In this document: piece by piece, positions 1-31,080 of the stretch | Layout: each line of letters starts with the position of its first letter | Position numbering within the stretch: position 1 is the stretch's first letter | Origin: a virus | Reading direction: 5' to 3' (one strand) | Virus record (IMG/VR): IMGVR_UViG_3300018424_000129 | Location: 1 to 31,080 of that record | Length of the DNA: 31,080 nt | The notes under the pieces: generated by a model | The model's input: only the letters and a program-made list of their open reading frames with translations | Databases searched by the model: none | What the model was told of the DNA's origin: nothing | Made by a program: the position numbers and the translations under genes

Positions 1-2
1 CA

Positions 3-113
3 AAATGGAATCTTCCTAAAGCTGCACAACATTGCGGTCTATCTAACAAAGAAATGAAGATTACATTCAACGAGTATTGTAATTTCCATCCCGCAACTTA
101 TAAACCTGAATAG
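3..113 (+). CDS. C-terminal end of an unidentified protein (5' truncated)
   Basis: An open frame enters from the left edge and ends at TAG 111-113, giving 36 residues. The visible tail includes KAAQHCGLSNKEMKITFNEYC and ends with HPATYKPE. The composition looks like real protein, with mixed charge, two Cys and no low complexity. It stops 8 bases before the tRNA, which fits the tight spacing of the window. The family cannot be named from this tail. The start and most of the gene lie outside the window. Confidence 0.6.
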   Translation, partial: KWNLPKAAQHCGLSNKEMKITFNEYCNFHPATYKPE

Positions 114-121
114 GTTTTTAT

Positions 122-205
122 GGGACGGTGGCGGAAGTGGTAGACGCACCAGACTTAAAATCTGTTGGGAGTATTCCCGTGAGGGTTCAAGTCCCTCTCG
201 TCCTA
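122..205 (+). tRNA. trnL: tRNA-Leu (anticodon UAA)
   Basis: The acceptor stem GGGACGG (122-128) pairs with TCGTCCT (198-204), using two G-U pairs, with discriminator A at 205. The anticodon loop is CTTAAAA between CCAGA and TCTG, so the anticodon is UAA, reading UUA/UUG. A long variable arm and a T-loop GGTTCAAGTCC are present, as expected for a class II Leu tRNA. The 3' CCA is not encoded. T4-like cyanophages commonly carry a few tRNAs that suit their AT-rich codon use, and UUA fits that pattern. Confidence 0.95.
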
Positions 206-207
206 CT

Positions 208-249
208 AGGGAGGAGTACAAATGGTCCCGTATAAGAGGACGCCTCCCT
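208..249 (+). terminator. nested hairpin after the tRNA; possible terminator or processing signal
   Basis: AGGGAGG (208-214) pairs with CCTCCCT (243-249), and inside it GTCC pairs with GGAC around a short loop. Only a weak T run follows (TTTAAAA), so it is not a textbook intrinsic terminator. It sits 2 bases after the tRNA and just before a late-type promoter, so it may end tRNA read-through or mark a processing site. The pairing is seen in the sequence; the role is inferred. Confidence 0.5.
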
Positions 250-255
250 TTAAAA

Positions 256-262
256 CTAAATA
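256..262 (+). promoter_or_regulatory. T4-type late promoter box CTAAATA
   Basis: CTAAATA lies 18 bases upstream of the ATG at 281. T4 late promoters have only a -10 element close to TATAAATA, and cyanophage versions are of the CTAAATA/ATAAATA type. The same box occurs before 25852, and ATAAATA occurs before the fibers at 2416 and 24678. It would drive the 281-2371 group late in infection. Confidence 0.6.
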
Positions 263-280
263 TTAGGAAACGGTAATAAT

Positions 281-580
281 ATGAAGTTAAAAATTACCAA
301 ATCGTATTGCTGGCATGATCCTAGAGAATTGGGAACACCAGAACGAGTGGTTAAAATGTACTTCATAAATGGAATACCTTTTACCTGGGATGAATTAACT
401 CCAGAAGAAGAATCTCAGTACTCTTATACAATCGCTGCAAATACTCATCAACGCAGATATACTGCAGAAGATTTATTTTTAGCGTCTGGATACTTAATTA
501 TGGAAGAGTGTCATCCTTGTTTTTTTGATGTAGAATTAGAGAATCCAGAAATGCTGGCAGAATTAGATGACGGATTTTAG
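281..580 (+). CDS. hypothetical protein, 99 aa
   Basis: I do not recognise this protein. It starts with MKLKITKSYCWHD and is rich in aromatic and acidic residues, with an acidic tail ending ELDDGF. No membrane segment or signal peptide is visible. The ATG is placed 18 bases after a CTAAATA late-type box with a short purine stretch (AGGAAA) before it. Its last 14 bases overlap the start of the next gene, which suggests translational coupling to that 2OG oxygenase. A role as partner of the oxygenase is possible but not shown. Confidence 0.75.
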   Translation: MKLKITKSYCWHDPRELGTPERVVKMYFINGIPFTWDELTPEEESQYSYTIAANTHQRRYTAEDLFLASGYLIMEECHPCFFDVELENPEMLAELDDGF

Positions 581-1106
581 AGAACCAAATGGAATCTTTA
601 CGGTTCCTTTTTTTGTGGAAAAAATTGATTTGGATCGAATTGATTTTGTAGATGCAGAATTCAACAGATCTTTTTTGAGTCAAGTTAATACGACACTTGG
701 TAATGATTCTTTGACGGATGAGTCATATCAATACCTTTGCAGTGTAATATCAGAATGTATCGGACAATTTTCTGATAGACCATTTGTAATTGGTCAGGTA
801 TGGAGAAATGAATATGATGAGAATGATTGGCAAGATCCACATATTCATTCTGGAGCACAATGGAGTTTTATAATCTACGATACTGTAGATCATTCTAGAA
901 CAGTATTCATGAATCCTGCTCGCAAAGAAATGATGAATCAGTGGGGATTATATGCTAATATATTGCCAATGGATTTTATTCCTAAAATTCCATCTGGACA
1001 CATTGTAATCTTCCCATCTTGGATAGAACATTTTGTGATGAGTGGGAATGTTGGAACAACGATCTCTGGAAACATTTACTTAGAACAACCTCCACAAGGA
1101 CCATAG
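567..1106 (+). CDS. 2OG-Fe(II) oxygenase-like protein, 179 aa
   Basis: A double-stranded beta-helix oxygenase is suggested by DPHIHSGAQWSFIIY (H92, H94) followed by SGHIVIFPSWIEHFV with the distal His at H155. The 'G-x-I-V-I-F-P-S-x-x-x-H' strand is typical of phage 2OG oxygenases. These enzymes normally hydroxylate a substrate using 2-oxoglutarate, O2 and Fe(II). Two points are unusual. The first iron motif reads H-x-H rather than H-x-D, and the usual Arg that binds 2-oxoglutarate is not obvious in the last strand (GTTISGNIYL). It overlaps the gene before it by 14 bases and is one base from the SpoChoClust-like gene after it, so the three are probably co-expressed. Substrate unknown. Confidence 0.75.
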   Translation: MTDFREPNGIFTVPFFVEKIDLDRIDFVDAEFNRSFLSQVNTTLGNDSLTDESYQYLCSVISECIGQFSDRPFVIGQVWRNEYDENDWQDPHIHSGAQWSFIIYDTVDHSRTVFMNPARKEMMNQWGLYANILPMDFIPKIPSGHIVIFPSWIEHFVMSGNVGTTISGNIYLEQPPQGP

Positions 1107-1107
1107 T

Positions 1108-2208
1108 ATGTTTGATGCATCTATACATGATTATGATTATTTGAACTATGGTCTTTCTGACATTGTTCTTTCCTGTGTTCAAAAATATTATTCAAGTGTG
1201 GATGATTTATCGACTTTACATTTAGAAGTCCCATATAAAAAAATTGGTGAACTTGTAAAGTTAGTTGGTAAAGATCTTGCAGATACTAATTTTTATGAGA
1301 AGTTTGATGAGATTGTTGCAAGATACATCCTTCCAGAGTTGGATAGTGATATTCTTATACAAAAGTTTGGTAATATTAGAATAACTGTCCCCAATCAGGA
1401 TAAGAACGGAACAGTTCTTCCATTTCATCAGGGAAGATGGGTTGGCAATGGTCTGGGGTTGAGAACTATTTGGTTACCATTTACTGAGTGTTACGATAGT
1501 AATTCTCTTCAAATAATTCATTTAGATGCAAGTAGATTGATTACCAAACAGTGTTTGGAGCAGGATTGGTCATATGAAAAATTTCAAGAAGCGTGTAATC
1601 AAATCTGTAAACCAGTGAATATTGATAAGAGTCAATTTCTTTTGTTTACCCAAGAACATATTCATGGTGCTGTTCCTAATAGAACAAATAAGACTCGGGT
1701 TAGTATTGACGTAAGAATTTTACTCAGAGGACAACAACCACATCGTAAATGGCCAGGGGCATACTTTAGGATTCCTGGGGAGAGTATCATTCATTCTCGT
1801 AATGTTGCAATTCATGATGATGAGAACGTGGTGATGTACGCTGAATATGATGGATTTAAGACAAAACATATTGATTTATATTTTCAAACACTAGTAGTTA
1901 GAGAATATTGTGTTAGAATGGGGTATACATTCCCACATCAAACTGGTGACAATGAGGGTAGAAATCATAACTACCTTGAGTATTTGATTGATAAGGGTAA
2001 TGTAAATCATATCTTGATGTTTAGTATTTTCTCTCTTCCTGATAAAAAAGAAAGGAGACAATATATTATGGATCTTGCACTAAGTAGGGGCGTAAAGTTA
2101 CATTTTGCAAACGAAGAGTTTGTATTGCATAATCAGGATATGCTAGATAGAATAGAATATCTAAGAAATTTTACATCTGATTGGAGCAATCCTGCATATG
2201 AGAATTAA
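1108..2208 (+). CDS. fused PhyH/SpoChoClust-type 2OG oxygenase and SpoChoClust-type protein
   Basis: Two domains are visible. Residues about 90-205 look like a phytanoyl-type 2OG oxygenase: LPFHQGRW (H107), GLRTIWLPF, then EHIHGAVPN (H186) and TRVSIDVR (R197). Residues about 243-355 match, from memory, the 'sporadic carbohydrate cluster protein, LIC12192 family': YDGFKTKHIDLYFQTLVVRE, then MFSIFSLPDKKERRQYIM, then KLHFANEEFVL. In bacteria the two families are encoded as separate neighbours within surface-polysaccharide gene clusters; here they appear fused. The iron-motif position after H107 is Gly (H-Q-G), where Asp is expected, so the domain may be inactive or may bind halide as non-haem iron halogenases do. 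The start is ATG one base after the preceding stop. Family naming is recall; the residues are seen. Confidence 0.75.
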   Translation: MFDASIHDYDYLNYGLSDIVLSCVQKYYSSVDDLSTLHLEVPYKKIGELVKLVGKDLADTNFYEKFDEIVARYILPELDSDILIQKFGNIRITVPNQDKNGTVLPFHQGRWVGNGLGLRTIWLPFTECYDSNSLQIIHLDASRLITKQCLEQDWSYEKFQEACNQICKPVNIDKSQFLLFTQEHIHGAVPNRTNKTRVSIDVRILLRGQQPHRKWPGAYFRIPGESIIHSRNVAIHDDENVVMYAEYDGFKTKHIDLYFQTLVVREYCVRMGYTFPHQTGDNEGRNHNYLEYLIDKGNVNHILMFSIFSLPDKKERRQYIMDLALSRGVKLHFANEEFVLHNQDMLDRIEYLRNFTSDWSNPAYEN

Positions 2209-2371
2209 TCTCTGGTATTGTGGAGAGATGGGGCAATGGAGGTGGACGTTAACTGATAACCGTCGTCCCATCTGTCATCAAGAATCTGGGCAAAGACCTA
2301 ACCTTAGGGATGCTATGTCAGACGTAGCAAACACGGTTGAGTATGTGCTGGAACATAAATACCACGAGTAA
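2198..2371 (+). CDS. small conserved-looking protein, 57 aa
   Basis: ATG at 2198 overlaps the end of the preceding gene by 11 bases and runs to TAA 2369-2371. It begins MRINLWYCGEMGQWRWTLTD and has a central block SGQRPNLRDAMSDVANTVEY. Four Trp/Tyr in the first 16 residues and an amphipathic C-terminal helix suggest a compact folded protein. Similar short W-Y-C-G proteins seem familiar from cyanophage genomes, but I cannot name a function. It fills what would otherwise be a 207-base gap before the fiber gene. Confidence 0.75.
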   Translation: MRINLWYCGEMGQWRWTLTDNRRPICHQESGQRPNLRDAMSDVANTVEYVLEHKYHE

Positions 2372-2381
2372 TTTGTTATGA

Positions 2382-2388
2382 ATAAATA
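2382..2388 (+). promoter_or_regulatory. T4-type late promoter box ATAAATA before the giant fiber
   Basis: The sequence TGAATAAATAAATC lies 27 bases upstream of the fiber ATG at 2416, in the only non-coding gap here. ATAAATA fits the T4 late -10 element, and a virion fiber should be expressed late. Overlapping ATAAATAAAT registers make the exact box uncertain by 4 bases. Confidence 0.65.
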
Positions 2389-2415
2389 AATCATAACAGC
2401 AACTAGTGTAATAAA

Positions 2416-5400
2416 ATGGGTCTTAGTCGCTTAGATAATTTTCTGAAAAATAGTAGAGGCGATATCCTTTACGTTGATCCTTCAAGTATTGACTCAACTG
2501 ATAGTATTGAGAACCAAGGTAACTCTCTCGTTAGACCATTTAAAACTATCCAGAGAGCACTGATTGAGGCAGCAAGATTCTCCTATCAGAAGGGACTCGA
2601 TAATGATAGATTTAGTAGAACAACTATTATCGTTTACCCTGGTGAGCACTTAATTGATAATAGACCTGGATGGATTCCAGTTCATGATGCCCCTATTACT
2701 GGTAATAATTGGTTGACTCGTAGTGGTACGAGTTCAAATGACCTTACCCAATTTACATTAGACACCAACTTTGATATTGACAGTTTTGAGAATGATCTTT
2801 ATAAGATGAACTCTGTCTACGGTGGTGTAATTATCCCCCGTGGTACATCTATTGTTGGTATGGACCTTCGTAAAACGAAGATTCGTCCCAAGTTTGTTCC
2901 TGATCCTGCAGACGATGCGATCAAACAGACGTGCTTATTCCGTGTAACTGGTACTTGTTACTTCTACCAGTTTACATTCTTTGATGCTGACCCAAATGCT
3001 AGGGTATTCAAAGATTATGGAACCACAGAGTACGTTCCTAACTTCTCTCACCATAAGGTAACTTGTTTTGAATATGCTGATGGCGTAAATCCAGTTGGAT
3101 TTAATGATAGTTTCTTAAACTATACAACTACAAGAACTGACCTTGACATTTACTATGAGAAGATTGGATTAGTATATGGTCCTTCTAGTGGAAGAGAAGT
3201 ACAACCAGACTATCCAGACTCTGCTCTTGATATTCAGACCAAGATTGATGAATATAGAATTGTTGGATCTAAGGGTCAGAATGTTGGTATCAGCAGCATT
3301 AAAGCTGGTGATGGATCTACCTCTAGCACAACAATTACAGTTGATCTTGTAGAATCTCTCTCTGGATTAGATGTAGATACACCAATTAGAATTGAAGGTA
3401 TTCCTACAGGTGGATATAACGGATCATTCGTAATTGATAGTGTTCAGAGTAGTACAAGAATTACATATGAGGTCTCTACACCTCCAGCAAATGCACTTCC
3501 TAGTATCGTATCTGGTGCTCCTACACTTAACATTGTTGTTGACTCTGTAACTTCAGCATCTCCATACATCTTTAACTGCTCACTCCGTTCTGTATACGGT
3601 ATGTGCGGTCTCCATGCTGATGGTAGCAAAGCAGATGGATTTAAATCCATGGTTGTTGCCCAGTTTACTGGTATTGGTCTGCAGAAGGATGACAGGGCAT
3701 TTGTTAAGTATAATGCAGTATCTGGTGTTTATGAAGACAGCACAGCAGTAAGTAATCTTCACACAAACACTTCTGCAATCTACAAACCAAATTATGAGAA
3801 CTTCCACATTAAGGCATCTAATGATGCCTTCTTGCAGTTAGTCTCTGTGTTCGCAATTGGATATGCAAATCACTTTGTTGCTGAGTCTGGTGGTGACCAC
3901 TCAATTACAAACTCTAACTCCAACTTTGGTGCAAAAGCGATTGTATGTAGTGGATTTAGAAATGATGCATTCCCCAGAGATGATACTGGATTCATCACTC
4001 ATATTCTACCACCTCAAGCAATTAGTAATGAAGAGGTAACTATTGAATTTGCTGCAATTGACGTTCAGCAAACCATTGACGTTGGTAATGACAATAGACT
4101 TTATATTTACAATGAAAGTAATGAAAATGTTCCACCAAAATCTGTTTTAGAGGGATATAGAATTGGTGCCAAGAAGGACGATGCCCTTAAAGTAATTATT
4201 AACGTTGGTGCTCAACCAGAGACCAAGACTGCTAAGATTATCATGCCCGAGACCCAGGGGCAAGGTATATACGAGACATCATCTAAGAAGATCTCTACTG
4301 TTGGTAGAACTGCTATTGGTATTAATAGTATTACCTCTAACATCTTTACTCTTACAGACTTCCACCTTTTTGAGAGTGGTGAATCTGTACGTATCTTGAG
4401 TGACGATGGCGAACTTCCAGATGGTCTCGATCACAATAGAGTTTACTATGCAATTACTGCTGGTATTAATACTGATCAGATTAAGTTAGCACAAACTCTT
4501 AATGACACCATTAGTGCTTCTTCTGTTATTGTAAACAGTAAGGGTGGTATTCTCCAGATTGAATCTAGGGTATCTGATAAAAAGTCTGGTGACATTGCAC
4601 ACCCAATCCAGTATGATACAACTCGTGGTCAGTGGTATATTACTGTTGCAGATAACAATGAAATTTATAACTCTATTGTTGGATTAGGAACTGCTGTACT
4701 TGGTGCTGCTACTCCTAAAACATTCTTCAGTAGAACTCCTGACAATAGATCTCTTGAAGATAGAATCTATAAGGTAAGATATGTTGTACCAAGAGATTCT
4801 ACTGTCTTAGGAAGACCTCCAAAAGATTCGTTTGTTCTGCAAGAATCTAGTCAGACTGTTGGATTTACTAATCAGGAAGTCGCTAAGTTTAAGAGTGTAA
4901 ACCCAGCAATTCTCTCAAACACCTCAGAATTAAGAAATCCAAGACTTATTTCTGGCGCTGTATGGGATGGAATTGTTGGTATTGCTACCATCAAAACAGA
5001 AACCCCTCACGAGTTGTCTGTTGGATCGAAGGTACAACTGTTTAACATCGTATCTTCTGCTAACACAACTGGACTTGGATATACTGGATTTAATGGTGTA
5101 TTTGAAGTTACTGGAAGACCAGATAGAAAGTCATTTACTGTTGGTTTAACAACTAACCCAGGTTCTTTTGACAACAATATAAACCTTAGAACAACAGAAC
5201 TTCCTAGATTTGAAAGAAAAGAATTTAATAATACATTATTTGTTTACAGAAAAGAGGAAGTTCAGGAATATATTCCAAACGCAAAGGATGGTGTTTACCA
5301 CTTAACTTTAATTGACTCTTCTTCAAAACCTGCTGTAACTCCATTCCAGGATCTTAAGTTTAGTCAACCACTTAAAAATCTCTATCCACAACTTGATAGA

Positions 5401-8232
5401 GACAACCCAACATCTGACCCAGATCAGACCAGAACCTTTGCTCTTCCAACTCCAATTGGACTTACTGAGGTAAACAATCCTAAGAATAGTCTTACAAAGG
5501 AAGTTATTAACAAGAGAACCAGAGATTATCTGACTGGATTTAATATCACACAAATTGAATCTTCTTCTGGAATTGCACATACAATTACTACCGAAGAAGA
5601 TCATGGATTTAATTCAATAACAAAGGTTGGTATTACCAGTGCTGGTTTGAATTATGGTGATGGATCTGGTAGCACTCAAACACTTTATAATGCTACTCTT
5701 GTTGGATTTGCTGGATCAACTACTGGTAATTTTGCTACAGCAAACGTTGAAATTGACGCTTCTGGTGCAATCTCTGCTATTAAGATTGTAGATGGTGGAT
5801 CTGCATTTGGAATTGGTAATACTCTTGCTGTCAGTGGTATTGGAACAACCACAGGATTTATTCAGGGTTATGTTACGGTTCAGCAAATTCACAATAGCAT
5901 TGGCGACGTATTCAGAATCGATGGTATTAGAGATGATAGATTTGTAGATTATAACAATCTCTATAGAATTACATCTGTTGAGACTGGAAATACATCTCAA
6001 ATAAACGTATCATCAGCAAGTACGGTTTATTATAGAGAGCAATTTGCTGCTCCAGCAAGCGTTACTGGAATTAATACTAATGGTCTTACTAATGTAAACT
6101 CCGCTGTTCTGTCTGATGTTACTGCATATCTGACAGGAGAGGCGATTGGAATTAGTTCAATAACATATGACAACATAAGTGGAATTGCTAGTATTGCAAC
6201 TAATAAATCTCATGGATTCTTAGTTGGTAATAGTGTTGTTATTGGTGGTGTCTCTGCTCCAGTAATTAATGGTCATTGGAATGTTGATACTGTTTATAAT
6301 GTTGCTAGTCTTGCCGTAAATGTTGGAGTAGGTACAACAGTAATTGCTCCAACAGGTGGTGGATACATTTATCCAACAGGTGTTAACGCACAAAATGCAT
6401 TAATTGATTTTGCAGATGAGGCAGCATCTTCAAGACTTGTTCCAAGTTATGCTGGTATTACCACAACATTGGCAGCAGCATTAAATGATCCTACACTCAA
6501 CACTTTGACAGTTACTAATGCAACCCATATGGGATGGGATGCTGGTGATTATATTGTTATTGACAATGAGTTCATGAGAATTAGTGAGTCTGTCACTACA
6601 GATACTGCTATTGACGTATTCCGTGGATTATTTGGATCTCAGAAACAAAATCACCCAACTGGTTCTGTTGTAAGGAAGGTTAAATTTGCGCCAGTAGAAT
6701 TTAGAAGAAACTCTATCATTCGTGCATCTGGTCACACGTTTGAATATCTTGGTTTTGGTCCTGGTAACTATTCAACTGCTCTTCCTGAAAGACAGGATAG
6801 ACAGTTCAGACAAATTGAAAGACTTCTCTCTCAGTCAGTATCTGTAAATGGTGGTACACCATTCTATAATGGTCTGGATGATGAAGGTAATGCCTACACT
6901 GTTAATAAATTCACTAGTGGATCTACGGGTCAAGACCTGATTACAAATGCACCAGTACCAACAGTAACTGGTGAGGATATCACTAGTGATACTGGTGCAG
7001 TTGGATTTGATGTTGATTCAACAGAGCAACTTACCGTTGCAAGAGGATTGAAAGTCGATGGTGGTAAAGAGAATGATATCATCTCAGAATTCAACGGACC
7101 TGTTGTATTCAACGAGAAGGTAACTATCAACAGTCCTGTTGAAGCAAATTCGCTGCTTGTTCAGGGTAACCAGACAATTGCTAGAGAGTATACTGTTGGT
7201 ATTGCTACACCACAAGTTGCTGGCAACGTTGGTAATGTTGTATATGATGCAGAACCAAGATCTGGTGGTGAACTTGGATGGGTCTACACTAATGATAATA
7301 ATTGGAAGAAGTTTGGTCCAATTCAATCTGCAGCAGACAACTATTATGTTGGTCTCTTCAGCGGTGCATTCAAGGGTGATGGTTCTGGTCTGTCTAACGT
7401 ATCTGACGTTTGGGTATTCGATGGTGTTGGTATCTCGACAACTGCTAACGTTGGTATCGAGACTACATCAGCAAAACCAGGATATTCTCTCTATGCTAGT
7501 GGTCCTGTTCTGTTTGAGAACAACGTTGAGTTTAGATCTCAGTCAATTCTTTGGAATGTTCCAGATGGATTTATTATTAACACTGGTATCACAACGTTCA
7601 ATCAGCAGGTTAACTTCAATACCATCAAAGCAATTGGCATCTCTACCTTCCAGAATGATATTCTGATTACTACAGATGCTGCAACAACTGGTGACCTTGA
7701 AGGTAACTCTCTGAGATTCTTACAAACAGACCCCGCACTTAATGCCGCTTACGAATATGGTGGTCTTAAGTTTGAGGGTAATGACATTGGTAACAGCGGT
7801 GTACGTGGTTACATTAAAGGTGTCTCGGAAGGAACTTCTGGTCAGTTTGGTTTGGTCTTTGGAACACAAGGATCGGGAGCGTCTTCACCACAAGAGAGAT
7901 TGAGAATTGCGAACACTGGTAATGCAACCTTCTCTGGCACTGTCACTGCAAACTCCGATGAAAAACTTAAAGAGAATGTTGTTGGTATCAGCAATGCTCT
8001 TGGTAAGGTTCTTGATCTGAGAGGTGTATACTTCAATCGTATTGGTCAACCTGAGCGTGAGATTGGTGTTATTGCACAAGAGGTTGAGAAAGTTCTTCCA
8101 GAATTGGTACATGAGGGACCAGATGGTGTCAAGTCAGTTGCATACCAGAATATGGTTGCGGTTCTGATTGAGGCAATTAAGGAACAGCAGGAACAGATCA
8201 ACGAACTCAAGGCGAGATTGGACAGTCTCTAA
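2416..8232 (+). CDS. giant tail fiber/virion structural protein with C-terminal S74 chaperone, 1938 aa
   Basis: The N-terminus (about 1-60) has SRGDILYVDPSS and RPFKTIQRALIEAA, a form common at the start of cyanophage fiber proteins. The long middle is rich in Gly, Ser, Thr and Asn and contains repeated beta modules, for example TETPHELSVGSKVQLFNI, TEEDHGFNSITKV and TNKSHGFLVGNSVVIGGV. The C-terminus (from about 1840) is an intramolecular chaperone of the endosialidase/S74 type: NSDEKLKENV, then EIGVIAQEVEKVLPELV, then a coiled-coil end KEQQEQINELKARLDSL. In S74 proteins a Ser/Lys pair cleaves the chaperone off after trimer folding; here S1847 and K1852 are in place. The protein is probably a trimeric host-recognition fiber. 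A late-type box precedes it and a strong terminator follows. Confidence 0.9.
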   Translation: MGLSRLDNFLKNSRGDILYVDPSSIDSTDSIENQGNSLVRPFKTIQRALIEAARFSYQKGLDNDRFSRTTIIVYPGEHLIDNRPGWIPVHDAPITGNNWLTRSGTSSNDLTQFTLDTNFDIDSFENDLYKMNSVYGGVIIPRGTSIVGMDLRKTKIRPKFVPDPADDAIKQTCLFRVTGTCYFYQFTFFDADPNARVFKDYGTTEYVPNFSHHKVTCFEYADGVNPVGFNDSFLNYTTTRTDLDIYYEKIGLVYGPSSGREVQPDYPDSALDIQTKIDEYRIVGSKGQNVGISSIKAGDGSTSSTTITVDLVESLSGLDVDTPIRIEGIPTGGYNGSFVIDSVQSSTRITYEVSTPPANALPSIVSGAPTLNIVVDSVTSASPYIFNCSLRSVYGMCGLHADGSKADGFKSMVVAQFTGIGLQKDDRAFVKYNAVSGVYEDSTAVSNLHTNTSAIYKPNYENFHIKASNDAFLQLVSVFAIGYANHFVAESGGDHSITNSNSNFGAKAIVCSGFRNDAFPRDDTGFITHILPPQAISNEEVTIEFAAIDVQQTIDVGNDNRLYIYNESNENVPPKSVLEGYRIGAKKDDALKVIINVGAQPETKTAKIIMPETQGQGIYETSSKKISTVGRTAIGINSITSNIFTLTDFHLFESGESVRILSDDGELPDGLDHNRVYYAITAGINTDQIKLAQTLNDTISASSVIVNSKGGILQIESRVSDKKSGDIAHPIQYDTTRGQWYITVADNNEIYNSIVGLGTAVLGAATPKTFFSRTPDNRSLEDRIYKVRYVVPRDSTVLGRPPKDSFVLQESSQTVGFTNQEVAKFKSVNPAILSNTSELRNPRLISGAVWDGIVGIATIKTETPHELSVGSKVQLFNIVSSANTTGLGYTGFNGVFEVTGRPDRKSFTVGLTTNPGSFDNNINLRTTELPRFERKEFNNTLFVYRKEEVQEYIPNAKDGVYHLTLIDSSSKPAVTPFQDLKFSQPLKNLYPQLDRDNPTSDPDQTRTFALPTPIGLTEVNNPKNSLTKEVINKRTRDYLTGFNITQIESSSGIAHTITTEEDHGFNSITKVGITSAGLNYGDGSGSTQTLYNATLVGFAGSTTGNFATANVEIDASGAISAIKIVDGGSAFGIGNTLAVSGIGTTTGFIQGYVTVQQIHNSIGDVFRIDGIRDDRFVDYNNLYRITSVETGNTSQINVSSASTVYYREQFAAPASVTGINTNGLTNVNSAVLSDVTAYLTGEAIGISSITYDNISGIASIATNKSHGFLVGNSVVIGGVSAPVINGHWNVDTVYNVASLAVNVGVGTTVIAPTGGGYIYPTGVNAQNALIDFADEAASSRLVPSYAGITTTLAAALNDPTLNTLTVTNATHMGWDAGDYIVIDNEFMRISESVTTDTAIDVFRGLFGSQKQNHPTGSVVRKVKFAPVEFRRNSIIRASGHTFEYLGFGPGNYSTALPERQDRQFRQIERLLSQSVSVNGGTPFYNGLDDEGNAYTVNKFTSGSTGQDLITNAPVPTVTGEDITSDTGAVGFDVDSTEQLTVARGLKVDGGKENDIISEFNGPVVFNEKVTINSPVEANSLLVQGNQTIAREYTVGIATPQVAGNVGNVVYDAEPRSGGELGWVYTNDNNWKKFGPIQSAADNYYVGLFSGAFKGDGSGLSNVSDVWVFDGVGISTTANVGIETTSAKPGYSLYASGPVLFENNVEFRSQSILWNVPDGFIINTGITTFNQQVNFNTIKAIGISTFQNDILITTDAATTGDLEGNSLRFLQTDPALNAAYEYGGLKFEGNDIGNSGVRGYIKGVSEGTSGQFGLVFGTQGSGASSPQERLRIANTGNATFSGTVTANSDEKLKENVVGISNALGKVLDLRGVYFNRIGQPEREIGVIAQEVEKVLPELVHEGPDGVKSVAYQNMVAVLIEAIKEQQEQINELKARLDSL

Positions 8233-8240
8233 ACTGTCAT

Positions 8241-8263
8241 GGGGGGTACTACCCCCCTTTTTT
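8241..8263 (+). terminator. intrinsic terminator of the fiber gene
   Basis: GGGGGGT (8241-8247), loop ACT, ACCCCCC (8251-8257), then six T. It begins 9 bases after the fiber stop codon. A perfect GC stem with an immediate T tract is a classic Rho-independent terminator. Confidence 0.92.
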
Positions 8264-8265
8264 AT

Positions 8266-8275
8266 GGTGTATAAT
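8266..8275 (+). promoter_or_regulatory. promoter-like box GGTGTATAAT before the helicase/methyltransferase gene
   Basis: TATAAT at 8270-8275 is a perfect sigma70 -10, three bases after the T tract of the terminator. No TTGACA is found at the right distance, because the -35 position falls in the terminator stem. The same ten bases appear after the terminator at 11843-11867, before the second helicase. A start near 8282 would leave a leader of about 20 bases. An early or middle promoter helped by a phage factor is inferred. Confidence 0.6.
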
Positions 8276-8301
8276 TACTGGGTAACGCGATCTTAGTACT
8301 C

Positions 8302-11300
8302 GTGATCAACATCTACGTTGACACCCTTAAAGGTTCCACCAACTCCTTCAACGTCGGGGAGACCCACTTCACTTGGGAGCACCGCCACCGTGGTCGTGAC
8401 TACGGTAAAGCGAAGCAGGTTCTTACTCAGTTGGATTCCAAGTACGTTCGTTGTGCTTGGTGGGAGAACGTGTCTACTCGTGATGACAAGGATCATCACC
8501 ATGACACCATCATCCATGAATGGTTGATGACTCTTCCTGGTGTCAAGAAGATTGGTCAGGAGACTTTTGAGTTTGATCTCAAGTTCTATACCATTGAGAT
8601 CCTTGTCCAGATGATGGAGGAGAAGTTCTTCTCTGGTAAGCAGAAGGAGTACAGTCAGTTCAAACCACGTCCTTATCAACAGCAATTCCTTGAGAAGATT
8701 GCCTCCGCATGGGACGTTAGTAATGAGTTTTTGCTGTTCGCTAAGTGCCGTGCAGGTAAGTCTGCAATGGTCCTAAAGCACATCGTAGATAGTGGTTATA
8801 AGGTATCCCTGGTTTGCTCCCGTCAGAGGTCCCCTGAGGGGTCTTGGAAGGCGGATTCTAACGAGTTCTTCCCTACTGTCAAATACATCTCTGTCCAGGA
8901 TCCTGGTTGGGAGACCTATCTTGAGTATTGGAAGGAGCGTGATGTCAATGTAGTTCTTTGGGGCACCGTCCAGAGTTTTATCAAGCGTCTGGATAAGATC
9001 AGCAACGTTGACTTCATTGCTTTTGATGAAGCACACATCGGTGGCACTGCGGACCAGTTCGTTCAACTCCGCAATGCAATTGACACTCGCATCTGCTACA
9101 TCTCTGGCACTGCACACAAACTCTGCTGGATGTTCCCCGATGAGCGCCAAAAGTTTGTCTATACCTATTTTGATGAGCAACTGGATGTTCAACGCGACGT
9201 GTTCAAGCGTCCCAAGATGAACGTTGCTTTTGCTAAGTATCAGACTTCTGCCTATCAGGAGATCTTTGGTGATGATCCTGATGCCATGAAGAACATCTTC
9301 ACTATGAAGGGTGATGAGTTCTTGCATGATTCCCTGGTGCGTGAGTTCATTCACAACTACTTTGGTCCTCAGCGTAATATCCGTATCGGTGATCGTCTGC
9401 TCAAGGGCACCTATCACATGATGGCACTGCCCAGTGTCAAAGCATGTCATGCATTCCAGAAGTTGGTTGAGTGCTATTACCCCGCATTGGTGGTTACTTC
9501 CGATGCTAAGAAGGATCAAGATGACATCAATCGCTTCCTAGATGAGCACGCAAAAGCACTGATCATCACTCAGTCTGCAAATGTTCTTGGCGTCACTGCT
9601 AAGAAGATCGATACCGTCATCAATTGCCGTGGTGGTGAGTCGATTGAGTTTTGGACTCAATTCGCATTCCGTGGTGGTTCTGGTGAACATGACTGGTGGG
9701 TGATTGATTTTGATGCCCAGCGATGCCTCCGTGCCATTCACACGGCATTCCAACTGGCATGTGACAACAATCCCACCCTGTCTCAATTCAGTGTTGTTGA
9801 CTTCACCAACATCCATGAATGGAATGATGGGTTCCAGGAACTGTCTAAAGAAGCATTTGAGGATGCTCTGGCAGCAGATGTTGAGAGCAGCATCTCAACT
9901 GTGACCAGCATTGTTGAGTCTTTGGATCTCAGTGGAGTTGGAGATTTTGTTTTTAATCTCAAGTCTTCTCTGACTACTGTGATGAAGGAGTCTCAGTTGA
10001 ATGACAATGGTGCCAACAACAAAAGTTGTGTCGTCATGGAGACTGAGCGTGTAAAAAAGTCTGATGACCTTGACACCCTGAAGAAGCAGACTGTCAAGGC
10101 ACTGCTTGAGTCCATTCCTCTGACCATGTTCTATATCATCCGTAGTGGTCAAAACGTATATTCCATTAAGGATGTGATTGGTTCTGAGATTTATCCTTCT
10201 GTCACTGGTGATAATGAGGGTATTCTCTCACAAGTAATCAATCTCAACCCCCACAGCATGGAGTTGTTGACCCGTCGTATTGGATTGGTATCTAACAGTA
10301 TCCAGAAGAGTATGAGGGAGTCTGTGTCTGAGACTATCAACGGTCTCTCGGTCTCCTCTGCTATTCAGCAATCCATTCCTACATCTCTCTTTGATATTAT
10401 GATCAATGATTGTAAGGACATGTCCCGAACCTACATGTTTGGTGACCCCAGTGGTTCTCACACTGCTCGTCTTCTTGAGCGTGGTCTTGATCCCAGCAAT
10501 CTCACCGTGTGGGAGAGTTGCGATAGTCACCGCAATCGTGTAAAATATGTGGATACTAGTGTCAAAGTGGTCGATTCCCATCCCAACATGAAGTTCACTG
10601 CCATTCTCGCCAACCCCCCATACAACGACCCCACTAAGAAGGCGCGGAACAACAAACTATGGACCAAGATTGTTGAGCAGCATCTTGAGTTGCTTGCTCC
10701 TGGTGGAGATATGTGTGAGGTGACTCCTGCATCTGTGCTTGGTAACACTGGTAAGGGTAAGAAGTTCCTCCAACTCTTCTCTACGGTTTATAATCTCAAA
10801 CTCATTGACTATACTGCAGATGATTACTTCACTGAAGGTGTTGCTATCTGCCGTTGGCACCTTGTGAATGAACCTTATCAGGGCAAGACTGTTGTCATCA
10901 CTCACGATGGTTCTTTTACTTGGGATTTGCGTGATGGTCTGCCTCTGGTTGGAGATGCTGCACTTAAGCATTCTATTCTCAATAAGATTGCCAACTCAAA
11001 GCATCCTCGTATTCCTCTGAAGATGGGTCAGGCGATTGCTACTGAGGACTATACTCCCAATGGCAAGTATGAGATCTATAAGTCTGCAGATAAAGTGGAG
11101 CGTACTGATGTTGTTCCTACCACTGGTGATGTTTTGAAGTTTATTGTTCCCTTCTCCTCCACCTACAAGAAGAGGTTTATCTCTAATGGATATGTTGGTA
11201 TGCTTAATTGCTGGTGCCCTATTACTTCGCAAGAAGAAGGGAATCGTCTTAGTGCGATCTTTGATAATCCGACTATCAAGTTTTTTGTGGACAATTATAA

Positions 11301-11433
11301 AAAGACTGCAGGATTTACTCCTGCTATTAAAAATGCGGAAGTACCTGACATCACGAACTATCAGGATCTATCTAACCAATTTGGTTTTACCAGCGACGAG
11401 GTAGAATATCTGGAGCGTTACAATGCCATCTAA
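8302..11433 (+). CDS. SF2 helicase and N6-adenine DNA methyltransferase fusion, 1043 aa
   Basis: The helicase half comes first: a Q-tip-like RPYQQQFLEKI (123-133), Walker A CRAGKS (149-154), DEAH (242-245), SGTAH (268-272), and a motif VI-like FAFRGGSGEHDWW (454-466). After a linker of about 200 residues comes a methyltransferase: motif I FGDPSGSHTARLL (713-725) and motif IV NPPY (771-774), characteristic of N6-adenine enzymes. The last 150 or so residues resemble the C-terminal DNA-recognition part of Eco57I-like enzymes. This order recalls single-chain type ISP or type III-like restriction systems. No clear nuclease is seen; an FDLK at 91-94 is only a weak PD-(D/E)XK candidate. GTG is the only supported start, since a stop lies in frame at 8272. 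G+C looks higher than in the flanking oxygenase genes (one sampled line 50% against 32%). Confidence 0.85.
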   Translation: MINIYVDTLKGSTNSFNVGETHFTWEHRHRGRDYGKAKQVLTQLDSKYVRCAWWENVSTRDDKDHHHDTIIHEWLMTLPGVKKIGQETFEFDLKFYTIEILVQMMEEKFFSGKQKEYSQFKPRPYQQQFLEKIASAWDVSNEFLLFAKCRAGKSAMVLKHIVDSGYKVSLVCSRQRSPEGSWKADSNEFFPTVKYISVQDPGWETYLEYWKERDVNVVLWGTVQSFIKRLDKISNVDFIAFDEAHIGGTADQFVQLRNAIDTRICYISGTAHKLCWMFPDERQKFVYTYFDEQLDVQRDVFKRPKMNVAFAKYQTSAYQEIFGDDPDAMKNIFTMKGDEFLHDSLVREFIHNYFGPQRNIRIGDRLLKGTYHMMALPSVKACHAFQKLVECYYPALVVTSDAKKDQDDINRFLDEHAKALIITQSANVLGVTAKKIDTVINCRGGESIEFWTQFAFRGGSGEHDWWVIDFDAQRCLRAIHTAFQLACDNNPTLSQFSVVDFTNIHEWNDGFQELSKEAFEDALAADVESSISTVTSIVESLDLSGVGDFVFNLKSSLTTVMKESQLNDNGANNKSCVVMETERVKKSDDLDTLKKQTVKALLESIPLTMFYIIRSGQNVYSIKDVIGSEIYPSVTGDNEGILSQVINLNPHSMELLTRRIGLVSNSIQKSMRESVSETINGLSVSSAIQQSIPTSLFDIMINDCKDMSRTYMFGDPSGSHTARLLERGLDPSNLTVWESCDSHRNRVKYVDTSVKVVDSHPNMKFTAILANPPYNDPTKKARNNKLWTKIVEQHLELLAPGGDMCEVTPASVLGNTGKGKKFLQLFSTVYNLKLIDYTADDYFTEGVAICRWHLVNEPYQGKTVVITHDGSFTWDLRDGLPLVGDAALKHSILNKIANSKHPRIPLKMGQAIATEDYTPNGKYEIYKSADKVERTDVVPTTGDVLKFIVPFSSTYKKRFISNGYVGMLNCWCPITSQEEGNRLSAIFDNPTIKFFVDNYKKTAGFTPAIKNAEVPDITNYQDLSNQFGFTSDEVEYLERYNAI

Positions 11434-11839
11434 GAACAATCACAACAAACTTCATGGGTCTACTCTTGATCGCTCTGATGAGAGGATCAAACAGACCCAA
11501 GAGGTTTTTACTCCTCCTGATTTGATCAACCAGATGATTCAGGAGATTCCAATTGAGAACTTGAAGAATCCAAACTCTAGGTTTATGGATAACTGTGCTG
11601 GTGATGGTAACTTCATTGTCTGTCTTTATGAAGAATTGAAGAAGTACCACAGCGAACAGCATGTGATTGACAACATGCTATATGCTGTTGAACTGATGGA
11701 AGATAATCATAAAGAGATGTGTAGGAGACTTGACATTCCTACGGATCATCCACACTATGTCTGTGCAGATGCTCTTACATACCACTATCGATTCGATGGT
11801 ACAGATGGACCAGTGACACTGGACCAATTCTTGAATTGA
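11423..11839 (+). CDS. short N6-methyltransferase-like protein lacking the catalytic motif, 138 aa
   Basis: Residues 26-34 (QEVFTPPDL) resemble the region before motif I in type I/IIG methyltransferases, and 56-64 (DNCAGDGNF) is a good SAM-binding motif I. The chain ends with CADALTYHYRF...LDQFLN just where the NPPY/F motif IV should begin, so it cannot methylate alone by the known mechanism. The end is clean, with TGA at 11837-11839 followed at once by a terminator, so this looks like a stable short gene and not random decay. It overlaps the helicase/methyltransferase gene by 11 bases. It may be a subunit, a SAM-binding regulator or a remnant. Confidence 0.75.
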   Translation: MPSKNNHNKLHGSTLDRSDERIKQTQEVFTPPDLINQMIQEIPIENLKNPNSRFMDNCAGDGNFIVCLYEELKKYHSEQHVIDNMLYAVELMEDNHKEMCRRLDIPTDHPHYVCADALTYHYRFDGTDGPVTLDQFLN

Positions 11840-11842
11840 CAC

Positions 11843-11867
11843 AAAGACCCCTGCTAGGGGTCTTTTT
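11843..11867 (+). terminator. intrinsic terminator after the short methyltransferase gene
   Basis: AAAGACCCC (11843-11851), loop TGCTA, GGGGTCTTT (11857-11865), with a T run to 11867. It starts 3 bases after the stop codon and ends the first helicase/methyltransferase transcript. Confidence 0.92.
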
Positions 11868-11877
11868 GGTGTATAAT
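11868..11877 (+). promoter_or_regulatory. promoter-like box GGTGTATAAT before the second helicase
   Basis: This is identical in ten bases to the box at 8266-8275 and is again directly behind a terminator. TATAAT is at 11872-11877. A start near 11884 would put the ATG at 11890 only about 6 bases into the RNA, so translation may be nearly leaderless. The TTGACA at 11836 is 30 bases away and does not pair with it. Confidence 0.6.
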
Positions 11878-11889
11878 ATCTCTATCGCT

Positions 11890-13128
11890 ATGACACCTAT
11901 GCAACTTCGCCCTCACCAGTCTGAGTCCCTTGATGTTATGTCTCAAGTGGACAAGGGCATCATTGTGGTTCCGACAGGTGGTGGCAAGACCCTTATTGCC
12001 ATCATGGATGCCAAGCGTCAGTTTGAGTCTGGGGACAAGACTATTGTGGTTGTTGCTCCTCGTCTCATGCTTGCTCGACAGTTGTCTGCCGAGTTTACTG
12101 AGCACATCATGGATGCCTCTGTGATGCATGTTCACTCTGGTAATGATCTTCCATACTTCACAACTACTAAACCCAACGAGATTTATTCTTGGTGTTATCA
12201 TACTGGGGGTAATAAGTTGATCGTTACCACTTATCATTCCCTGCATCGTATTCAAGAAGCAGGTATTGTTGTTGACTCTATCTATTTTGATGAAGCGCAC
12301 AATTCTGTCAAAAAGAACTTTTTTGATTCCACACGGCATTTCTCTAATACTAGCAACCGCTGCTACTTCTTCACTGCTACTCCTAAGTATTCTTCTACTT
12401 ACAAAAAGCACGGGATGAATGACACCAGCGTGTATGGTCAGATCATTTACAATGTCCCTGCTCCCCGTCTAATTAGTAACGGTTCTATCCTTCCCCCTAA
12501 GATCAATGCTATTCCCATTGGTTCCTTCCGTGAGAAGGGTGAGGAAGCAGCAGAACGTGACTGTATGACACTTCTGGATACTTTGTACAATGAAGAGCAC
12601 ATGGAGAAGGTTCTGATTGCTGCTCCTAATACAAAGGTGATGATCCGTATGCTTGCCACTACTTCTTTTATGGAGGATGTGCAATCCATGGGGTATGACC
12701 TTCTTTGGATCACCAGTAAGCACGGTGCGTTCCTTAACGACAAGAAGATTACCCGCGAACAGTTCTTCAACCTTGTACGTGAGTTTGGTGCAGATCCCGA
12801 CAAGAAGTTCATTGTTTTGCACTACTCCATTTTGAGTGAGGGTATCTCTGTTCCTGGTTTGACTTCCCTGGTGCTTATGCGTCAGATGAATGTCATTGAG
12901 ATGTGTCAATCTGTTGGGCGTGTCATTCGCCTTCATTTGGATGACATCAAGAGGATTCAGGATGGATCTCTCACCCCTGGCAATCTTCAGGACTATACCA
13001 AATCTTTTGGTTTGGTTCATGTTCCCGTCTACAGCAACGTTGGTATCTCAACAGTCAAACGTCTTCAGAATGTTGTTGACACAGTATTTGTTCAAGGTCA
13101 ACCCGCTATCTCCACTATCAAACGATGA
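11890..13128 (+). CDS. SF2 DEAH-type DNA helicase, 412 aa
   Basis: Helicase motifs are in order: QLRPHQ (5-10), Walker A PTGGGKT (28-34), DEAH (134-137), TATP (162-165) and motif VI QSVGRVIR (340-347). The length is close to UvsW-type phage helicases, although UvsW itself is usually longer, so I do not assign the symbol. It would move on or unwind DNA with ATP, perhaps in recombination, replication restart or with the nearby methyltransferase. The ATG at 11890 is chosen over the upstream TTG at 11836, because the latter lies inside the previous gene and would translate through the terminator. It overlaps the next gene by ATGA. Confidence 0.88.
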   Translation: MTPMQLRPHQSESLDVMSQVDKGIIVVPTGGGKTLIAIMDAKRQFESGDKTIVVVAPRLMLARQLSAEFTEHIMDASVMHVHSGNDLPYFTTTKPNEIYSWCYHTGGNKLIVTTYHSLHRIQEAGIVVDSIYFDEAHNSVKKNFFDSTRHFSNTSNRCYFFTATPKYSSTYKKHGMNDTSVYGQIIYNVPAPRLISNGSILPPKINAIPIGSFREKGEEAAERDCMTLLDTLYNEEHMEKVLIAAPNTKVMIRMLATTSFMEDVQSMGYDLLWITSKHGAFLNDKKITREQFFNLVREFGADPDKKFIVLHYSILSEGISVPGLTSLVLMRQMNVIEMCQSVGRVIRLHLDDIKRIQDGSLTPGNLQDYTKSFGLVHVPVYSNVGISTVKRLQNVVDTVFVQGQPAISTIKR

Positions 13129-13553
13129 CAGAAGACTACCGCTACTATCCAAAACAATATCAATTTGTTATTGGGATTACTTGGGAGCACATTGACAAAC
13201 AAATTCAATACGAAAAAGAGATTGAGACTTATAGTAAGATTAGTGATACAACAGATCTTGTAGTTAATTGTGGTGTTTATCCTGGACTGCTTCAAAACAT
13301 TCGTATGAAGTTCTCCAAGCATGGATACAATGATATGCATATCTATTCTTCCCGTCATAAGGAAGCAGTAACCATGGGTAGACACAATGACGATCAAGAT
13401 GTTTTGATTGTACAATCTCTTGGTAGGATGATGTATGTGTTTGACAATGGTGATCAGGTCACTCTAAACCCAGGTGATGGGTTGTATATACCCAAATTTG
13501 TTCATCACAATCCCGTCCACATTGAACCCAGAATTACTGTAAGTTTGTCATGA
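13125..13553 (+). CDS. JmjC/cupin-type oxygenase-like protein, 142 aa
   Basis: The C-terminal half carries a JmjC/RoxA-like core: GRHNDDQDVLIVQSLGR gives H87-x-D89 for iron and the usual Q-x-x-G-R after it; NPGDGLYIPKFVHHNPV gives the second His at H127 or H128. Such proteins hydroxylate ribosomal or other proteins with 2-oxoglutarate, but at 142 residues this one is much shorter than RoxA/YcfD and lacks their C-terminal domains. The N-terminal 60 residues are unassigned. The ATGA overlap with the helicase and the next gene implies coupled translation. Hydroxylase activity is inferred from the motif. Confidence 0.72.
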   Translation: MTEDYRYYPKQYQFVIGITWEHIDKQIQYEKEIETYSKISDTTDLVVNCGVYPGLLQNIRMKFSKHGYNDMHIYSSRHKEAVTMGRHNDDQDVLIVQSLGRMMYVFDNGDQVTLNPGDGLYIPKFVHHNPVHIEPRITVSLS

Positions 13554-13783
13554 CTGAACCAACTAAAAAAGAACTCCGAGACATCTACAATTTTTACAAG
13601 GATTGTACTGATGGGTTTGTGACTAGGGATGGATATGCTGCTATCCCCATAATTGGTAAAAAATCATTCATGGTGGTGTATAATGGTGAACACCTGAAGG
13701 AGTGTAGAACTGAAAAGTCTGCTATGACCTTTATCAAAAAACATCGCACTCAGGCAAAACCTGGGACAGTATTTGTAACATGA
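13550..13783 (+). CDS. hypothetical protein, 77 aa
   Basis: I do not recognise this protein. It starts MTEPTKKELRDIYNFYKDC, is basic toward the C-terminus (FIKKHRTQAK) and has no membrane segment. The alternation in KKSFMVVYNGEHLKEC suggests a small alpha/beta fold. It overlaps both neighbours by ATGA and is the first of a run of small coupled genes behind the JmjC-like protein. Confidence 0.7.
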   Translation: MTEPTKKELRDIYNFYKDCTDGFVTRDGYAAIPIIGKKSFMVVYNGEHLKECRTEKSAMTFIKKHRTQAKPGTVFVT

Positions 13784-13974
13784 GGACAAAATTTATTTGT
13801 GTAACACCAATCAGTCCAAGAGCAAACCTCATTTTTGAGAGTAGTATGCTAAAATTTCATTCATGTCGTATAATGGAGGACAAGGAAGATAAGTATCTCC
13901 TGGAATCTCTTAACAAAGAATGTTGTTTTTGGGTAAACAAAAAAGGTGACATCAATTGGAGGATTGAAAAATGA
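13780..13974 (+). CDS. hypothetical protein, 64 aa
   Basis: No family recognised. The protein is short and mixed-charge with four Cys (C7, C29 and the pair in NKECCFWVNKKG). The Cys spacing does not match a zinc ribbon I know. It starts with an ATGA overlap on the preceding gene and ends in an ATGATG overlap with the next, which supports real translation. Confidence 0.65.
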   Translation: MRTKFICVTPISPRANLIFESSMLKFHSCRIMEDKEDKYLLESLNKECCFWVNKKGDINWRIEK

Positions 13975-14195
13975 TGATGGAATCTAATCCACATCCAGAC
14001 ACTTTAGTGCAGATTACCTGCGATAAAGAAGGTCTCAAGACCATGATTAGTGCTGCAATCGCTGCTATTCAGCATGGGGATAACTGGAATTTTGGAGACG
14101 AATATGATATGGATCTAACTCCATATCATGAAATGAGGGATTCTCTCATCAAAAAATATACAGAGGTTTATGGTGATGAAGATTTCACAAACTGA
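13971..14195 (+). CDS. hypothetical protein, 74 aa
   Basis: No family recognised. It has a helical segment KEGLKTMISAAIAAIQHG and an acidic aromatic middle NFGDEYDMDLTPYHEM. ATG ATG ATG repeats at 13971-13979 give possible starts three or six bases apart. It overlaps the next gene by 20 bases if that starts at 14176. Confidence 0.7.
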   Translation: MMMESNPHPDTLVQITCDKEGLKTMISAAIAAIQHGDNWNFGDEYDMDLTPYHEMRDSLIKKYTEVYGDEDFTN

Positions 14196-14358
14196 ACTAA
14201 AGCATCAACGTCTCCAGGCATGGTTGCGTGAGCACAAGTGTGACGATATTGAGTATCTTGGTAATAAACAAGGTGAACATTGGTATCGTGTTGGAGAATA
14301 CGAGATAACTGCTGATCAGTTTGAAGACATTGAATTTGTTGGATATGTCGATGATTGA
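14176..14358 (+). CDS. hypothetical protein, 60 aa
   Basis: No family recognised. It starts MKISQTELKHQRLQAWLREH and ends EFVGYVDD. The ATG at 14176 is chosen over the ATG at 14170 because the GAGG at 14163-14166 is 9 bases from the former and only 3 from the latter. Its GYVDD end overlaps the MIEE start of the next oxygenase by 8 bases, a junction repeated at 18421. Confidence 0.68.
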   Translation: MKISQTELKHQRLQAWLREHKCDDIEYLGNKQGEHWYRVGEYEITADQFEDIEFVGYVDD

Positions 14359-14845
14359 AGAATTTTTTGTATCTGAAAAGATAGTTGCATATTGCAAGTC
14401 TTTACTTAAACTTGCACTAACATCCCCTGAAATCTTTAAAGATAAAGTGGATAGTAGTTTAAGTCCGAATTGCTTTGCGACTACAAATCTGCTACAATTT
14501 CCACATGCATCTATCTTTTATAACTATATTGATGCGTTGAGAATAAAATGTGAAGAATTAATTAATATCAACTTAGAGTATACTTATTTGCACCTAGTAG
14601 ATTACTCTAATGGTGGAACAATGAGTGAGCACCAGCACGATCATAATGAAGATTATAGTTTTATCCTATATCTTAATACTTGTGAGGACGGTGCTACAGT
14701 TTTAACATTAAGAGAACCTTATAAAGTGCTACCTGTTACAAATAAGGTGCTATTATTCTCCTCGTACATCTCCCATATGTCAGAGTATTCTGATACCAAG
14801 AAGGTATTGGTGGGTGGACTTAAAGTAAAGCAAAAGGAGTCCTGA
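14351..14845 (+). CDS. 2OG-Fe(II) oxygenase-like protein, 164 aa
   Basis: SEHQHDHNEDYSFILYLN (H94, H96, D97, H98) followed by FSSYISHMS (H142) and KKVLVGGL fits the iron-binding core of a 2OG oxygenase. The cluster allows several iron-ligand readings; aligned with the other oxygenases here, the pair before the hydrophobic strand reads H-x-H (H94/H96) or H96-x-H98. No clear Arg for 2-oxoglutarate is seen; K150/K151 sit at that place. The ATG at 14351 is preferred to a longer start inside the previous gene. The next gene follows directly with an AAGGAGT ribosome site. Substrate unknown. Confidence 0.68.
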   Translation: MIEEFFVSEKIVAYCKSLLKLALTSPEIFKDKVDSSLSPNCFATTNLLQFPHASIFYNYIDALRIKCEELININLEYTYLHLVDYSNGGTMSEHQHDHNEDYSFILYLNTCEDGATVLTLREPYKVLPVTNKVLLFSSYISHMSEYSDTKKVLVGGLKVKQKES

Positions 14846-15028
14846 ATGGATTGCGCCAAACAAGAAAAGCGTCGTGATGCACTGGGTTTGTTTTATGAGA
14901 GTGTTCTCAAACCAGATCATGAACTGCGCCAGTGTGCTCACAATCAAAAATGCTATCATGAATTGATGGAGTGGCGTAGCGAAATTATAGAATATTTAGA
15001 TCGTAGACGTAATGAAGAGTTTAACTGA
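14846..15028 (+). CDS. hypothetical protein, 60 aa
   Basis: No family recognised. It is highly charged and helical, with a basic end EYLDRRRNEEFN and three Cys (C3, C30 and C36). A strong ribosome site AAGGAGT (14834-14840) lies inside the end of the previous gene, and the stop overlaps the next start by 17 bases. Confidence 0.68.
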   Translation: MDCAKQEKRRDALGLFYESVLKPDHELRQCAHNQKCYHELMEWRSEIIEYLDRRRNEEFN

Positions 15029-15557
15029 ACATTTTGTTAAAGATTGGGTAGTTCCCTTTTATCAATCTAAGATCATTAATTGGGAAGGTAAAAGAGAAAA
15101 ACTCCTCCAAATTTATGAGAAGTTTAGTAAACCACTCATGGAAGAGGGAGAACAGTTTACTGATTTTAATATGGGAACAACCCGATATGATAATTTGATT
15201 CAAAATGTTTTGTTTGATGATTTAAGATTGGGAGTTAAGGAGATGGGATTCGATAAGATTCCCACCATCCAGAATTCTTGGTTCCAAGTATATAACTTGG
15301 CACACTCCCATGCGGTACATAATCACGGAATGGGTGCTTTAAGTGTGGTTTGCTACATTAAATATGATCCAAAGTATCATAGACCTACAACATTTATTGC
15401 CCCCTTCCACAGTTTGGATGATGGTAATGTAATGGAATATGAACCGAGTGGTATTGAAGAGGGATCTATAGTAATATTTCCATCTTCTATTGCACATTAT
15501 GTTCCTACTAATCAATCTACGTCTGAGAGAATGGTCCTTGCATGTAATGTAAACTAA
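15012..15557 (+). CDS. 2OG-Fe(II) oxygenase-like protein, 181 aa
   Basis: AHSHAVHNHGMGALSVVCYI gives H103-x-H105, and GSIVIFPSSIAHYV gives H162; R173 (SERMVLACN) can bind 2-oxoglutarate. The overall form resembles the phage oxygenase family in which H-x-H-P and S-G-V-x-Y follow each other. The IVIFPS-x-x-x-H strand is shared with the protein at 567. It sits one base before the first radical SAM gene, which suggests a joint step. Substrate unknown. Confidence 0.78.
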   Translation: MKSLTEHFVKDWVVPFYQSKIINWEGKREKLLQIYEKFSKPLMEEGEQFTDFNMGTTRYDNLIQNVLFDDLRLGVKEMGFDKIPTIQNSWFQVYNLAHSHAVHNHGMGALSVVCYIKYDPKYHRPTTFIAPFHSLDDGNVMEYEPSGIEEGSIVIFPSSIAHYVPTNQSTSERMVLACNVN

Positions 15558-15558
15558 T

Positions 15559-16377
15559 ATGTTAAAAGTACCACACGAAATTCAATTACACTTAACTCAC
15601 TCATGTAATCTTACATGTGAGGGTTGTACCCATTACATGAATCAAGGACACTCTGGTTCTGTTAGTATTGAAGAGGCGGATGAGTGGTTCACTGCTTGGA
15701 GTAGACGGATTGCTCCAGAGAGAGTCACTCTCATGGGTGGAGAACCGTCTCTGCATAAAGACCTGACAAAGTTTGTGTATTTGACTAGAAGGAAGTGGAG
15801 ATATTCTCAAATTGATATTGTATCTAATGGATTCTTTTTGGACAGGCATCCAGACCTTTGGAAGGCACTGATTGATACCAACACAACTCTTGGTGTGTCT
15901 GTTCACTCTGATGGGGATCCAGAGTATAGGAAGAAGTTTGAACCAATCTACGCATTGATGAAGAACTGGATTGCTAAAGGTGCTCCAGTAGAAATGAGAC
16001 CATCTATTATCCACTGGATTCGACAGTATAAGGGATTTGGTGATAAGATGGAACCATATGAAGATAATGATCCCAAAAGTAGTTGGAAGATTTGTGTATC
16101 TAAAATGTGTGTGCAACTCCATGAGGGTAAACTCTGGAAGTGTCCTGCATTGGCGTATCTTCCCATGCAAGCAGACAAATATAATCTATCGGATAAATGG
16201 AATCCATATCTAAAGTATACTCCTCTTAGTCATGATTGTAGTAAAGAAGAATTGAAAGATTTCTTCACTCGTAGAGAAGAGTCTTTTTGCAAAATGTGTC
16301 CTGCTAAAGAGGACTATTTTACCCCAGAGAATCCTTTGCTACCAGTAAGTTATTGGAAGAAGAAATATGACACTTAA
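15559..16377 (+). CDS. radical SAM protein with Cys-rich C-terminus (paralog 1), 272 aa
   Basis: The radical SAM cluster motif CNLTCEGC (C16, C20, C23) is followed by LMGGEPSLHKDL (GGEP 60-63) for SAM binding. Additional Cys groups lie toward the end: KICVSKMCVQLHEGKLWKCP and SFCKMCPAK, reminiscent of SPASM/twitch domains that hold extra Fe-S clusters. Radical SAM enzymes generate a 5'-deoxyadenosyl radical for C-H chemistry. A closely similar copy lies at 19431. The gene overlaps the following oxygenase by 11 bases. The host must supply Fe-S assembly. The reaction is unknown. Confidence 0.88.
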   Translation: MLKVPHEIQLHLTHSCNLTCEGCTHYMNQGHSGSVSIEEADEWFTAWSRRIAPERVTLMGGEPSLHKDLTKFVYLTRRKWRYSQIDIVSNGFFLDRHPDLWKALIDTNTTLGVSVHSDGDPEYRKKFEPIYALMKNWIAKGAPVEMRPSIIHWIRQYKGFGDKMEPYEDNDPKSSWKICVSKMCVQLHEGKLWKCPALAYLPMQADKYNLSDKWNPYLKYTPLSHDCSKEELKDFFTRREESFCKMCPAKEDYFTPENPLLPVSYWKKKYDT

Positions 16378-17128
16378 TTTATCTAAAGAACAAGAAGATA
16401 TTCTTAATCAACTTGCTGATAAGGCAGGAGTATCTGCTAAAAGTAGACTTGATGAAATAATTAAGGATGAGTATTATAGATCATTTAGAGTAGTTGGACC
16501 CACTGGTTGTGAAGATCCCTATTGGAATGACGATAGGGATTTTGAATACTTTGATTTTTGTGGTAACACAATCTATAGAGCATATAATATGCTCACCAGA
16601 TATCATATGGACAATCTTCTTGATGAGATTGATGACGAATTGCGGACATGTGAAGATAAGTGGGATAGATCTGTAGAGGCAACCAATCAAATATCCAAAA
16701 GAAAACTAACACATAAGACAAGTTGGTATACTTTTTTTAGGATGGTCAAGAAACACCTGTATAATTATGCAGAGGTAACAAAGAATCCCAGAGTCAAAGA
16801 ATATAAGGTTCAGTCATACTGGGCAAAGAGGATGAAGGGAACTAATCCAGATGACTATAAGAATGAACTATACATAAACTATAGGAATAGTCACAGTCAT
16901 GAGAATTTTGATTTGGGGATGATTTATTATCTCAACAATCCATCACGGATCTATGGAACTTTGATTGAGAATGGTGATAGAGAGATAATTATTCCAGGAG
17001 ATGAGAATTCTTTGTTGATTCATCACTCACATATTAACCATCAACCAGTGATGCCACCACCGACGATAGCGAATAAGTATTATCGCTGTGTAATAGTTGT
17101 TGACTTTATGCACCCCTCAAAAACATGA
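16367..17128 (+). CDS. 2OG-Fe(II) oxygenase-like protein, 253 aa
   Basis: The last 90 residues carry the oxygenase core: NSHSHENFDLGMIYYLNNP (H176-x-H178), then ENSLLIHHSHINHQP (distal His H222 or H225), then R240 in KYYRCVIVVDF. The first 170 residues are charged and helical (EQEDILNQLADKAG) with no family I recognise; this is longer than the other oxygenases here. It overlaps the radical SAM gene before it and the small gene after it (ATGA). Iron-motif variant H-x-H again, instead of H-x-D. Confidence 0.7.
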   Translation: MTLNLSKEQEDILNQLADKAGVSAKSRLDEIIKDEYYRSFRVVGPTGCEDPYWNDDRDFEYFDFCGNTIYRAYNMLTRYHMDNLLDEIDDELRTCEDKWDRSVEATNQISKRKLTHKTSWYTFFRMVKKHLYNYAEVTKNPRVKEYKVQSYWAKRMKGTNPDDYKNELYINYRNSHSHENFDLGMIYYLNNPSRIYGTLIENGDREIIIPGDENSLLIHHSHINHQPVMPPPTIANKYYRCVIVVDFMHPSKT

Positions 17129-17358
17129 ACGCTACCGACAGGATTAAATACTTTAGTATAGTCAGTAAGATAAACAAGGGTAATTTTGATGACATCACTC
17201 AGGATGAATACCTTTGGTTGCAGAAGAATCCAAATGTCCTGAAAAAAATGAACCAAGTCAGGAAAAAAAGAGAGATTCTAAACTCTAGCAAAGGAACAAT
17301 GAACACAATTGAAGAAATACTTTTTATCTTAGACTTGTCAGATAGGATGTATCGGTGA
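17125..17358 (+). CDS. hypothetical protein, 77 aa
   Basis: No family recognised. The protein is basic and helical (KKMNQVRKKREILNSSK) and could bind nucleic acid. ATGA overlap with the preceding oxygenase supports translation. An extended -10 promoter for the HNH gene overlaps its 3' end and stop. Confidence 0.65.
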   Translation: MNATDRIKYFSIVSKINKGNFDDITQDEYLWLQKNPNVLKKMNQVRKKREILNSSKGTMNTIEEILFILDLSDRMYR

Positions 17359-17364
17359 TATAAT
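17335..17364 (+). promoter_or_regulatory. sigma70-like promoter for the HNH gene
   Basis: TTGTCA (17335-17340), an 18-base spacer, and TATAAT (17359-17364) preceded by TGA, an extended -10. This is among the best host-type promoters in the window. It overlaps the first possible ATG of the HNH gene, so a transcript starting near 17371 would use the ATG at 17387. Confidence 0.6.
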
Positions 17365-17863
17365 GTCCCAACACCTAGTAACTTGTATGGACCACTTAAA
17401 GATCGCACCATATCAAACGGTTCTAGTTCTCAATTCAAGTTATGAACCAATTAACTTCACTAATTGGAAGAGAGCGGTAATCTTAGTTCTCAAAGAGAAG
17501 GTACAAGTGTTATCATCCAGAGTAGTTAGATTGTTGAGTTATATCAGAGTCCCAGTGAATAGACTTGCTAAGAGTCGTCCATCAAGATCGATGATATACA
17601 AGAGAGACAGAAACTCTTGCCAATACTGTGGCGCAACAAGTAGGTTGACTATTGATCATGTCATACCTAGAAGTAAAGGTGGTGATGACAGTTGGGAAAA
17701 TTTGGTTGTAGCATGTTCAAGATGTAATACCCTTAAGAGTGATAAATTACTTGAACAAACTAAATTGAAGCTCAGAAAGCAACCAAGAGCACCATGGAGT
17801 TCAGTTGCGTTTGATTTGGAAGAATGCAATGTTCCTGAATGGCGTGAATACAGTTACTCATAG
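17363..17863 (+). CDS. HNH endonuclease, 166 aa
   Basis: PYQTVLVLNSSYEPINFTNW is the form seen in a cyanobacterial and cyanophage HNH family. The catalytic part has two Cys pairs, CQYC (86-89) and CSRC (118-121), for zinc, with DH (98-99) and N113 as the HNH residues. It would nick or cut DNA. It may be a free-standing homing-like gene placed within the oxygenase cassette. The start may be ATG 17387 (MDHLKIAPYQ) instead of 17363, as suggested by the overlapping promoter; neither has a clear ribosome site. Followed 10 bases later by an oxygenase with its own strong ribosome site. Confidence 0.88.
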   Translation: MSQHLVTCMDHLKIAPYQTVLVLNSSYEPINFTNWKRAVILVLKEKVQVLSSRVVRLLSYIRVPVNRLAKSRPSRSMIYKRDRNSCQYCGATSRLTIDHVIPRSKGGDDSWENLVVACSRCNTLKSDKLLEQTKLKLRKQPRAPWSSVAFDLEECNVPEWREYSYS

Positions 17864-17873
17864 GAGTTTATAA

Positions 17874-18428
17874 ATGTTTTTTCGTAAGTTGAATAAACAA
17901 TTTGTTGTTGATCATTACAGCAAAAAAGGTAAAAAGATTGAGTATGGATTGGATACTCCCATTGGATTCATGGGTATCAAGTATTCTTATGTACATACCA
18001 CAAAAGATGAAGATCTCTTACAAGTAATTCCAGAAGATCATAGGGATAAATGCACCCTATCTCTGATGGAACTTAACTATCAAATTCCTCCACATACTGA
18101 TAGTGATATAGAAGCAATTGTCAACTTCTATATTAAAACAGATCGGTGCGTCACTCAGTTTTACTATCCACCAGCGGCGGATGTAGATACTCAAAAGATT
18201 GCTAATCAAACAGACGGTGCAATCTTCCATGAGGGGCATCTTAAAAAGGCAGTTAGATTTATGGCACAACCTGGAGATGCTTATCTCTTGGATGTATCTA
18301 AACCACATTCTGTTATTCCGACAGAACCTGGACTGACAGATCGTAAATGTATCTGTTTGCAGATTCTTTATAAGTCTTTTGATGAAGCAGTTGAGATGTT
18401 GAAAAAAACGGGGTATATCGATGATTGA
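17874..18428 (+). CDS. 2OG-Fe(II) oxygenase, 184 aa
   Basis: QIPPHTDSDIEAIVNFYIKT gives H74-x-D76 and GDAYLLDVSKPHSVIP gives H145; R157 (DRKCICLQI) is the likely 2-oxoglutarate ligand. This is a complete standard facial triad, unlike the H-x-H group nearby. AGGAG at 17863-17867, starting within the previous stop, is a good ribosome site for ATG 17874. Its GYIDD end overlaps the MIEI start of the next gene, as in the 14176/14351 pair. Target unknown. Confidence 0.8.
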   Translation: MFFRKLNKQFVVDHYSKKGKKIEYGLDTPIGFMGIKYSYVHTTKDEDLLQVIPEDHRDKCTLSLMELNYQIPPHTDSDIEAIVNFYIKTDRCVTQFYYPPAADVDTQKIANQTDGAIFHEGHLKKAVRFMAQPGDAYLLDVSKPHSVIPTEPGLTDRKCICLQILYKSFDEAVEMLKKTGYIDD

Positions 18429-18945
18429 GATTATTGACAATTACCTTCCTCAACGTGAATATGACACTATCCGTGCATATTTTGAGGGAGATATGGATGG
18501 TGGAGCAACTCATAATTCATGTACTTGGATGTATTATCCTGGTATTACTTTGGATAATGATGGGCATTTCCAATTTGTTCAGTTAATATTTTCGCAGTAT
18601 ACAATTCTAAGCGATTCATTTAATTTATTGTCTCCTATTATTCAGAAGGAGAGGATGTGTTCTATTGCTAGAATTAAAGCAAATTGTGTTATTAAAACAC
18701 CTGAGATAATTGAGTTTACCCAAGGATTCCACACGGATTTTAATAGTGATTTGATGACAGGCATTTACTACATCAATAGTAATGATGGATATACTTTGTT
18801 TGAAGATGGGACAAAGTGTGAGAGCGTTGCTAATAGATTTTGTAGATTTCCTGTTAGAACAAAACATACTGGAACAACGTGTACCAATACTAATCGTAGA
18901 TTGGTTCTTAACTTTAACTATTCTATCTATGATACAGATAATTGA
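18421..18945 (+). CDS. 2OG-Fe(II) oxygenase-like protein (tandem copy A), 174 aa
   Basis: QGFHTDFNSDLMTGIYYINS gives H104-x-D106, and RTKHTGTTC gives H149, followed by R159/R160 in RRLVLNF. The order HxD, 'TLFEDGTKC', distal His, Arg is that of prolyl-4-hydroxylase-like phage oxygenases. It is a clear paralog of the next gene, sharing IIDNYL, SIARIKANC and NDGYTLFEDGTKC. Overlaps: 8 bases with the previous gene and 17 with the next. Confidence 0.78.
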   Translation: MIEIIDNYLPQREYDTIRAYFEGDMDGGATHNSCTWMYYPGITLDNDGHFQFVQLIFSQYTILSDSFNLLSPIIQKERMCSIARIKANCVIKTPEIIEFTQGFHTDFNSDLMTGIYYINSNDGYTLFEDGTKCESVANRFCRFPVRTKHTGTTCTNTNRRLVLNFNYSIYDTDN

Positions 18946-19447
18946 TAACTACCTGGATCCAGATGATTTTAATAGAATCCGTCTTTATTTTGAAGGTAAA
19001 TTAGATGATGGAACAATAGAAAATTCTTGCAATTGGCATTTTGTTCCAGGGTGTGCTCAGATTGGGGATGGGCACTATCATTTTTCATCATACATTCATT
19101 CAATGTTTGAAGTTCGCATTCCAAGAGCGTTTGAATTACTAAAACCATTGATTGAGAGGACAAATATGTCTTCTATTGCTAGAATCAAAGCGAATTGTAT
19201 GATAAGAACTGAAAAATTAAAGGTAATGATGGATGGATTCCATGATGACTATCCTCACACATTAACAACAGGAATCTATTATATTAATACTAATGATGGA
19301 TACACTTTGTTTGAGGATGGAACAAAGTGTGATAGTGTTGCTAATAGATTTTGTATATTCCCGTGTGGGATAAAACATACTGGCACAACATGTACAACAA
19401 CAGACCGTAGACTGTTGATTAATTTTAATTATGCAAGTTACGACTAA
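18929..19447 (+). CDS. 2OG-Fe(II) oxygenase-like protein (tandem copy B), 172 aa
   Basis: DGFHDDYPHTLTTGIYYINT gives H105-x-D107, KHTGTTC gives H150, and RRLLINF gives R160/R161. ATG 18929 (MIQIIDNYLDPDD) is chosen over longer in-frame starts because it aligns with the start of copy A. Long DNA identities with copy A, around 19290-19350, indicate a duplication. It overlaps both neighbours by 17 bases. The middle has diverged most, so the two may act on different substrates. Confidence 0.78.
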   Translation: MIQIIDNYLDPDDFNRIRLYFEGKLDDGTIENSCNWHFVPGCAQIGDGHYHFSSYIHSMFEVRIPRAFELLKPLIERTNMSSIARIKANCMIRTEKLKVMMDGFHDDYPHTLTTGIYYINTNDGYTLFEDGTKCDSVANRFCIFPCGIKHTGTTCTTTDRRLLINFNYASYD

Positions 19448-20282
19448 ACAGATAGAGTTGCACGTTACCCACGCATGTAATTTTACATGTGAGGGTTGTT
19501 CGCATTATTCTAATCATGGACATTCTGGTAACTTATCTTTAGAAACTGCTAGAGAGTGGCTATATACATGGGGTCAACGTATTGTCCCTGAAACATTTGT
19601 TATACTTGGTGGAGAACCTACTTTAAATAAAGATCTAACCGATATAGTTTATTTGGTTAGAATGATATATCCTGATCCGTCTGTACAAATTGATTTAGTA
19701 TCTAACGCTAGTTTTTTACACAATCATCCGAGACTACCAAAAGCATTAATAGCAACCCAGACAAATTTAGCAATATCTATTCACAGCACCAAACACAAGG
19801 ATTATGTAAGACGATTTAAAAAAGGTTATCAACTTGCCAAATCATGGAGACATGAACTTGGGGTGCATGTGGAATTCTGGGACTTTACTAACACTCACTG
19901 GACACCTCAATACAAGGGATTTGGTAGTGGGATGATGCCTTATAAGGATGGTAATCCTCGTCAGAGTTGGGAGAAGTGTGTGTCAAAACATGCTTTACAA
20001 ATACACGAAGGGAAGTTATGGAAGTGTCCATCACTTGCATATCTTCCAATGCAAGCAAACAAATACAATTTAAGTCAGGATTGGGATTATTATCTAAAAT
20101 ATGAACCATTGACCTCAGATTGTAGTGATCAAGAACTTGAAGAGTTCCTGAATAGACAGGATGAGTCCTTTTGCTCTATGTGTCCAGCAAATAAAGTAGA
20201 ACCATATATCAAACAAGACCCAACTTTACCCGTTAGTTATTGGGAGAAGCACTATGATAACCTGGGGGATTTCAGCGAATAG
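19431..20282 (+). CDS. radical SAM protein with Cys-rich C-terminus (paralog 2), 283 aa
   Basis: CNFTCEGC (C16, C20, C23), LGGEPTLNKDL, and the late Cys groups KCVSKHALQIHEGKLWKCP and SFCSMCPANK repeat the plan of the protein at 15559. The second group differs in one Cys (SKHAL against SKMCV), so the number of cluster ligands may differ. The 'HEGKLWKCPALAYLPMQA' region is nearly shared. It overlaps the carbamoyltransferase gene by 29 bases. Probably a separate substrate or step from paralog 1. Confidence 0.87.
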   Translation: MQVTTKQIELHVTHACNFTCEGCSHYSNHGHSGNLSLETAREWLYTWGQRIVPETFVILGGEPTLNKDLTDIVYLVRMIYPDPSVQIDLVSNASFLHNHPRLPKALIATQTNLAISIHSTKHKDYVRRFKKGYQLAKSWRHELGVHVEFWDFTNTHWTPQYKGFGSGMMPYKDGNPRQSWEKCVSKHALQIHEGKLWKCPSLAYLPMQANKYNLSQDWDYYLKYEPLTSDCSDQELEEFLNRQDESFCSMCPANKVEPYIKQDPTLPVSYWEKHYDNLGDFSE

Positions 20283-21678
20283 TCACAATGCTGCTCTAGC
20301 AGTATTCTCTAATAACAATCTTGTTTTTGCTAGTGAGAGCGAACGTTTCAGTGGTTTAAAAAATGATCCAGACATATGTGAGGGACTGTTGTCTCATGCA
20401 ATGATGTATGGAGAACCTGGTTTAATTTGTTGGTATGAGGATCCATTTAAAAAAAGACTACGGCAAGTGATGGCGGGTCAGGGACCATTTGTTTATAACT
20501 TTACAAAGTATTTTAACTGTAGGCACAAATTTATAAACCATCACTACAGTCATGCATGTGCTGGTTACTATACAAGTAAGTTTAGAAGGTCTGCAATTGT
20601 AGTAATAGATGCTATTGGTGAATTTAAAACTGCTAGTATTTGGGAAGCAAATGGTCCAAATCTTCGACTGAGATGGCAATTAAACTATCCTAACAGTATT
20701 GGATTGTGGTATTCTGCTATGACTCAGAGATGTGGTTTTAAACCAAATGAAGAAGAGTACATTCTTATGGCATTGTCTGCGTTTGGGGACAAAAATAAAC
20801 TAAAGAATGATATATTGTCCGAGTTGATCGACAGAGATTTTAACTGTAAGATGAACTTCCACAGGGGATGTTCTGACTGGAAACCAGAAGAATCAATTGA
20901 AGATATTGCTGCAGCAACACAAGAAGTTTATGAGATATTATTTAATAACATATTGAGATTGGCGAGTGAATTGGTTTCTACCAATAACCTAACTCTGGTT
21001 GGTGGATGTGCATTGAATTGCGTAGCAAATAGACATGCATATGATCATTTTAAAAATGTTTGGATTATCCCTGCTCCAGGAGATGCAGGGTCTGCTATTG
21101 GTGCAGTCTTAGCACATAAAAAAGTAAAAGTTCCATTTACCCCTTATCTTGGATATAAAATTATTCAAAAAGCAAACAATATGTCAATTGTTGACCACTT
21201 AAAAGAACATAAGGTATGTGGTCTTGCAAGAGGTAGAGCAGAATTTGGTCCCAGAGCACTGGGTGCAAGAAGTTTGATTGCAGATCCAATGCAAAGAGGA
21301 ATTAAAGATAAAGTAAATGAGATAAAGAAGAGAGATCCTTTCAGACCATTCTCTCCCACAGTTCCAATAGAATATGCTGCAAAGTATTTTGATATGCATG
21401 ATGATTTGGTTGAGAGTCCATATATGCAACATGCTGTAAGATGTAAGACACCAGAATTATTTCCTGGTGTTGTACATGTAGATGGAACTAGTAGGGTTCA
21501 AACAGTTAAGAAGTCAGATGCTCCTAGATTGCATGATCTTCTTATGCGGTGGGGAAAGGTATCTGGTCATCCAGTTCTTCTCAATACAAGTTTAAACATC
21601 AAAGGAGAACCAATATTAAATGATGAGACCGACTGTGCAAGGTGGTCTAGAATGCATAACATACGAATATTCTCATGA
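20254..21678 (+). CDS. NodU/CmcH-type carbamoyltransferase, 474 aa
   Basis: The N-terminal half has ISANSHNAALAVF, INHHYSHACAGYY (H96, H97, H100, the HHxxHA metal motif shared with Kae1/TobZ) and VVIDAIGEF (D119). Later come LVGGCALNCVANRHAY and the C-terminal domain GRAEFGPRALGARSLIADP and HPVLLNTSLNIKGEPI. The family moves a carbamoyl group from carbamoyl phosphate, through carbamoyl-AMP, to a hydroxyl of a sugar or antibiotic. At 474 residues it is shorter than bacterial relatives of about 570-600, but all domains appear present. It follows radical SAM paralog 2 and overlaps the SGNH gene by ATGA. Confidence 0.9.
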   Translation: MITWGISANSHNAALAVFSNNNLVFASESERFSGLKNDPDICEGLLSHAMMYGEPGLICWYEDPFKKRLRQVMAGQGPFVYNFTKYFNCRHKFINHHYSHACAGYYTSKFRRSAIVVIDAIGEFKTASIWEANGPNLRLRWQLNYPNSIGLWYSAMTQRCGFKPNEEEYILMALSAFGDKNKLKNDILSELIDRDFNCKMNFHRGCSDWKPEESIEDIAAATQEVYEILFNNILRLASELVSTNNLTLVGGCALNCVANRHAYDHFKNVWIIPAPGDAGSAIGAVLAHKKVKVPFTPYLGYKIIQKANNMSIVDHLKEHKVCGLARGRAEFGPRALGARSLIADPMQRGIKDKVNEIKKRDPFRPFSPTVPIEYAAKYFDMHDDLVESPYMQHAVRCKTPELFPGVVHVDGTSRVQTVKKSDAPRLHDLLMRWGKVSGHPVLLNTSLNIKGEPILNDETDCARWSRMHNIRIFS

Positions 21679-22418
21679 AGTTCTTACCTATGTTTGACAG
21701 GGGGTGCGACGGTGGGTTGTGCGCCTTTTATGATAAGGATTCAAAGGAGGAATATGTAAATAATCTCAAGATAAAACCAAAGGATTGGAAGTATAGGAAG
21801 AAGATTGTATCCTATAAATTAAACTCTGAGTTCTATCGGACAGCAGAGTTTAATACAATACCATGGAGTGAATCTATTGTTATATTTGGATGCTCTAATG
21901 TATTTGGTGTTGGTGCAGCAATTGATGAGACACTATCAGCACAGGTTACAAAGATAACGGGTTTTCCTACAATTAATATGGGAGTACCTGGATCAAGTCC
22001 ACAATTTGCTTTGTATAACTCTGCGATATTGAAACAAGTTTACCCTAAACCAAGAGCAGTGGTATTTGCTTGGACAAGTGCAAACAGATGCACGTTGTTT
22101 AGATACCAACCACATACTAAAAAAGAATTCTCTATTGAGAACTGTGGTCCATGGACATCCGATAGTGGTGATCTTGGCAAAGCATGGACAAGATTTGATT
22201 CAAATATTGATGGGCATCTAAAAATGACTAGATTAGTTGCTCAACAGATGTGGAGTGATACTCAGTATTTGGATTTTACTTTATTTCAAGCAAATATGAA
22301 GTACATCCCAGATTGTATTACTTTTAAGATAGTTGATCATGGTAGAGATTGTACTCACCCAGGAGAAGAGACAAATAACATCATAGCAAAACACATTGCA
22401 TCAAAACTAACTCTGTGA
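21675..22418 (+). CDS. SGNH/GDSL-hydrolase-like protein, 247 aa
   Basis: IVIFGCSNVFGVG (S74 as nucleophile, in place of GDS), NMGVPGSSPQF, FAWTSANR (N137) and DCTHPG (D225, H228, the D-x-x-H pair) are the four SGNH blocks in order. No signal peptide is seen, so it acts inside the cell or on the virion. Such enzymes remove or transfer acetyl groups on glycans and lipids. It closes the cassette beginning at 15012. Confidence 0.82.
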   Translation: MKFLPMFDRGCDGGLCAFYDKDSKEEYVNNLKIKPKDWKYRKKIVSYKLNSEFYRTAEFNTIPWSESIVIFGCSNVFGVGAAIDETLSAQVTKITGFPTINMGVPGSSPQFALYNSAILKQVYPKPRAVVFAWTSANRCTLFRYQPHTKKEFSIENCGPWTSDSGDLGKAWTRFDSNIDGHLKMTRLVAQQMWSDTQYLDFTLFQANMKYIPDCITFKIVDHGRDCTHPGEETNNIIAKHIASKLTL

Positions 22419-22424
22419 TAGAAT
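22396..22424 (+). promoter_or_regulatory. sigma70-like extended -10 promoter for the talC group
   Basis: TTGCAT (22396-22401), 17 bases, TAGAAT (22419-22424) with TGA just before it. An AGGAG ribosome site follows at 22435 and an ATG at 22446. TAGAAT is also the -10 of two promoters near 28179 and 28499, which suggests a shared early class. Confidence 0.6.
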
Positions 22425-22445
22425 ACCGACAGTCAGGAGAATAAC

Positions 22446-22607
22446 ATGACACAACGAACTTTTACTGGCAAGACTGGTGATGTATGGACTTGGGAAGAAA
22501 CTCCTGAGACTGTTGAAGCACTTAAGCAACTTCACAATTCTGTTGTCAACAATCGAGTAAACAAACCACACCCTTATAAAAATGAACAAAACACCACTAA
22601 CTCCTGA
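22446..22607 (+). CDS. small hypothetical protein, 53 aa
   Basis: ATG 22446 follows AGGAG at 22435-22439, a good ribosome site, and runs to TGA 22605-22607. It starts MTQRTFTGKTGDVWTWEETP and has a helix TVEALKQLHNSVVNNRV. It overlaps the next gene by 26 bases. Family unknown; first gene of the promoter at 22396. Confidence 0.7.
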   Translation: MTQRTFTGKTGDVWTWEETPETVEALKQLHNSVVNNRVNKPHPYKNEQNTTNS

Positions 22608-22803
22608 AGAAGTACAAGAGGCAGCGGATAGGTTCTTCCCTTTGTTTGACATTGTTCTTCGCAACATGCCAGAGGGATCTAAGACTGAAGATTGTCTTAA
22701 AGTTATGGAAACCCTCTGTGGTCTTGCACACAAGATGCGTGCAGAAAAAGAACAGGAGGCAATGCCTTTTGGATTTAACAAAAACAAAGAATCACAAGAA
22801 TGA
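22582..22803 (+). CDS. hypothetical protein, 73 aa
   Basis: No family recognised. The protein is helical and charged, with LTPEEVQEAADRFFPLFDIV and VMETLCGLAHKMRAEKEQEA. It could be a small helical bundle. It overlaps both neighbours. Confidence 0.72.
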   Translation: MNKTPLTPEEVQEAADRFFPLFDIVLRNMPEGSKTEDCLKVMETLCGLAHKMRAEKEQEAMPFGFNKNKESQE

Positions 22804-23099
22804 TGGACACTCAACCTTATCCTGACGAAATGTTTGACGAAGCAGAGCGTCGTGAAAAAGAAGCAAAAGAACATCCAGAGATTGCGGAAGTTGATTGGAT
22901 TGATGACTGCTTCCGTGTAGAACAGAAGAAGTGGGGAACCTGGGAATCATTTGATAAAAATGGTAAAGGGATTATCACTGGCATGACTAAAGAAGTTGTC
23001 ATTGACATGACTAGGTTCCATCTTAAAGGTGTTCAGGAAGGATGGAGTGAGAGTAACAGTCGTGTTGTTAATGATGGTATTGTTGGTGGTAAACTGTGA
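22800..23099 (+). CDS. hypothetical protein, 99 aa
   Basis: No family recognised. It has an acidic N-terminus (YPDEMFDEAERREKEAKEHP) and a more globular second half with WIDDCFRVEQKKWGTWESF. ATG ATG at 22800/22803 give two possible starts. Overlap with the gene before is 4 bases. Likely early, with its neighbours. Confidence 0.72.
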   Translation: MMDTQPYPDEMFDEAERREKEAKEHPEIAEVDWIDDCFRVEQKKWGTWESFDKNGKGIITGMTKEVVIDMTRFHLKGVQEGWSESNSRVVNDGIVGGKL

Positions 23100-23176
23100 A
23101 GAAAATCATCAACAAAATTAGAGACTATATACAAAGGTTTAGGAACAAGAACCGTGACCCATTCATCTACAAGTGA
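23096..23176 (+). CDS. possible 26-aa basic peptide
   Basis: A GTG at 23096 overlaps the previous stop (GTGA) and codes a 26-residue basic peptide with KKIINKIRDYIQRFRNKNR, ending at TGA 23174-23176. It bridges a gap of 54 bases before the next gene. Coupled reinitiation is plausible, but such a short frame could be chance. Confidence 0.35.
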   Translation: MKKIINKIRDYIQRFRNKNRDPFIYK

Positions 23177-23327
23177 TTATCCTTATCATGAATTAGATCC
23201 AACTACTCCATGGTATGAGTGGTTGATGTACTGTGAGATCTGTCACCAGTTGGGTGTAAAAGATCAACCAAGATTGGGTAGATTCATGGCATATCGTCGT
23301 TACCTTAAATACATGGGGATTATATGA
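23154..23327 (+). CDS. small hypothetical protein, 57 aa
   Basis: GTG start at 23154, stop at 23325-23327, ATGA overlap with the next gene. It contains WYEWLMYCEICHQLGVKDQP and ends RRYLKYMGII. CEIC plus a nearby His (CEICH) could bind metal. An AGGAAC at 23141-23146 may be its ribosome site. The aromatic-rich composition and the exact junction with the next gene support a real gene. Confidence 0.68.
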   Translation: MTHSSTSDYPYHELDPTTPWYEWLMYCEICHQLGVKDQPRLGRFMAYRRYLKYMGII

Positions 23328-23545
23328 AACAAGATCCGTATTGGTTTTTTAAAAAGTGGGGTATTGAAGATAATTCTGTATCACAAAGAGTTGTGGAACT
23401 TGAAGAAAGAGTAAAATACCTTGAGTTGGAACGAATCAGTTTAATTAATGATTTGTACGAACTTGAGAACAGATTGCAGGCACAAATTGACAATCATCAT
23501 CCACCACAGTATAATCTTGACAAATACTCCTTAGGAGAAAAATGA
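23324..23545 (+). CDS. small coiled-coil protein, 73 aa
   Basis: Residues about 20-55 (VVELEERVKYLELERISLIN and following) show a leucine-rich heptad pattern, a likely coiled coil. It begins MKQDPYWFFKKWG. ATGA overlap at both ends, the latter with talC. Function unknown; oligomerisation is inferred. Confidence 0.72.
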   Translation: MKQDPYWFFKKWGIEDNSVSQRVVELEERVKYLELERISLINDLYELENRLQAQIDNHHPPQYNLDKYSLGEK

Positions 23546-24204
23546 AAATCTTTCTTGATACAGCAGACACGGATGAAGTCCGTAAGTATTTCCAAACGGG
23601 ACTTGTTGATGGTGTAACGACAAACCCATCTCTTATTCGTAAGAGTGGTCGTGATCCTGAGGATGTATATCAGGAGATGTTTGATATTGGTGTCCGTGAC
23701 ATCAGCATGGAAGTGGTTGGTGAGGTTGGAACAATGTATGATGAAGGACTTCGCCTTGCTGAGAAGTTTGGTGAGTCTGCAACTATTAAATTGCCGTGTA
23801 CTCCTGATGGTTTGCAAGTTTGTCGTCATCTATCCGTAGGGAAAAATATTAAGACAAACGTTACTTTGGTGTTCTCTGTTGCACAGGCATGTATGGCAAT
23901 GAAGGCAGGTGCAACTTACATCTCTCCTTTTGTAGGTCGTTGCAATGACAATTCTTTTAGTGGTGTTGAGCTTGTACGTGCTATTGCTACTACTCGTACA
24001 GTTCATAGCATGAAGACACAGGTGCTTGCAGCATCTCTTCGTGATGCACATCATGTATCACGTTGCTTTATGTACGGTGCTGATGTTGTAACTATGCCTG
24101 GTAAGGTATTTGATGCAATGTATGATAGTGTTCTGACTCGTGAAGGACTTGCTATCTTCCAGCGTGATTATGAAGCATCTTTGGAGGCATTAAACAATGT
24201 ATGA
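23542..24204 (+). CDS. talC: transaldolase, TalC type
   Basis: A 220-residue class I aldolase barrel of the short fructose-6-phosphate aldolase/TalC family: FLDTAD (D6), VTTNPSLI (N28), and ATIKLPCTP with Schiff-base lysine K83, then TYISPFVGR and GADVVTMPG. The enzyme moves a three-carbon unit between sedoheptulose-7-P and glyceraldehyde-3-P. In cyanophages this gene is a well-known auxiliary metabolic gene that supports the pentose phosphate pathway during infection. An AGGAG ribosome site lies at 23532-23536. gnd lies about 6.5 kb downstream and serves the same pathway. Confidence 0.95.
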   Translation: MKIFLDTADTDEVRKYFQTGLVDGVTTNPSLIRKSGRDPEDVYQEMFDIGVRDISMEVVGEVGTMYDEGLRLAEKFGESATIKLPCTPDGLQVCRHLSVGKNIKTNVTLVFSVAQACMAMKAGATYISPFVGRCNDNSFSGVELVRAIATTRTVHSMKTQVLAASLRDAHHVSRCFMYGADVVTMPGKVFDAMYDSVLTREGLAIFQRDYEASLEALNNV

Positions 24205-24379
24205 AGAATTAAATTGCTTTGAGGAAGCACTCAAGCACTTTGGAACCAGAGTCGATGTCATCATTGCTATGGAGATGGCAAAGAGGTTACCTCCAGAGGA
24301 AGCATATCAGCGCATCAAGGATGAACTGAAAGCAGTGAAGAAGTGTCGTAAACAGTTTAATAAGAGCAATGAGTGTTAA
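24197..24379 (+). CDS. hypothetical protein, 60 aa
   Basis: No family recognised. It is almost wholly helical: NCFEEALKHFGTRVDVIIAM and PPEEAYQRIKDELKAVKKCR. Overlaps talC by 8 bases and the next gene by 11, so it is probably translated with them. Confidence 0.7.
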   Translation: MYEELNCFEEALKHFGTRVDVIIAMEMAKRLPPEEAYQRIKDELKAVKKCRKQFNKSNEC

Positions 24380-24644
24380 AATTTATGAGTCACCTGATGG
24401 TGGCAAGACAGTTTATGAACGTGAGATGGGTAGTGATGAACCACGTCGTCAGATCTACCCTGATATTATGAATGAAGTTCAAGCAAACTCTCAATATAAT
24501 GATGGGTGGACACAAGAATTCTATAGGAATCAATGGCCACCTTTTGTTCCTGATGCAATGAAGGAACAATATGAAAATTATCAAGCAGTGCTTGCAGATG
24601 GTTGGGAATTCACTGATGATGGATTCTGGATTAAATGCACTTGA
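24369..24644 (+). CDS. hypothetical protein, 91 aa
   Basis: No family recognised. It starts MSVKIYESPDGGKTVYERE and ends DGWEFTDDGFWIKCT; the alternating aromatics suggest a small beta-rich fold. It ends the early-type group before a late promoter and fiber genes. Confidence 0.72.
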   Translation: MSVKIYESPDGGKTVYEREMGSDEPRRQIYPDIMNEVQANSQYNDGWTQEFYRNQWPPFVPDAMKEQYENYQAVLADGWEFTDDGFWIKCT

Positions 24645-24658
24645 TAAATAAGTAAATA
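24644..24658 (+). promoter_or_regulatory. T4-type late promoter boxes before the collar fibers
   Basis: ATAAATA (24644-24650) and GTAAATA (24652-24658) lie in the 33-base gap before the ATG at 24678. Either can serve as the late -10 element. Expression with virion fibers is expected late. Confidence 0.6.
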
Positions 24659-24677
24659 AAAGGAATATTATTGCGAG

Positions 24678-25241
24678 ATGGCTGCAACATTAACCGCTAC
24701 GGGTATAACTTTTGATGATGGTACTACATTAAGTTCAAAGTATTCTGTATTAGCACAAAATACTGTAAGTGTATTTTATCAAGCATCTGCACCTACTGGG
24801 TGGACAAAAGTAACTGCTCATAATGATAAAGCACTCCGTCTTGTCAGTGGGACAGGTGGAGGTTTTGGATTTGGTGGAACTTCTGGTGCTGGAGGTAATT
24901 CATTTACTACAGTATTCCCAAATACAAACCAAACAGTTAATGTAAATTTTAGTTCAAATGTCCCAGTAAGCGGTACTGTTGGTGGTCACACTTTGACTGT
25001 TTCTGAAATTCCAAACCATACACACAACTCTCAAGTTGGTGGTACTGCAAACGCTTCTAGTGGTGGATCTTCATTCAGAACTCCAGGAAGTAACAACACT
25101 GGAGGAGTTAACTCTCCTGGTGGTCTTGGTAATGCTCACACCCACCCATTCTCTGGATCTATTAACTTTACTGCGACGGGATCTGGAACAATTGATCTCA
25201 GACTTCAGTATATTGACGTAATTCTCTGCTCGTTCGCATGA
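24678..25241 (+). CDS. collar-domain short tail fiber-like protein A, 187 aa
   Basis: ATGITFDDGTTLSSKY, SAPTGWTKVTAHNDKALRLV, LTVSEIPNHTHNS and AHTHPFSGS are the signature of phage tail collar/short fiber proteins; the H-x-H pairs can bind metal as in T4 gp12-type fibers. The end LQYIDVILCSFA is typical of the domain. Gly- and Ser-rich loops in between may vary with host. One base separates it from the paralog that follows. It likely forms a trimer at the virion tail. Confidence 0.85.
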   Translation: MAATLTATGITFDDGTTLSSKYSVLAQNTVSVFYQASAPTGWTKVTAHNDKALRLVSGTGGGFGFGGTSGAGGNSFTTVFPNTNQTVNVNFSSNVPVSGTVGGHTLTVSEIPNHTHNSQVGGTANASSGGSSFRTPGSNNTGGVNSPGGLGNAHTHPFSGSINFTATGSGTIDLRLQYIDVILCSFA

Positions 25242-25242
25242 T

Positions 25243-25818
25243 ATGGCAAGATTAACATCTACTGGAGTCCAATTTGATATTGCAGACTCCGCAAATTCTA
25301 TCAACAGTTTTTATTGGTTGTATCCAGCAGGGACGAAGAAGTTCTTCTTCCAAGCAAATGCTCCCACTGGATGGACTAAGGATGCTACACATAATAACAA
25401 AGCATTGAGGGTTGTATCTGGAACTGGAGGAGGATCTGGTGGTACAACAAACTTTACTACAGTTTTATCATCCACTAGTGGTAATTTAGTTACTTCGGTT
25501 AATGATACATTTACCATTAACTTAGCACCTGGAACTGCAACAAACGTTGGTAATCATACACTAGCACTTACAGAGTTGCCAGATCACACTCACCCTTCAT
25601 TATTTGGACCTACTGGTGGCAGTGGATCCACTCCATTTAGTAATGCTGGTTCAAGACAAGTCAGTGGATCCAATGCTACTGGTGGTATGAATGAGAGTTC
25701 AGGTGGTGGAGCACACAATCACCCCTTCTCTGGATCAGTTACGATTAATAGTAACACTCAAACTGGAATCAACCTAGCGGTGACATATGTTGATGTTATA
25801 TTATGCTCATTAAACTAA
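25243..25818 (+). CDS. collar-domain short tail fiber-like protein B, 191 aa
   Basis: Paralog of the protein before it: ANAPTGWTKDATHNNKALRV, LALTELPDHTHPS, AHNHPFSGS and end TYVDVILCSLN. The two share the start, the H-x-H sites and the last strand but differ in the loops, where the first has more Gly-Phe. Tandem fibers with conserved frames and divergent loops suggest two receptor specificities or a heteromer. Confidence 0.85.
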   Translation: MARLTSTGVQFDIADSANSINSFYWLYPAGTKKFFFQANAPTGWTKDATHNNKALRVVSGTGGGSGGTTNFTTVLSSTSGNLVTSVNDTFTINLAPGTATNVGNHTLALTELPDHTHPSLFGPTGGSGSTPFSNAGSRQVSGSNATGGMNESSGGGAHNHPFSGSVTINSNTQTGINLAVTYVDVILCSLN

Positions 25819-25821
25819 ATA
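25815..25821 (+). promoter_or_regulatory. T4-type late promoter box CTAAATA
   Basis: CTAAATA overlaps the stop of collar fiber B and lies 30 bases before ATG 25852. It is identical to the box before 281. A nearby ATACTAAATTA looks similar but lacks the exact box. Confidence 0.6.
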
Positions 25822-25851
25822 TGTTATACTAAATTAATTAAGTGAATTGTT

Positions 25852-26187
25852 ATGGCACAAATTAAACCAGGAAATTATTGTCCACTTATCAAAAAAGACT
25901 GCATTGGTCTCAAGTGTGCATGGTACACTCAAATTAGAGGTATGAATCCACAGACTGGTGAACCTGTTGATGAATGGGGATGTGCAATTACTTGGTTGCC
26001 AATGCTAACCATTGAAAATTCACAGCAACAAAGATCTACAGGTGCTGCTGTTGAATCATTTAGAAATGAGATGGTAAAGGCAAATGAGAGTAACATCAAT
26101 GTTCTCTCTGCTGCTGCTCAAATGTTACACCAAGCGAGCGAAGGTAAAATTTTAACAGCTGATGTAAGAGAGGTATCAGAGGAATGA
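25852..26187 (+). CDS. hypothetical protein with N-terminal Cys cluster, 111 aa
   Basis: I do not recognise a named family. Residues 9-44 have four Cys (CPLIKKDCIGLKCAWY and later WGCAITW) that could bind metal; the rest is helical (AVESFRNEMVKANESNINVL). It lies behind a late-type box and directly after two fibers, and overlaps the next gene by ATGA, so a virion or assembly role is possible. Confidence 0.72.
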   Translation: MAQIKPGNYCPLIKKDCIGLKCAWYTQIRGMNPQTGEPVDEWGCAITWLPMLTIENSQQQRSTGAAVESFRNEMVKANESNINVLSAAAQMLHQASEGKILTADVREVSEE

Positions 26188-26999
26188 AACGATTTACTTT
26201 AATTGAAGCAGATAGATATATCTCTATCGATAATGTCGGTATCTGGTTTACTCCAGATAACTGGCCTTTTGCTGACATTGAACATCTTTGGGCGATCCAA
26301 TGGCATGATAATGGAACACCAGAAGGAACTGGTGAGGTGGAATATGATTCTGGAGATGTTCCTAACACTCCCGCAACACGTTCTCTGATTGAGCGTTATG
26401 TAGATCATTGGACTGTGGAGAAGAATAAACAGGAAGAAGAGAAGCGTCTCAAAGAAGAAGAAGAGAAGAGACAAGCACTCTCATGGCATGAGGCAATGAG
26501 AGAACTTGAATCTCAGATGGAAGAGATGCAACAAAGACATGAGCAATCTCTTGATTCTATGAGAGAAGATCATGATAAGCAGATGGAAAAGGTTCATCAA
26601 CGTGTTGCAGAAGCGCATGAGAATCTCTTTTATGGAAATGAGCAGATTAGAGGCAATCTGACTGAGAGTGAGAAGGCATTTGAATTTGAGAATGGATATG
26701 ACAATCTGACAATCTTTGAAGAGAATGCTGATCCATCTCTCTTTGATGATATTGTAGATGAGAATCATTTTAAAGTTGATTCTGTAGATGCTGTTGACGT
26801 TGATGACATTAACATGGAATCTCTGCTCACACCAGAAGAAATAAAACCAGAAGAATCTTTGAACGGATTTGATGATATTGATTTAAATCTTCTTGACAGC
26901 GAATTCAACCTTGAGTTATTATTTGAAGAAGATGCTTCAGAGCAAGTTGTATCTGAAATCGAACAGTTAATTGCAGAAGACGAAGAAACCACCCGATAA
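26184..26999 (+). CDS. coiled-coil protein with acidic C-terminus, 271 aa
   Basis: Three parts are seen. Residues 1-75 are a globular, Trp-rich domain (VGIWFTPDNWPFADIEHLWAI). Residues about 80-145 are a charged coiled coil (EEEKRLKEEEEKRQALSWHE and EMQQRHEQSLDSMREDHDKQ). The remainder is strongly acidic and low in basic residues. The order and neighbours suggest a fiber-associated or assembly protein. Two bases separate it from the following oxygenase. No function assigned. Confidence 0.72.
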   Translation: MKRFTLIEADRYISIDNVGIWFTPDNWPFADIEHLWAIQWHDNGTPEGTGEVEYDSGDVPNTPATRSLIERYVDHWTVEKNKQEEEKRLKEEEEKRQALSWHEAMRELESQMEEMQQRHEQSLDSMREDHDKQMEKVHQRVAEAHENLFYGNEQIRGNLTESEKAFEFENGYDNLTIFEENADPSLFDDIVDENHFKVDSVDAVDVDDINMESLLTPEEIKPEESLNGFDDIDLNLLDSEFNLELLFEEDASEQVVSEIEQLIAEDEETTR

Positions 27000-27001
27000 G
27001 A

Positions 27002-28159
27002 ATGAATCAAAAATTGACAGAGGACAATTATATAATTGTCCCTAACTTTATATCATCAGCAAGAGCAACAGAATTAGCACAAAAGTTTAAAGAATACACT
27101 GAGAGGTATGATTTATCATCAGACCCTCAGGTTCCAGGATCGGATGCAAAGTTCGATTACATACCATTTGTAGAATTGTTGGTAGAGAAGACCACCACAG
27201 TGTCACAACTGATTGGGGAGTCTGTTTTACCAACATATTCTTATGCAAGAATATACAAAGAGGGTAATGAACTCCCTGCACATGTAGATAAACCTCAGTG
27301 TGAGATCTCTCTTACTGTAAATTTGGATTGTAGTGAGATATGGAACATCTGGATTGAGTCTCCAGATGGTAGGAGGAATGAGGTATCTTTATGTCCAGGC
27401 GATGCCATGCTTTATCTTGGTATGGTTGGGAGACATGGAAGAGAACCATTTGAAGGTGAGTCATGCACTCAAGTATTCTTGCATTATGTGAGGACAAACG
27501 GACCATACTTTAAGTATTATTTTGATAAAGATCATCGTTACGCTGATGATAAAGTGAAGGCCAAAACAACCCCAATAATTAATGCTACACCAAGTAGTGA
27601 GTCACCACTGTCAAAATATATCAAGGTATATGATAACGTTCTTGATATGGACGATTGTAATTTAATTCTTGGTGAGTATTCTAATGCTAATGAATGGGCA
27701 TCAGCAATGACTGGTCAAGGTGTTGAGAATAGAGAAGTTCGCAATTGTGATACTATTCCTATCTCAAATCAGGAGATTTTGGAAGCGAATATTGATGTGA
27801 GGAAACAAATAGACTCTATGCTATTCAAAAAGGTAAACAGCATAGCACAGAGATATATCTCAGACTTCCCATCATGCTTCCTTAAATCTGATAGTGGTTA
27901 TGACTTGTTGAGGTATGAGGTTGGTGGTTATTATGGTCAACATACTGATAGTTTTAAAGAACAAATGAGGACCATATCAATCTCAATTAACTTAAATGAT
28001 GATTATGTTGGTGGTAACATGGCATTCTTTGATAGGGAGATACAGATAAGAGGTGGGATGGGTTCTGCCATTGTATTCCCATCTAACTTCATGTATCCAC
28101 ATGAGATCATGCCCGTTGAAGAGGGAACACGATATTCCATTGTGACTTGGTTGACTTGA
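27002..28159 (+). CDS. two-domain 2OG-Fe(II) oxygenase, 385 aa
   Basis: The C-terminal domain is a full prolyl-4-hydroxylase-like unit: VGGYYGQHTDSFKEQMRTIS (H314-x-D316), FPSNFMYPHEIMPVEEGTRY (H367, R377). The N-terminal domain has LPAHVDKPQCEISLTVNL (H94-x-D96) and a Gly-Asp loop (PGDAMLYLG) with GRHGREPF as a possible distal His, a second oxygenase fold that is less complete. Such double-domain proteins may hydroxylate long protein repeats, with the first domain in substrate binding. It is the last gene of the fiber block, so fiber or collar proteins are possible substrates (inference). Confidence 0.82.
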   Translation: MNQKLTEDNYIIVPNFISSARATELAQKFKEYTERYDLSSDPQVPGSDAKFDYIPFVELLVEKTTTVSQLIGESVLPTYSYARIYKEGNELPAHVDKPQCEISLTVNLDCSEIWNIWIESPDGRRNEVSLCPGDAMLYLGMVGRHGREPFEGESCTQVFLHYVRTNGPYFKYYFDKDHRYADDKVKAKTTPIINATPSSESPLSKYIKVYDNVLDMDDCNLILGEYSNANEWASAMTGQGVENREVRNCDTIPISNQEILEANIDVRKQIDSMLFKKVNSIAQRYISDFPSCFLKSDSGYDLLRYEVGGYYGQHTDSFKEQMRTISISINLNDDYVGGNMAFFDREIQIRGGMGSAIVFPSNFMYPHEIMPVEEGTRYSIVTWLT

Positions 28160-28184
28160 CACATTGGATCTGATTTTATAGAAT
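28156..28184 (+). promoter_or_regulatory. sigma70 promoter TTGACA-17-TAGAAT
   Basis: A consensus -35 TTGACA at 28156-28161, a spacer of 17, and -10 TAGAAT at 28179-28184, 21 bases before the ATG at 28206. This is the best -35 in the window with the right spacing and marks the start of an early-type block. Confidence 0.75.
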
Positions 28185-28205
28185 AGTAAAACAAACGAGA
28201 GTATT

Positions 28206-28430
28206 ATGGCACTATCCCAGTCTGTTGAAGAATCTTTGAATGATGCTGAGTCTGCACTTAGGAATGCGCTAGCATATGCTGCGCGTCAAGAAAAACCATA
28301 TGTGTGCAGTGCCATTGCAGAGATGGTTCAGAAGATCGATACTATCAAAACCATGGATGGTATCTTTGATAAATTGGAGAACCGCATGGAGGGTGATTCT
28401 GGGATGTGGGGACCGAAGATTGACGAGTAA
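28206..28430 (+). CDS. hypothetical protein, 74 aa
   Basis: No named family. Mostly helical: SVEESLNDAESALRNALAYA and ICAM-free helices through MVQKIDTIKTMDGIFDKLEN; ends MWGPKIDE. A regular helix-turn-helix bundle may be present. It is the first gene of the promoter at 28156. Likely an early small protein; role unknown. Confidence 0.75.
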   Translation: MALSQSVEESLNDAESALRNALAYAARQEKPYVCSAIAEMVQKIDTIKTMDGIFDKLENRMEGDSGMWGPKIDE

Positions 28431-28476
28431 ACCTTAATAAATCATTACACAAACATAAATTAAACATTAAGGATGA

Positions 28477-28504
28477 TTGATTTGCACCTAGATGCTGTTA
28501 GAAT
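28477..28504 (+). promoter_or_regulatory. sigma70-like extended -10 promoter
   Basis: TTGATT (28477-28482), 16 bases, TAGAAT (28499-28504) with TGT before it. A GAGG ribosome site at 28521-28524 and ATG 28532 follow. The 100-base gap from 28431 holds nothing else convincing. Confidence 0.55.
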
Positions 28505-28531
28505 ATCCTCACACACCAAAGAGGTTTGTTA

Positions 28532-28744
28532 ATGATCAACCTTCATCAGCGATTCAACCACTATCTTCACACCAATAGGAAGACTGATCTTCAAGACATC
28601 AATGAGAGGATTGTTGGTTATGGATGGACTGACGATGGATCTGATTTGACTGGATATTACATCCAAACAGAAAACTATCGTCTTTACTACAATCTCAAAG
28701 AAGAGTTTAAATTCAAAGAAGCATTCAAATCGATGACTAGATAG
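28532..28744 (+). CDS. hypothetical protein, 70 aa
   Basis: It begins MINLHQRFNHYLHTNRKTDL; ATG 28532 is chosen over TTG 28526 because GAGG lies 7 bases upstream. Aromatic and charged residues alternate in GYYIQTENYRLYYNLKEEF. No family recognised. Likely early. Confidence 0.7.
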   Translation: MINLHQRFNHYLHTNRKTDLQDINERIVGYGWTDDGSDLTGYYIQTENYRLYYNLKEEFKFKEAFKSMTR

Positions 28745-28762
28745 TATAGACACAATGATGTA

Positions 28763-29242
28763 ATGGATTCTGATTTACTTGATCTCTATAAGAAGGGAAT
28801 TAAAACCAAACAAGAGATCGAAGAAGATTATATACAACGACAGAATGCTGTCCAAAAGTTTAAGCAGGAGACCTATCTAAAGACAGGTCTCCTTTGTTTA
28901 GCATTGACAAAAGACTATAGAAGAGAATCATATTGGGTGCTTCAAAGAACATTGGAGCAAGAAGGTGAGTCTCTTGAGTCAAAATACAAGAAGAGGGAGT
29001 TAGATAACAACCTCGATCTGGGCGCATTCATCATGGATTGTGACAATAGGAAGTATTTTAAAATACTTCAAATCACTGAAGATGATGAACCACAAATACA
29101 TGCATTTGTTGATTTTACAGATGGCATGGTATATAAACCGAGATCATCTACCTCTGCTAATAGGAAGTTGGGGTGGGACATGGACCTCTGCATCAGAGTG
29201 GCAGATTGGAGAGGTTTTTACTTAAACAAAGACCCAGATTGA
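28763..29242 (+). CDS. hypothetical protein, 159 aa
   Basis: No family recognised. The first 50 residues are helical (GIKTKQEIEEDYIQRQNAVQ); the second half has a beta-like stretch FKILQITEDDEPQIHAFVDF. A perfect 9-base hairpin followed by TTGTTT lies within the coding region at 28866-28893 and may act on the RNA. No strong ribosome site is visible. Confidence 0.7.
   Translation: MDSDLLDLYKKGIKTKQEIEEDYIQRQNAVQKFKQETYLKTGLLCLALTKDYRRESYWVLQRTLEQEGESLESKYKKRELDNNLDLGAFIMDCDNRKYFKILQITEDDEPQIHAFVDFTDGMVYKPRSSTSANRKLGWDMDLCIRVADWRGFYLNKDPD
28866..28893 (+). terminator. intragenic terminator-like hairpin
   Basis: AGGAGACCT (28866-28874) pairs perfectly with AGGTCTCCT (28885-28893) around a 10-base loop, followed by TTGTTT. 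It is inside the reading frame of the gene at 28763, where it codes QETYLKTGLL. Stem length and the T-rich tail are terminator-like; an attenuator or RNA-processing site is also possible. Confidence 0.4.
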
Positions 29243-29253
29243 GGAGATCTAAC

Positions 29254-29628
29254 ATGGGAATGTTTGACACAATTTACAACAACTTTGACATTGGACCAGG
29301 ATTTACTAATAAGGAGTTACAAACTAAATCATTTGAGTCTTTTATGGGGTCTTTTTGGTTAGATCCTTTGGGAAGATTGTATGAGATTGATTATAGTGGA
29401 ACTCATGACTTTGAGGAGACTCCACTCGATGAAAGCAAACCTTGGACTGGATTTAGATGGATTCCTAATGGTAGTCGTGGTGTAGTTCGTCCTATGGACT
29501 ATTGGGGAACAGCAGTTGTATATCCTGCAACGTGGGATGCACACTATGCACCATTCCCTGAATGTAGATTATATTTTCGTAATGGAGTTGTTGAGGTAGT
29601 TACCCACATTAATAAATGCAAGGGTTGA
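29254..29628 (+). CDS. hypothetical protein, 124 aa
   Basis: ATG 29254 (MGMFDTIYNNFDIGPGFTNK) with GAGGAG at 29241-29246 is chosen over a longer frame beginning at 29173. It is rich in Trp, Gly and Pro (WTGFRWIPNGSRGVVRPMDY), suggesting a beta fold. Similar short MGMFDTI proteins seem common in cyanophages; function unknown. Confidence 0.75.
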   Translation: MGMFDTIYNNFDIGPGFTNKELQTKSFESFMGSFWLDPLGRLYEIDYSGTHDFEETPLDESKPWTGFRWIPNGSRGVVRPMDYWGTAVVYPATWDAHYAPFPECRLYFRNGVVEVVTHINKCKG

Positions 29629-29634
29629 CACCCA

Positions 29635-29643
29635 TGCTATGAT
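29635..29643 (+). promoter_or_regulatory. weak extended -10 promoter candidate TGCTATGAT
   Basis: TG (29635), C and TATGAT (29638-29643) form an extended -10 located 23 bases before ATG 29666. A TTGACA at 29625 is only 7 bases away, so it is not the matching -35. Support rests on the -10 alone. Confidence 0.35.
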
Positions 29644-29665
29644 GTGGTCATTGCTATGGAGAGTT

Positions 29666-29893
29666 ATGCAACCTTGGGAACTCATCGAATATCGTTTAAA
29701 GGAAATTGAAGACCGTATTGAACAAATACGTGATGACATTAAATTATGGAAACCAAAAAATTGGGAATCATATTATGAATCTGGTGTTGGCAGCGACAAA
29801 GATTCACAACGACTCTACAATCTCAAAGAACAACGTTACTATGACATGAGAGCACAACTTGATGCTGACCATCGACGCATGACTGACAAATGA
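29666..29893 (+). CDS. small coiled-coil-like protein, 75 aa
   Basis: ATG 29666 (MQPWELIEYRLKEIEDRIEQ) is preferred over ATGs up to 27 bases upstream, which lie in the -10 region of the candidate promoter. The chain has heptad-like helices and ends DHRRMTDK. The stop overlaps the next ATG (ATGA). Unknown function. Confidence 0.68.
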   Translation: MQPWELIEYRLKEIEDRIEQIRDDIKLWKPKNWESYYESGVGSDKDSQRLYNLKEQRYYDMRAQLDADHRRMTDK

Positions 29894-30057
29894 AGACAAC
29901 ATTTACTGTTGATGATGATGGAATTCTTCACATTCCCGAATATATGCTTAAGGATTTGGGTTGGGAAGAAGGTGACCTATTAGAATGGGTAGAGAATGAT
30001 GATGGATCATTCTTGTTGAGAAAACCTACAGAGGAACAAAATGACTCCAAATCTTAA
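29890..30057 (+). CDS. AbrB/MazE-like swapped-hairpin protein, 55 aa
   Basis: The pattern TFTVDDDGILHIPEYML, then LGWEEGDLLEW, then DGSFLLRKP follows the AbrB/MazE DNA-binding fold: 'D-x-x-G-hydrophobic-x-I-P' then 'L-G-hydrophobic-x-x-G-D-x-hydrophobic-x-hydrophobic'. Such proteins are dimeric transcription regulators or antitoxins. No toxin-like partner (PemK/VapC type) is evident next to it; the next gene is 72 residues without known motifs. Starts by ATGA on the previous gene and overlaps the next by 17 bases. Confidence 0.7.
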   Translation: MKTTFTVDDDGILHIPEYMLKDLGWEEGDLLEWVENDDGSFLLRKPTEEQNDSKS

Positions 30058-30259
30058 CCACCATCAATGGAAGTTGATTTTTACTGCTGTTCGCAAGCAA
30101 CAGCATAGGCATCTTCCCGATAGCAAATGGTACAACGAACACGCAGTCATTCTAAATGAGATCTATGATCTTGCATTTAGTGAGAACTATATTGATAACC
30201 CAATTGTAGATGTAAGTGACTCCAAGAAGGATTGGGACGAGTTCTGGGATGCACTGTAA
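30041..30259 (+). CDS. hypothetical protein, 72 aa
   Basis: No family recognised. It begins MTPNLNHHQWKLIFTAVRKQ and ends with an acidic KKDWDEFWDAL. It follows the AbrB-like gene by overlap, so it is the position where a toxin partner would be looked for, but no toxin motif can be seen. Confidence 0.7.
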   Translation: MTPNLNHHQWKLIFTAVRKQQHRHLPDSKWYNEHAVILNEIYDLAFSENYIDNPIVDVSDSKKDWDEFWDAL

Positions 30260-30363
30260 TGGAACACATCTTTATATTTGGATTTGCTATTCTGTTGGGA
30301 ATTGGCATGGAGTCAACACTACCAGTTAAAAAAGCAAAGTATGGCACACCAAAAAGACGCTAG
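30259..30363 (+). CDS. small membrane peptide, 34 aa
   Basis: ATG 30259 overlaps the previous stop by one base. Residues 4-17 (IFIFGFAILLGIGM) form a short hydrophobic segment and the end is basic (KKAKYGTPKRR). Probably a small membrane-inserted phage protein; its shortness keeps it uncertain. Overlaps the next gene by 23 bases. Confidence 0.5.
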   Translation: MEHIFIFGFAILLGIGMESTLPVKKAKYGTPKRR

Positions 30364-30481
30364 AGTACCTTTAGTAATTACTTTAGGTGTGCTAGGATTG
30401 TGTGTAATTGGCATCATTGTTGCTGGTTACTTCCACGGGCACATGGATTTACCTAAAGTATTGGAGAATACATTTAAATGA
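30341..30481 (+). CDS. small single-pass membrane protein, 46 aa
   Basis: ATG 30341 (MAHQKDARVPLVITLGVLGL) begins a protein with one clear membrane helix through VIGIIVAGYF and a short hydrophilic tail. It ends by ATGA overlap with the next gene. A longer upstream start (30278) would read through the previous gene and is not chosen. Confidence 0.62.
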   Translation: MAHQKDARVPLVITLGVLGLCVIGIIVAGYFHGHMDLPKVLENTFK

Positions 30482-30723
30482 CTGTACCTCTTTTTATTGA
30501 AGAACCACTTACTTGGAAGAAGATCGAAGTACCTTACGAGATTGTCCAGTATTGTGATATGACAACATTTTATGCAGATCGTGAGGATTTGCGTTATATT
30601 GATTGTGTGTGGATGCATATGGGATACTATGGAGTTCCCAAACATGTAATGAAGGCACATAGAGATGAGTTTTATAGTGATACCAAGACAAAAGTACCTC
30701 AAATAGCACCCCTTTTTGAATAG
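30478..30723 (+). CDS. hypothetical protein, 81 aa
   Basis: No family recognised. It contains EPLTWKKIEVPYEIVQYC, CVWMHMGYYGVPKHVM and a C-terminal QIAPLFE. Aromatic-rich and probably globular. Lies 5 bases before gnd. Confidence 0.72.
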   Translation: MTVPLFIEEPLTWKKIEVPYEIVQYCDMTTFYADREDLRYIDCVWMHMGYYGVPKHVMKAHRDEFYSDTKTKVPQIAPLFE

Positions 30724-30728
30724 ATACA

Positions 30729-31080
30729 ATGACTGAATCGACAATTATGAAGGTAGGCATCATTGGATTAGGACGCATGGGTGAGGGTATGTCCCGCCGC
30801 ATGATTAACGAAGGAATCGAAGTCCATGGATATCGCAACAATTATAAAAAGGCAGAGGAACAATTTGAGAAGGGTTATATCAGTGGATGTACCACTTCTA
30901 TTCAAAGCCTTGTTCAAGTAGTTAAACAAAAAAAGAATGGTGGCACCTCCCCTGGTGTTTTTATGATGGTTGTACCAGCAGAAACAGTAGAGGAGACGAT
31001 CAATGAGTTACTACGATATTGTAGTGAAGGCGATATTATTATTGATCATGGCAATAGCAATTTTAAGGACAGTCGGAAAA
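30729..31080 (+). CDS. gnd: 6-phosphogluconate dehydrogenase, N-terminal part (3' truncated)
   Basis: KVGIIGLGRMGEGMSRRMIN is the NADP-binding Rossmann fingerprint of the family, followed by MMVVPAETVEETINELLRYC and DIIIDHGNSNFKDS, the classic '-D-x-G-N-S' block. It oxidises 6-phosphogluconate to ribulose-5-P with NADPH and CO2. In cyanophages it is an auxiliary metabolic gene acting with TalC in the pentose phosphate pathway. The start is ATG 30729; ATG 30747 would begin exactly at the conserved MKVGIIG and is an alternative. The frame is open to the window end. Confidence 0.92.
   Translation, partial: MTESTIMKVGIIGLGRMGEGMSRRMINEGIEVHGYRNNYKKAEEQFEKGYISGCTTSIQSLVQVVKQKKNGGTSPGVFMMVVPAETVEETINELLRYCSEGDIIIDHGNSNFKDSRK

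Follow-up and report, generated by a model that had tools for sequence, protein, structure and literature searches.

According to the available parts of three papers, Gly or Ala replaces the Asp or Glu of the iron site in Fe(II)/2OG halogenases and a halide fills its place (PMC12346261, PMC8407142, PMC13244439), and the available part of another describes HXG/A as the filter in a search for nucleotide halogenases (PMC11186838). The replacement is insufficient by itself in the cases covered by these partial texts: prolyl 4-hydroxylase D414A/G is not a halogenase, nor is a working hydroxylase left once its Asp is replaced (PMC2767507), and a single swap in a BesD homologue did not suffice for halogenation (PMC13244439). 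Cyanophages offer precedents for halogenation in the flavin-dependent enzyme VirX1 of cyanophage Syn10 (PMC8407142, in part) and in the tryptophan-halogenase-like genes of 20 of 153 cyanophages (PMC10452541, in part), both of them flavin enzymes whose chemistry is unrelated to that considered below. 2OG enzymes are likewise common in cyanophages, where they include 2OG-Fe(II) oxygenases and a core protein with a PhyH domain, which the available part of the source explains by action on 2OG levels (PMC3037559).

In a literature search covering mostly papers available without subscription, the papers listed for phage Fe/2OG halogenases dealt with flavin halogenases or were unrelated, and searches found no report of halogenated glycans in phage infection and no paper on the sporadic carbohydrate cluster or LIC12192, a name derived from Leptospira. 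The two bacterial protein families of that cluster, SpoChoClust_2 (TIGR04324) and SpoChoClust_1/LIC12192 (TIGR04323), are the closest relatives of the protein described here.

The window, a 31,080-nt stretch of DNA from a virus (IMG/VR record IMGVR_UViG_3300018424_000129), contains a 366-aa ORF without internal stop in which the initial annotation had recognised both families joined in a single polypeptide (Table 1). A search of the whole protein against NCBIfam with hmmscan bore this out, matching TIGR04324 over residues 17-204 (88.1 bits, E 6.8e-25) and TIGR04323 over residues 249-351 (59.0 bits, E 4.1e-16) in one frame, the former below its curated cut-off of 150 bits and the latter above its cut-off of 55 bits. 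The halves scanned singly scored 89.5 bits (TIGR04324) and 61.9 bits (TIGR04323); the C-terminal half thus matches the LIC12192 model significantly, and its proposed identity stands. Both models were also matched by seven of seven divergent relatives, with TIGR04324 scores of 76-95 bits, all below 150, and TIGR04323 scores of 28-61 bits, above 55 in two of the seven and lowest in a clade C member at 28 bits. The Pfam PhyH model (PF05721) was sub-threshold in the window protein (14.6-16 bits, E 0.041; gathering score 22 bits), and PHROGs contained no family for it. The fusion and the family identities of its two parts are accordingly regarded as virtually certain.

Table 1. Features of the window relevant to the fusion gene.
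Feature	Coordinates	Strand	Basis
Fusion ORF, 366 aa	1108..2208	+	Both SpoChoClust models matched in one frame
N domain, ~residues 1-222, predicted PhyH-fold Fe(II)/2OG, SpoChoClust_2-related	1108..1773	+	TIGR04324 88.1 bits; model; PDB matches
C domain, ~residues 241-353, SpoChoClust_1/LIC12192, predicted serine-recombinase-like fold	1828..2166	+	TIGR04323 59-62 bits; model; VIA
H107-Q108-G109 codons, H-x-D motif position, Gly for Asp	1426..1434	+	HQG in 34/34 phage rows
H186 codon, putative distal iron-binding His	1663..1665	+	Invariant in phage alignment; role from PhyH alignment
R197 codon, putative 2OG-binding Arg of TRxSxDxR motif	1696..1698	+	Invariant in phage alignment; role from PhyH alignment
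Adjacent gene upstream, 2OG-Fe(II) oxygenase family, 179 aa	567..1106	+	PF13759, phrog_81
Tail fibre gene downstream, 1938 aa	2416..8232	+	phrog_529
NodU-type carbamoyltransferase	20254..21678	+	PF02543/PF16861, phrog_1601

In bacteria the two families are encoded as separate neighbours, as had been supposed. Among 386 Cyanobacteriota genomes, TIGR04323 was found at 15 places, of which seven weak ones (L257-L263, below 28 bits) were excluded from the locus count, and at all eight good loci the gene lies directly after a separate SpoChoClust_2 gene, in another frame and with the ends overlapping. Similarly, all six TIGR04324 genes above the cut-off in 398 Pseudomonadota genomes have a separate, overlapping SpoChoClust_1 gene directly downstream, and at those of these loci that were read by eye the pair is preceded by a DegT-type aminotransferase and followed by a methyltransferase. 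No full-length fusion was detected with the phage profile in the 784 genomes together, and genome contigs scanned with the alignment of phage proteins yielded no relative. Bacteria therefore carry two overlapping genes where phages carry one protein. The phage N domain shares with bacterial SpoChoClust_2 a PhyH-type domain, matched significantly over 188 positions, and the partnership with SpoChoClust_1, but differs in being fused and in scoring below the curated cut-off; the C domain, although above the cut-off of its own family in the window protein, is part of a larger protein, whereas the family consists of free proteins of ~140-170 aa. One contig classed as viral (L285) carries a bacterial-type pair of separate genes with H-S-D that matches a proteobacterial locus at 93% across the query, and is probably bacterial or prophage sequence. 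In two cyanobacterial SpoChoClust_2 proteins (L254, L255), the Arg of the TRxS motif that binds 2OG is replaced by His. Two PhyH-like proteins (L249, L272) have C-terminal parts that by eye resemble Rieske iron-sulphur domains (CPH...CPxH), the latter adjoining an apparent polysaccharide transporter, also by eye.

Among viruses, the fusion is carried by ~136 distinct IMG/VR contigs, as tallied from the scan listings, which fall into three divergent clades (A, B and C) with identities to the window protein from 78% down to 27%. When the query was the first alignment or the entire protein, only two contigs were recovered, because the patterns fell in variable parts; core fragments used as queries recovered 80, 10, 33 and, once more, 80 loci. 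Complete ORFs in the relatives, of ~364-384 aa, are without exception full-length fusions. At 129 loci, the C domain was present in the same ORF in 131 of 138 N-domain ORFs, a set that takes in some contigs twice, and the other seven comprise six truncated where the contig or locus stops and one in the broken second copy of a tandem pair (L111). Seven clade C contigs (L115, L116, L118, L119, L122, L123 and L124) carry two tandem fusion genes, both with HQG. Ratios of dN/dS were 0.05-0.12 in five pairs, and the fusion gene is under purifying selection. In contrast to the PhyH/2OG proteins of cyanophages, as far as the available part of PMC3037559 describes them, no member of the family was matched in catalogued phages, tblastn with the window protein and four relatives matching none of 50,697 records, from which records near the window may have been omitted; the window protein also matched none of 72,556 plasmid records. 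The hosts are nevertheless likely to be cyanobacteria at least in part, since one clade B contig (L090) carries psbA and the transaldolase, tail fibre and tRNA-Leu of the window resemble those of cyanophages. A search for T4 gp23 (PF07068) in 20 viral records gave no match, and the controls were blank as well.

The main departure of the phage proteins from their bacterial relatives lies in the iron-site motif of the N domain. All 34 aligned phage rows have H-Q-G where the 22 cellular rows have H-x-D or H-x-E, namely H-x-D in all 11 SpoChoClust_2 rows and H-x-D or H-x-E in all 11 rows of other PhyH proteins. The rows for this alignment and the corresponding tree were chosen after excluding L266, L267 and L269, whose scores marked them as near copies of L265/L268, and weak PhyH loci such as L249, L272, L276-L284 and L293. 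HQG was present in 135 of the 138 phage ORFs described above, the remaining three being cut or broken. As the first queries had included the motif, a scan with a query lacking it was also run, and of the resulting 79 ORFs, which again take in some contigs twice, 77 had the C domain and 76 had HQG; the remaining three are short, lie at the ends of contigs and start past the motif. The alignment is gapless at the motif and a flanking Gly is aligned in most bacterial rows, and for this reason the change from Asp to Gly in the phage copies is read as a substitution. In a tree built without the G109 column, the phage rows grouped together (97/100), apart from the clade of bacterial SpoChoClust_2 (100/99), with long branches flagged, so that a single origin of the change suffices. 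H107, H186, R197 and the flanking glycines are invariant across the clades, down to 27-40% identity to the window protein. The phage proteins further differ from bacterial SpoChoClust_2 at R91 and D201, where the latter have Ser and Asn. D201, the sole invariant Asp or Glu of the phage N domain, was weighed as a substitute iron ligand because of this Asn, and is not an obvious stand-in, as PtlH and all 11 rows of other PhyH proteins combine its counterpart with H-x-D/E. On these alignments, the iron site of the N domain very probably lacks a carboxylate.

A structure model from the 34-row alignment (pLDDT 91.9, pTM 0.89) supports a PhyH fold for the N domain. By VIA, it matched PtlH best (Z 14.9, rmsd 3.3, 207 aligned), with PHYHD1 (3obz) also matched (Z 12.8, rmsd 4.3, 202 aligned), and in Foldseek against the PDB the best matches were to the halogenase domain of CurA (E 2.2e-7), with SyrB2 at rank 22 and many oxygenases among the matches. 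This likeness of modelled folds does not tell a halogenase from a hydroxylase. Sequence comparisons were weaker: the family profile against PDB sequences gave at best an E of 0.018 (PtlH), too weak to use, the chlorinating-enzyme model TIGR01762 had no match at E <= 1 in the window protein, and one of seven relatives matched it at E 0.005 (16 bits against a cut-off of 226). With the Fe(II)/2OG halogenases SyrB2, CurA Hal, WelO5, BesD and AdaV the phage protein thus shares the overall fold and a two-His site without carboxylate, but it differs in having no match to their sequence families, in being phage-borne and in being fused to SpoChoClust_1. The halogenase pattern of HxG/A for HxD/E with the distal His kept is present in the phage fusions, and the HQG motif constitutes a strong lead to a halogenase rather than proof of one, because a D-to-G swap alone does not make a halogenase.

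Modelled alone (pLDDT 87.1, pTM 0.82), the C domain is predicted to have the fold of a serine-recombinase catalytic domain. Serine recombinases or their relatives fill the first 30 rows of the VIA matches (best Z 11.6, rmsd 3.4, 110 aligned), the next unrelated row having a Z of 6.5, and Foldseek matched serine recombinases with an E of 5.6e-5. At the sequence level, hhalign of the domain with seven recombinases gave a probability of 0.6%, and the best match of its profile to PDB sequences was too weak (E 0.035). D248, S309 and D312 were placed by eye at the positions of the recombinase Ser and two Arg, and these catalytic residues appear to have been lost; S306, R317 and E336 are invariant in the phage C domains. 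A bacterial LIC12192-family protein (L255, 1441-1872, minus strand) had a weak match to Pox_F16 (E 7e-4, below the cut-off), and poxvirus F16 is a predicted inactive serine recombinase according to the available part of PMC11980589.

A possible explanation for these features, and the best of those considered even if held with somewhat less than even confidence, is that the fusion is a two-domain phage enzyme with a halide-binding iron site and a dead C domain, which acts on a sugar or on a substrate linked to one. In the course of infection, the fusion enzyme would modify this substrate chemically: Cl- or Br- would bind the iron site left open by Gly, the ferryl would abstract a hydrogen atom, and, as SyrB2, CurA, WelO5 and BesD exemplify, the substrate radical would rebound with the halide. 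Having the recombinase fold but no catalysis of its own, the C domain may hold the substrate in position or lend stability to the oxygenase, and such service to the oxygenase is proposed as the reason for the overlap of the bacterial genes and for their fusion in phages. The product would be a modified surface glycan or glycosylated structure. That a halogen, or another anion, is transferred is itself a tentative proposition, and the fully specified version is unlikely as a whole, namely that several lineages of uncultivated phages, cyanophages included, encode an Fe(II)/2OG halogenase in which a D-to-G PhyH domain fused to a dead recombinase domain chlorinates or brominates a surface-glycan sugar.

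It is also unlikely, though the strongest of the alternatives, that the protein is an Fe/2OG hydroxylase, desaturase or epimerase acting on a phage or host sugar, with the Gly being no halide switch and the iron bound by two His and water or by a carboxylate that the substrate or another part of the protein provides. Oxygenases make up most of the structural neighbours, bacterial SpoChoClust_2 retains H-x-D, and two-His iron sites occur in other enzymes. Against this, the sole invariant spare acid, D201, is ordinary in PhyH proteins with H-x-D, and prolyl 4-hydroxylase with its Asp replaced is not a working hydroxylase (PMC2767507, available part). The assignment of the N-terminal half to the 2OG oxygenases thus holds in its family match, but hydroxylation should not be assumed, because the carboxylate ligand of the bacterial relatives is absent and the TIGR04324 score is below the cut-off.

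The gene neighbourhoods bear on the substrate. In clade B, the fusion of L090 has a DegT aminotransferase and a NodU-type carbamoyltransferase directly upstream, while a nucleotide-sugar epimerase lies downstream along with radical SAM genes, the same epimerase family lying two genes upstream of the fusion in L093; in clade C, a glycosyltransferase-family gene lies two genes downstream in L121 and L103. The window has its own carbamoyltransferase 18 kb from the fusion gene, and across 20 fusion-bearing viral records such genes were present in all 11 of clade A, two of three of clade B and none of six of clade C, counts that cover contigs with the fusion only. The sugar context put forward in the initial annotation remains plausible and is strengthened by the sugar genes beside the clade B and C copies and by the carbamoyltransferase of the window, as is the action of both domains on one substrate by the overlapping bacterial genes and the phage fusion; overall, the protein probably acts in a sugar pathway. 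A protein substrate, such as a receptor of the host or the tail fibre encoded next to the fusion, is improbable and is kept in play because the window gene adjoins a 2OG oxygenase gene on one side and the 1938-aa tail fibre gene on the other, with no sugar genes beside it. A PF13759-type gene is also upstream of the fusion in two close relatives (L002, L003), and downstream ORFs of near-equal length occur in L052 (1942 aa) and L014 (1939 aa), a resemblance by length only. This reading sits poorly with the aminotransferase, carbamoyltransferase, epimerase and glycosyltransferase genes beside the clade B and C copies and with the apparent DegT aminotransferase, identified by eye, ahead of the proteobacterial homologues.

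The window contains two further 2OG-Fe(II) oxygenase-like genes, one sub-threshold (14321-14845) and one with ferrochelatase-family matches (27002-28159), and radical SAM genes at 15559-16377 and 19431-20282. A 1043-aa ORF with a GTG start (8302-11433) matches phrog_22930 (unknown), a helicase family and, in its C-terminal part, a DNA methyltransferase family; a second helicase comes next (11836-13128).

More improbable still is that the N domain is catalytically dead and the fusion a binding or sequestering protein, as might be supposed from the loss of the iron-binding Asp and from a partner domain that apparently lacks the catalytic residues of its own fold; yet both His, the Arg and the flanking glycines have been kept across all clades under the low dN/dS reported above, whereas uneven loss of the ligands is what one would expect of a dead enzyme. 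Finally, an origin of the fusion in misassembly or bacterial contamination can be dismissed, even though all members are metagenomic and no catalogued phage record matches, since every complete relative among ~136 contigs from many samples is fused, no full-length fusion was detected in the 784 Cyanobacteriota and Pseudomonadota genomes, and psbA lies near a clade B copy.

Should the halide-binding reading of the fusion protein hold, it would represent a second, unrelated viral route to carbon-halogen bonds and would suggest that halogenated glycans feature in phage infection. Even with other chemistry, these phages present a natural, clade-wide D-to-G experiment with bacterial relatives of the H-x-D hydroxylase type for comparison, and the hitherto unexplained LIC12192 family gains a predicted serine-recombinase-like fold and a candidate role with an obligate oxygenase partner.

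Follow-up and report, generated by a model that had tools for sequence, protein, structure and literature searches.

A cyanophage Fe(II)/2-oxoglutarate oxygenase family with an H-x-G iron site: a possible viral halogenase fused to a domain of predicted serine-recombinase fold

Among non-haem Fe(II)/2-oxoglutarate (2OG) enzymes, an H-x-G/A motif is a recognised signature of halogenases, the absence of the carboxylate letting a halide bind the iron (PMC7170919, PMC12346261). Searches for the motif are known to yield false positives (PMC12871659). AspH has H-x-G and two His ligands, holds water in the vacant place and hydroxylates its substrate, and the D-to-G variant of FIH retains some activity (PMC10947486, PMC13168262). 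In AspH, the water is held by an Asp, D721, located four residues before the distal His H725 (PMC13168262). In the plant halogenase DAH, the reverse exchange, G226D, is reported to bring back hydroxylation at the cost of halogenation (PMC7170919). The aliphatic Fe/2OG halogenases are few and come mainly from natural-product pathways. Flavin-dependent halogenases differ from the Fe/2OG enzymes in both fold and cofactor. It is to the flavin-dependent type that the cyanophage halogenase genes noted so far belong (tryptophan-halogenase-like enzymes, VirX1; PMC10452541). Our search of open-access papers turned up no account of an Fe/2OG halogenase from a virus.

Here, we examine a cyanophage gene whose product carries the H-x-G motif. 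The window, that is, the whole stretch of DNA that was analysed, comprises 31,080 nucleotides (IMG/VR record IMGVR_UViG_3300018424_000129), and the gene (1108–2208, + strand) encodes a 366-residue protein in which matches to TIGR04324 and TIGR04323 delineate an H-x-G 2OG-Fe(II) oxygenase domain and a second domain. Sequence comparison shows that Gly took the place of the Asp ligand at the root of one phage clade and has persisted there, as have the two His ligands and the Arg for 2OG. The leading interpretation, to which we assign slightly less than an even chance, is that the two-His Fe/2OG site accepts a halide, the reaction being halogenation at an aliphatic carbon in a small molecule. The fuller proposal, a viral non-haem Fe(II)/2OG halogenase family that arose via D-to-G in a carbohydrate-cluster oxygenase and is fused to a repurposed domain of serine-recombinase fold, is put forward tentatively, as one that we doubt rather more than we believe.

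The codons at 1423–1434 (+ strand) read TTT CAT CAG GGA and encode F106-H107-Q108-G109, the proximal iron-site motif with Gly for Asp. H107-Q108-G109 occupies 1426–1434, in agreement with the earlier note on this DNA, which had read the first iron motif as H107-Q-G109. Between H107 and W122, the ORF and the bacterial TIGR04324 proteins align without gaps (HQGRWVGNGLGLRTIW versus HSDVWSGDSPFEVVVW), with W111, G113 and W122 in common, and the register of the site is therefore certain. H186 (1663–1665, + strand) is the predicted distal iron ligand and R197 (1696–1698, + strand) the predicted Arg for the C5-carboxylate of 2OG; both are invariant in 62/62 phage and 87/87 bacterial rows, so that the note's description of them as intact extends to the whole clade. 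A second Arg on the R197 strand, R203 (1714–1716, + strand), is present in 61 of the 62 phage rows and all 87 bacterial ones. Profile alignment pairs R197 with Arg248 of SyrB2 (SyrB2 numbering counted by hand) and R203 with SyrB2 Arg254.

We also considered whether the true H-x-D lies elsewhere in the ORF, but there is no other conserved candidate, and it is H107 and H186 that line up with the family's two His ligands. Another option was that the Asp had been lost by deletion of a single residue, since PtlH has HQDG at this place; the distance from H107 to W122 is the same as in the bacterial family, which indicates a substitution instead.

Relatives were collected from IMG/VR in two scans. 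The first, with the pattern LPxHQGxWxG, required HQG and is biased by construction; it gave 46 phage ORFs. The second used only residues 119–356, with the patterns FTQE[NH]IH and [GQ]QPHRKW, and left the site itself unused. It returned 92 cyanophage-type relatives, 80 of which were kept and examined. In this site-independent scan, every distinct phage relative in which the site is covered (56/56) has H-Q-G, with the distal His and the Arg invariant. The same column holds Asp in 87/87 distinct bacterial-type rows (Bradyrhizobium, Azospirillum, SAR11-like genomes and others), and further SAR11-like relatives have H-x-D as well. The alignment that the earlier note had called for thus finds Gly conserved in phages and Asp in the bacterial relatives, and the phage of the window is not alone; the pattern goes well beyond what chance would give. 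A distant SAR11-like group of oxygenases (L143, L144 and L145) has H-Y-E in place of H-x-D at this column.

The closest sequence family is TIGR04324 (SpoChoClust_2, NCBIfam; a 2OG-Fe(II) oxygenase of 'sporadic carbohydrate clusters'), which residues 17–204 match with E 7e-25 and 88.1 bits. The distal His, the Arg, W111, G113 and W122 are common to both. The protein nevertheless lies outside TIGR04324, both by score and by triad: its 88.1 bits fall below the curated cut-off of 150 bits, as do the best matches of eleven further phage records (79.9–95.4 bits), and the HxD...H facial triad of the family is replaced by HxG in all phage rows. It differs further in having lost acidic and polar neighbours of the site, in being fused, and in belonging to a separate clade with a long stem.

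The fusion, which is absent from the earlier note, joins the oxygenase to a TIGR04323 domain in the second half of the protein (residues 249–351; 59 bits, above the curated cut-off of 55). Both halves are present in 20/20 diverse phage members scanned. In 131 of 143 bacterial hits, a count that includes redundant loci, the start of a TIGR04323 ORF lies no more than about 45 bases from the end of the TIGR04324 domain, and no TIGR04324–TIGR04323 fusion was seen among these 143 hits. As the two are separate neighbouring genes in bacteria, the phage gene can be regarded as a fusion of operon partners, and the leading explanation of the ORF is a cyanophage cargo enzyme derived from the bacterial TIGR04324–TIGR04323 operon pair. 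It should be added that one of the baits was a consensus sequence; it made up one row in each of two small alignments used for finding loci, and the evidence comes from database loci only. Our search of the open-access literature for TIGR04323, TIGR04324 or 'sporadic carbohydrate cluster' found no papers. In four SAR11-like loci (L122, L123, L126 and L130), the TIGR04323 open frame is 356–394 residues long and may be fused to a further domain. One phage contig with an adjacent terminase-like gene (L006, IMGVR_UViG_3300047552_000915) seems to carry a whole sugar cluster: with gene names assigned by eye, it has a sedoheptulose-7-phosphate isomerase, an HldE-like kinase and nucleotidyltransferase, a transketolase pair, an HxD-type TIGR04324 gene, TIGR04323 and a methyltransferase.

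The TIGR04323 domain (1819–2193, + strand) has a predicted serine-recombinase fold, on the basis of a model with pLDDT 87 and of Foldseek and VIA matches. When this domain is modelled alone, the highest-ranking VIA rows consist entirely of serine recombinases, with Z up to 13.0, as against at most 7.0 for unrelated folds. The Ser of the bacterial motif GYxxSR (20/24 bacterial rows) is a candidate catalytic residue, probably equivalent to the catalytic Ser of the recombinases. In the phages it is Tyr in 16 of 19 rows and Ser in 0/19, and since it is replaced, mostly by Tyr, recombination is not expected of the phage clade. TIGR04323 is apparently a repurposed recombinase domain. This family (the LIC12192 family, with proteins in L008–L133) sits in sugar biosynthesis clusters despite its predicted serine-recombinase fold.

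In a maximum-likelihood tree, which has long branches and an uncertain sister group, the phage rows form one clade with support 100/99 and a long stem, so a single D-to-G event is sufficient to explain the data. Between the window and its relative L003 (78% identity), dN/dS is 0.066 in the catalytic core and 0.065 in the second domain, with synonymous sites near saturation. The Gly codon is GGA in the window and GGT in L003, the residue being retained. A recent mutation or a sequencing error was accordingly dismissed, as the Gly is fixed across the clade with a synonymous codon change. The monophyly of the clade (100/99) together with the low dN/dS of the core argues for a maintained substitution and not for decay.

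These results bear on the alternative that the oxygenase domain is catalytically dead and survives as a binding module, with a sugar or 2OG as possible ligands, while the second domain does the job of the protein. The loss of the Asp ligand is in line with this option, as is the replacement of the GYxxSR residues that are conserved in the bacterial second domains. The residues of the metal and 2OG sites point the other way: the two His, the Arg for 2OG and the pocket around them show no variation even among relatives with as little as 34% identity to the window protein, and the 47 of 366 positions that are invariant in the clade include H107, Q108, G109, H186 and R197. A dead domain would not be expected to keep exactly the residues for the metal and 2OG. 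We consider this alternative improbable, and the degraded oxygenase of the earlier note is likewise disfavoured, in view of the invariant His, Arg and surrounding pocket and the low dN/dS.

The model of the full protein has a mean pLDDT of 76, with roughly 66–98 in the oxygenase domain. The predicted fold is a PhyH-type Fe/2OG double-stranded beta-helix, with PtlH as the best structural match (VIA Z 16), CurA halogenase at Z 13.3, and SyrB2 among the Foldseek matches (4e-6). PtlH, the 1-deoxypentalenic acid 11-beta hydroxylase, also has a similar local sequence (FHQDG...RTFW), but unlike the window protein it keeps the Asp ligand, and it hydroxylates a terpenoid. A common fold, predicted as it is here, shows no function. 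A profile search of the PDB gave no significant sequence relative, halogenases included, with all hits above E 0.1. A resemblance to CytC3 near T120–Q135 was left unused, as it amounts to 4.3 bits and is partly general to the superfamily.

We now come to what the Gly may do. The clade has features in common with the Fe(II)/2OG halogenases SyrB2, CytC3, CurA Hal, WelO5 and BesD: the H-x-G/A motif, the distal His and the 2OG Arg (retained in 62/62 rows each), and, in the predicted model, the PhyH-like fold that the window protein shares with CurA Hal and SyrB2. Unlike these halogenases, its nearest relatives are carbohydrate-cluster oxygenases, and it is known here from sequence and model. In the proposed mechanism, Fe(II) would be held by H107 and H186 and 2OG by R197, while Gly109 would leave an open coordination site at which the halide would bind; halogenation would then take place at an aliphatic carbon in a small molecule, for which a nucleotide sugar or a precursor of cell-surface sugars is the likeliest candidate. 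The chlorinating-enzyme model TIGR01762 matches 6/20 clade members, with a best E of 0.0015, far below its cut-off of 226 bits; HxD relatives match it too, and the match was therefore set aside as non-discriminating.

The surroundings of the site favour halide binding in two respects. The loss of the Asp coincides with the loss of neighbouring acidic and polar residues, S112 having changed to V, D114 to N and E118 to L, which leaves the surroundings of the site less acidic in the phage clade. In addition, the position of the water-holding Asp of AspH is Gln in the clade. Against halide binding, the clade has gained an invariant acidic residue, E183 (1654–1656, + strand), which lies three residues before the distal His and is found in 61/61 phage rows, the bacterial relatives having mostly Thr or Asn.

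E183 is also what an AspH-like reading would build on, in which the enzyme is a two-His hydroxylase that has water in the vacant ligand site and hydroxylates or otherwise oxidises its substrate; this might be a sugar, or else a residue in the tail fibre encoded next to it. AspH and the D-to-G variant of FIH show that Fe/2OG hydroxylation is possible with H-x-G (PMC10947486, PMC13168262), and E183, which is invariant and close to the distal His, could be the residue that holds the water. The clade resembles AspH in its H-x-G and its two His ligands (PMC10947486), and differs in the Asp at four residues before the distal His, which corresponds, with the equivalence taken from the spacing, to Gln182 in 61/61 phage rows; there is also no sequence match to AspH to be seen. 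Gln is present at this position in 84/87 HxD relatives as well, and the residue was thus unchanged by the loss of the Asp. Overall, we regard AspH-like hydroxylation as somewhat unlikely. From the earlier note's suggestion of a halogenase-like or otherwise altered enzyme, the altered site stands, with Gly fixed clade-wide; the halogenase-like part is the leading one and is unproven, since AspH hydroxylates with H-x-G.

Another option considered was that the enzyme is an ordinary oxygenase whose carboxylate ligand has moved, either E183 or D201 substituting for the Asp of position 109 at the iron. Both residues are invariant in the phage clade and non-acidic in the bacterial TIGR04324 rows, as such a replacement would have it. 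D201 is, however, also carried by relatives that retain HxD (L102, L141, L142 and L110) and by PtlH, which makes it unlikely as the replacement ligand, and E183 is located three residues before the distal His, in a predicted loop. This option is in our view very improbable. Halide binding is thus ranked first, above AspH-like hydroxylation, the non-catalytic module and the relocated ligand, in that order.

The genomic context identifies the phages as T4-like cyanophages. Directly downstream of the gene is a cyanophage tail-fibre protein (2416–8232, + strand), which marks the cargo interval and matches 460 records, nearly all from Synechococcus, Prochlorococcus and other cyanophages. Close to the opposite side of the interval is a tRNA-Leu (TAA; 122–206, + strand), and a tRNA-Leu is found in the same interval in isolates. 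Between the two are a small phage protein (phrog_4134; 281–580, + strand), a similar protein being found beside the gene in the inspected main-clade members, and a 2OG-Fe(II) oxygenase (phrog_81, PF13759; 567–1106, + strand), which is linked to the gene in some members of the clade. Also present in the window are a transaldolase gene and the beginning of a gene for 6-phosphogluconate dehydrogenase. In isolates, the interval from tRNA-Leu to fibre holds variable cargo, namely CpeT and a nearby gene annotated as ferrochelatase in S-SCSM1, and small ORFs in S-SM2 and RN05-S; the HQG gene can therefore be taken as cargo of this variable interval. In one contig (L254), CpeT stands beside the HQG gene.

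This arrangement touches both leading readings. The gene adjoins the tail-fibre gene in the inspected main-clade members, which would suit AspH-like hydroxylation of a fibre residue, but other cyanophages have other cargo on the fibre side of the interval, and adjacency need not mean substrate. As to halogenation of a sugar, the inspected main-clade members have no sugar genes right beside the gene, their neighbours being structural genes and small cargo, and this counts against the halide reading. The guess of a sugar-type substrate is based on the carbohydrate clusters of the family and on the GDP-mannose-dehydratase-like gene directly upstream of one member, which together suggest such a substrate. 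That member is a divergent contig (L283, IMGVR_UViG_3300021964_009676, 1–4747) with two divergent HQG paralogs in opposite orientation, at 34–35% identity to the window protein. The end of the GDP-mannose 4,6-dehydratase-like gene is also the start of one copy; the second copy is preceded by an aminotransferase-like gene and followed by an amidinotransferase-like one (the last named by eye).

In whole-protein searches at E 1e-3, the window protein matches none of the 50,697 deposited phage records (INPHARED) and nothing in PLSDB, and its oxygenase half has no match in PHROGs. The absence from the 50,697 phage records may explain why the gene has been overlooked. If the halogenase reading is true, cyanophages would have, in the course of infection, a capacity for aliphatic C–H halogenation, possibly of sugars, that bears no relation to their flavin halogenases. 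With at least 92 phage contigs, a fixed H-x-G and wide sequence diversity, the family offers a panel for asking whether D-to-G means halogenation or AspH-like hydroxylation, and the same panel bears on what the virus gains from either.

Finally, elsewhere in the window (13125–21678) there is a dense cluster with several small 2OG-Fe(II) oxygenase-like genes, radical SAM genes at 15559–16377 and 19431–20282, and a carbamoyltransferase at 20254–21678, a possible cassette for the modification of peptides or sugars. The PF13759 oxygenase at 15012–15557 has a weak secondary match to Asp_Arg_Hydrox (PF05118), and its proximal motif is H-N-H, not H-x-D.

Follow-up and report, generated by a model that had tools for sequence, protein, structure and literature searches.

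The two adjacent genes ORF1 and ORF2 of this cyanophage DNA probably encode a phage-borne, ATP-dependent restriction/modification-like enzyme, which would work like the type ISP enzymes but is built differently, and of which a pair of products would be made by ribosomal frameshifting. We put the probability of this reading at roughly 0.7. Its two main elements, a frameshift cassette within ORF1 and a methyltransferase split between ORF1 and ORF2, were both missed by the initial annotation of the locus.

Locus and gene order

The window (the whole stretch of DNA that was analysed, 31,080 nucleotides) is a 31-kb fragment from the record of a marine T4-like cyanophage, and its closest named relatives are Synechococcus phages. 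The following features make up the locus:

8241..8257, + strand: intrinsic terminator of the upstream tail-fibre gene, GGGGGG-TACTA-CCCCCC-T6, strong; 5' border of the ORF1+ORF2 unit
8302..11433, + strand: ORF1, 1043 aa, GTG start; GIY-YIG-like domain, SF2 motor, coupler-like part, NPPY half and C-terminal region
11423..11839, + strand: ORF2, 138 aa; SAM-binding half, phrog_4376
11836-13128: ORF3, helicase; TTG start listed, alternative ATG at 11890
13125-13553: ORF4, JmjC_2/cupin (Pfam)

ORF1 overlaps ORF2, ORF2 the TTG start of ORF3, and ORF4 the ORF that follows (ATGA at 13550). The ATG of ORF3 at 11890 (MTPMQLRPHQ) fits the relatives better than the listed TTG. Pfam gave Eco57I above the cut-off and a weak ResIII match for ORF1, N6_Mtase slightly under the cut-off for ORF2, and a DEAD/ResIII helicase for ORF3. 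All four ORFs described by the initial annotation, a helicase-methyltransferase fusion, a methyltransferase-like fragment, a second helicase and a JmjC/cupin-like protein, are present, and the Pfam and PHROG matches agree with the descriptions.

These ORFs had been regarded as a self-contained four-gene block, a view that we had to abandon since ORF3 is a core cyanophage helicase and ORF4 is absent from two relatives (L002 and L006). ORF1 was found in 14 IMG/VR contigs at 60-97% identity, and the order tail fibre, ORF1, ORF2, ORF3 is preserved across them where the sequence permits. In S-CAM7, MA01 and ACG-2014f the linkage is limited to the homologues of ORF1 and ORF2. ORF3 matches phrog_16 ('DNA helicase', E 1.1e-62). 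Its relatives are spread over 447 phage records, with about one locus in each, and in the two phage records inspected no ORF1 or ORF2 was seen near the ORF3 relative. Judging from the phrog_16 label and the T4-like core cluster, ORF3 is a UvsW-type core helicase. A relative of ORF4 in S-CAM9 adjoins ribonucleotide reductase genes. With ORF3 being a core helicase and ORF4 a variable neighbour, the functional unit is ORF1+ORF2; a four-gene complex including the ubiquitous ORF3 and the variable ORF4 was considered and rejected.

The supposed borders and base composition of the block fared variously. The terminator on the 5' side is strong, but on the 3' side there are only weak terminator-like matches, and ORF4 runs into the following ORF. 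The twin promoter boxes do not stand out from chance, with 10 promoter-like matches found against 13.3 expected. G+C is indeed higher in ORF1 (0.457) and ORF3 (0.446) than in the downstream genes (0.367), but this does not hold for the locus in general, the orthologous ORF1s of L006, L014 and L001 being low in G+C (0.352-0.378). High G+C as a mark of recent transfer of the block was rejected because the orthologues differ in this way.

Some other features of the region were observed. In L008 (6374-7924), and also in L007 and L009, an additional ORF of 516 aa separates the tail fibre from ORF1. The window has a tRNA-Leu (TAA) at 122-206, and 2OG-Fe(II) oxygenase genes flank the unit on both sides (567-1106, 14321-14845 and 15012-15557); the top PHROG of the one at 14321-14845 is labelled 'DNA endonuclease V', yet the protein looks oxygenase-like. 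The genes at 15559-16377 and 19431-20282 are paralogues, about 53% identical, with a radical-SAM-like cysteine motif (CNLTCEGC and CNFTCEGC). Those at 18421-18945 and 18782-19447 are overlapping neighbour paralogues whose copy number varies, with extras in L003, L007, L008 and L014.

A methyltransferase split between two genes

In the split METHYLTRANSFERASE, the C-terminal part of ORF1 has the catalytic NPPY (771-774) but DPSGSH at the position of SAM-binding motif I, and this position stays DPxG-like in the relatives. Motif X (EVFTP), motif I in perfect form (D-N-C-A-G-D-G-N-F) and motifs II-III are all present in ORF2, which breaks off at the point where motif IV would be expected. The two adjacent, overlapping genes consequently carry complementary sets of motifs, X and I-III on ORF2 and NPPY onward on ORF1. 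Profile comparisons to CamA, an adenine methyltransferase of solved structure, gave the same picture, with a match over residues 29-83 for ORF2 (E 5.7e-4) and a non-overlapping one over residues 157-288 for the C-terminal half of ORF1 (E 2.4e-7). The earlier term 'methyltransferase-like fragment' is apt for ORF2 as a description, but ORF2 cannot be regarded as debris, being conserved as a SAM-binding half whose motif set is invariant.

ORF2 has 325 relatives in IMG/VR, of which 80 were kept for a count of gene neighbourhoods and 73 had enough upstream sequence. ORF2 lies directly behind an NPPY half in 65 of these 73 loci, mostly with an overlap of 1-10 nt; seven others have the NPPY half within the locus, and one has none. 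About 17 of the 65 adjacent catalytic proteins begin 23 aa or less from NPPY, and these short halves therefore have no SAM site at all. Across the whole ORF2 alignment the identity to the ORF2 of the window is about 60% or more, and the partners are highly diverse, being bare catalytic halves, proteins with a GIY-YIG-like N-terminus, or motor-bearing proteins. From this we infer that ORF2 is a shared SAM-binding subunit for exchangeable catalytic and target subunits. In bacterial genomes the ORF2 family was found in 2 MAG contigs only.

Modelled alone, ORF2 gave a poor structure (pLDDT 65), and a fold search with this poor model returned no match. A poor fold on its own is what would be expected of half a domain, and can be taken as weak evidence for the split. 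Taken over motifs, profiles and gene neighbourhoods, it is very probable that the C-terminal part of ORF1 and ORF2 form one methyltransferase.

Further members of these families were seen in named phages. S-CAM7 (L016) has a second ORF2-family gene at 19076-19477, 7 kb from the first and near an 'adenine-specific methyltransferase' gene. In ACG-2014f (L018, 2884-6909), gp191 is a phrog_3689-like methyltransferase half that starts at NPPY, and its neighbours are an 892-aa protein annotated 'cytitidyltransferase' and a 151-aa hypothetical protein.

Domain architecture of ORF1

ORF1 combines an SF2 helicase-like translocase and an N6 methyltransferase half in one chain, and can be divided as follows:

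8302..8646, + strand: residues 1-115, GIY-YIG-like domain with conserved residues, putative nuclease
8647..9801, + strand: residues ~116-500, SF2 helicase/translocase with AKCRAGKS, DEAH and QFAFRGGS
10069..10416, + strand: residues ~590-705, helical coupler-like region; the R/M gene border of S-CAM7-type phages falls at its end
10417..11430, + strand: residues 706-1043, methyltransferase half with degenerate motif I DPSGSH (715-720), catalytic NPPY (771-774) and a presumed target-recognition part

Among PDB structures, the best match to the ORF1 model (mean pLDDT 72) was LlaBIII, a type ISP enzyme, with an alignment of 1028 columns, E 1.8e-16 and a moderate TM-score of 0.42; SauUSI, RadD and CamA were matched over parts. 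This supports the earlier description of ORF1 as a restriction-like helicase-methyltransferase. PADLOC found no system match for ORF1.

The initial annotation saw no obvious nuclease in the block and suggested a structural check of the 1043-aa protein, especially residues 1-120. It was partly right, in that no Mrr-family PD-(D/E)XK nuclease was matched in ORF1 by Pfam or PADLOC. The model is LlaBIII-like overall, and its N-terminus, with no confident match to a nuclease family, has a GIY-YIG-like strand order and motif set: residues 1-115 are modelled as beta-beta-alpha-alpha-beta-alpha. Y5, G19, T21, R28, D33, K36, D68, H72 and E87 are conserved, the motifs being NIY, FxxGxT and R28, with D68 apparently at the position of the usual catalytic Glu. 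Direct profile comparisons to GIY-YIG (Pfam, PDB profiles and hhalign) were weak or negative; one family member gave a weak Pfam GIY-YIG match (E 0.048), and L069, a relative of the same overall layout, has T5orf172 above the Pfam cut-off. Together, the motif pattern, the topology of the model and the T5orf172 match of L069 suggest that the domain is GIY-YIG-like.

The modules of ORF1 have also been exchanged. In L014, L052, L053 and L054 the N-terminal part (1-705) is divergent and the methyltransferase part similar, with the swap at the border between coupler and methyltransferase. In L014 the methyltransferase part is 90-96% identical to that of the window, and its ORF2 is nearly identical too.

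A less probable reading, though one to be taken seriously, is that the enzyme is for modification only, in protection or counter-defence, with an N-terminal domain that is no nuclease and a motor that couples methylation to replication. It would account for the missing nuclease family match and for the many relatives that hold just the two-gene methyltransferase and no motor. It sits badly with the Y, G-T, R, D and E of the N-terminal domain, which are kept in relatives down to 30-40% identity, with a fold matching that of an ATP-dependent restriction enzyme, and with the exchange of the nuclease-like and motor modules as a unit in L014. We find it likely, from the sequences, that the role of ORF1+ORF2 is to modify the phage DNA and to restrict DNA of the host or of competitors that is unmethylated. 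Restriction activity taken by itself has about an even chance.

A frameshift cassette in ORF1

Between the motor and the coupler-like region, ORF1 contains the following elements:

10038..10041, + strand: SD-like GGAG, 11 nt 5' of the heptamer; GAG invariant in 17 aligned sites
10053..10059, + strand: slippery heptamer A_AAA_AAG, in phase, codons 584-586; the sole in-phase copy in ORF1 of the window
10062..10067, + strand: tandem stops TGA TGA in the -1 frame, one codon past the heptamer
10068..10099, + strand: stem-loop with arms 10068-10075 (CCTTGACA) and 10092-10099 (TGTCAAGG), 8 nt past the heptamer, covarying

A -1 slip in the window would reach a stop one codon later, giving a predicted product of 587 aa.

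The heptamer is in phase at all 18 distinct site sequences, and the junction invariably reads GTA or GCA followed by AAA AAG. Given Val-Lys-Lys, the codons GTA AAA AAG would be expected in about 5% of cases from pooled codon usage and, with the codon usage of the window alone, in about 2%. A hairpin is found across the sites, with a stem of 6-8 bp starting 7-11 nt 3' of the heptamer, and its structure is conserved; in L055 and L066 the arms are CCCTAAC/GTTAGGG. In the stem alignment 96.7% of the cells are paired, with double changes in 4 pairs. In 500 shuffles neither the paired-cell nor the covariation score was ever reached, and in slid controls the paired fraction was 15-42%. The folding z-scores of six sites were between -1.8 and -4.8, and an Rfam search of the hairpin region gave no match. 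Synonymous conservation is raised at codons 575-600 compared to the neighbourhood, and there are other peaks elsewhere in ORF1. These patterns make it highly probable that the site is functional in the relatives, and also very likely that it is so in the window.

Two polarities among the relatives

In 7 of the first 14 contigs, ORF1 was found to lie in two frames. The first frame ends near codon 594, and the remaining 457 aa are encoded in the -1 frame, which is open and about 82-85% identical to the window. The 18 distinct site sequences are divided equally, nine with one frame (the window, L001-L004, L006, L024, L066 and L120) and nine with two. At the one-frame sites a -1 slip allows exactly one further codon to be read before a stop, which is immediately followed by another. 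At the two-frame sites it is the 0 frame that closes, after 6 more codons (0 in L063), and a slip yields the fusion. The same pair of products is thus predicted from either arrangement. The polarity has changed at least 3 times on supported branches, both in the tree of the N-terminal part and in that of the C-terminal part, and L066, of one arrangement, is sister to L055/L057, of the other. The slippery site is absent from L014, L052, L053 and L054, which have the divergent N-terminal part, and also from L015-L017, L074, L080 and L103. In the S-CAM7-type relatives the two parts of ORF1 are separate genes, and a frameshift is not needed.

These separate R and M genes, which are also found in ACG-2014f relatives, raise the question of whether the -1-frame part is a separate gene, whose translation begins by re-initiation or at a start of its own, with A_AAA_AAG and the hairpin incidental. 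An ATG is in fact present at codon 22 after the slip in several -1 contigs. We nevertheless consider this improbable. In L055/L057, when the -1 frame is read from 4 codons ahead of the heptamer, the first start codon met is a TTG at codon 26 past it, and the first ATG is at codon 84. The peptide encoded ahead of this TTG is homologous all the same, so that this frame must be entered from upstream. Moreover, both polarities retain the heptamer, its phase and the hairpin, the unused frame is closed by a stop at a near-constant distance, and the stem covaries.

Ribosomal slippage at the heptamer is preferred. That the slip instead takes place during transcription on the A6 run is very unlikely; the run is short, the X_XXY_YYZ phase is kept, and the covarying hairpin and the SD-like element suit slippage by ribosomes. 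Assembly error or gene decay, which would at least fit with every -1 member being a metagenomic contig, has the smallest chance of all, given that the frame change is common to several independent metagenomes and two deep clades, that the -1 frame is open and conserved over 457 aa, and that the A run is always exactly 6, with the change located behind it. In close -1 pairs, most differences fall on the third positions of codons read in the -1 frame (1, 1 and 7-8 at the three positions).

Proposed mechanism and significance

Some of the ribosomes probably slip at codons 584-586, giving two proteins from each mRNA. The long chain (1043 aa) would consist of the GIY-YIG-like, motor, coupler and methyltransferase parts, and the short one (587 aa) of the GIY-YIG-like and motor parts, without coupler and methyltransferase. 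In the sister phages the same two proteins would arise, but there the long chain by slipping and the short one by standard decoding. The adenine-N6 methyltransferase would have its catalytic and target half on the C-terminus of ORF1 and its SAM half on ORF2, and would be active only when the two associate. The long form and ORF2 would then recognise and methylate their sites, by which the phage DNA is protected, and the long form, or surplus short motor/nuclease-like subunits, may translocate on and cut unmethylated host or competitor DNA. The frameshift would in this way provide additional motor/nuclease-like chains without methyltransferase, and a similar outcome is reached in the S-CAM7-type relatives through separate genes. 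A wider interpretation, to which we give an even chance, is that the conserved SAM subunit (phrog_4376) serves as a platform for many exchangeable catalytic and target halves, some of them fused to a nuclease-like motor, and that in this lineage the proportion of motor-only chains to motor-plus-methyltransferase chains is set by a dnaX-type frameshift which switches polarity. If so, the stoichiometry of a restriction machine would here be tuned genetically.

The best-known cases of programmed frameshifting in bacteria and phages are those of transposases, tail chaperones and dnaX. For dnaX it has been described in the literature (PMC5009743). Our searches found nothing directly relevant on frameshifting in cyanophages or restriction-modification systems, or on split phage methyltransferases, and no report of a frameshift setting the subunit ratio in a restriction-modification-like enzyme or of repeated polarity reversal among close relatives. 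As far as searched, the frameshifted gene and the split methyltransferase, both conserved in relatives, appear to be undescribed. The repeated reversal of polarity can be regarded as a natural experiment on the need for both products. Through the split adenine methyltransferase, a large family annotated as unknown, namely the IMG/VR relatives counted above, would gain a function, and the methylation specificities of marine phages are predicted to be mix-and-match; S-CAM7 and MA01 are examples of isolates.

Comparison with known systems

The slippery sequence of E. coli dnaX (tau/gamma) is A_AAA_AAG, a single nucleotide can reverse the roles of the frameshift, and dnaX shows both polarities in different bacteria (PMC5009743, PMC7282821). 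The site in ORF1 resembles that of E. coli dnaX in its heptamer, SD-like element and hairpin and, in the arrangement of the window, in the stop one codon after the slip. It differs in that the gene is unrelated, that both polarities are shown by close phages, and in its spacings (SD 11 nt, hairpin 7-11 nt).

The type ISP enzymes LlaBIII and LlaGI are single chains (PMC4666363). ORF1 shares with them the order of nuclease-like domain, SF2 motor, coupler, methyltransferase and recognition part in one chain. In contrast to them, ORF1 has no Mrr-family nuclease that we could find, the SAM-binding subunit is separate, and a truncated second product is predicted. As two features that define type ISP, the Mrr nuclease and a complete methyltransferase in the chain, are lacking in ORF1 (motif I is degenerate), we liken it to the type ISP enzymes and do not class it as one.

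The NPPY and SAM halves each match CamA and together give the right order, as in the Eco57I/TaqI-like N6-adenine enzymes and CamA itself, but those are one chain and here there are two genes with the catalytic half first. M.AquI and M.EcoHK31I are naturally split 5mC methyltransferases (PMC3404938), and likewise have a single methyltransferase domain across two polypeptides. Their small subunit carries motifs IX-X or IX, whereas the enzyme described here would be an N6 methyltransferase, is split between motifs III and IV, and is widespread in phages. Of the phage homologues, gp055, gp056 and gp057 of S-CAM7 correspond to the N-terminal part of ORF1, its C-terminal part and ORF2, in three genes and with no frameshift, gp057 being annotated as hypothetical, and the 'type II R-M restriction subunit' of MA01 is a fused ORF1 homologue without the heptamer.

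Follow-up and report, generated by a model that had tools for sequence, protein, structure and literature searches.

A conserved cyanophage cassette joining SpeY-like radical SAM genes to carbamoyltransferase, SGNH-like and oxygenase genes, with a possible role in sugar tailoring

Background

SpeY of the spectinomycin pathway and BtrN of the butirosin pathway are twitch radical SAM dehydrogenases. Cyanophage genomes are rich in 2OG oxygenase genes and include some for carbamoyltransferases, the roles of both having only been proposed, and cyanophage LPS clusters (P-SSM2, S-SSM7) and Nol-like cyanophage carbamoyltransferases are already in print (available part of PMC3037559). A carbamoyltransferase of a phage-like contig makes 5-carbamoyloxymethylcytosine (available part of PMC8670742), and in the crocagin pathway the hydrolase CgnD and the carbamoyltransferase CgnI occur alongside a predicted dioxygenase, CgnC (available part of PMC10070186). 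Here we describe a cassette in a 31,080-nucleotide fragment of a T4-like cyanophage (IMG/VR record IMGVR_UViG_3300018424_000129; this whole stretch is referred to as the window) in which related activities occur together with two radical SAM (rSAM) proteins.

Results

Locus organisation

The cassette consists of eleven plus-strand open-reading frames (15012-22418), all of which were confirmed in this span, and seven of the ten junctions overlap by 4-29 bases, the remaining three having gaps of 1, 4 and 10 bases (with oxE starting at 18929). A first-pass annotation had described eleven mostly overlapping genes, which stands, but its title and reasoning omitted the HNH endonuclease and the small ORF that are needed to reach that count: the composition is two rSAM proteins, one O-carbamoyltransferase (CT), one SGNH-like protein, five 2OG-oxygenase-like proteins, the HNH endonuclease and the small ORF. 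The genes, with the basis of each assignment, are:

14321..14845, + strand: ox0, 2OG-oxygenase-like, directly upstream of the cassette (phrog_274, phrog_81)
15012..15557, + strand: oxA, 2OG-Fe(II) oxygenase (PF13759)
15559..16377, + strand: R1, twitch-type radical SAM, SpeY-like (PF04055, model)
16367..17128, + strand: oxB, probable 2OG oxygenase, weak assignment (phrog_81)
17125..17358, + strand: small ORF, no assigned family
17363..17863, + strand: HNH endonuclease, probable passenger (PF01844)
17874..18428, + strand: oxC, 2OG-oxygenase-like (HxD...H...R motif only)
18421..18945, + strand: oxD, 2OG-oxygenase-like (phrog_274, motif)
18929..19447, + strand: oxE, 2OG-oxygenase-like, oxD paralogue (phrog_274, motif)
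19431..20282, + strand: R2, second SpeY-like radical SAM (PF04055, cluster motifs)
20254..21678, + strand: CT, NodU/TobZ-type O-carbamoyltransferase, compact, 474 aa (PF16861, PF02543)
21675..22418, + strand: SGNH-like hydrolase or acyltransferase (predicted fold)

The start of oxE was taken as the internal ATG at 18929; the listed frame begins at 18782, and searches were run from 18932, one codon short. Neither promoter-like sites (40 vs. 46.3 +/- 8.4 in shuffles) nor terminator-like sites (7 vs. 5.2 +/- 2.1) gave an operon signal. Neither the cassette nor the 31 scanned ORFs of the window contained a glycosyltransferase or nucleotide-sugar gene. Elsewhere, the window encodes a tail-fibre gene upstream of the cassette (2416-8232) and DNA methyltransferase-like genes with matches of N6/Eco57I type, and an Rfam scan returned a single tRNA.

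Radical SAM proteins

R1 and R2 both exceed the Pfam rSAM cut-off (PF04055) and CT exceeds those of its families, so these three assignments of the first-pass annotation hold. Structure comparison rests on an R1 model (pLDDT 84), R2 being assigned from sequence. The model matched SpeY at Z 21.0 (rmsd 2.9, 243 residues aligned), the second-best match was BtrN (Z 13.8), level with SuiB (13.7), and RiPP maturases as a group scored Z 10-14. The Cx3Cx2C SAM-cluster motif was present in 44/44 R1 and 43/43 R2 matches, two homologue sets that may share paralogues, as R1 rows may include R2 at loci lacking R1. The four auxiliary-cluster cysteines of R1 (C179, C195, C244 and C247, with G190) were retained in 44/44 homologues and those of R2 (C183, C199, C248 and C251) in 42/43, the L026 match lacking the last two; the auxiliary-cluster motif of twitch rSAM dehydrogenases is C-X9-15-G-X4-C ... 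C-X2-C. R2 forms a clade separate from R1, and a search of a plasmid collection for this type returned only a partial MoaA-like match.

Carbamoyltransferase and SGNH-like protein

CT scored above cut-off in both family domains (PF16861, E 1.6e-48; PF02543, E 8.9e-39), its profile matched decarbamoylnovobiocin carbamoyltransferase at E 8e-79, and its top solved relatives include the novobiocin-type enzyme, GdmN (geldanamycin) and TobZ (tobramycin). HHxxH (31/32 homologues, with one ambiguous residue in L026), Asp277 (32/32) and GPRALGxR (32/32) are conserved, which we take to be functional sites of NodU/TobZ O-carbamoyltransferases. CT shares <60% identity with all 142 matching phage records, and 23% with the tested 5hmC-DNA carbamoyltransferase. 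Residues G337 and R339 of CT, which are G and R in 32/32 homologues, align with C and T in the tested 5hmC enzyme and should correspond to sites G421 and R423 of the 5hmC paper, whilst the third site of that paper, W408, aligns with L324, likewise not a tryptophan.

The SGNH-like protein matched no family over cut-off, yet its AlphaFold2 model (pLDDT 89) has the SGNH fold, in agreement with the first-pass label, and matched CgnD at Z 14.2 over 199 residues, with other SGNH enzymes at 12.6 or below. S74, G103, D225 and H228 were kept in 38/38 homologues, so that the block I Ser, block II Gly and block V DxxH are all present. After the strand at 128-133, the expected position of the block III Asn, no Asn is invariant (the invariant residues are R138 there and N115 further towards the N-terminus), and we therefore use the term SGNH-like.

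Oxygenase-like genes

The five 2OG oxygenases proposed in the first pass are of unequal standing: oxA is assigned by family, oxD and oxE by family and motif, oxB weakly and oxC by motif only. oxA exceeds the PF13759 cut-off (E 4.8e-11), and its HxH, H162 and R173 occur in 28/28 distinct homologues covering at least 85%. oxB matched phrog_81 weakly (E 1.1e-3), with HxH, H219, H225 and R240 in 15/15 homologues of the same minimum coverage, and its profile did not match that of oxA (probability 1.3%). Both have HxH where the 2OG facial triad expects HxD/E...H, although oxA nonetheless passes its family threshold. oxD (phrog_274, E 7.5e-40; PF13640, E 0.049, below cut-off) carries HxD...H...R, and oxE (phrog_274, E 1.4e-36) has HxD, H149 and R160 in 27/27 homologues (numbering from 18932); in the phrog_274 alignment itself, 8/11 members match PF13640 at E<=0.1. 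PDB searches with oxE/oxD and with oxB found nothing significant. The upstream gene ox0 matched phrog_274 (E 1.9e-11) and phrog_81 (E 6e-8), with PF13640 below cut-off at E 1e-3. For oxC, no Pfam family was found at E<=1 in 9/9 members, a PDB profile search found no 2OG oxygenase, and hhalign gave no match to oxE/oxD or oxA; we treat it as a candidate 2OG oxygenase from its HxD...H...R pattern (HxD in 28/31 homologues, H145 and R157 each in 29/31). The HNH gene is over the PF01844 cut-off (E 1.8e-16), and the small ORF had no family below E 0.05 in Pfam/PHROG-type searches.

Joint occurrence in related phages

We compared 31 loci anchored on the upstream helicase with at least 9.9 kb of downstream sequence. 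An rSAM (R1 or R2) was present in 30/31, with R1 in 21 and R2 in 29 (two of these on the minus strand at 45%), CT in 28, the SGNH-like gene in 25, ox0 in all 31, oxA in 17, the small ORF in 24 and oxB in all 31 (at only 31-36% identity in L165). The cassette genes have low dN/dS and gene order is kept in many relatives, so the arrangement is not due to chance. The first-pass annotation had named scattered rather than joint occurrence as evidence against a pathway, and what we find is joint occurrence, confounded by shared descent. HNH was found in 28/31 loci, with no match in L008-L016 despite kept neighbours, and is therefore probably a passenger.

Gene content is also patchy. R2 and the SGNH-like gene are kept whilst CT is missing in ten loci (L008-L011, L096-L098, L104, L107 and L109), CT and SGNH-like are both missing within the stretch available in L099-L103, CT is present with neither rSAM in L165, and R1 or oxA is missing in other whole groups. 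R1 and R2 cross-match in one of the locus surveys, and the rSAM counts of that survey were left out of account. In addition, the oxD-oxE tract is near-identical between the window and L002, a case of piecewise exchange. Beyond the anchored set, 72 further CT loci had an rSAM matching the R1/R2 profile in only seven and an SGNH-like gene in eight by HMM (six by a crude regular expression), and about 30 of them share a different, unannotated neighbourhood; we claim no general CT-SGNH link outside the cassette. The missing groups, the exchanged tract and the further CT loci, most of which have no rSAM or SGNH profile match in the stretch available, are what would be expected of a loose set of auxiliary genes that act on separate substrates and are neighbours through common ancestry. 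We regard this explanation as doubtful, given the anchored counts for R1 or R2, R2, CT and SGNH-like, the overlapping reading frames, and the recurrence of R2 followed by CT and/or the SGNH-like gene across divergent loci.

Glycan genes near relatives

Two cassette-bearing records, G003 (246.5 kb) and G001 (125.8 kb), encode a further rSAM of the R1/R2 family in a sugar cluster. In G003 the genes that come next encode a GDP-mannose 4,6-dehydratase and an SDR similar to GDP-fucose synthase, whilst in G001 two oxB-like genes separate the rSAM from this pair; GT25 genes follow downstream in both, and G001 has a GT6-family gene. In the Synechococcus phage isolate S-SCSM2R an R1 homologue lies among GT25, GT7/GT2-family and DegT genes, with 5/8 neighbours lacking a Pfam match. 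A label of 'inosamine amidinotransferase' in this phage was unsupported by Pfam, and no aminocyclitol idea was built on it. The CT gene of P-SSM2 has neighbours with annotations of sugar kinase, phosphoheptose isomerase and epimerase. Up to 8 kb from CT, some of the 72 further CT loci encode a cytidylyltransferase, a DAHP-synthase-family protein, an epimerase or a UDP-glucose dehydrogenase; these come from clusters of 6-8 loci, of which a single member each was tested. Bacterial rSAM homologues adjoin a UGT-like gene (tested in L034) or GT2 genes (tested in L038), and a NodZ-like gene slightly under cut-off lies beside the homologue in L037. Mesorhizobium homologues adjoin amidase and GNAT genes (tested in L029; by clustering, a related amidase in L027, L028 and L031 and a related GNAT in L031), with no glycosyltransferases among the neighbours tested. 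Across 12 related records, which are fragments, GT2 was found in none (control 14/14), GT25 in two (control 0/14) and the dehydratase family over cut-off in five, strongly in only two.

Discussion

Proposed function

The observations to be explained are the gene set with its joint occurrence and low dN/dS, two folds, the motifs of the cluster ligands and active sites, and the presence of family relatives in the midst of sugar genes. Because of the SpeY match, the type of CT and the glycan-gene neighbours of relatives, we think on balance that the cassette probably encodes a phage sugar-tailoring pathway for a host-surface or virion glycan; what we infer about its substrate, its biological role and the sequence of reactions is as follows. 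The substrate of R1 and R2 would be a sugar or sugar nucleotide, oxidised or epimerised at hydroxyl carbons; at least one of the 2OG oxygenases may hydroxylate the sugar or an attached group, CT would add an O-carbamoyl group and the SGNH-like protein may remove or move an ester group. The tailored product would then decorate a glycan built by phage or host glycosyltransferases. This would most likely be either a virion glycan or the polysaccharide on the host surface, altered in the course of infection so as to block re-adsorption. The first-pass reading, tailoring activities as in sugar or natural-product pathways, is partly supported, by the joint occurrence and by these three pointers to a sugar, with the HNH gene probably outside the pathway. 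Several observations count against this explanation: the glycosyltransferase and nucleotide-sugar genes absent from the cassette and scanned ORFs, a best SGNH fold match (CgnD) that is a RiPP peptide hydrolase, the Mesorhizobium amidase/GNAT context, the few glycosyltransferase records among the 12, the S-SCSM2R neighbours lacking a Pfam match, the small number of further CT loci with an rSAM or SGNH-like gene, the patchy gene content, and a co-occurrence confounded by shared descent. More tentatively, the product could be a rare antibiotic-style sugar, with two SpeY-type oxidations, hydroxylations and O-carbamoylation on a GDP-sugar-derived glycan that coats the virion or re-masks the host surface, in which case a virus would be using aminoglycoside-type tailoring chemistry.

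The CgnD match, together with the crocagin pathway itself, is also what would be expected if the substrate were a peptide or protein, the oxygenases, CT and SGNH-like protein acting on a crocagin-like ribosomal peptide, or the upstream tail fibre being hydroxylated, with the rSAMs modifying side chains. The RiPP maturase scores and the tail-fibre gene are compatible with this, but the best-scoring maturase listed, SuiB, falls 7 Z units short of SpeY, the family searches of the window brought up no precursor peptide or peptide-recognition protein, and the relatives are placed among sugar genes, so we consider peptide modification less likely than sugar tailoring. DNA or nucleotide hypermodification, in which CT would carbamoylate a base hydroxymethylated by an oxygenase or hydroxymethylase, has the 5-carbamoyloxymethylcytosine precedent and the methyltransferase-like genes of the window to recommend it, but is disfavoured as highly improbable by the low identity of CT to the 5hmC enzyme, with different residues at the presumed G421 and R423 sites, and by a thymidylate synthase/dCMP hydroxymethylase family found in 0/12 related records (fragments) against 9/14 control genomes, and the methyltransferase matches are of N6/Eco57I type.

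Comparison with known systems

The sugar-tailoring pathway we propose resembles several described systems in part. R1 shares its overall fold with SpeY and BtrN, along with the CxxxCxxC cluster and the four auxiliary-cluster cysteines, but with 18-20% identity over the structural alignments, and, unlike those enzymes, R1 and R2 are phage-encoded and in two copies. CT has the PF02543 and PF16861 domains, HHxxH and GPRALGxR of NodU/TobZ/novobiocin-type enzymes in 474 aa, compared with 576-702 aa in the solved examples, and lacks the residues of the 5hmC-DNA carbamoyltransferase at the G421/R423 sites. The crocagin pathway likewise has an oxygenase, an SGNH-fold hydrolase and a carbamoyltransferase, but uses the precursor CgnA with CgnB/CgnE, and rSAMs are not mentioned in the available part of PMC10070186. 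The glycan-like cluster of S-SCSM2R has an R1 homologue (42%) with 2OG-annotated and glycosyltransferase-family genes, but a single rSAM match, a CT relative ~40 kb away and glycosyltransferase families present. T4-like P-SSM2 has a carbamoyltransferase near sugar genes and tail fibres (available part of PMC3037559), but neither the P-SSM2 nor the S-SSM7 LPS-cluster record is among the R1 or R2 matches, and cyanophage LPS clusters contain glycosyltransferase and sugar-nucleotide genes where the cassette has none, two of the 12 related records having such genes elsewhere. The first-pass suggestion that a phage pathway of this kind would be new is therefore narrowed by these published clusters and carbamoyltransferases (available part of PMC3037559); the apparent novelty lies in the linkage of a SpeY-like rSAM pair with CT, SGNH-like and oxygenase genes. 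A conserved unit tying 2OG and carbamoyltransferase genes to SpeY-like rSAMs, with a relative in a GDP-fucose cluster, leads to the sugar-tailoring hypothesis, and if this is correct, a virus applies radical SAM chemistry and O-carbamoylation to a glycan.

Gene content and probable host of the cassette

The first-pass annotation placed eleven, nearly all overlapping genes at 15012-22418; all eleven are real open-reading frames on the + strand, with overlap at seven of the ten junctions. In order they encode a 2OG-oxygenase-like protein (oxA), a SpeY-like radical SAM (rSAM) protein (R1), a second oxygenase-like protein (oxB), a small ORF, an HNH protein, three more oxygenase-like proteins (oxC, oxD, oxE), a second rSAM protein (R2), an O-carbamoyltransferase (CT) and an SGNH-like hydrolase/acyltransferase; another oxygenase-like gene, ox0, lies just upstream. 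Family support is strong for R1, R2, CT, oxA and HNH, fair for oxD/oxE and weak for oxB, the 2OG link of oxC comes from its motif alone, with the metal ligands gone in two homologues (L005 and L119), and the SGNH protein gave no family match above cut-off. The phrog_274 label "DNA endonuclease V" looks wrong for its members oxD (18421-18945) and oxE (18929-19447), whose sequences carry HxD...H...R and weak 2OG-oxygenase matches. The HNH gene (17363-17863) is akin to the HNH part of IscB, a match below the family cut-off; it is probably a passenger, since the locus comparison found no match to it in L008-L016.

We infer a cyanobacterial host, as the window (31,080 bases, from a virus record) carries the two genes below and a right end sharing ca. 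78-82% with cyanophage 6-phosphogluconate dehydrogenase genes (30 best rows).

2416-8232, tail-fibre protein
23542-24204, transaldolase

A helicase-like and N6-methyltransferase-like fusion at 8302-11433 matched as two separate pieces in L005, L007, L012 and L013, split near residue 585.

Protein folds and relationships

R1 and R2 are members of a single rSAM family, each with CxxxCxxC plus four more cysteines spaced as in a twitch auxiliary cluster. The AlphaFold2 model of R1 (pLDDT 84; input alignment A9 of 11 R1 and 5 R2 rows) matched SpeY best (Z 21.0, rmsd 2.9, 243 aligned), followed by BtrN (13.8) and SuiB (13.7), and Foldseek agrees. In a 43-row tree R1 and R2 fall in separate groups (support 95/98 and 100/99), the split therefore predates the sampled cassettes; the deeper branching order is uncertain because the branches are long.

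The SGNH protein model is confident (pLDDT 89) and shows an SGNH fold. Its top match is CgnD, a crocagin RiPP protein (Z 14.2 across 199 residues, other SGNH enzymes at most 12.6). All 38 distinct homologues keep S74, G103, D225 and H228, with the block III Asn doubtful. Several relatives, L003 (14645-15292), L004 (18588-19235) and L005 (18280-18951), carry another, more divergent SGNH-like paralogue a few genes further downstream. CT matched decarbamoylnovobiocin carbamoyltransferase (E 8e-79), GdmN, TobZ and one further carbamoyltransferase. In a marine phage (L022, 10528-12774) the carbamoyltransferase is split into two ORFs with the domain order swapped, and an rSAM gene follows directly.

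Distribution and joint occurrence

Among 50,697 annotated phage records, R1 matched two, SGNH none and CT 142 (every one <60%); at a looser limit R2 matched eight, six being partial Campylobacter-phage matches. Scanning viral contigs with R1 gave 16 loci, and a profile scan detected 114 relatives; we kept the top 80, which make up 73 distinct loci. We compared 75 loci, 60 selected by rSAM (L002-L017, L026, L082-L124) and 15 others (L125-L139) from which the cassette order was absent. CT was present in 44/60 and SGNH in 54/60 of the rSAM-selected loci, a set in which L090 stops too early and L099-L103 are without both within the stretch available.

As this set was chosen by rSAM, loci were recounted from the upstream helicase, giving 37, and the 31 with 9.9 kb or more downstream were kept (L141, L149, L161, L167, L168 and L173 were dropped).

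Genes present in the 31 helicase-anchored loci, which include several near-copies and, through shared descent, are not independent events
ox0, 31; oxB, 31
Either rSAM, 30; R2, 29 (two on the - strand at 45%); R1, 21; both rSAMs, 20
CT, 28; HNH, 28; SGNH, 25 (none in the available stretch of L153 and L154, yet present in L112 and L114, which come from the same contigs)
oxC, 24; small ORF, 24; oxA, 17; oxD/E, 14

CT is present in L165 and both rSAMs are absent. In L100 (12437-14732), L101 (11935-14789) and L110 (5778-8527), oxB and a cassette gene further on are separated by what look by eye like T4-type RNA ligase, polynucleotide kinase and phosphatase genes. L126 (4400-17400), of another phage group, has several rSAM genes packed with SGNH-like and oxygenase-like genes, again by eye.

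Between the window and L002, cassette genes and ox0 had a dN/dS of 0.02-0.21 and oxE one of 0.25 (very few changes); values reached 0.29 against L086 and L005, and all are rough, as dS is close to saturation for many genes. By sequence comparison, the oxD-oxE tract (18421-19447, L002 12863-13886) is a recent exchange or recombination, because it is nearly identical, with dS (0.04, 0.01) far below that of its direct neighbours (1.46, 0.66); talC is low too (0.16).

Sugar genes around relatives

Two large related records, G001 (125.8 kb) and G003 (246.5 kb, R1 absent), hold cassette genes and a further rSAM of the same family inside a sugar cluster. In G003 the genes for GDP-mannose 4,6-dehydratase and an SDR similar to GDP-fucose synthase come straight after this rSAM; in G001 it is separated from that pair by two oxB-like genes. 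Both clusters go on to a GT25 gene; G001 also has a confirmed GT6-family gene, and G003 a GT4-like gene below cut-off. The R1 homologue of S-SCSM2R, the nearest isolate among the matches, lies near GT25, GT7/GT2-family and DegT genes (no Pfam match for five of the eight neighbours tested), and in P-SSM2 that phage's own CT adjoins genes with sugar annotations.

A genome-contig scan gave 56 loci, L026-L040 matching across most of the protein. L026, itself phage-like, is filed as a Rhodobacteraceae MAG and carries the cassette flanked by phage genes; it is probably a misbinned cyanophage contig. Tested neighbours of the bacterial homologues were UGT-like and RTX-repeat proteins (L034), two GT2 and one enoyl-CoA hydratase-family protein (L038), a NodZ-like protein just below cut-off (L037), PAP2 and one protein without match (L033), and amidase and GNAT (L029, Mesorhizobium). 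The L034 RTX-repeat protein (56-8509) has 2817 aa and lies beside the rSAM homologue and UGT-like gene; a related large ORF is near rSAM in L035 and L037. Around 30 of 72 more distant CT loci share one neighbourhood of unannotated genes.

Interpretation and comparison with known systems

We favour a sugar-tailoring pathway because of what was observed: the genes, the two folds, the motifs, low dN/dS, joint occurrence and sugar genes around relatives; its reactions, their order, its substrate and its role are inferred. One rival is a peptide or protein target, for which PMC10070186 provides a precedent, the crocagin trio of dioxygenase, hydrolase and carbamoyltransferase. A loose gene collection is another rival, to be set against the joint occurrence that counts towards sugar tailoring. 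DNA modification is disfavoured: CT shares 23% identity with the 5hmC carbamoyltransferase tested in PMC8670742, and of the three sites which that paper stresses, two are different in CT.

A literature search, mostly by title, found no title describing this cassette, an absence which is not proof. Published work already covers LPS clusters, carbamoyltransferases and 2OG oxygenases of cyanophages (PMC3037559; PMC10436341). Phage rSAM genes as such are also in print: one marine survey reports that rSAM and glycosyltransferase genes are prevalent among phage samples from the Tasman Sea (PMC7150976), and rSAM domains are mentioned in a Baltic survey (PMC9301287).
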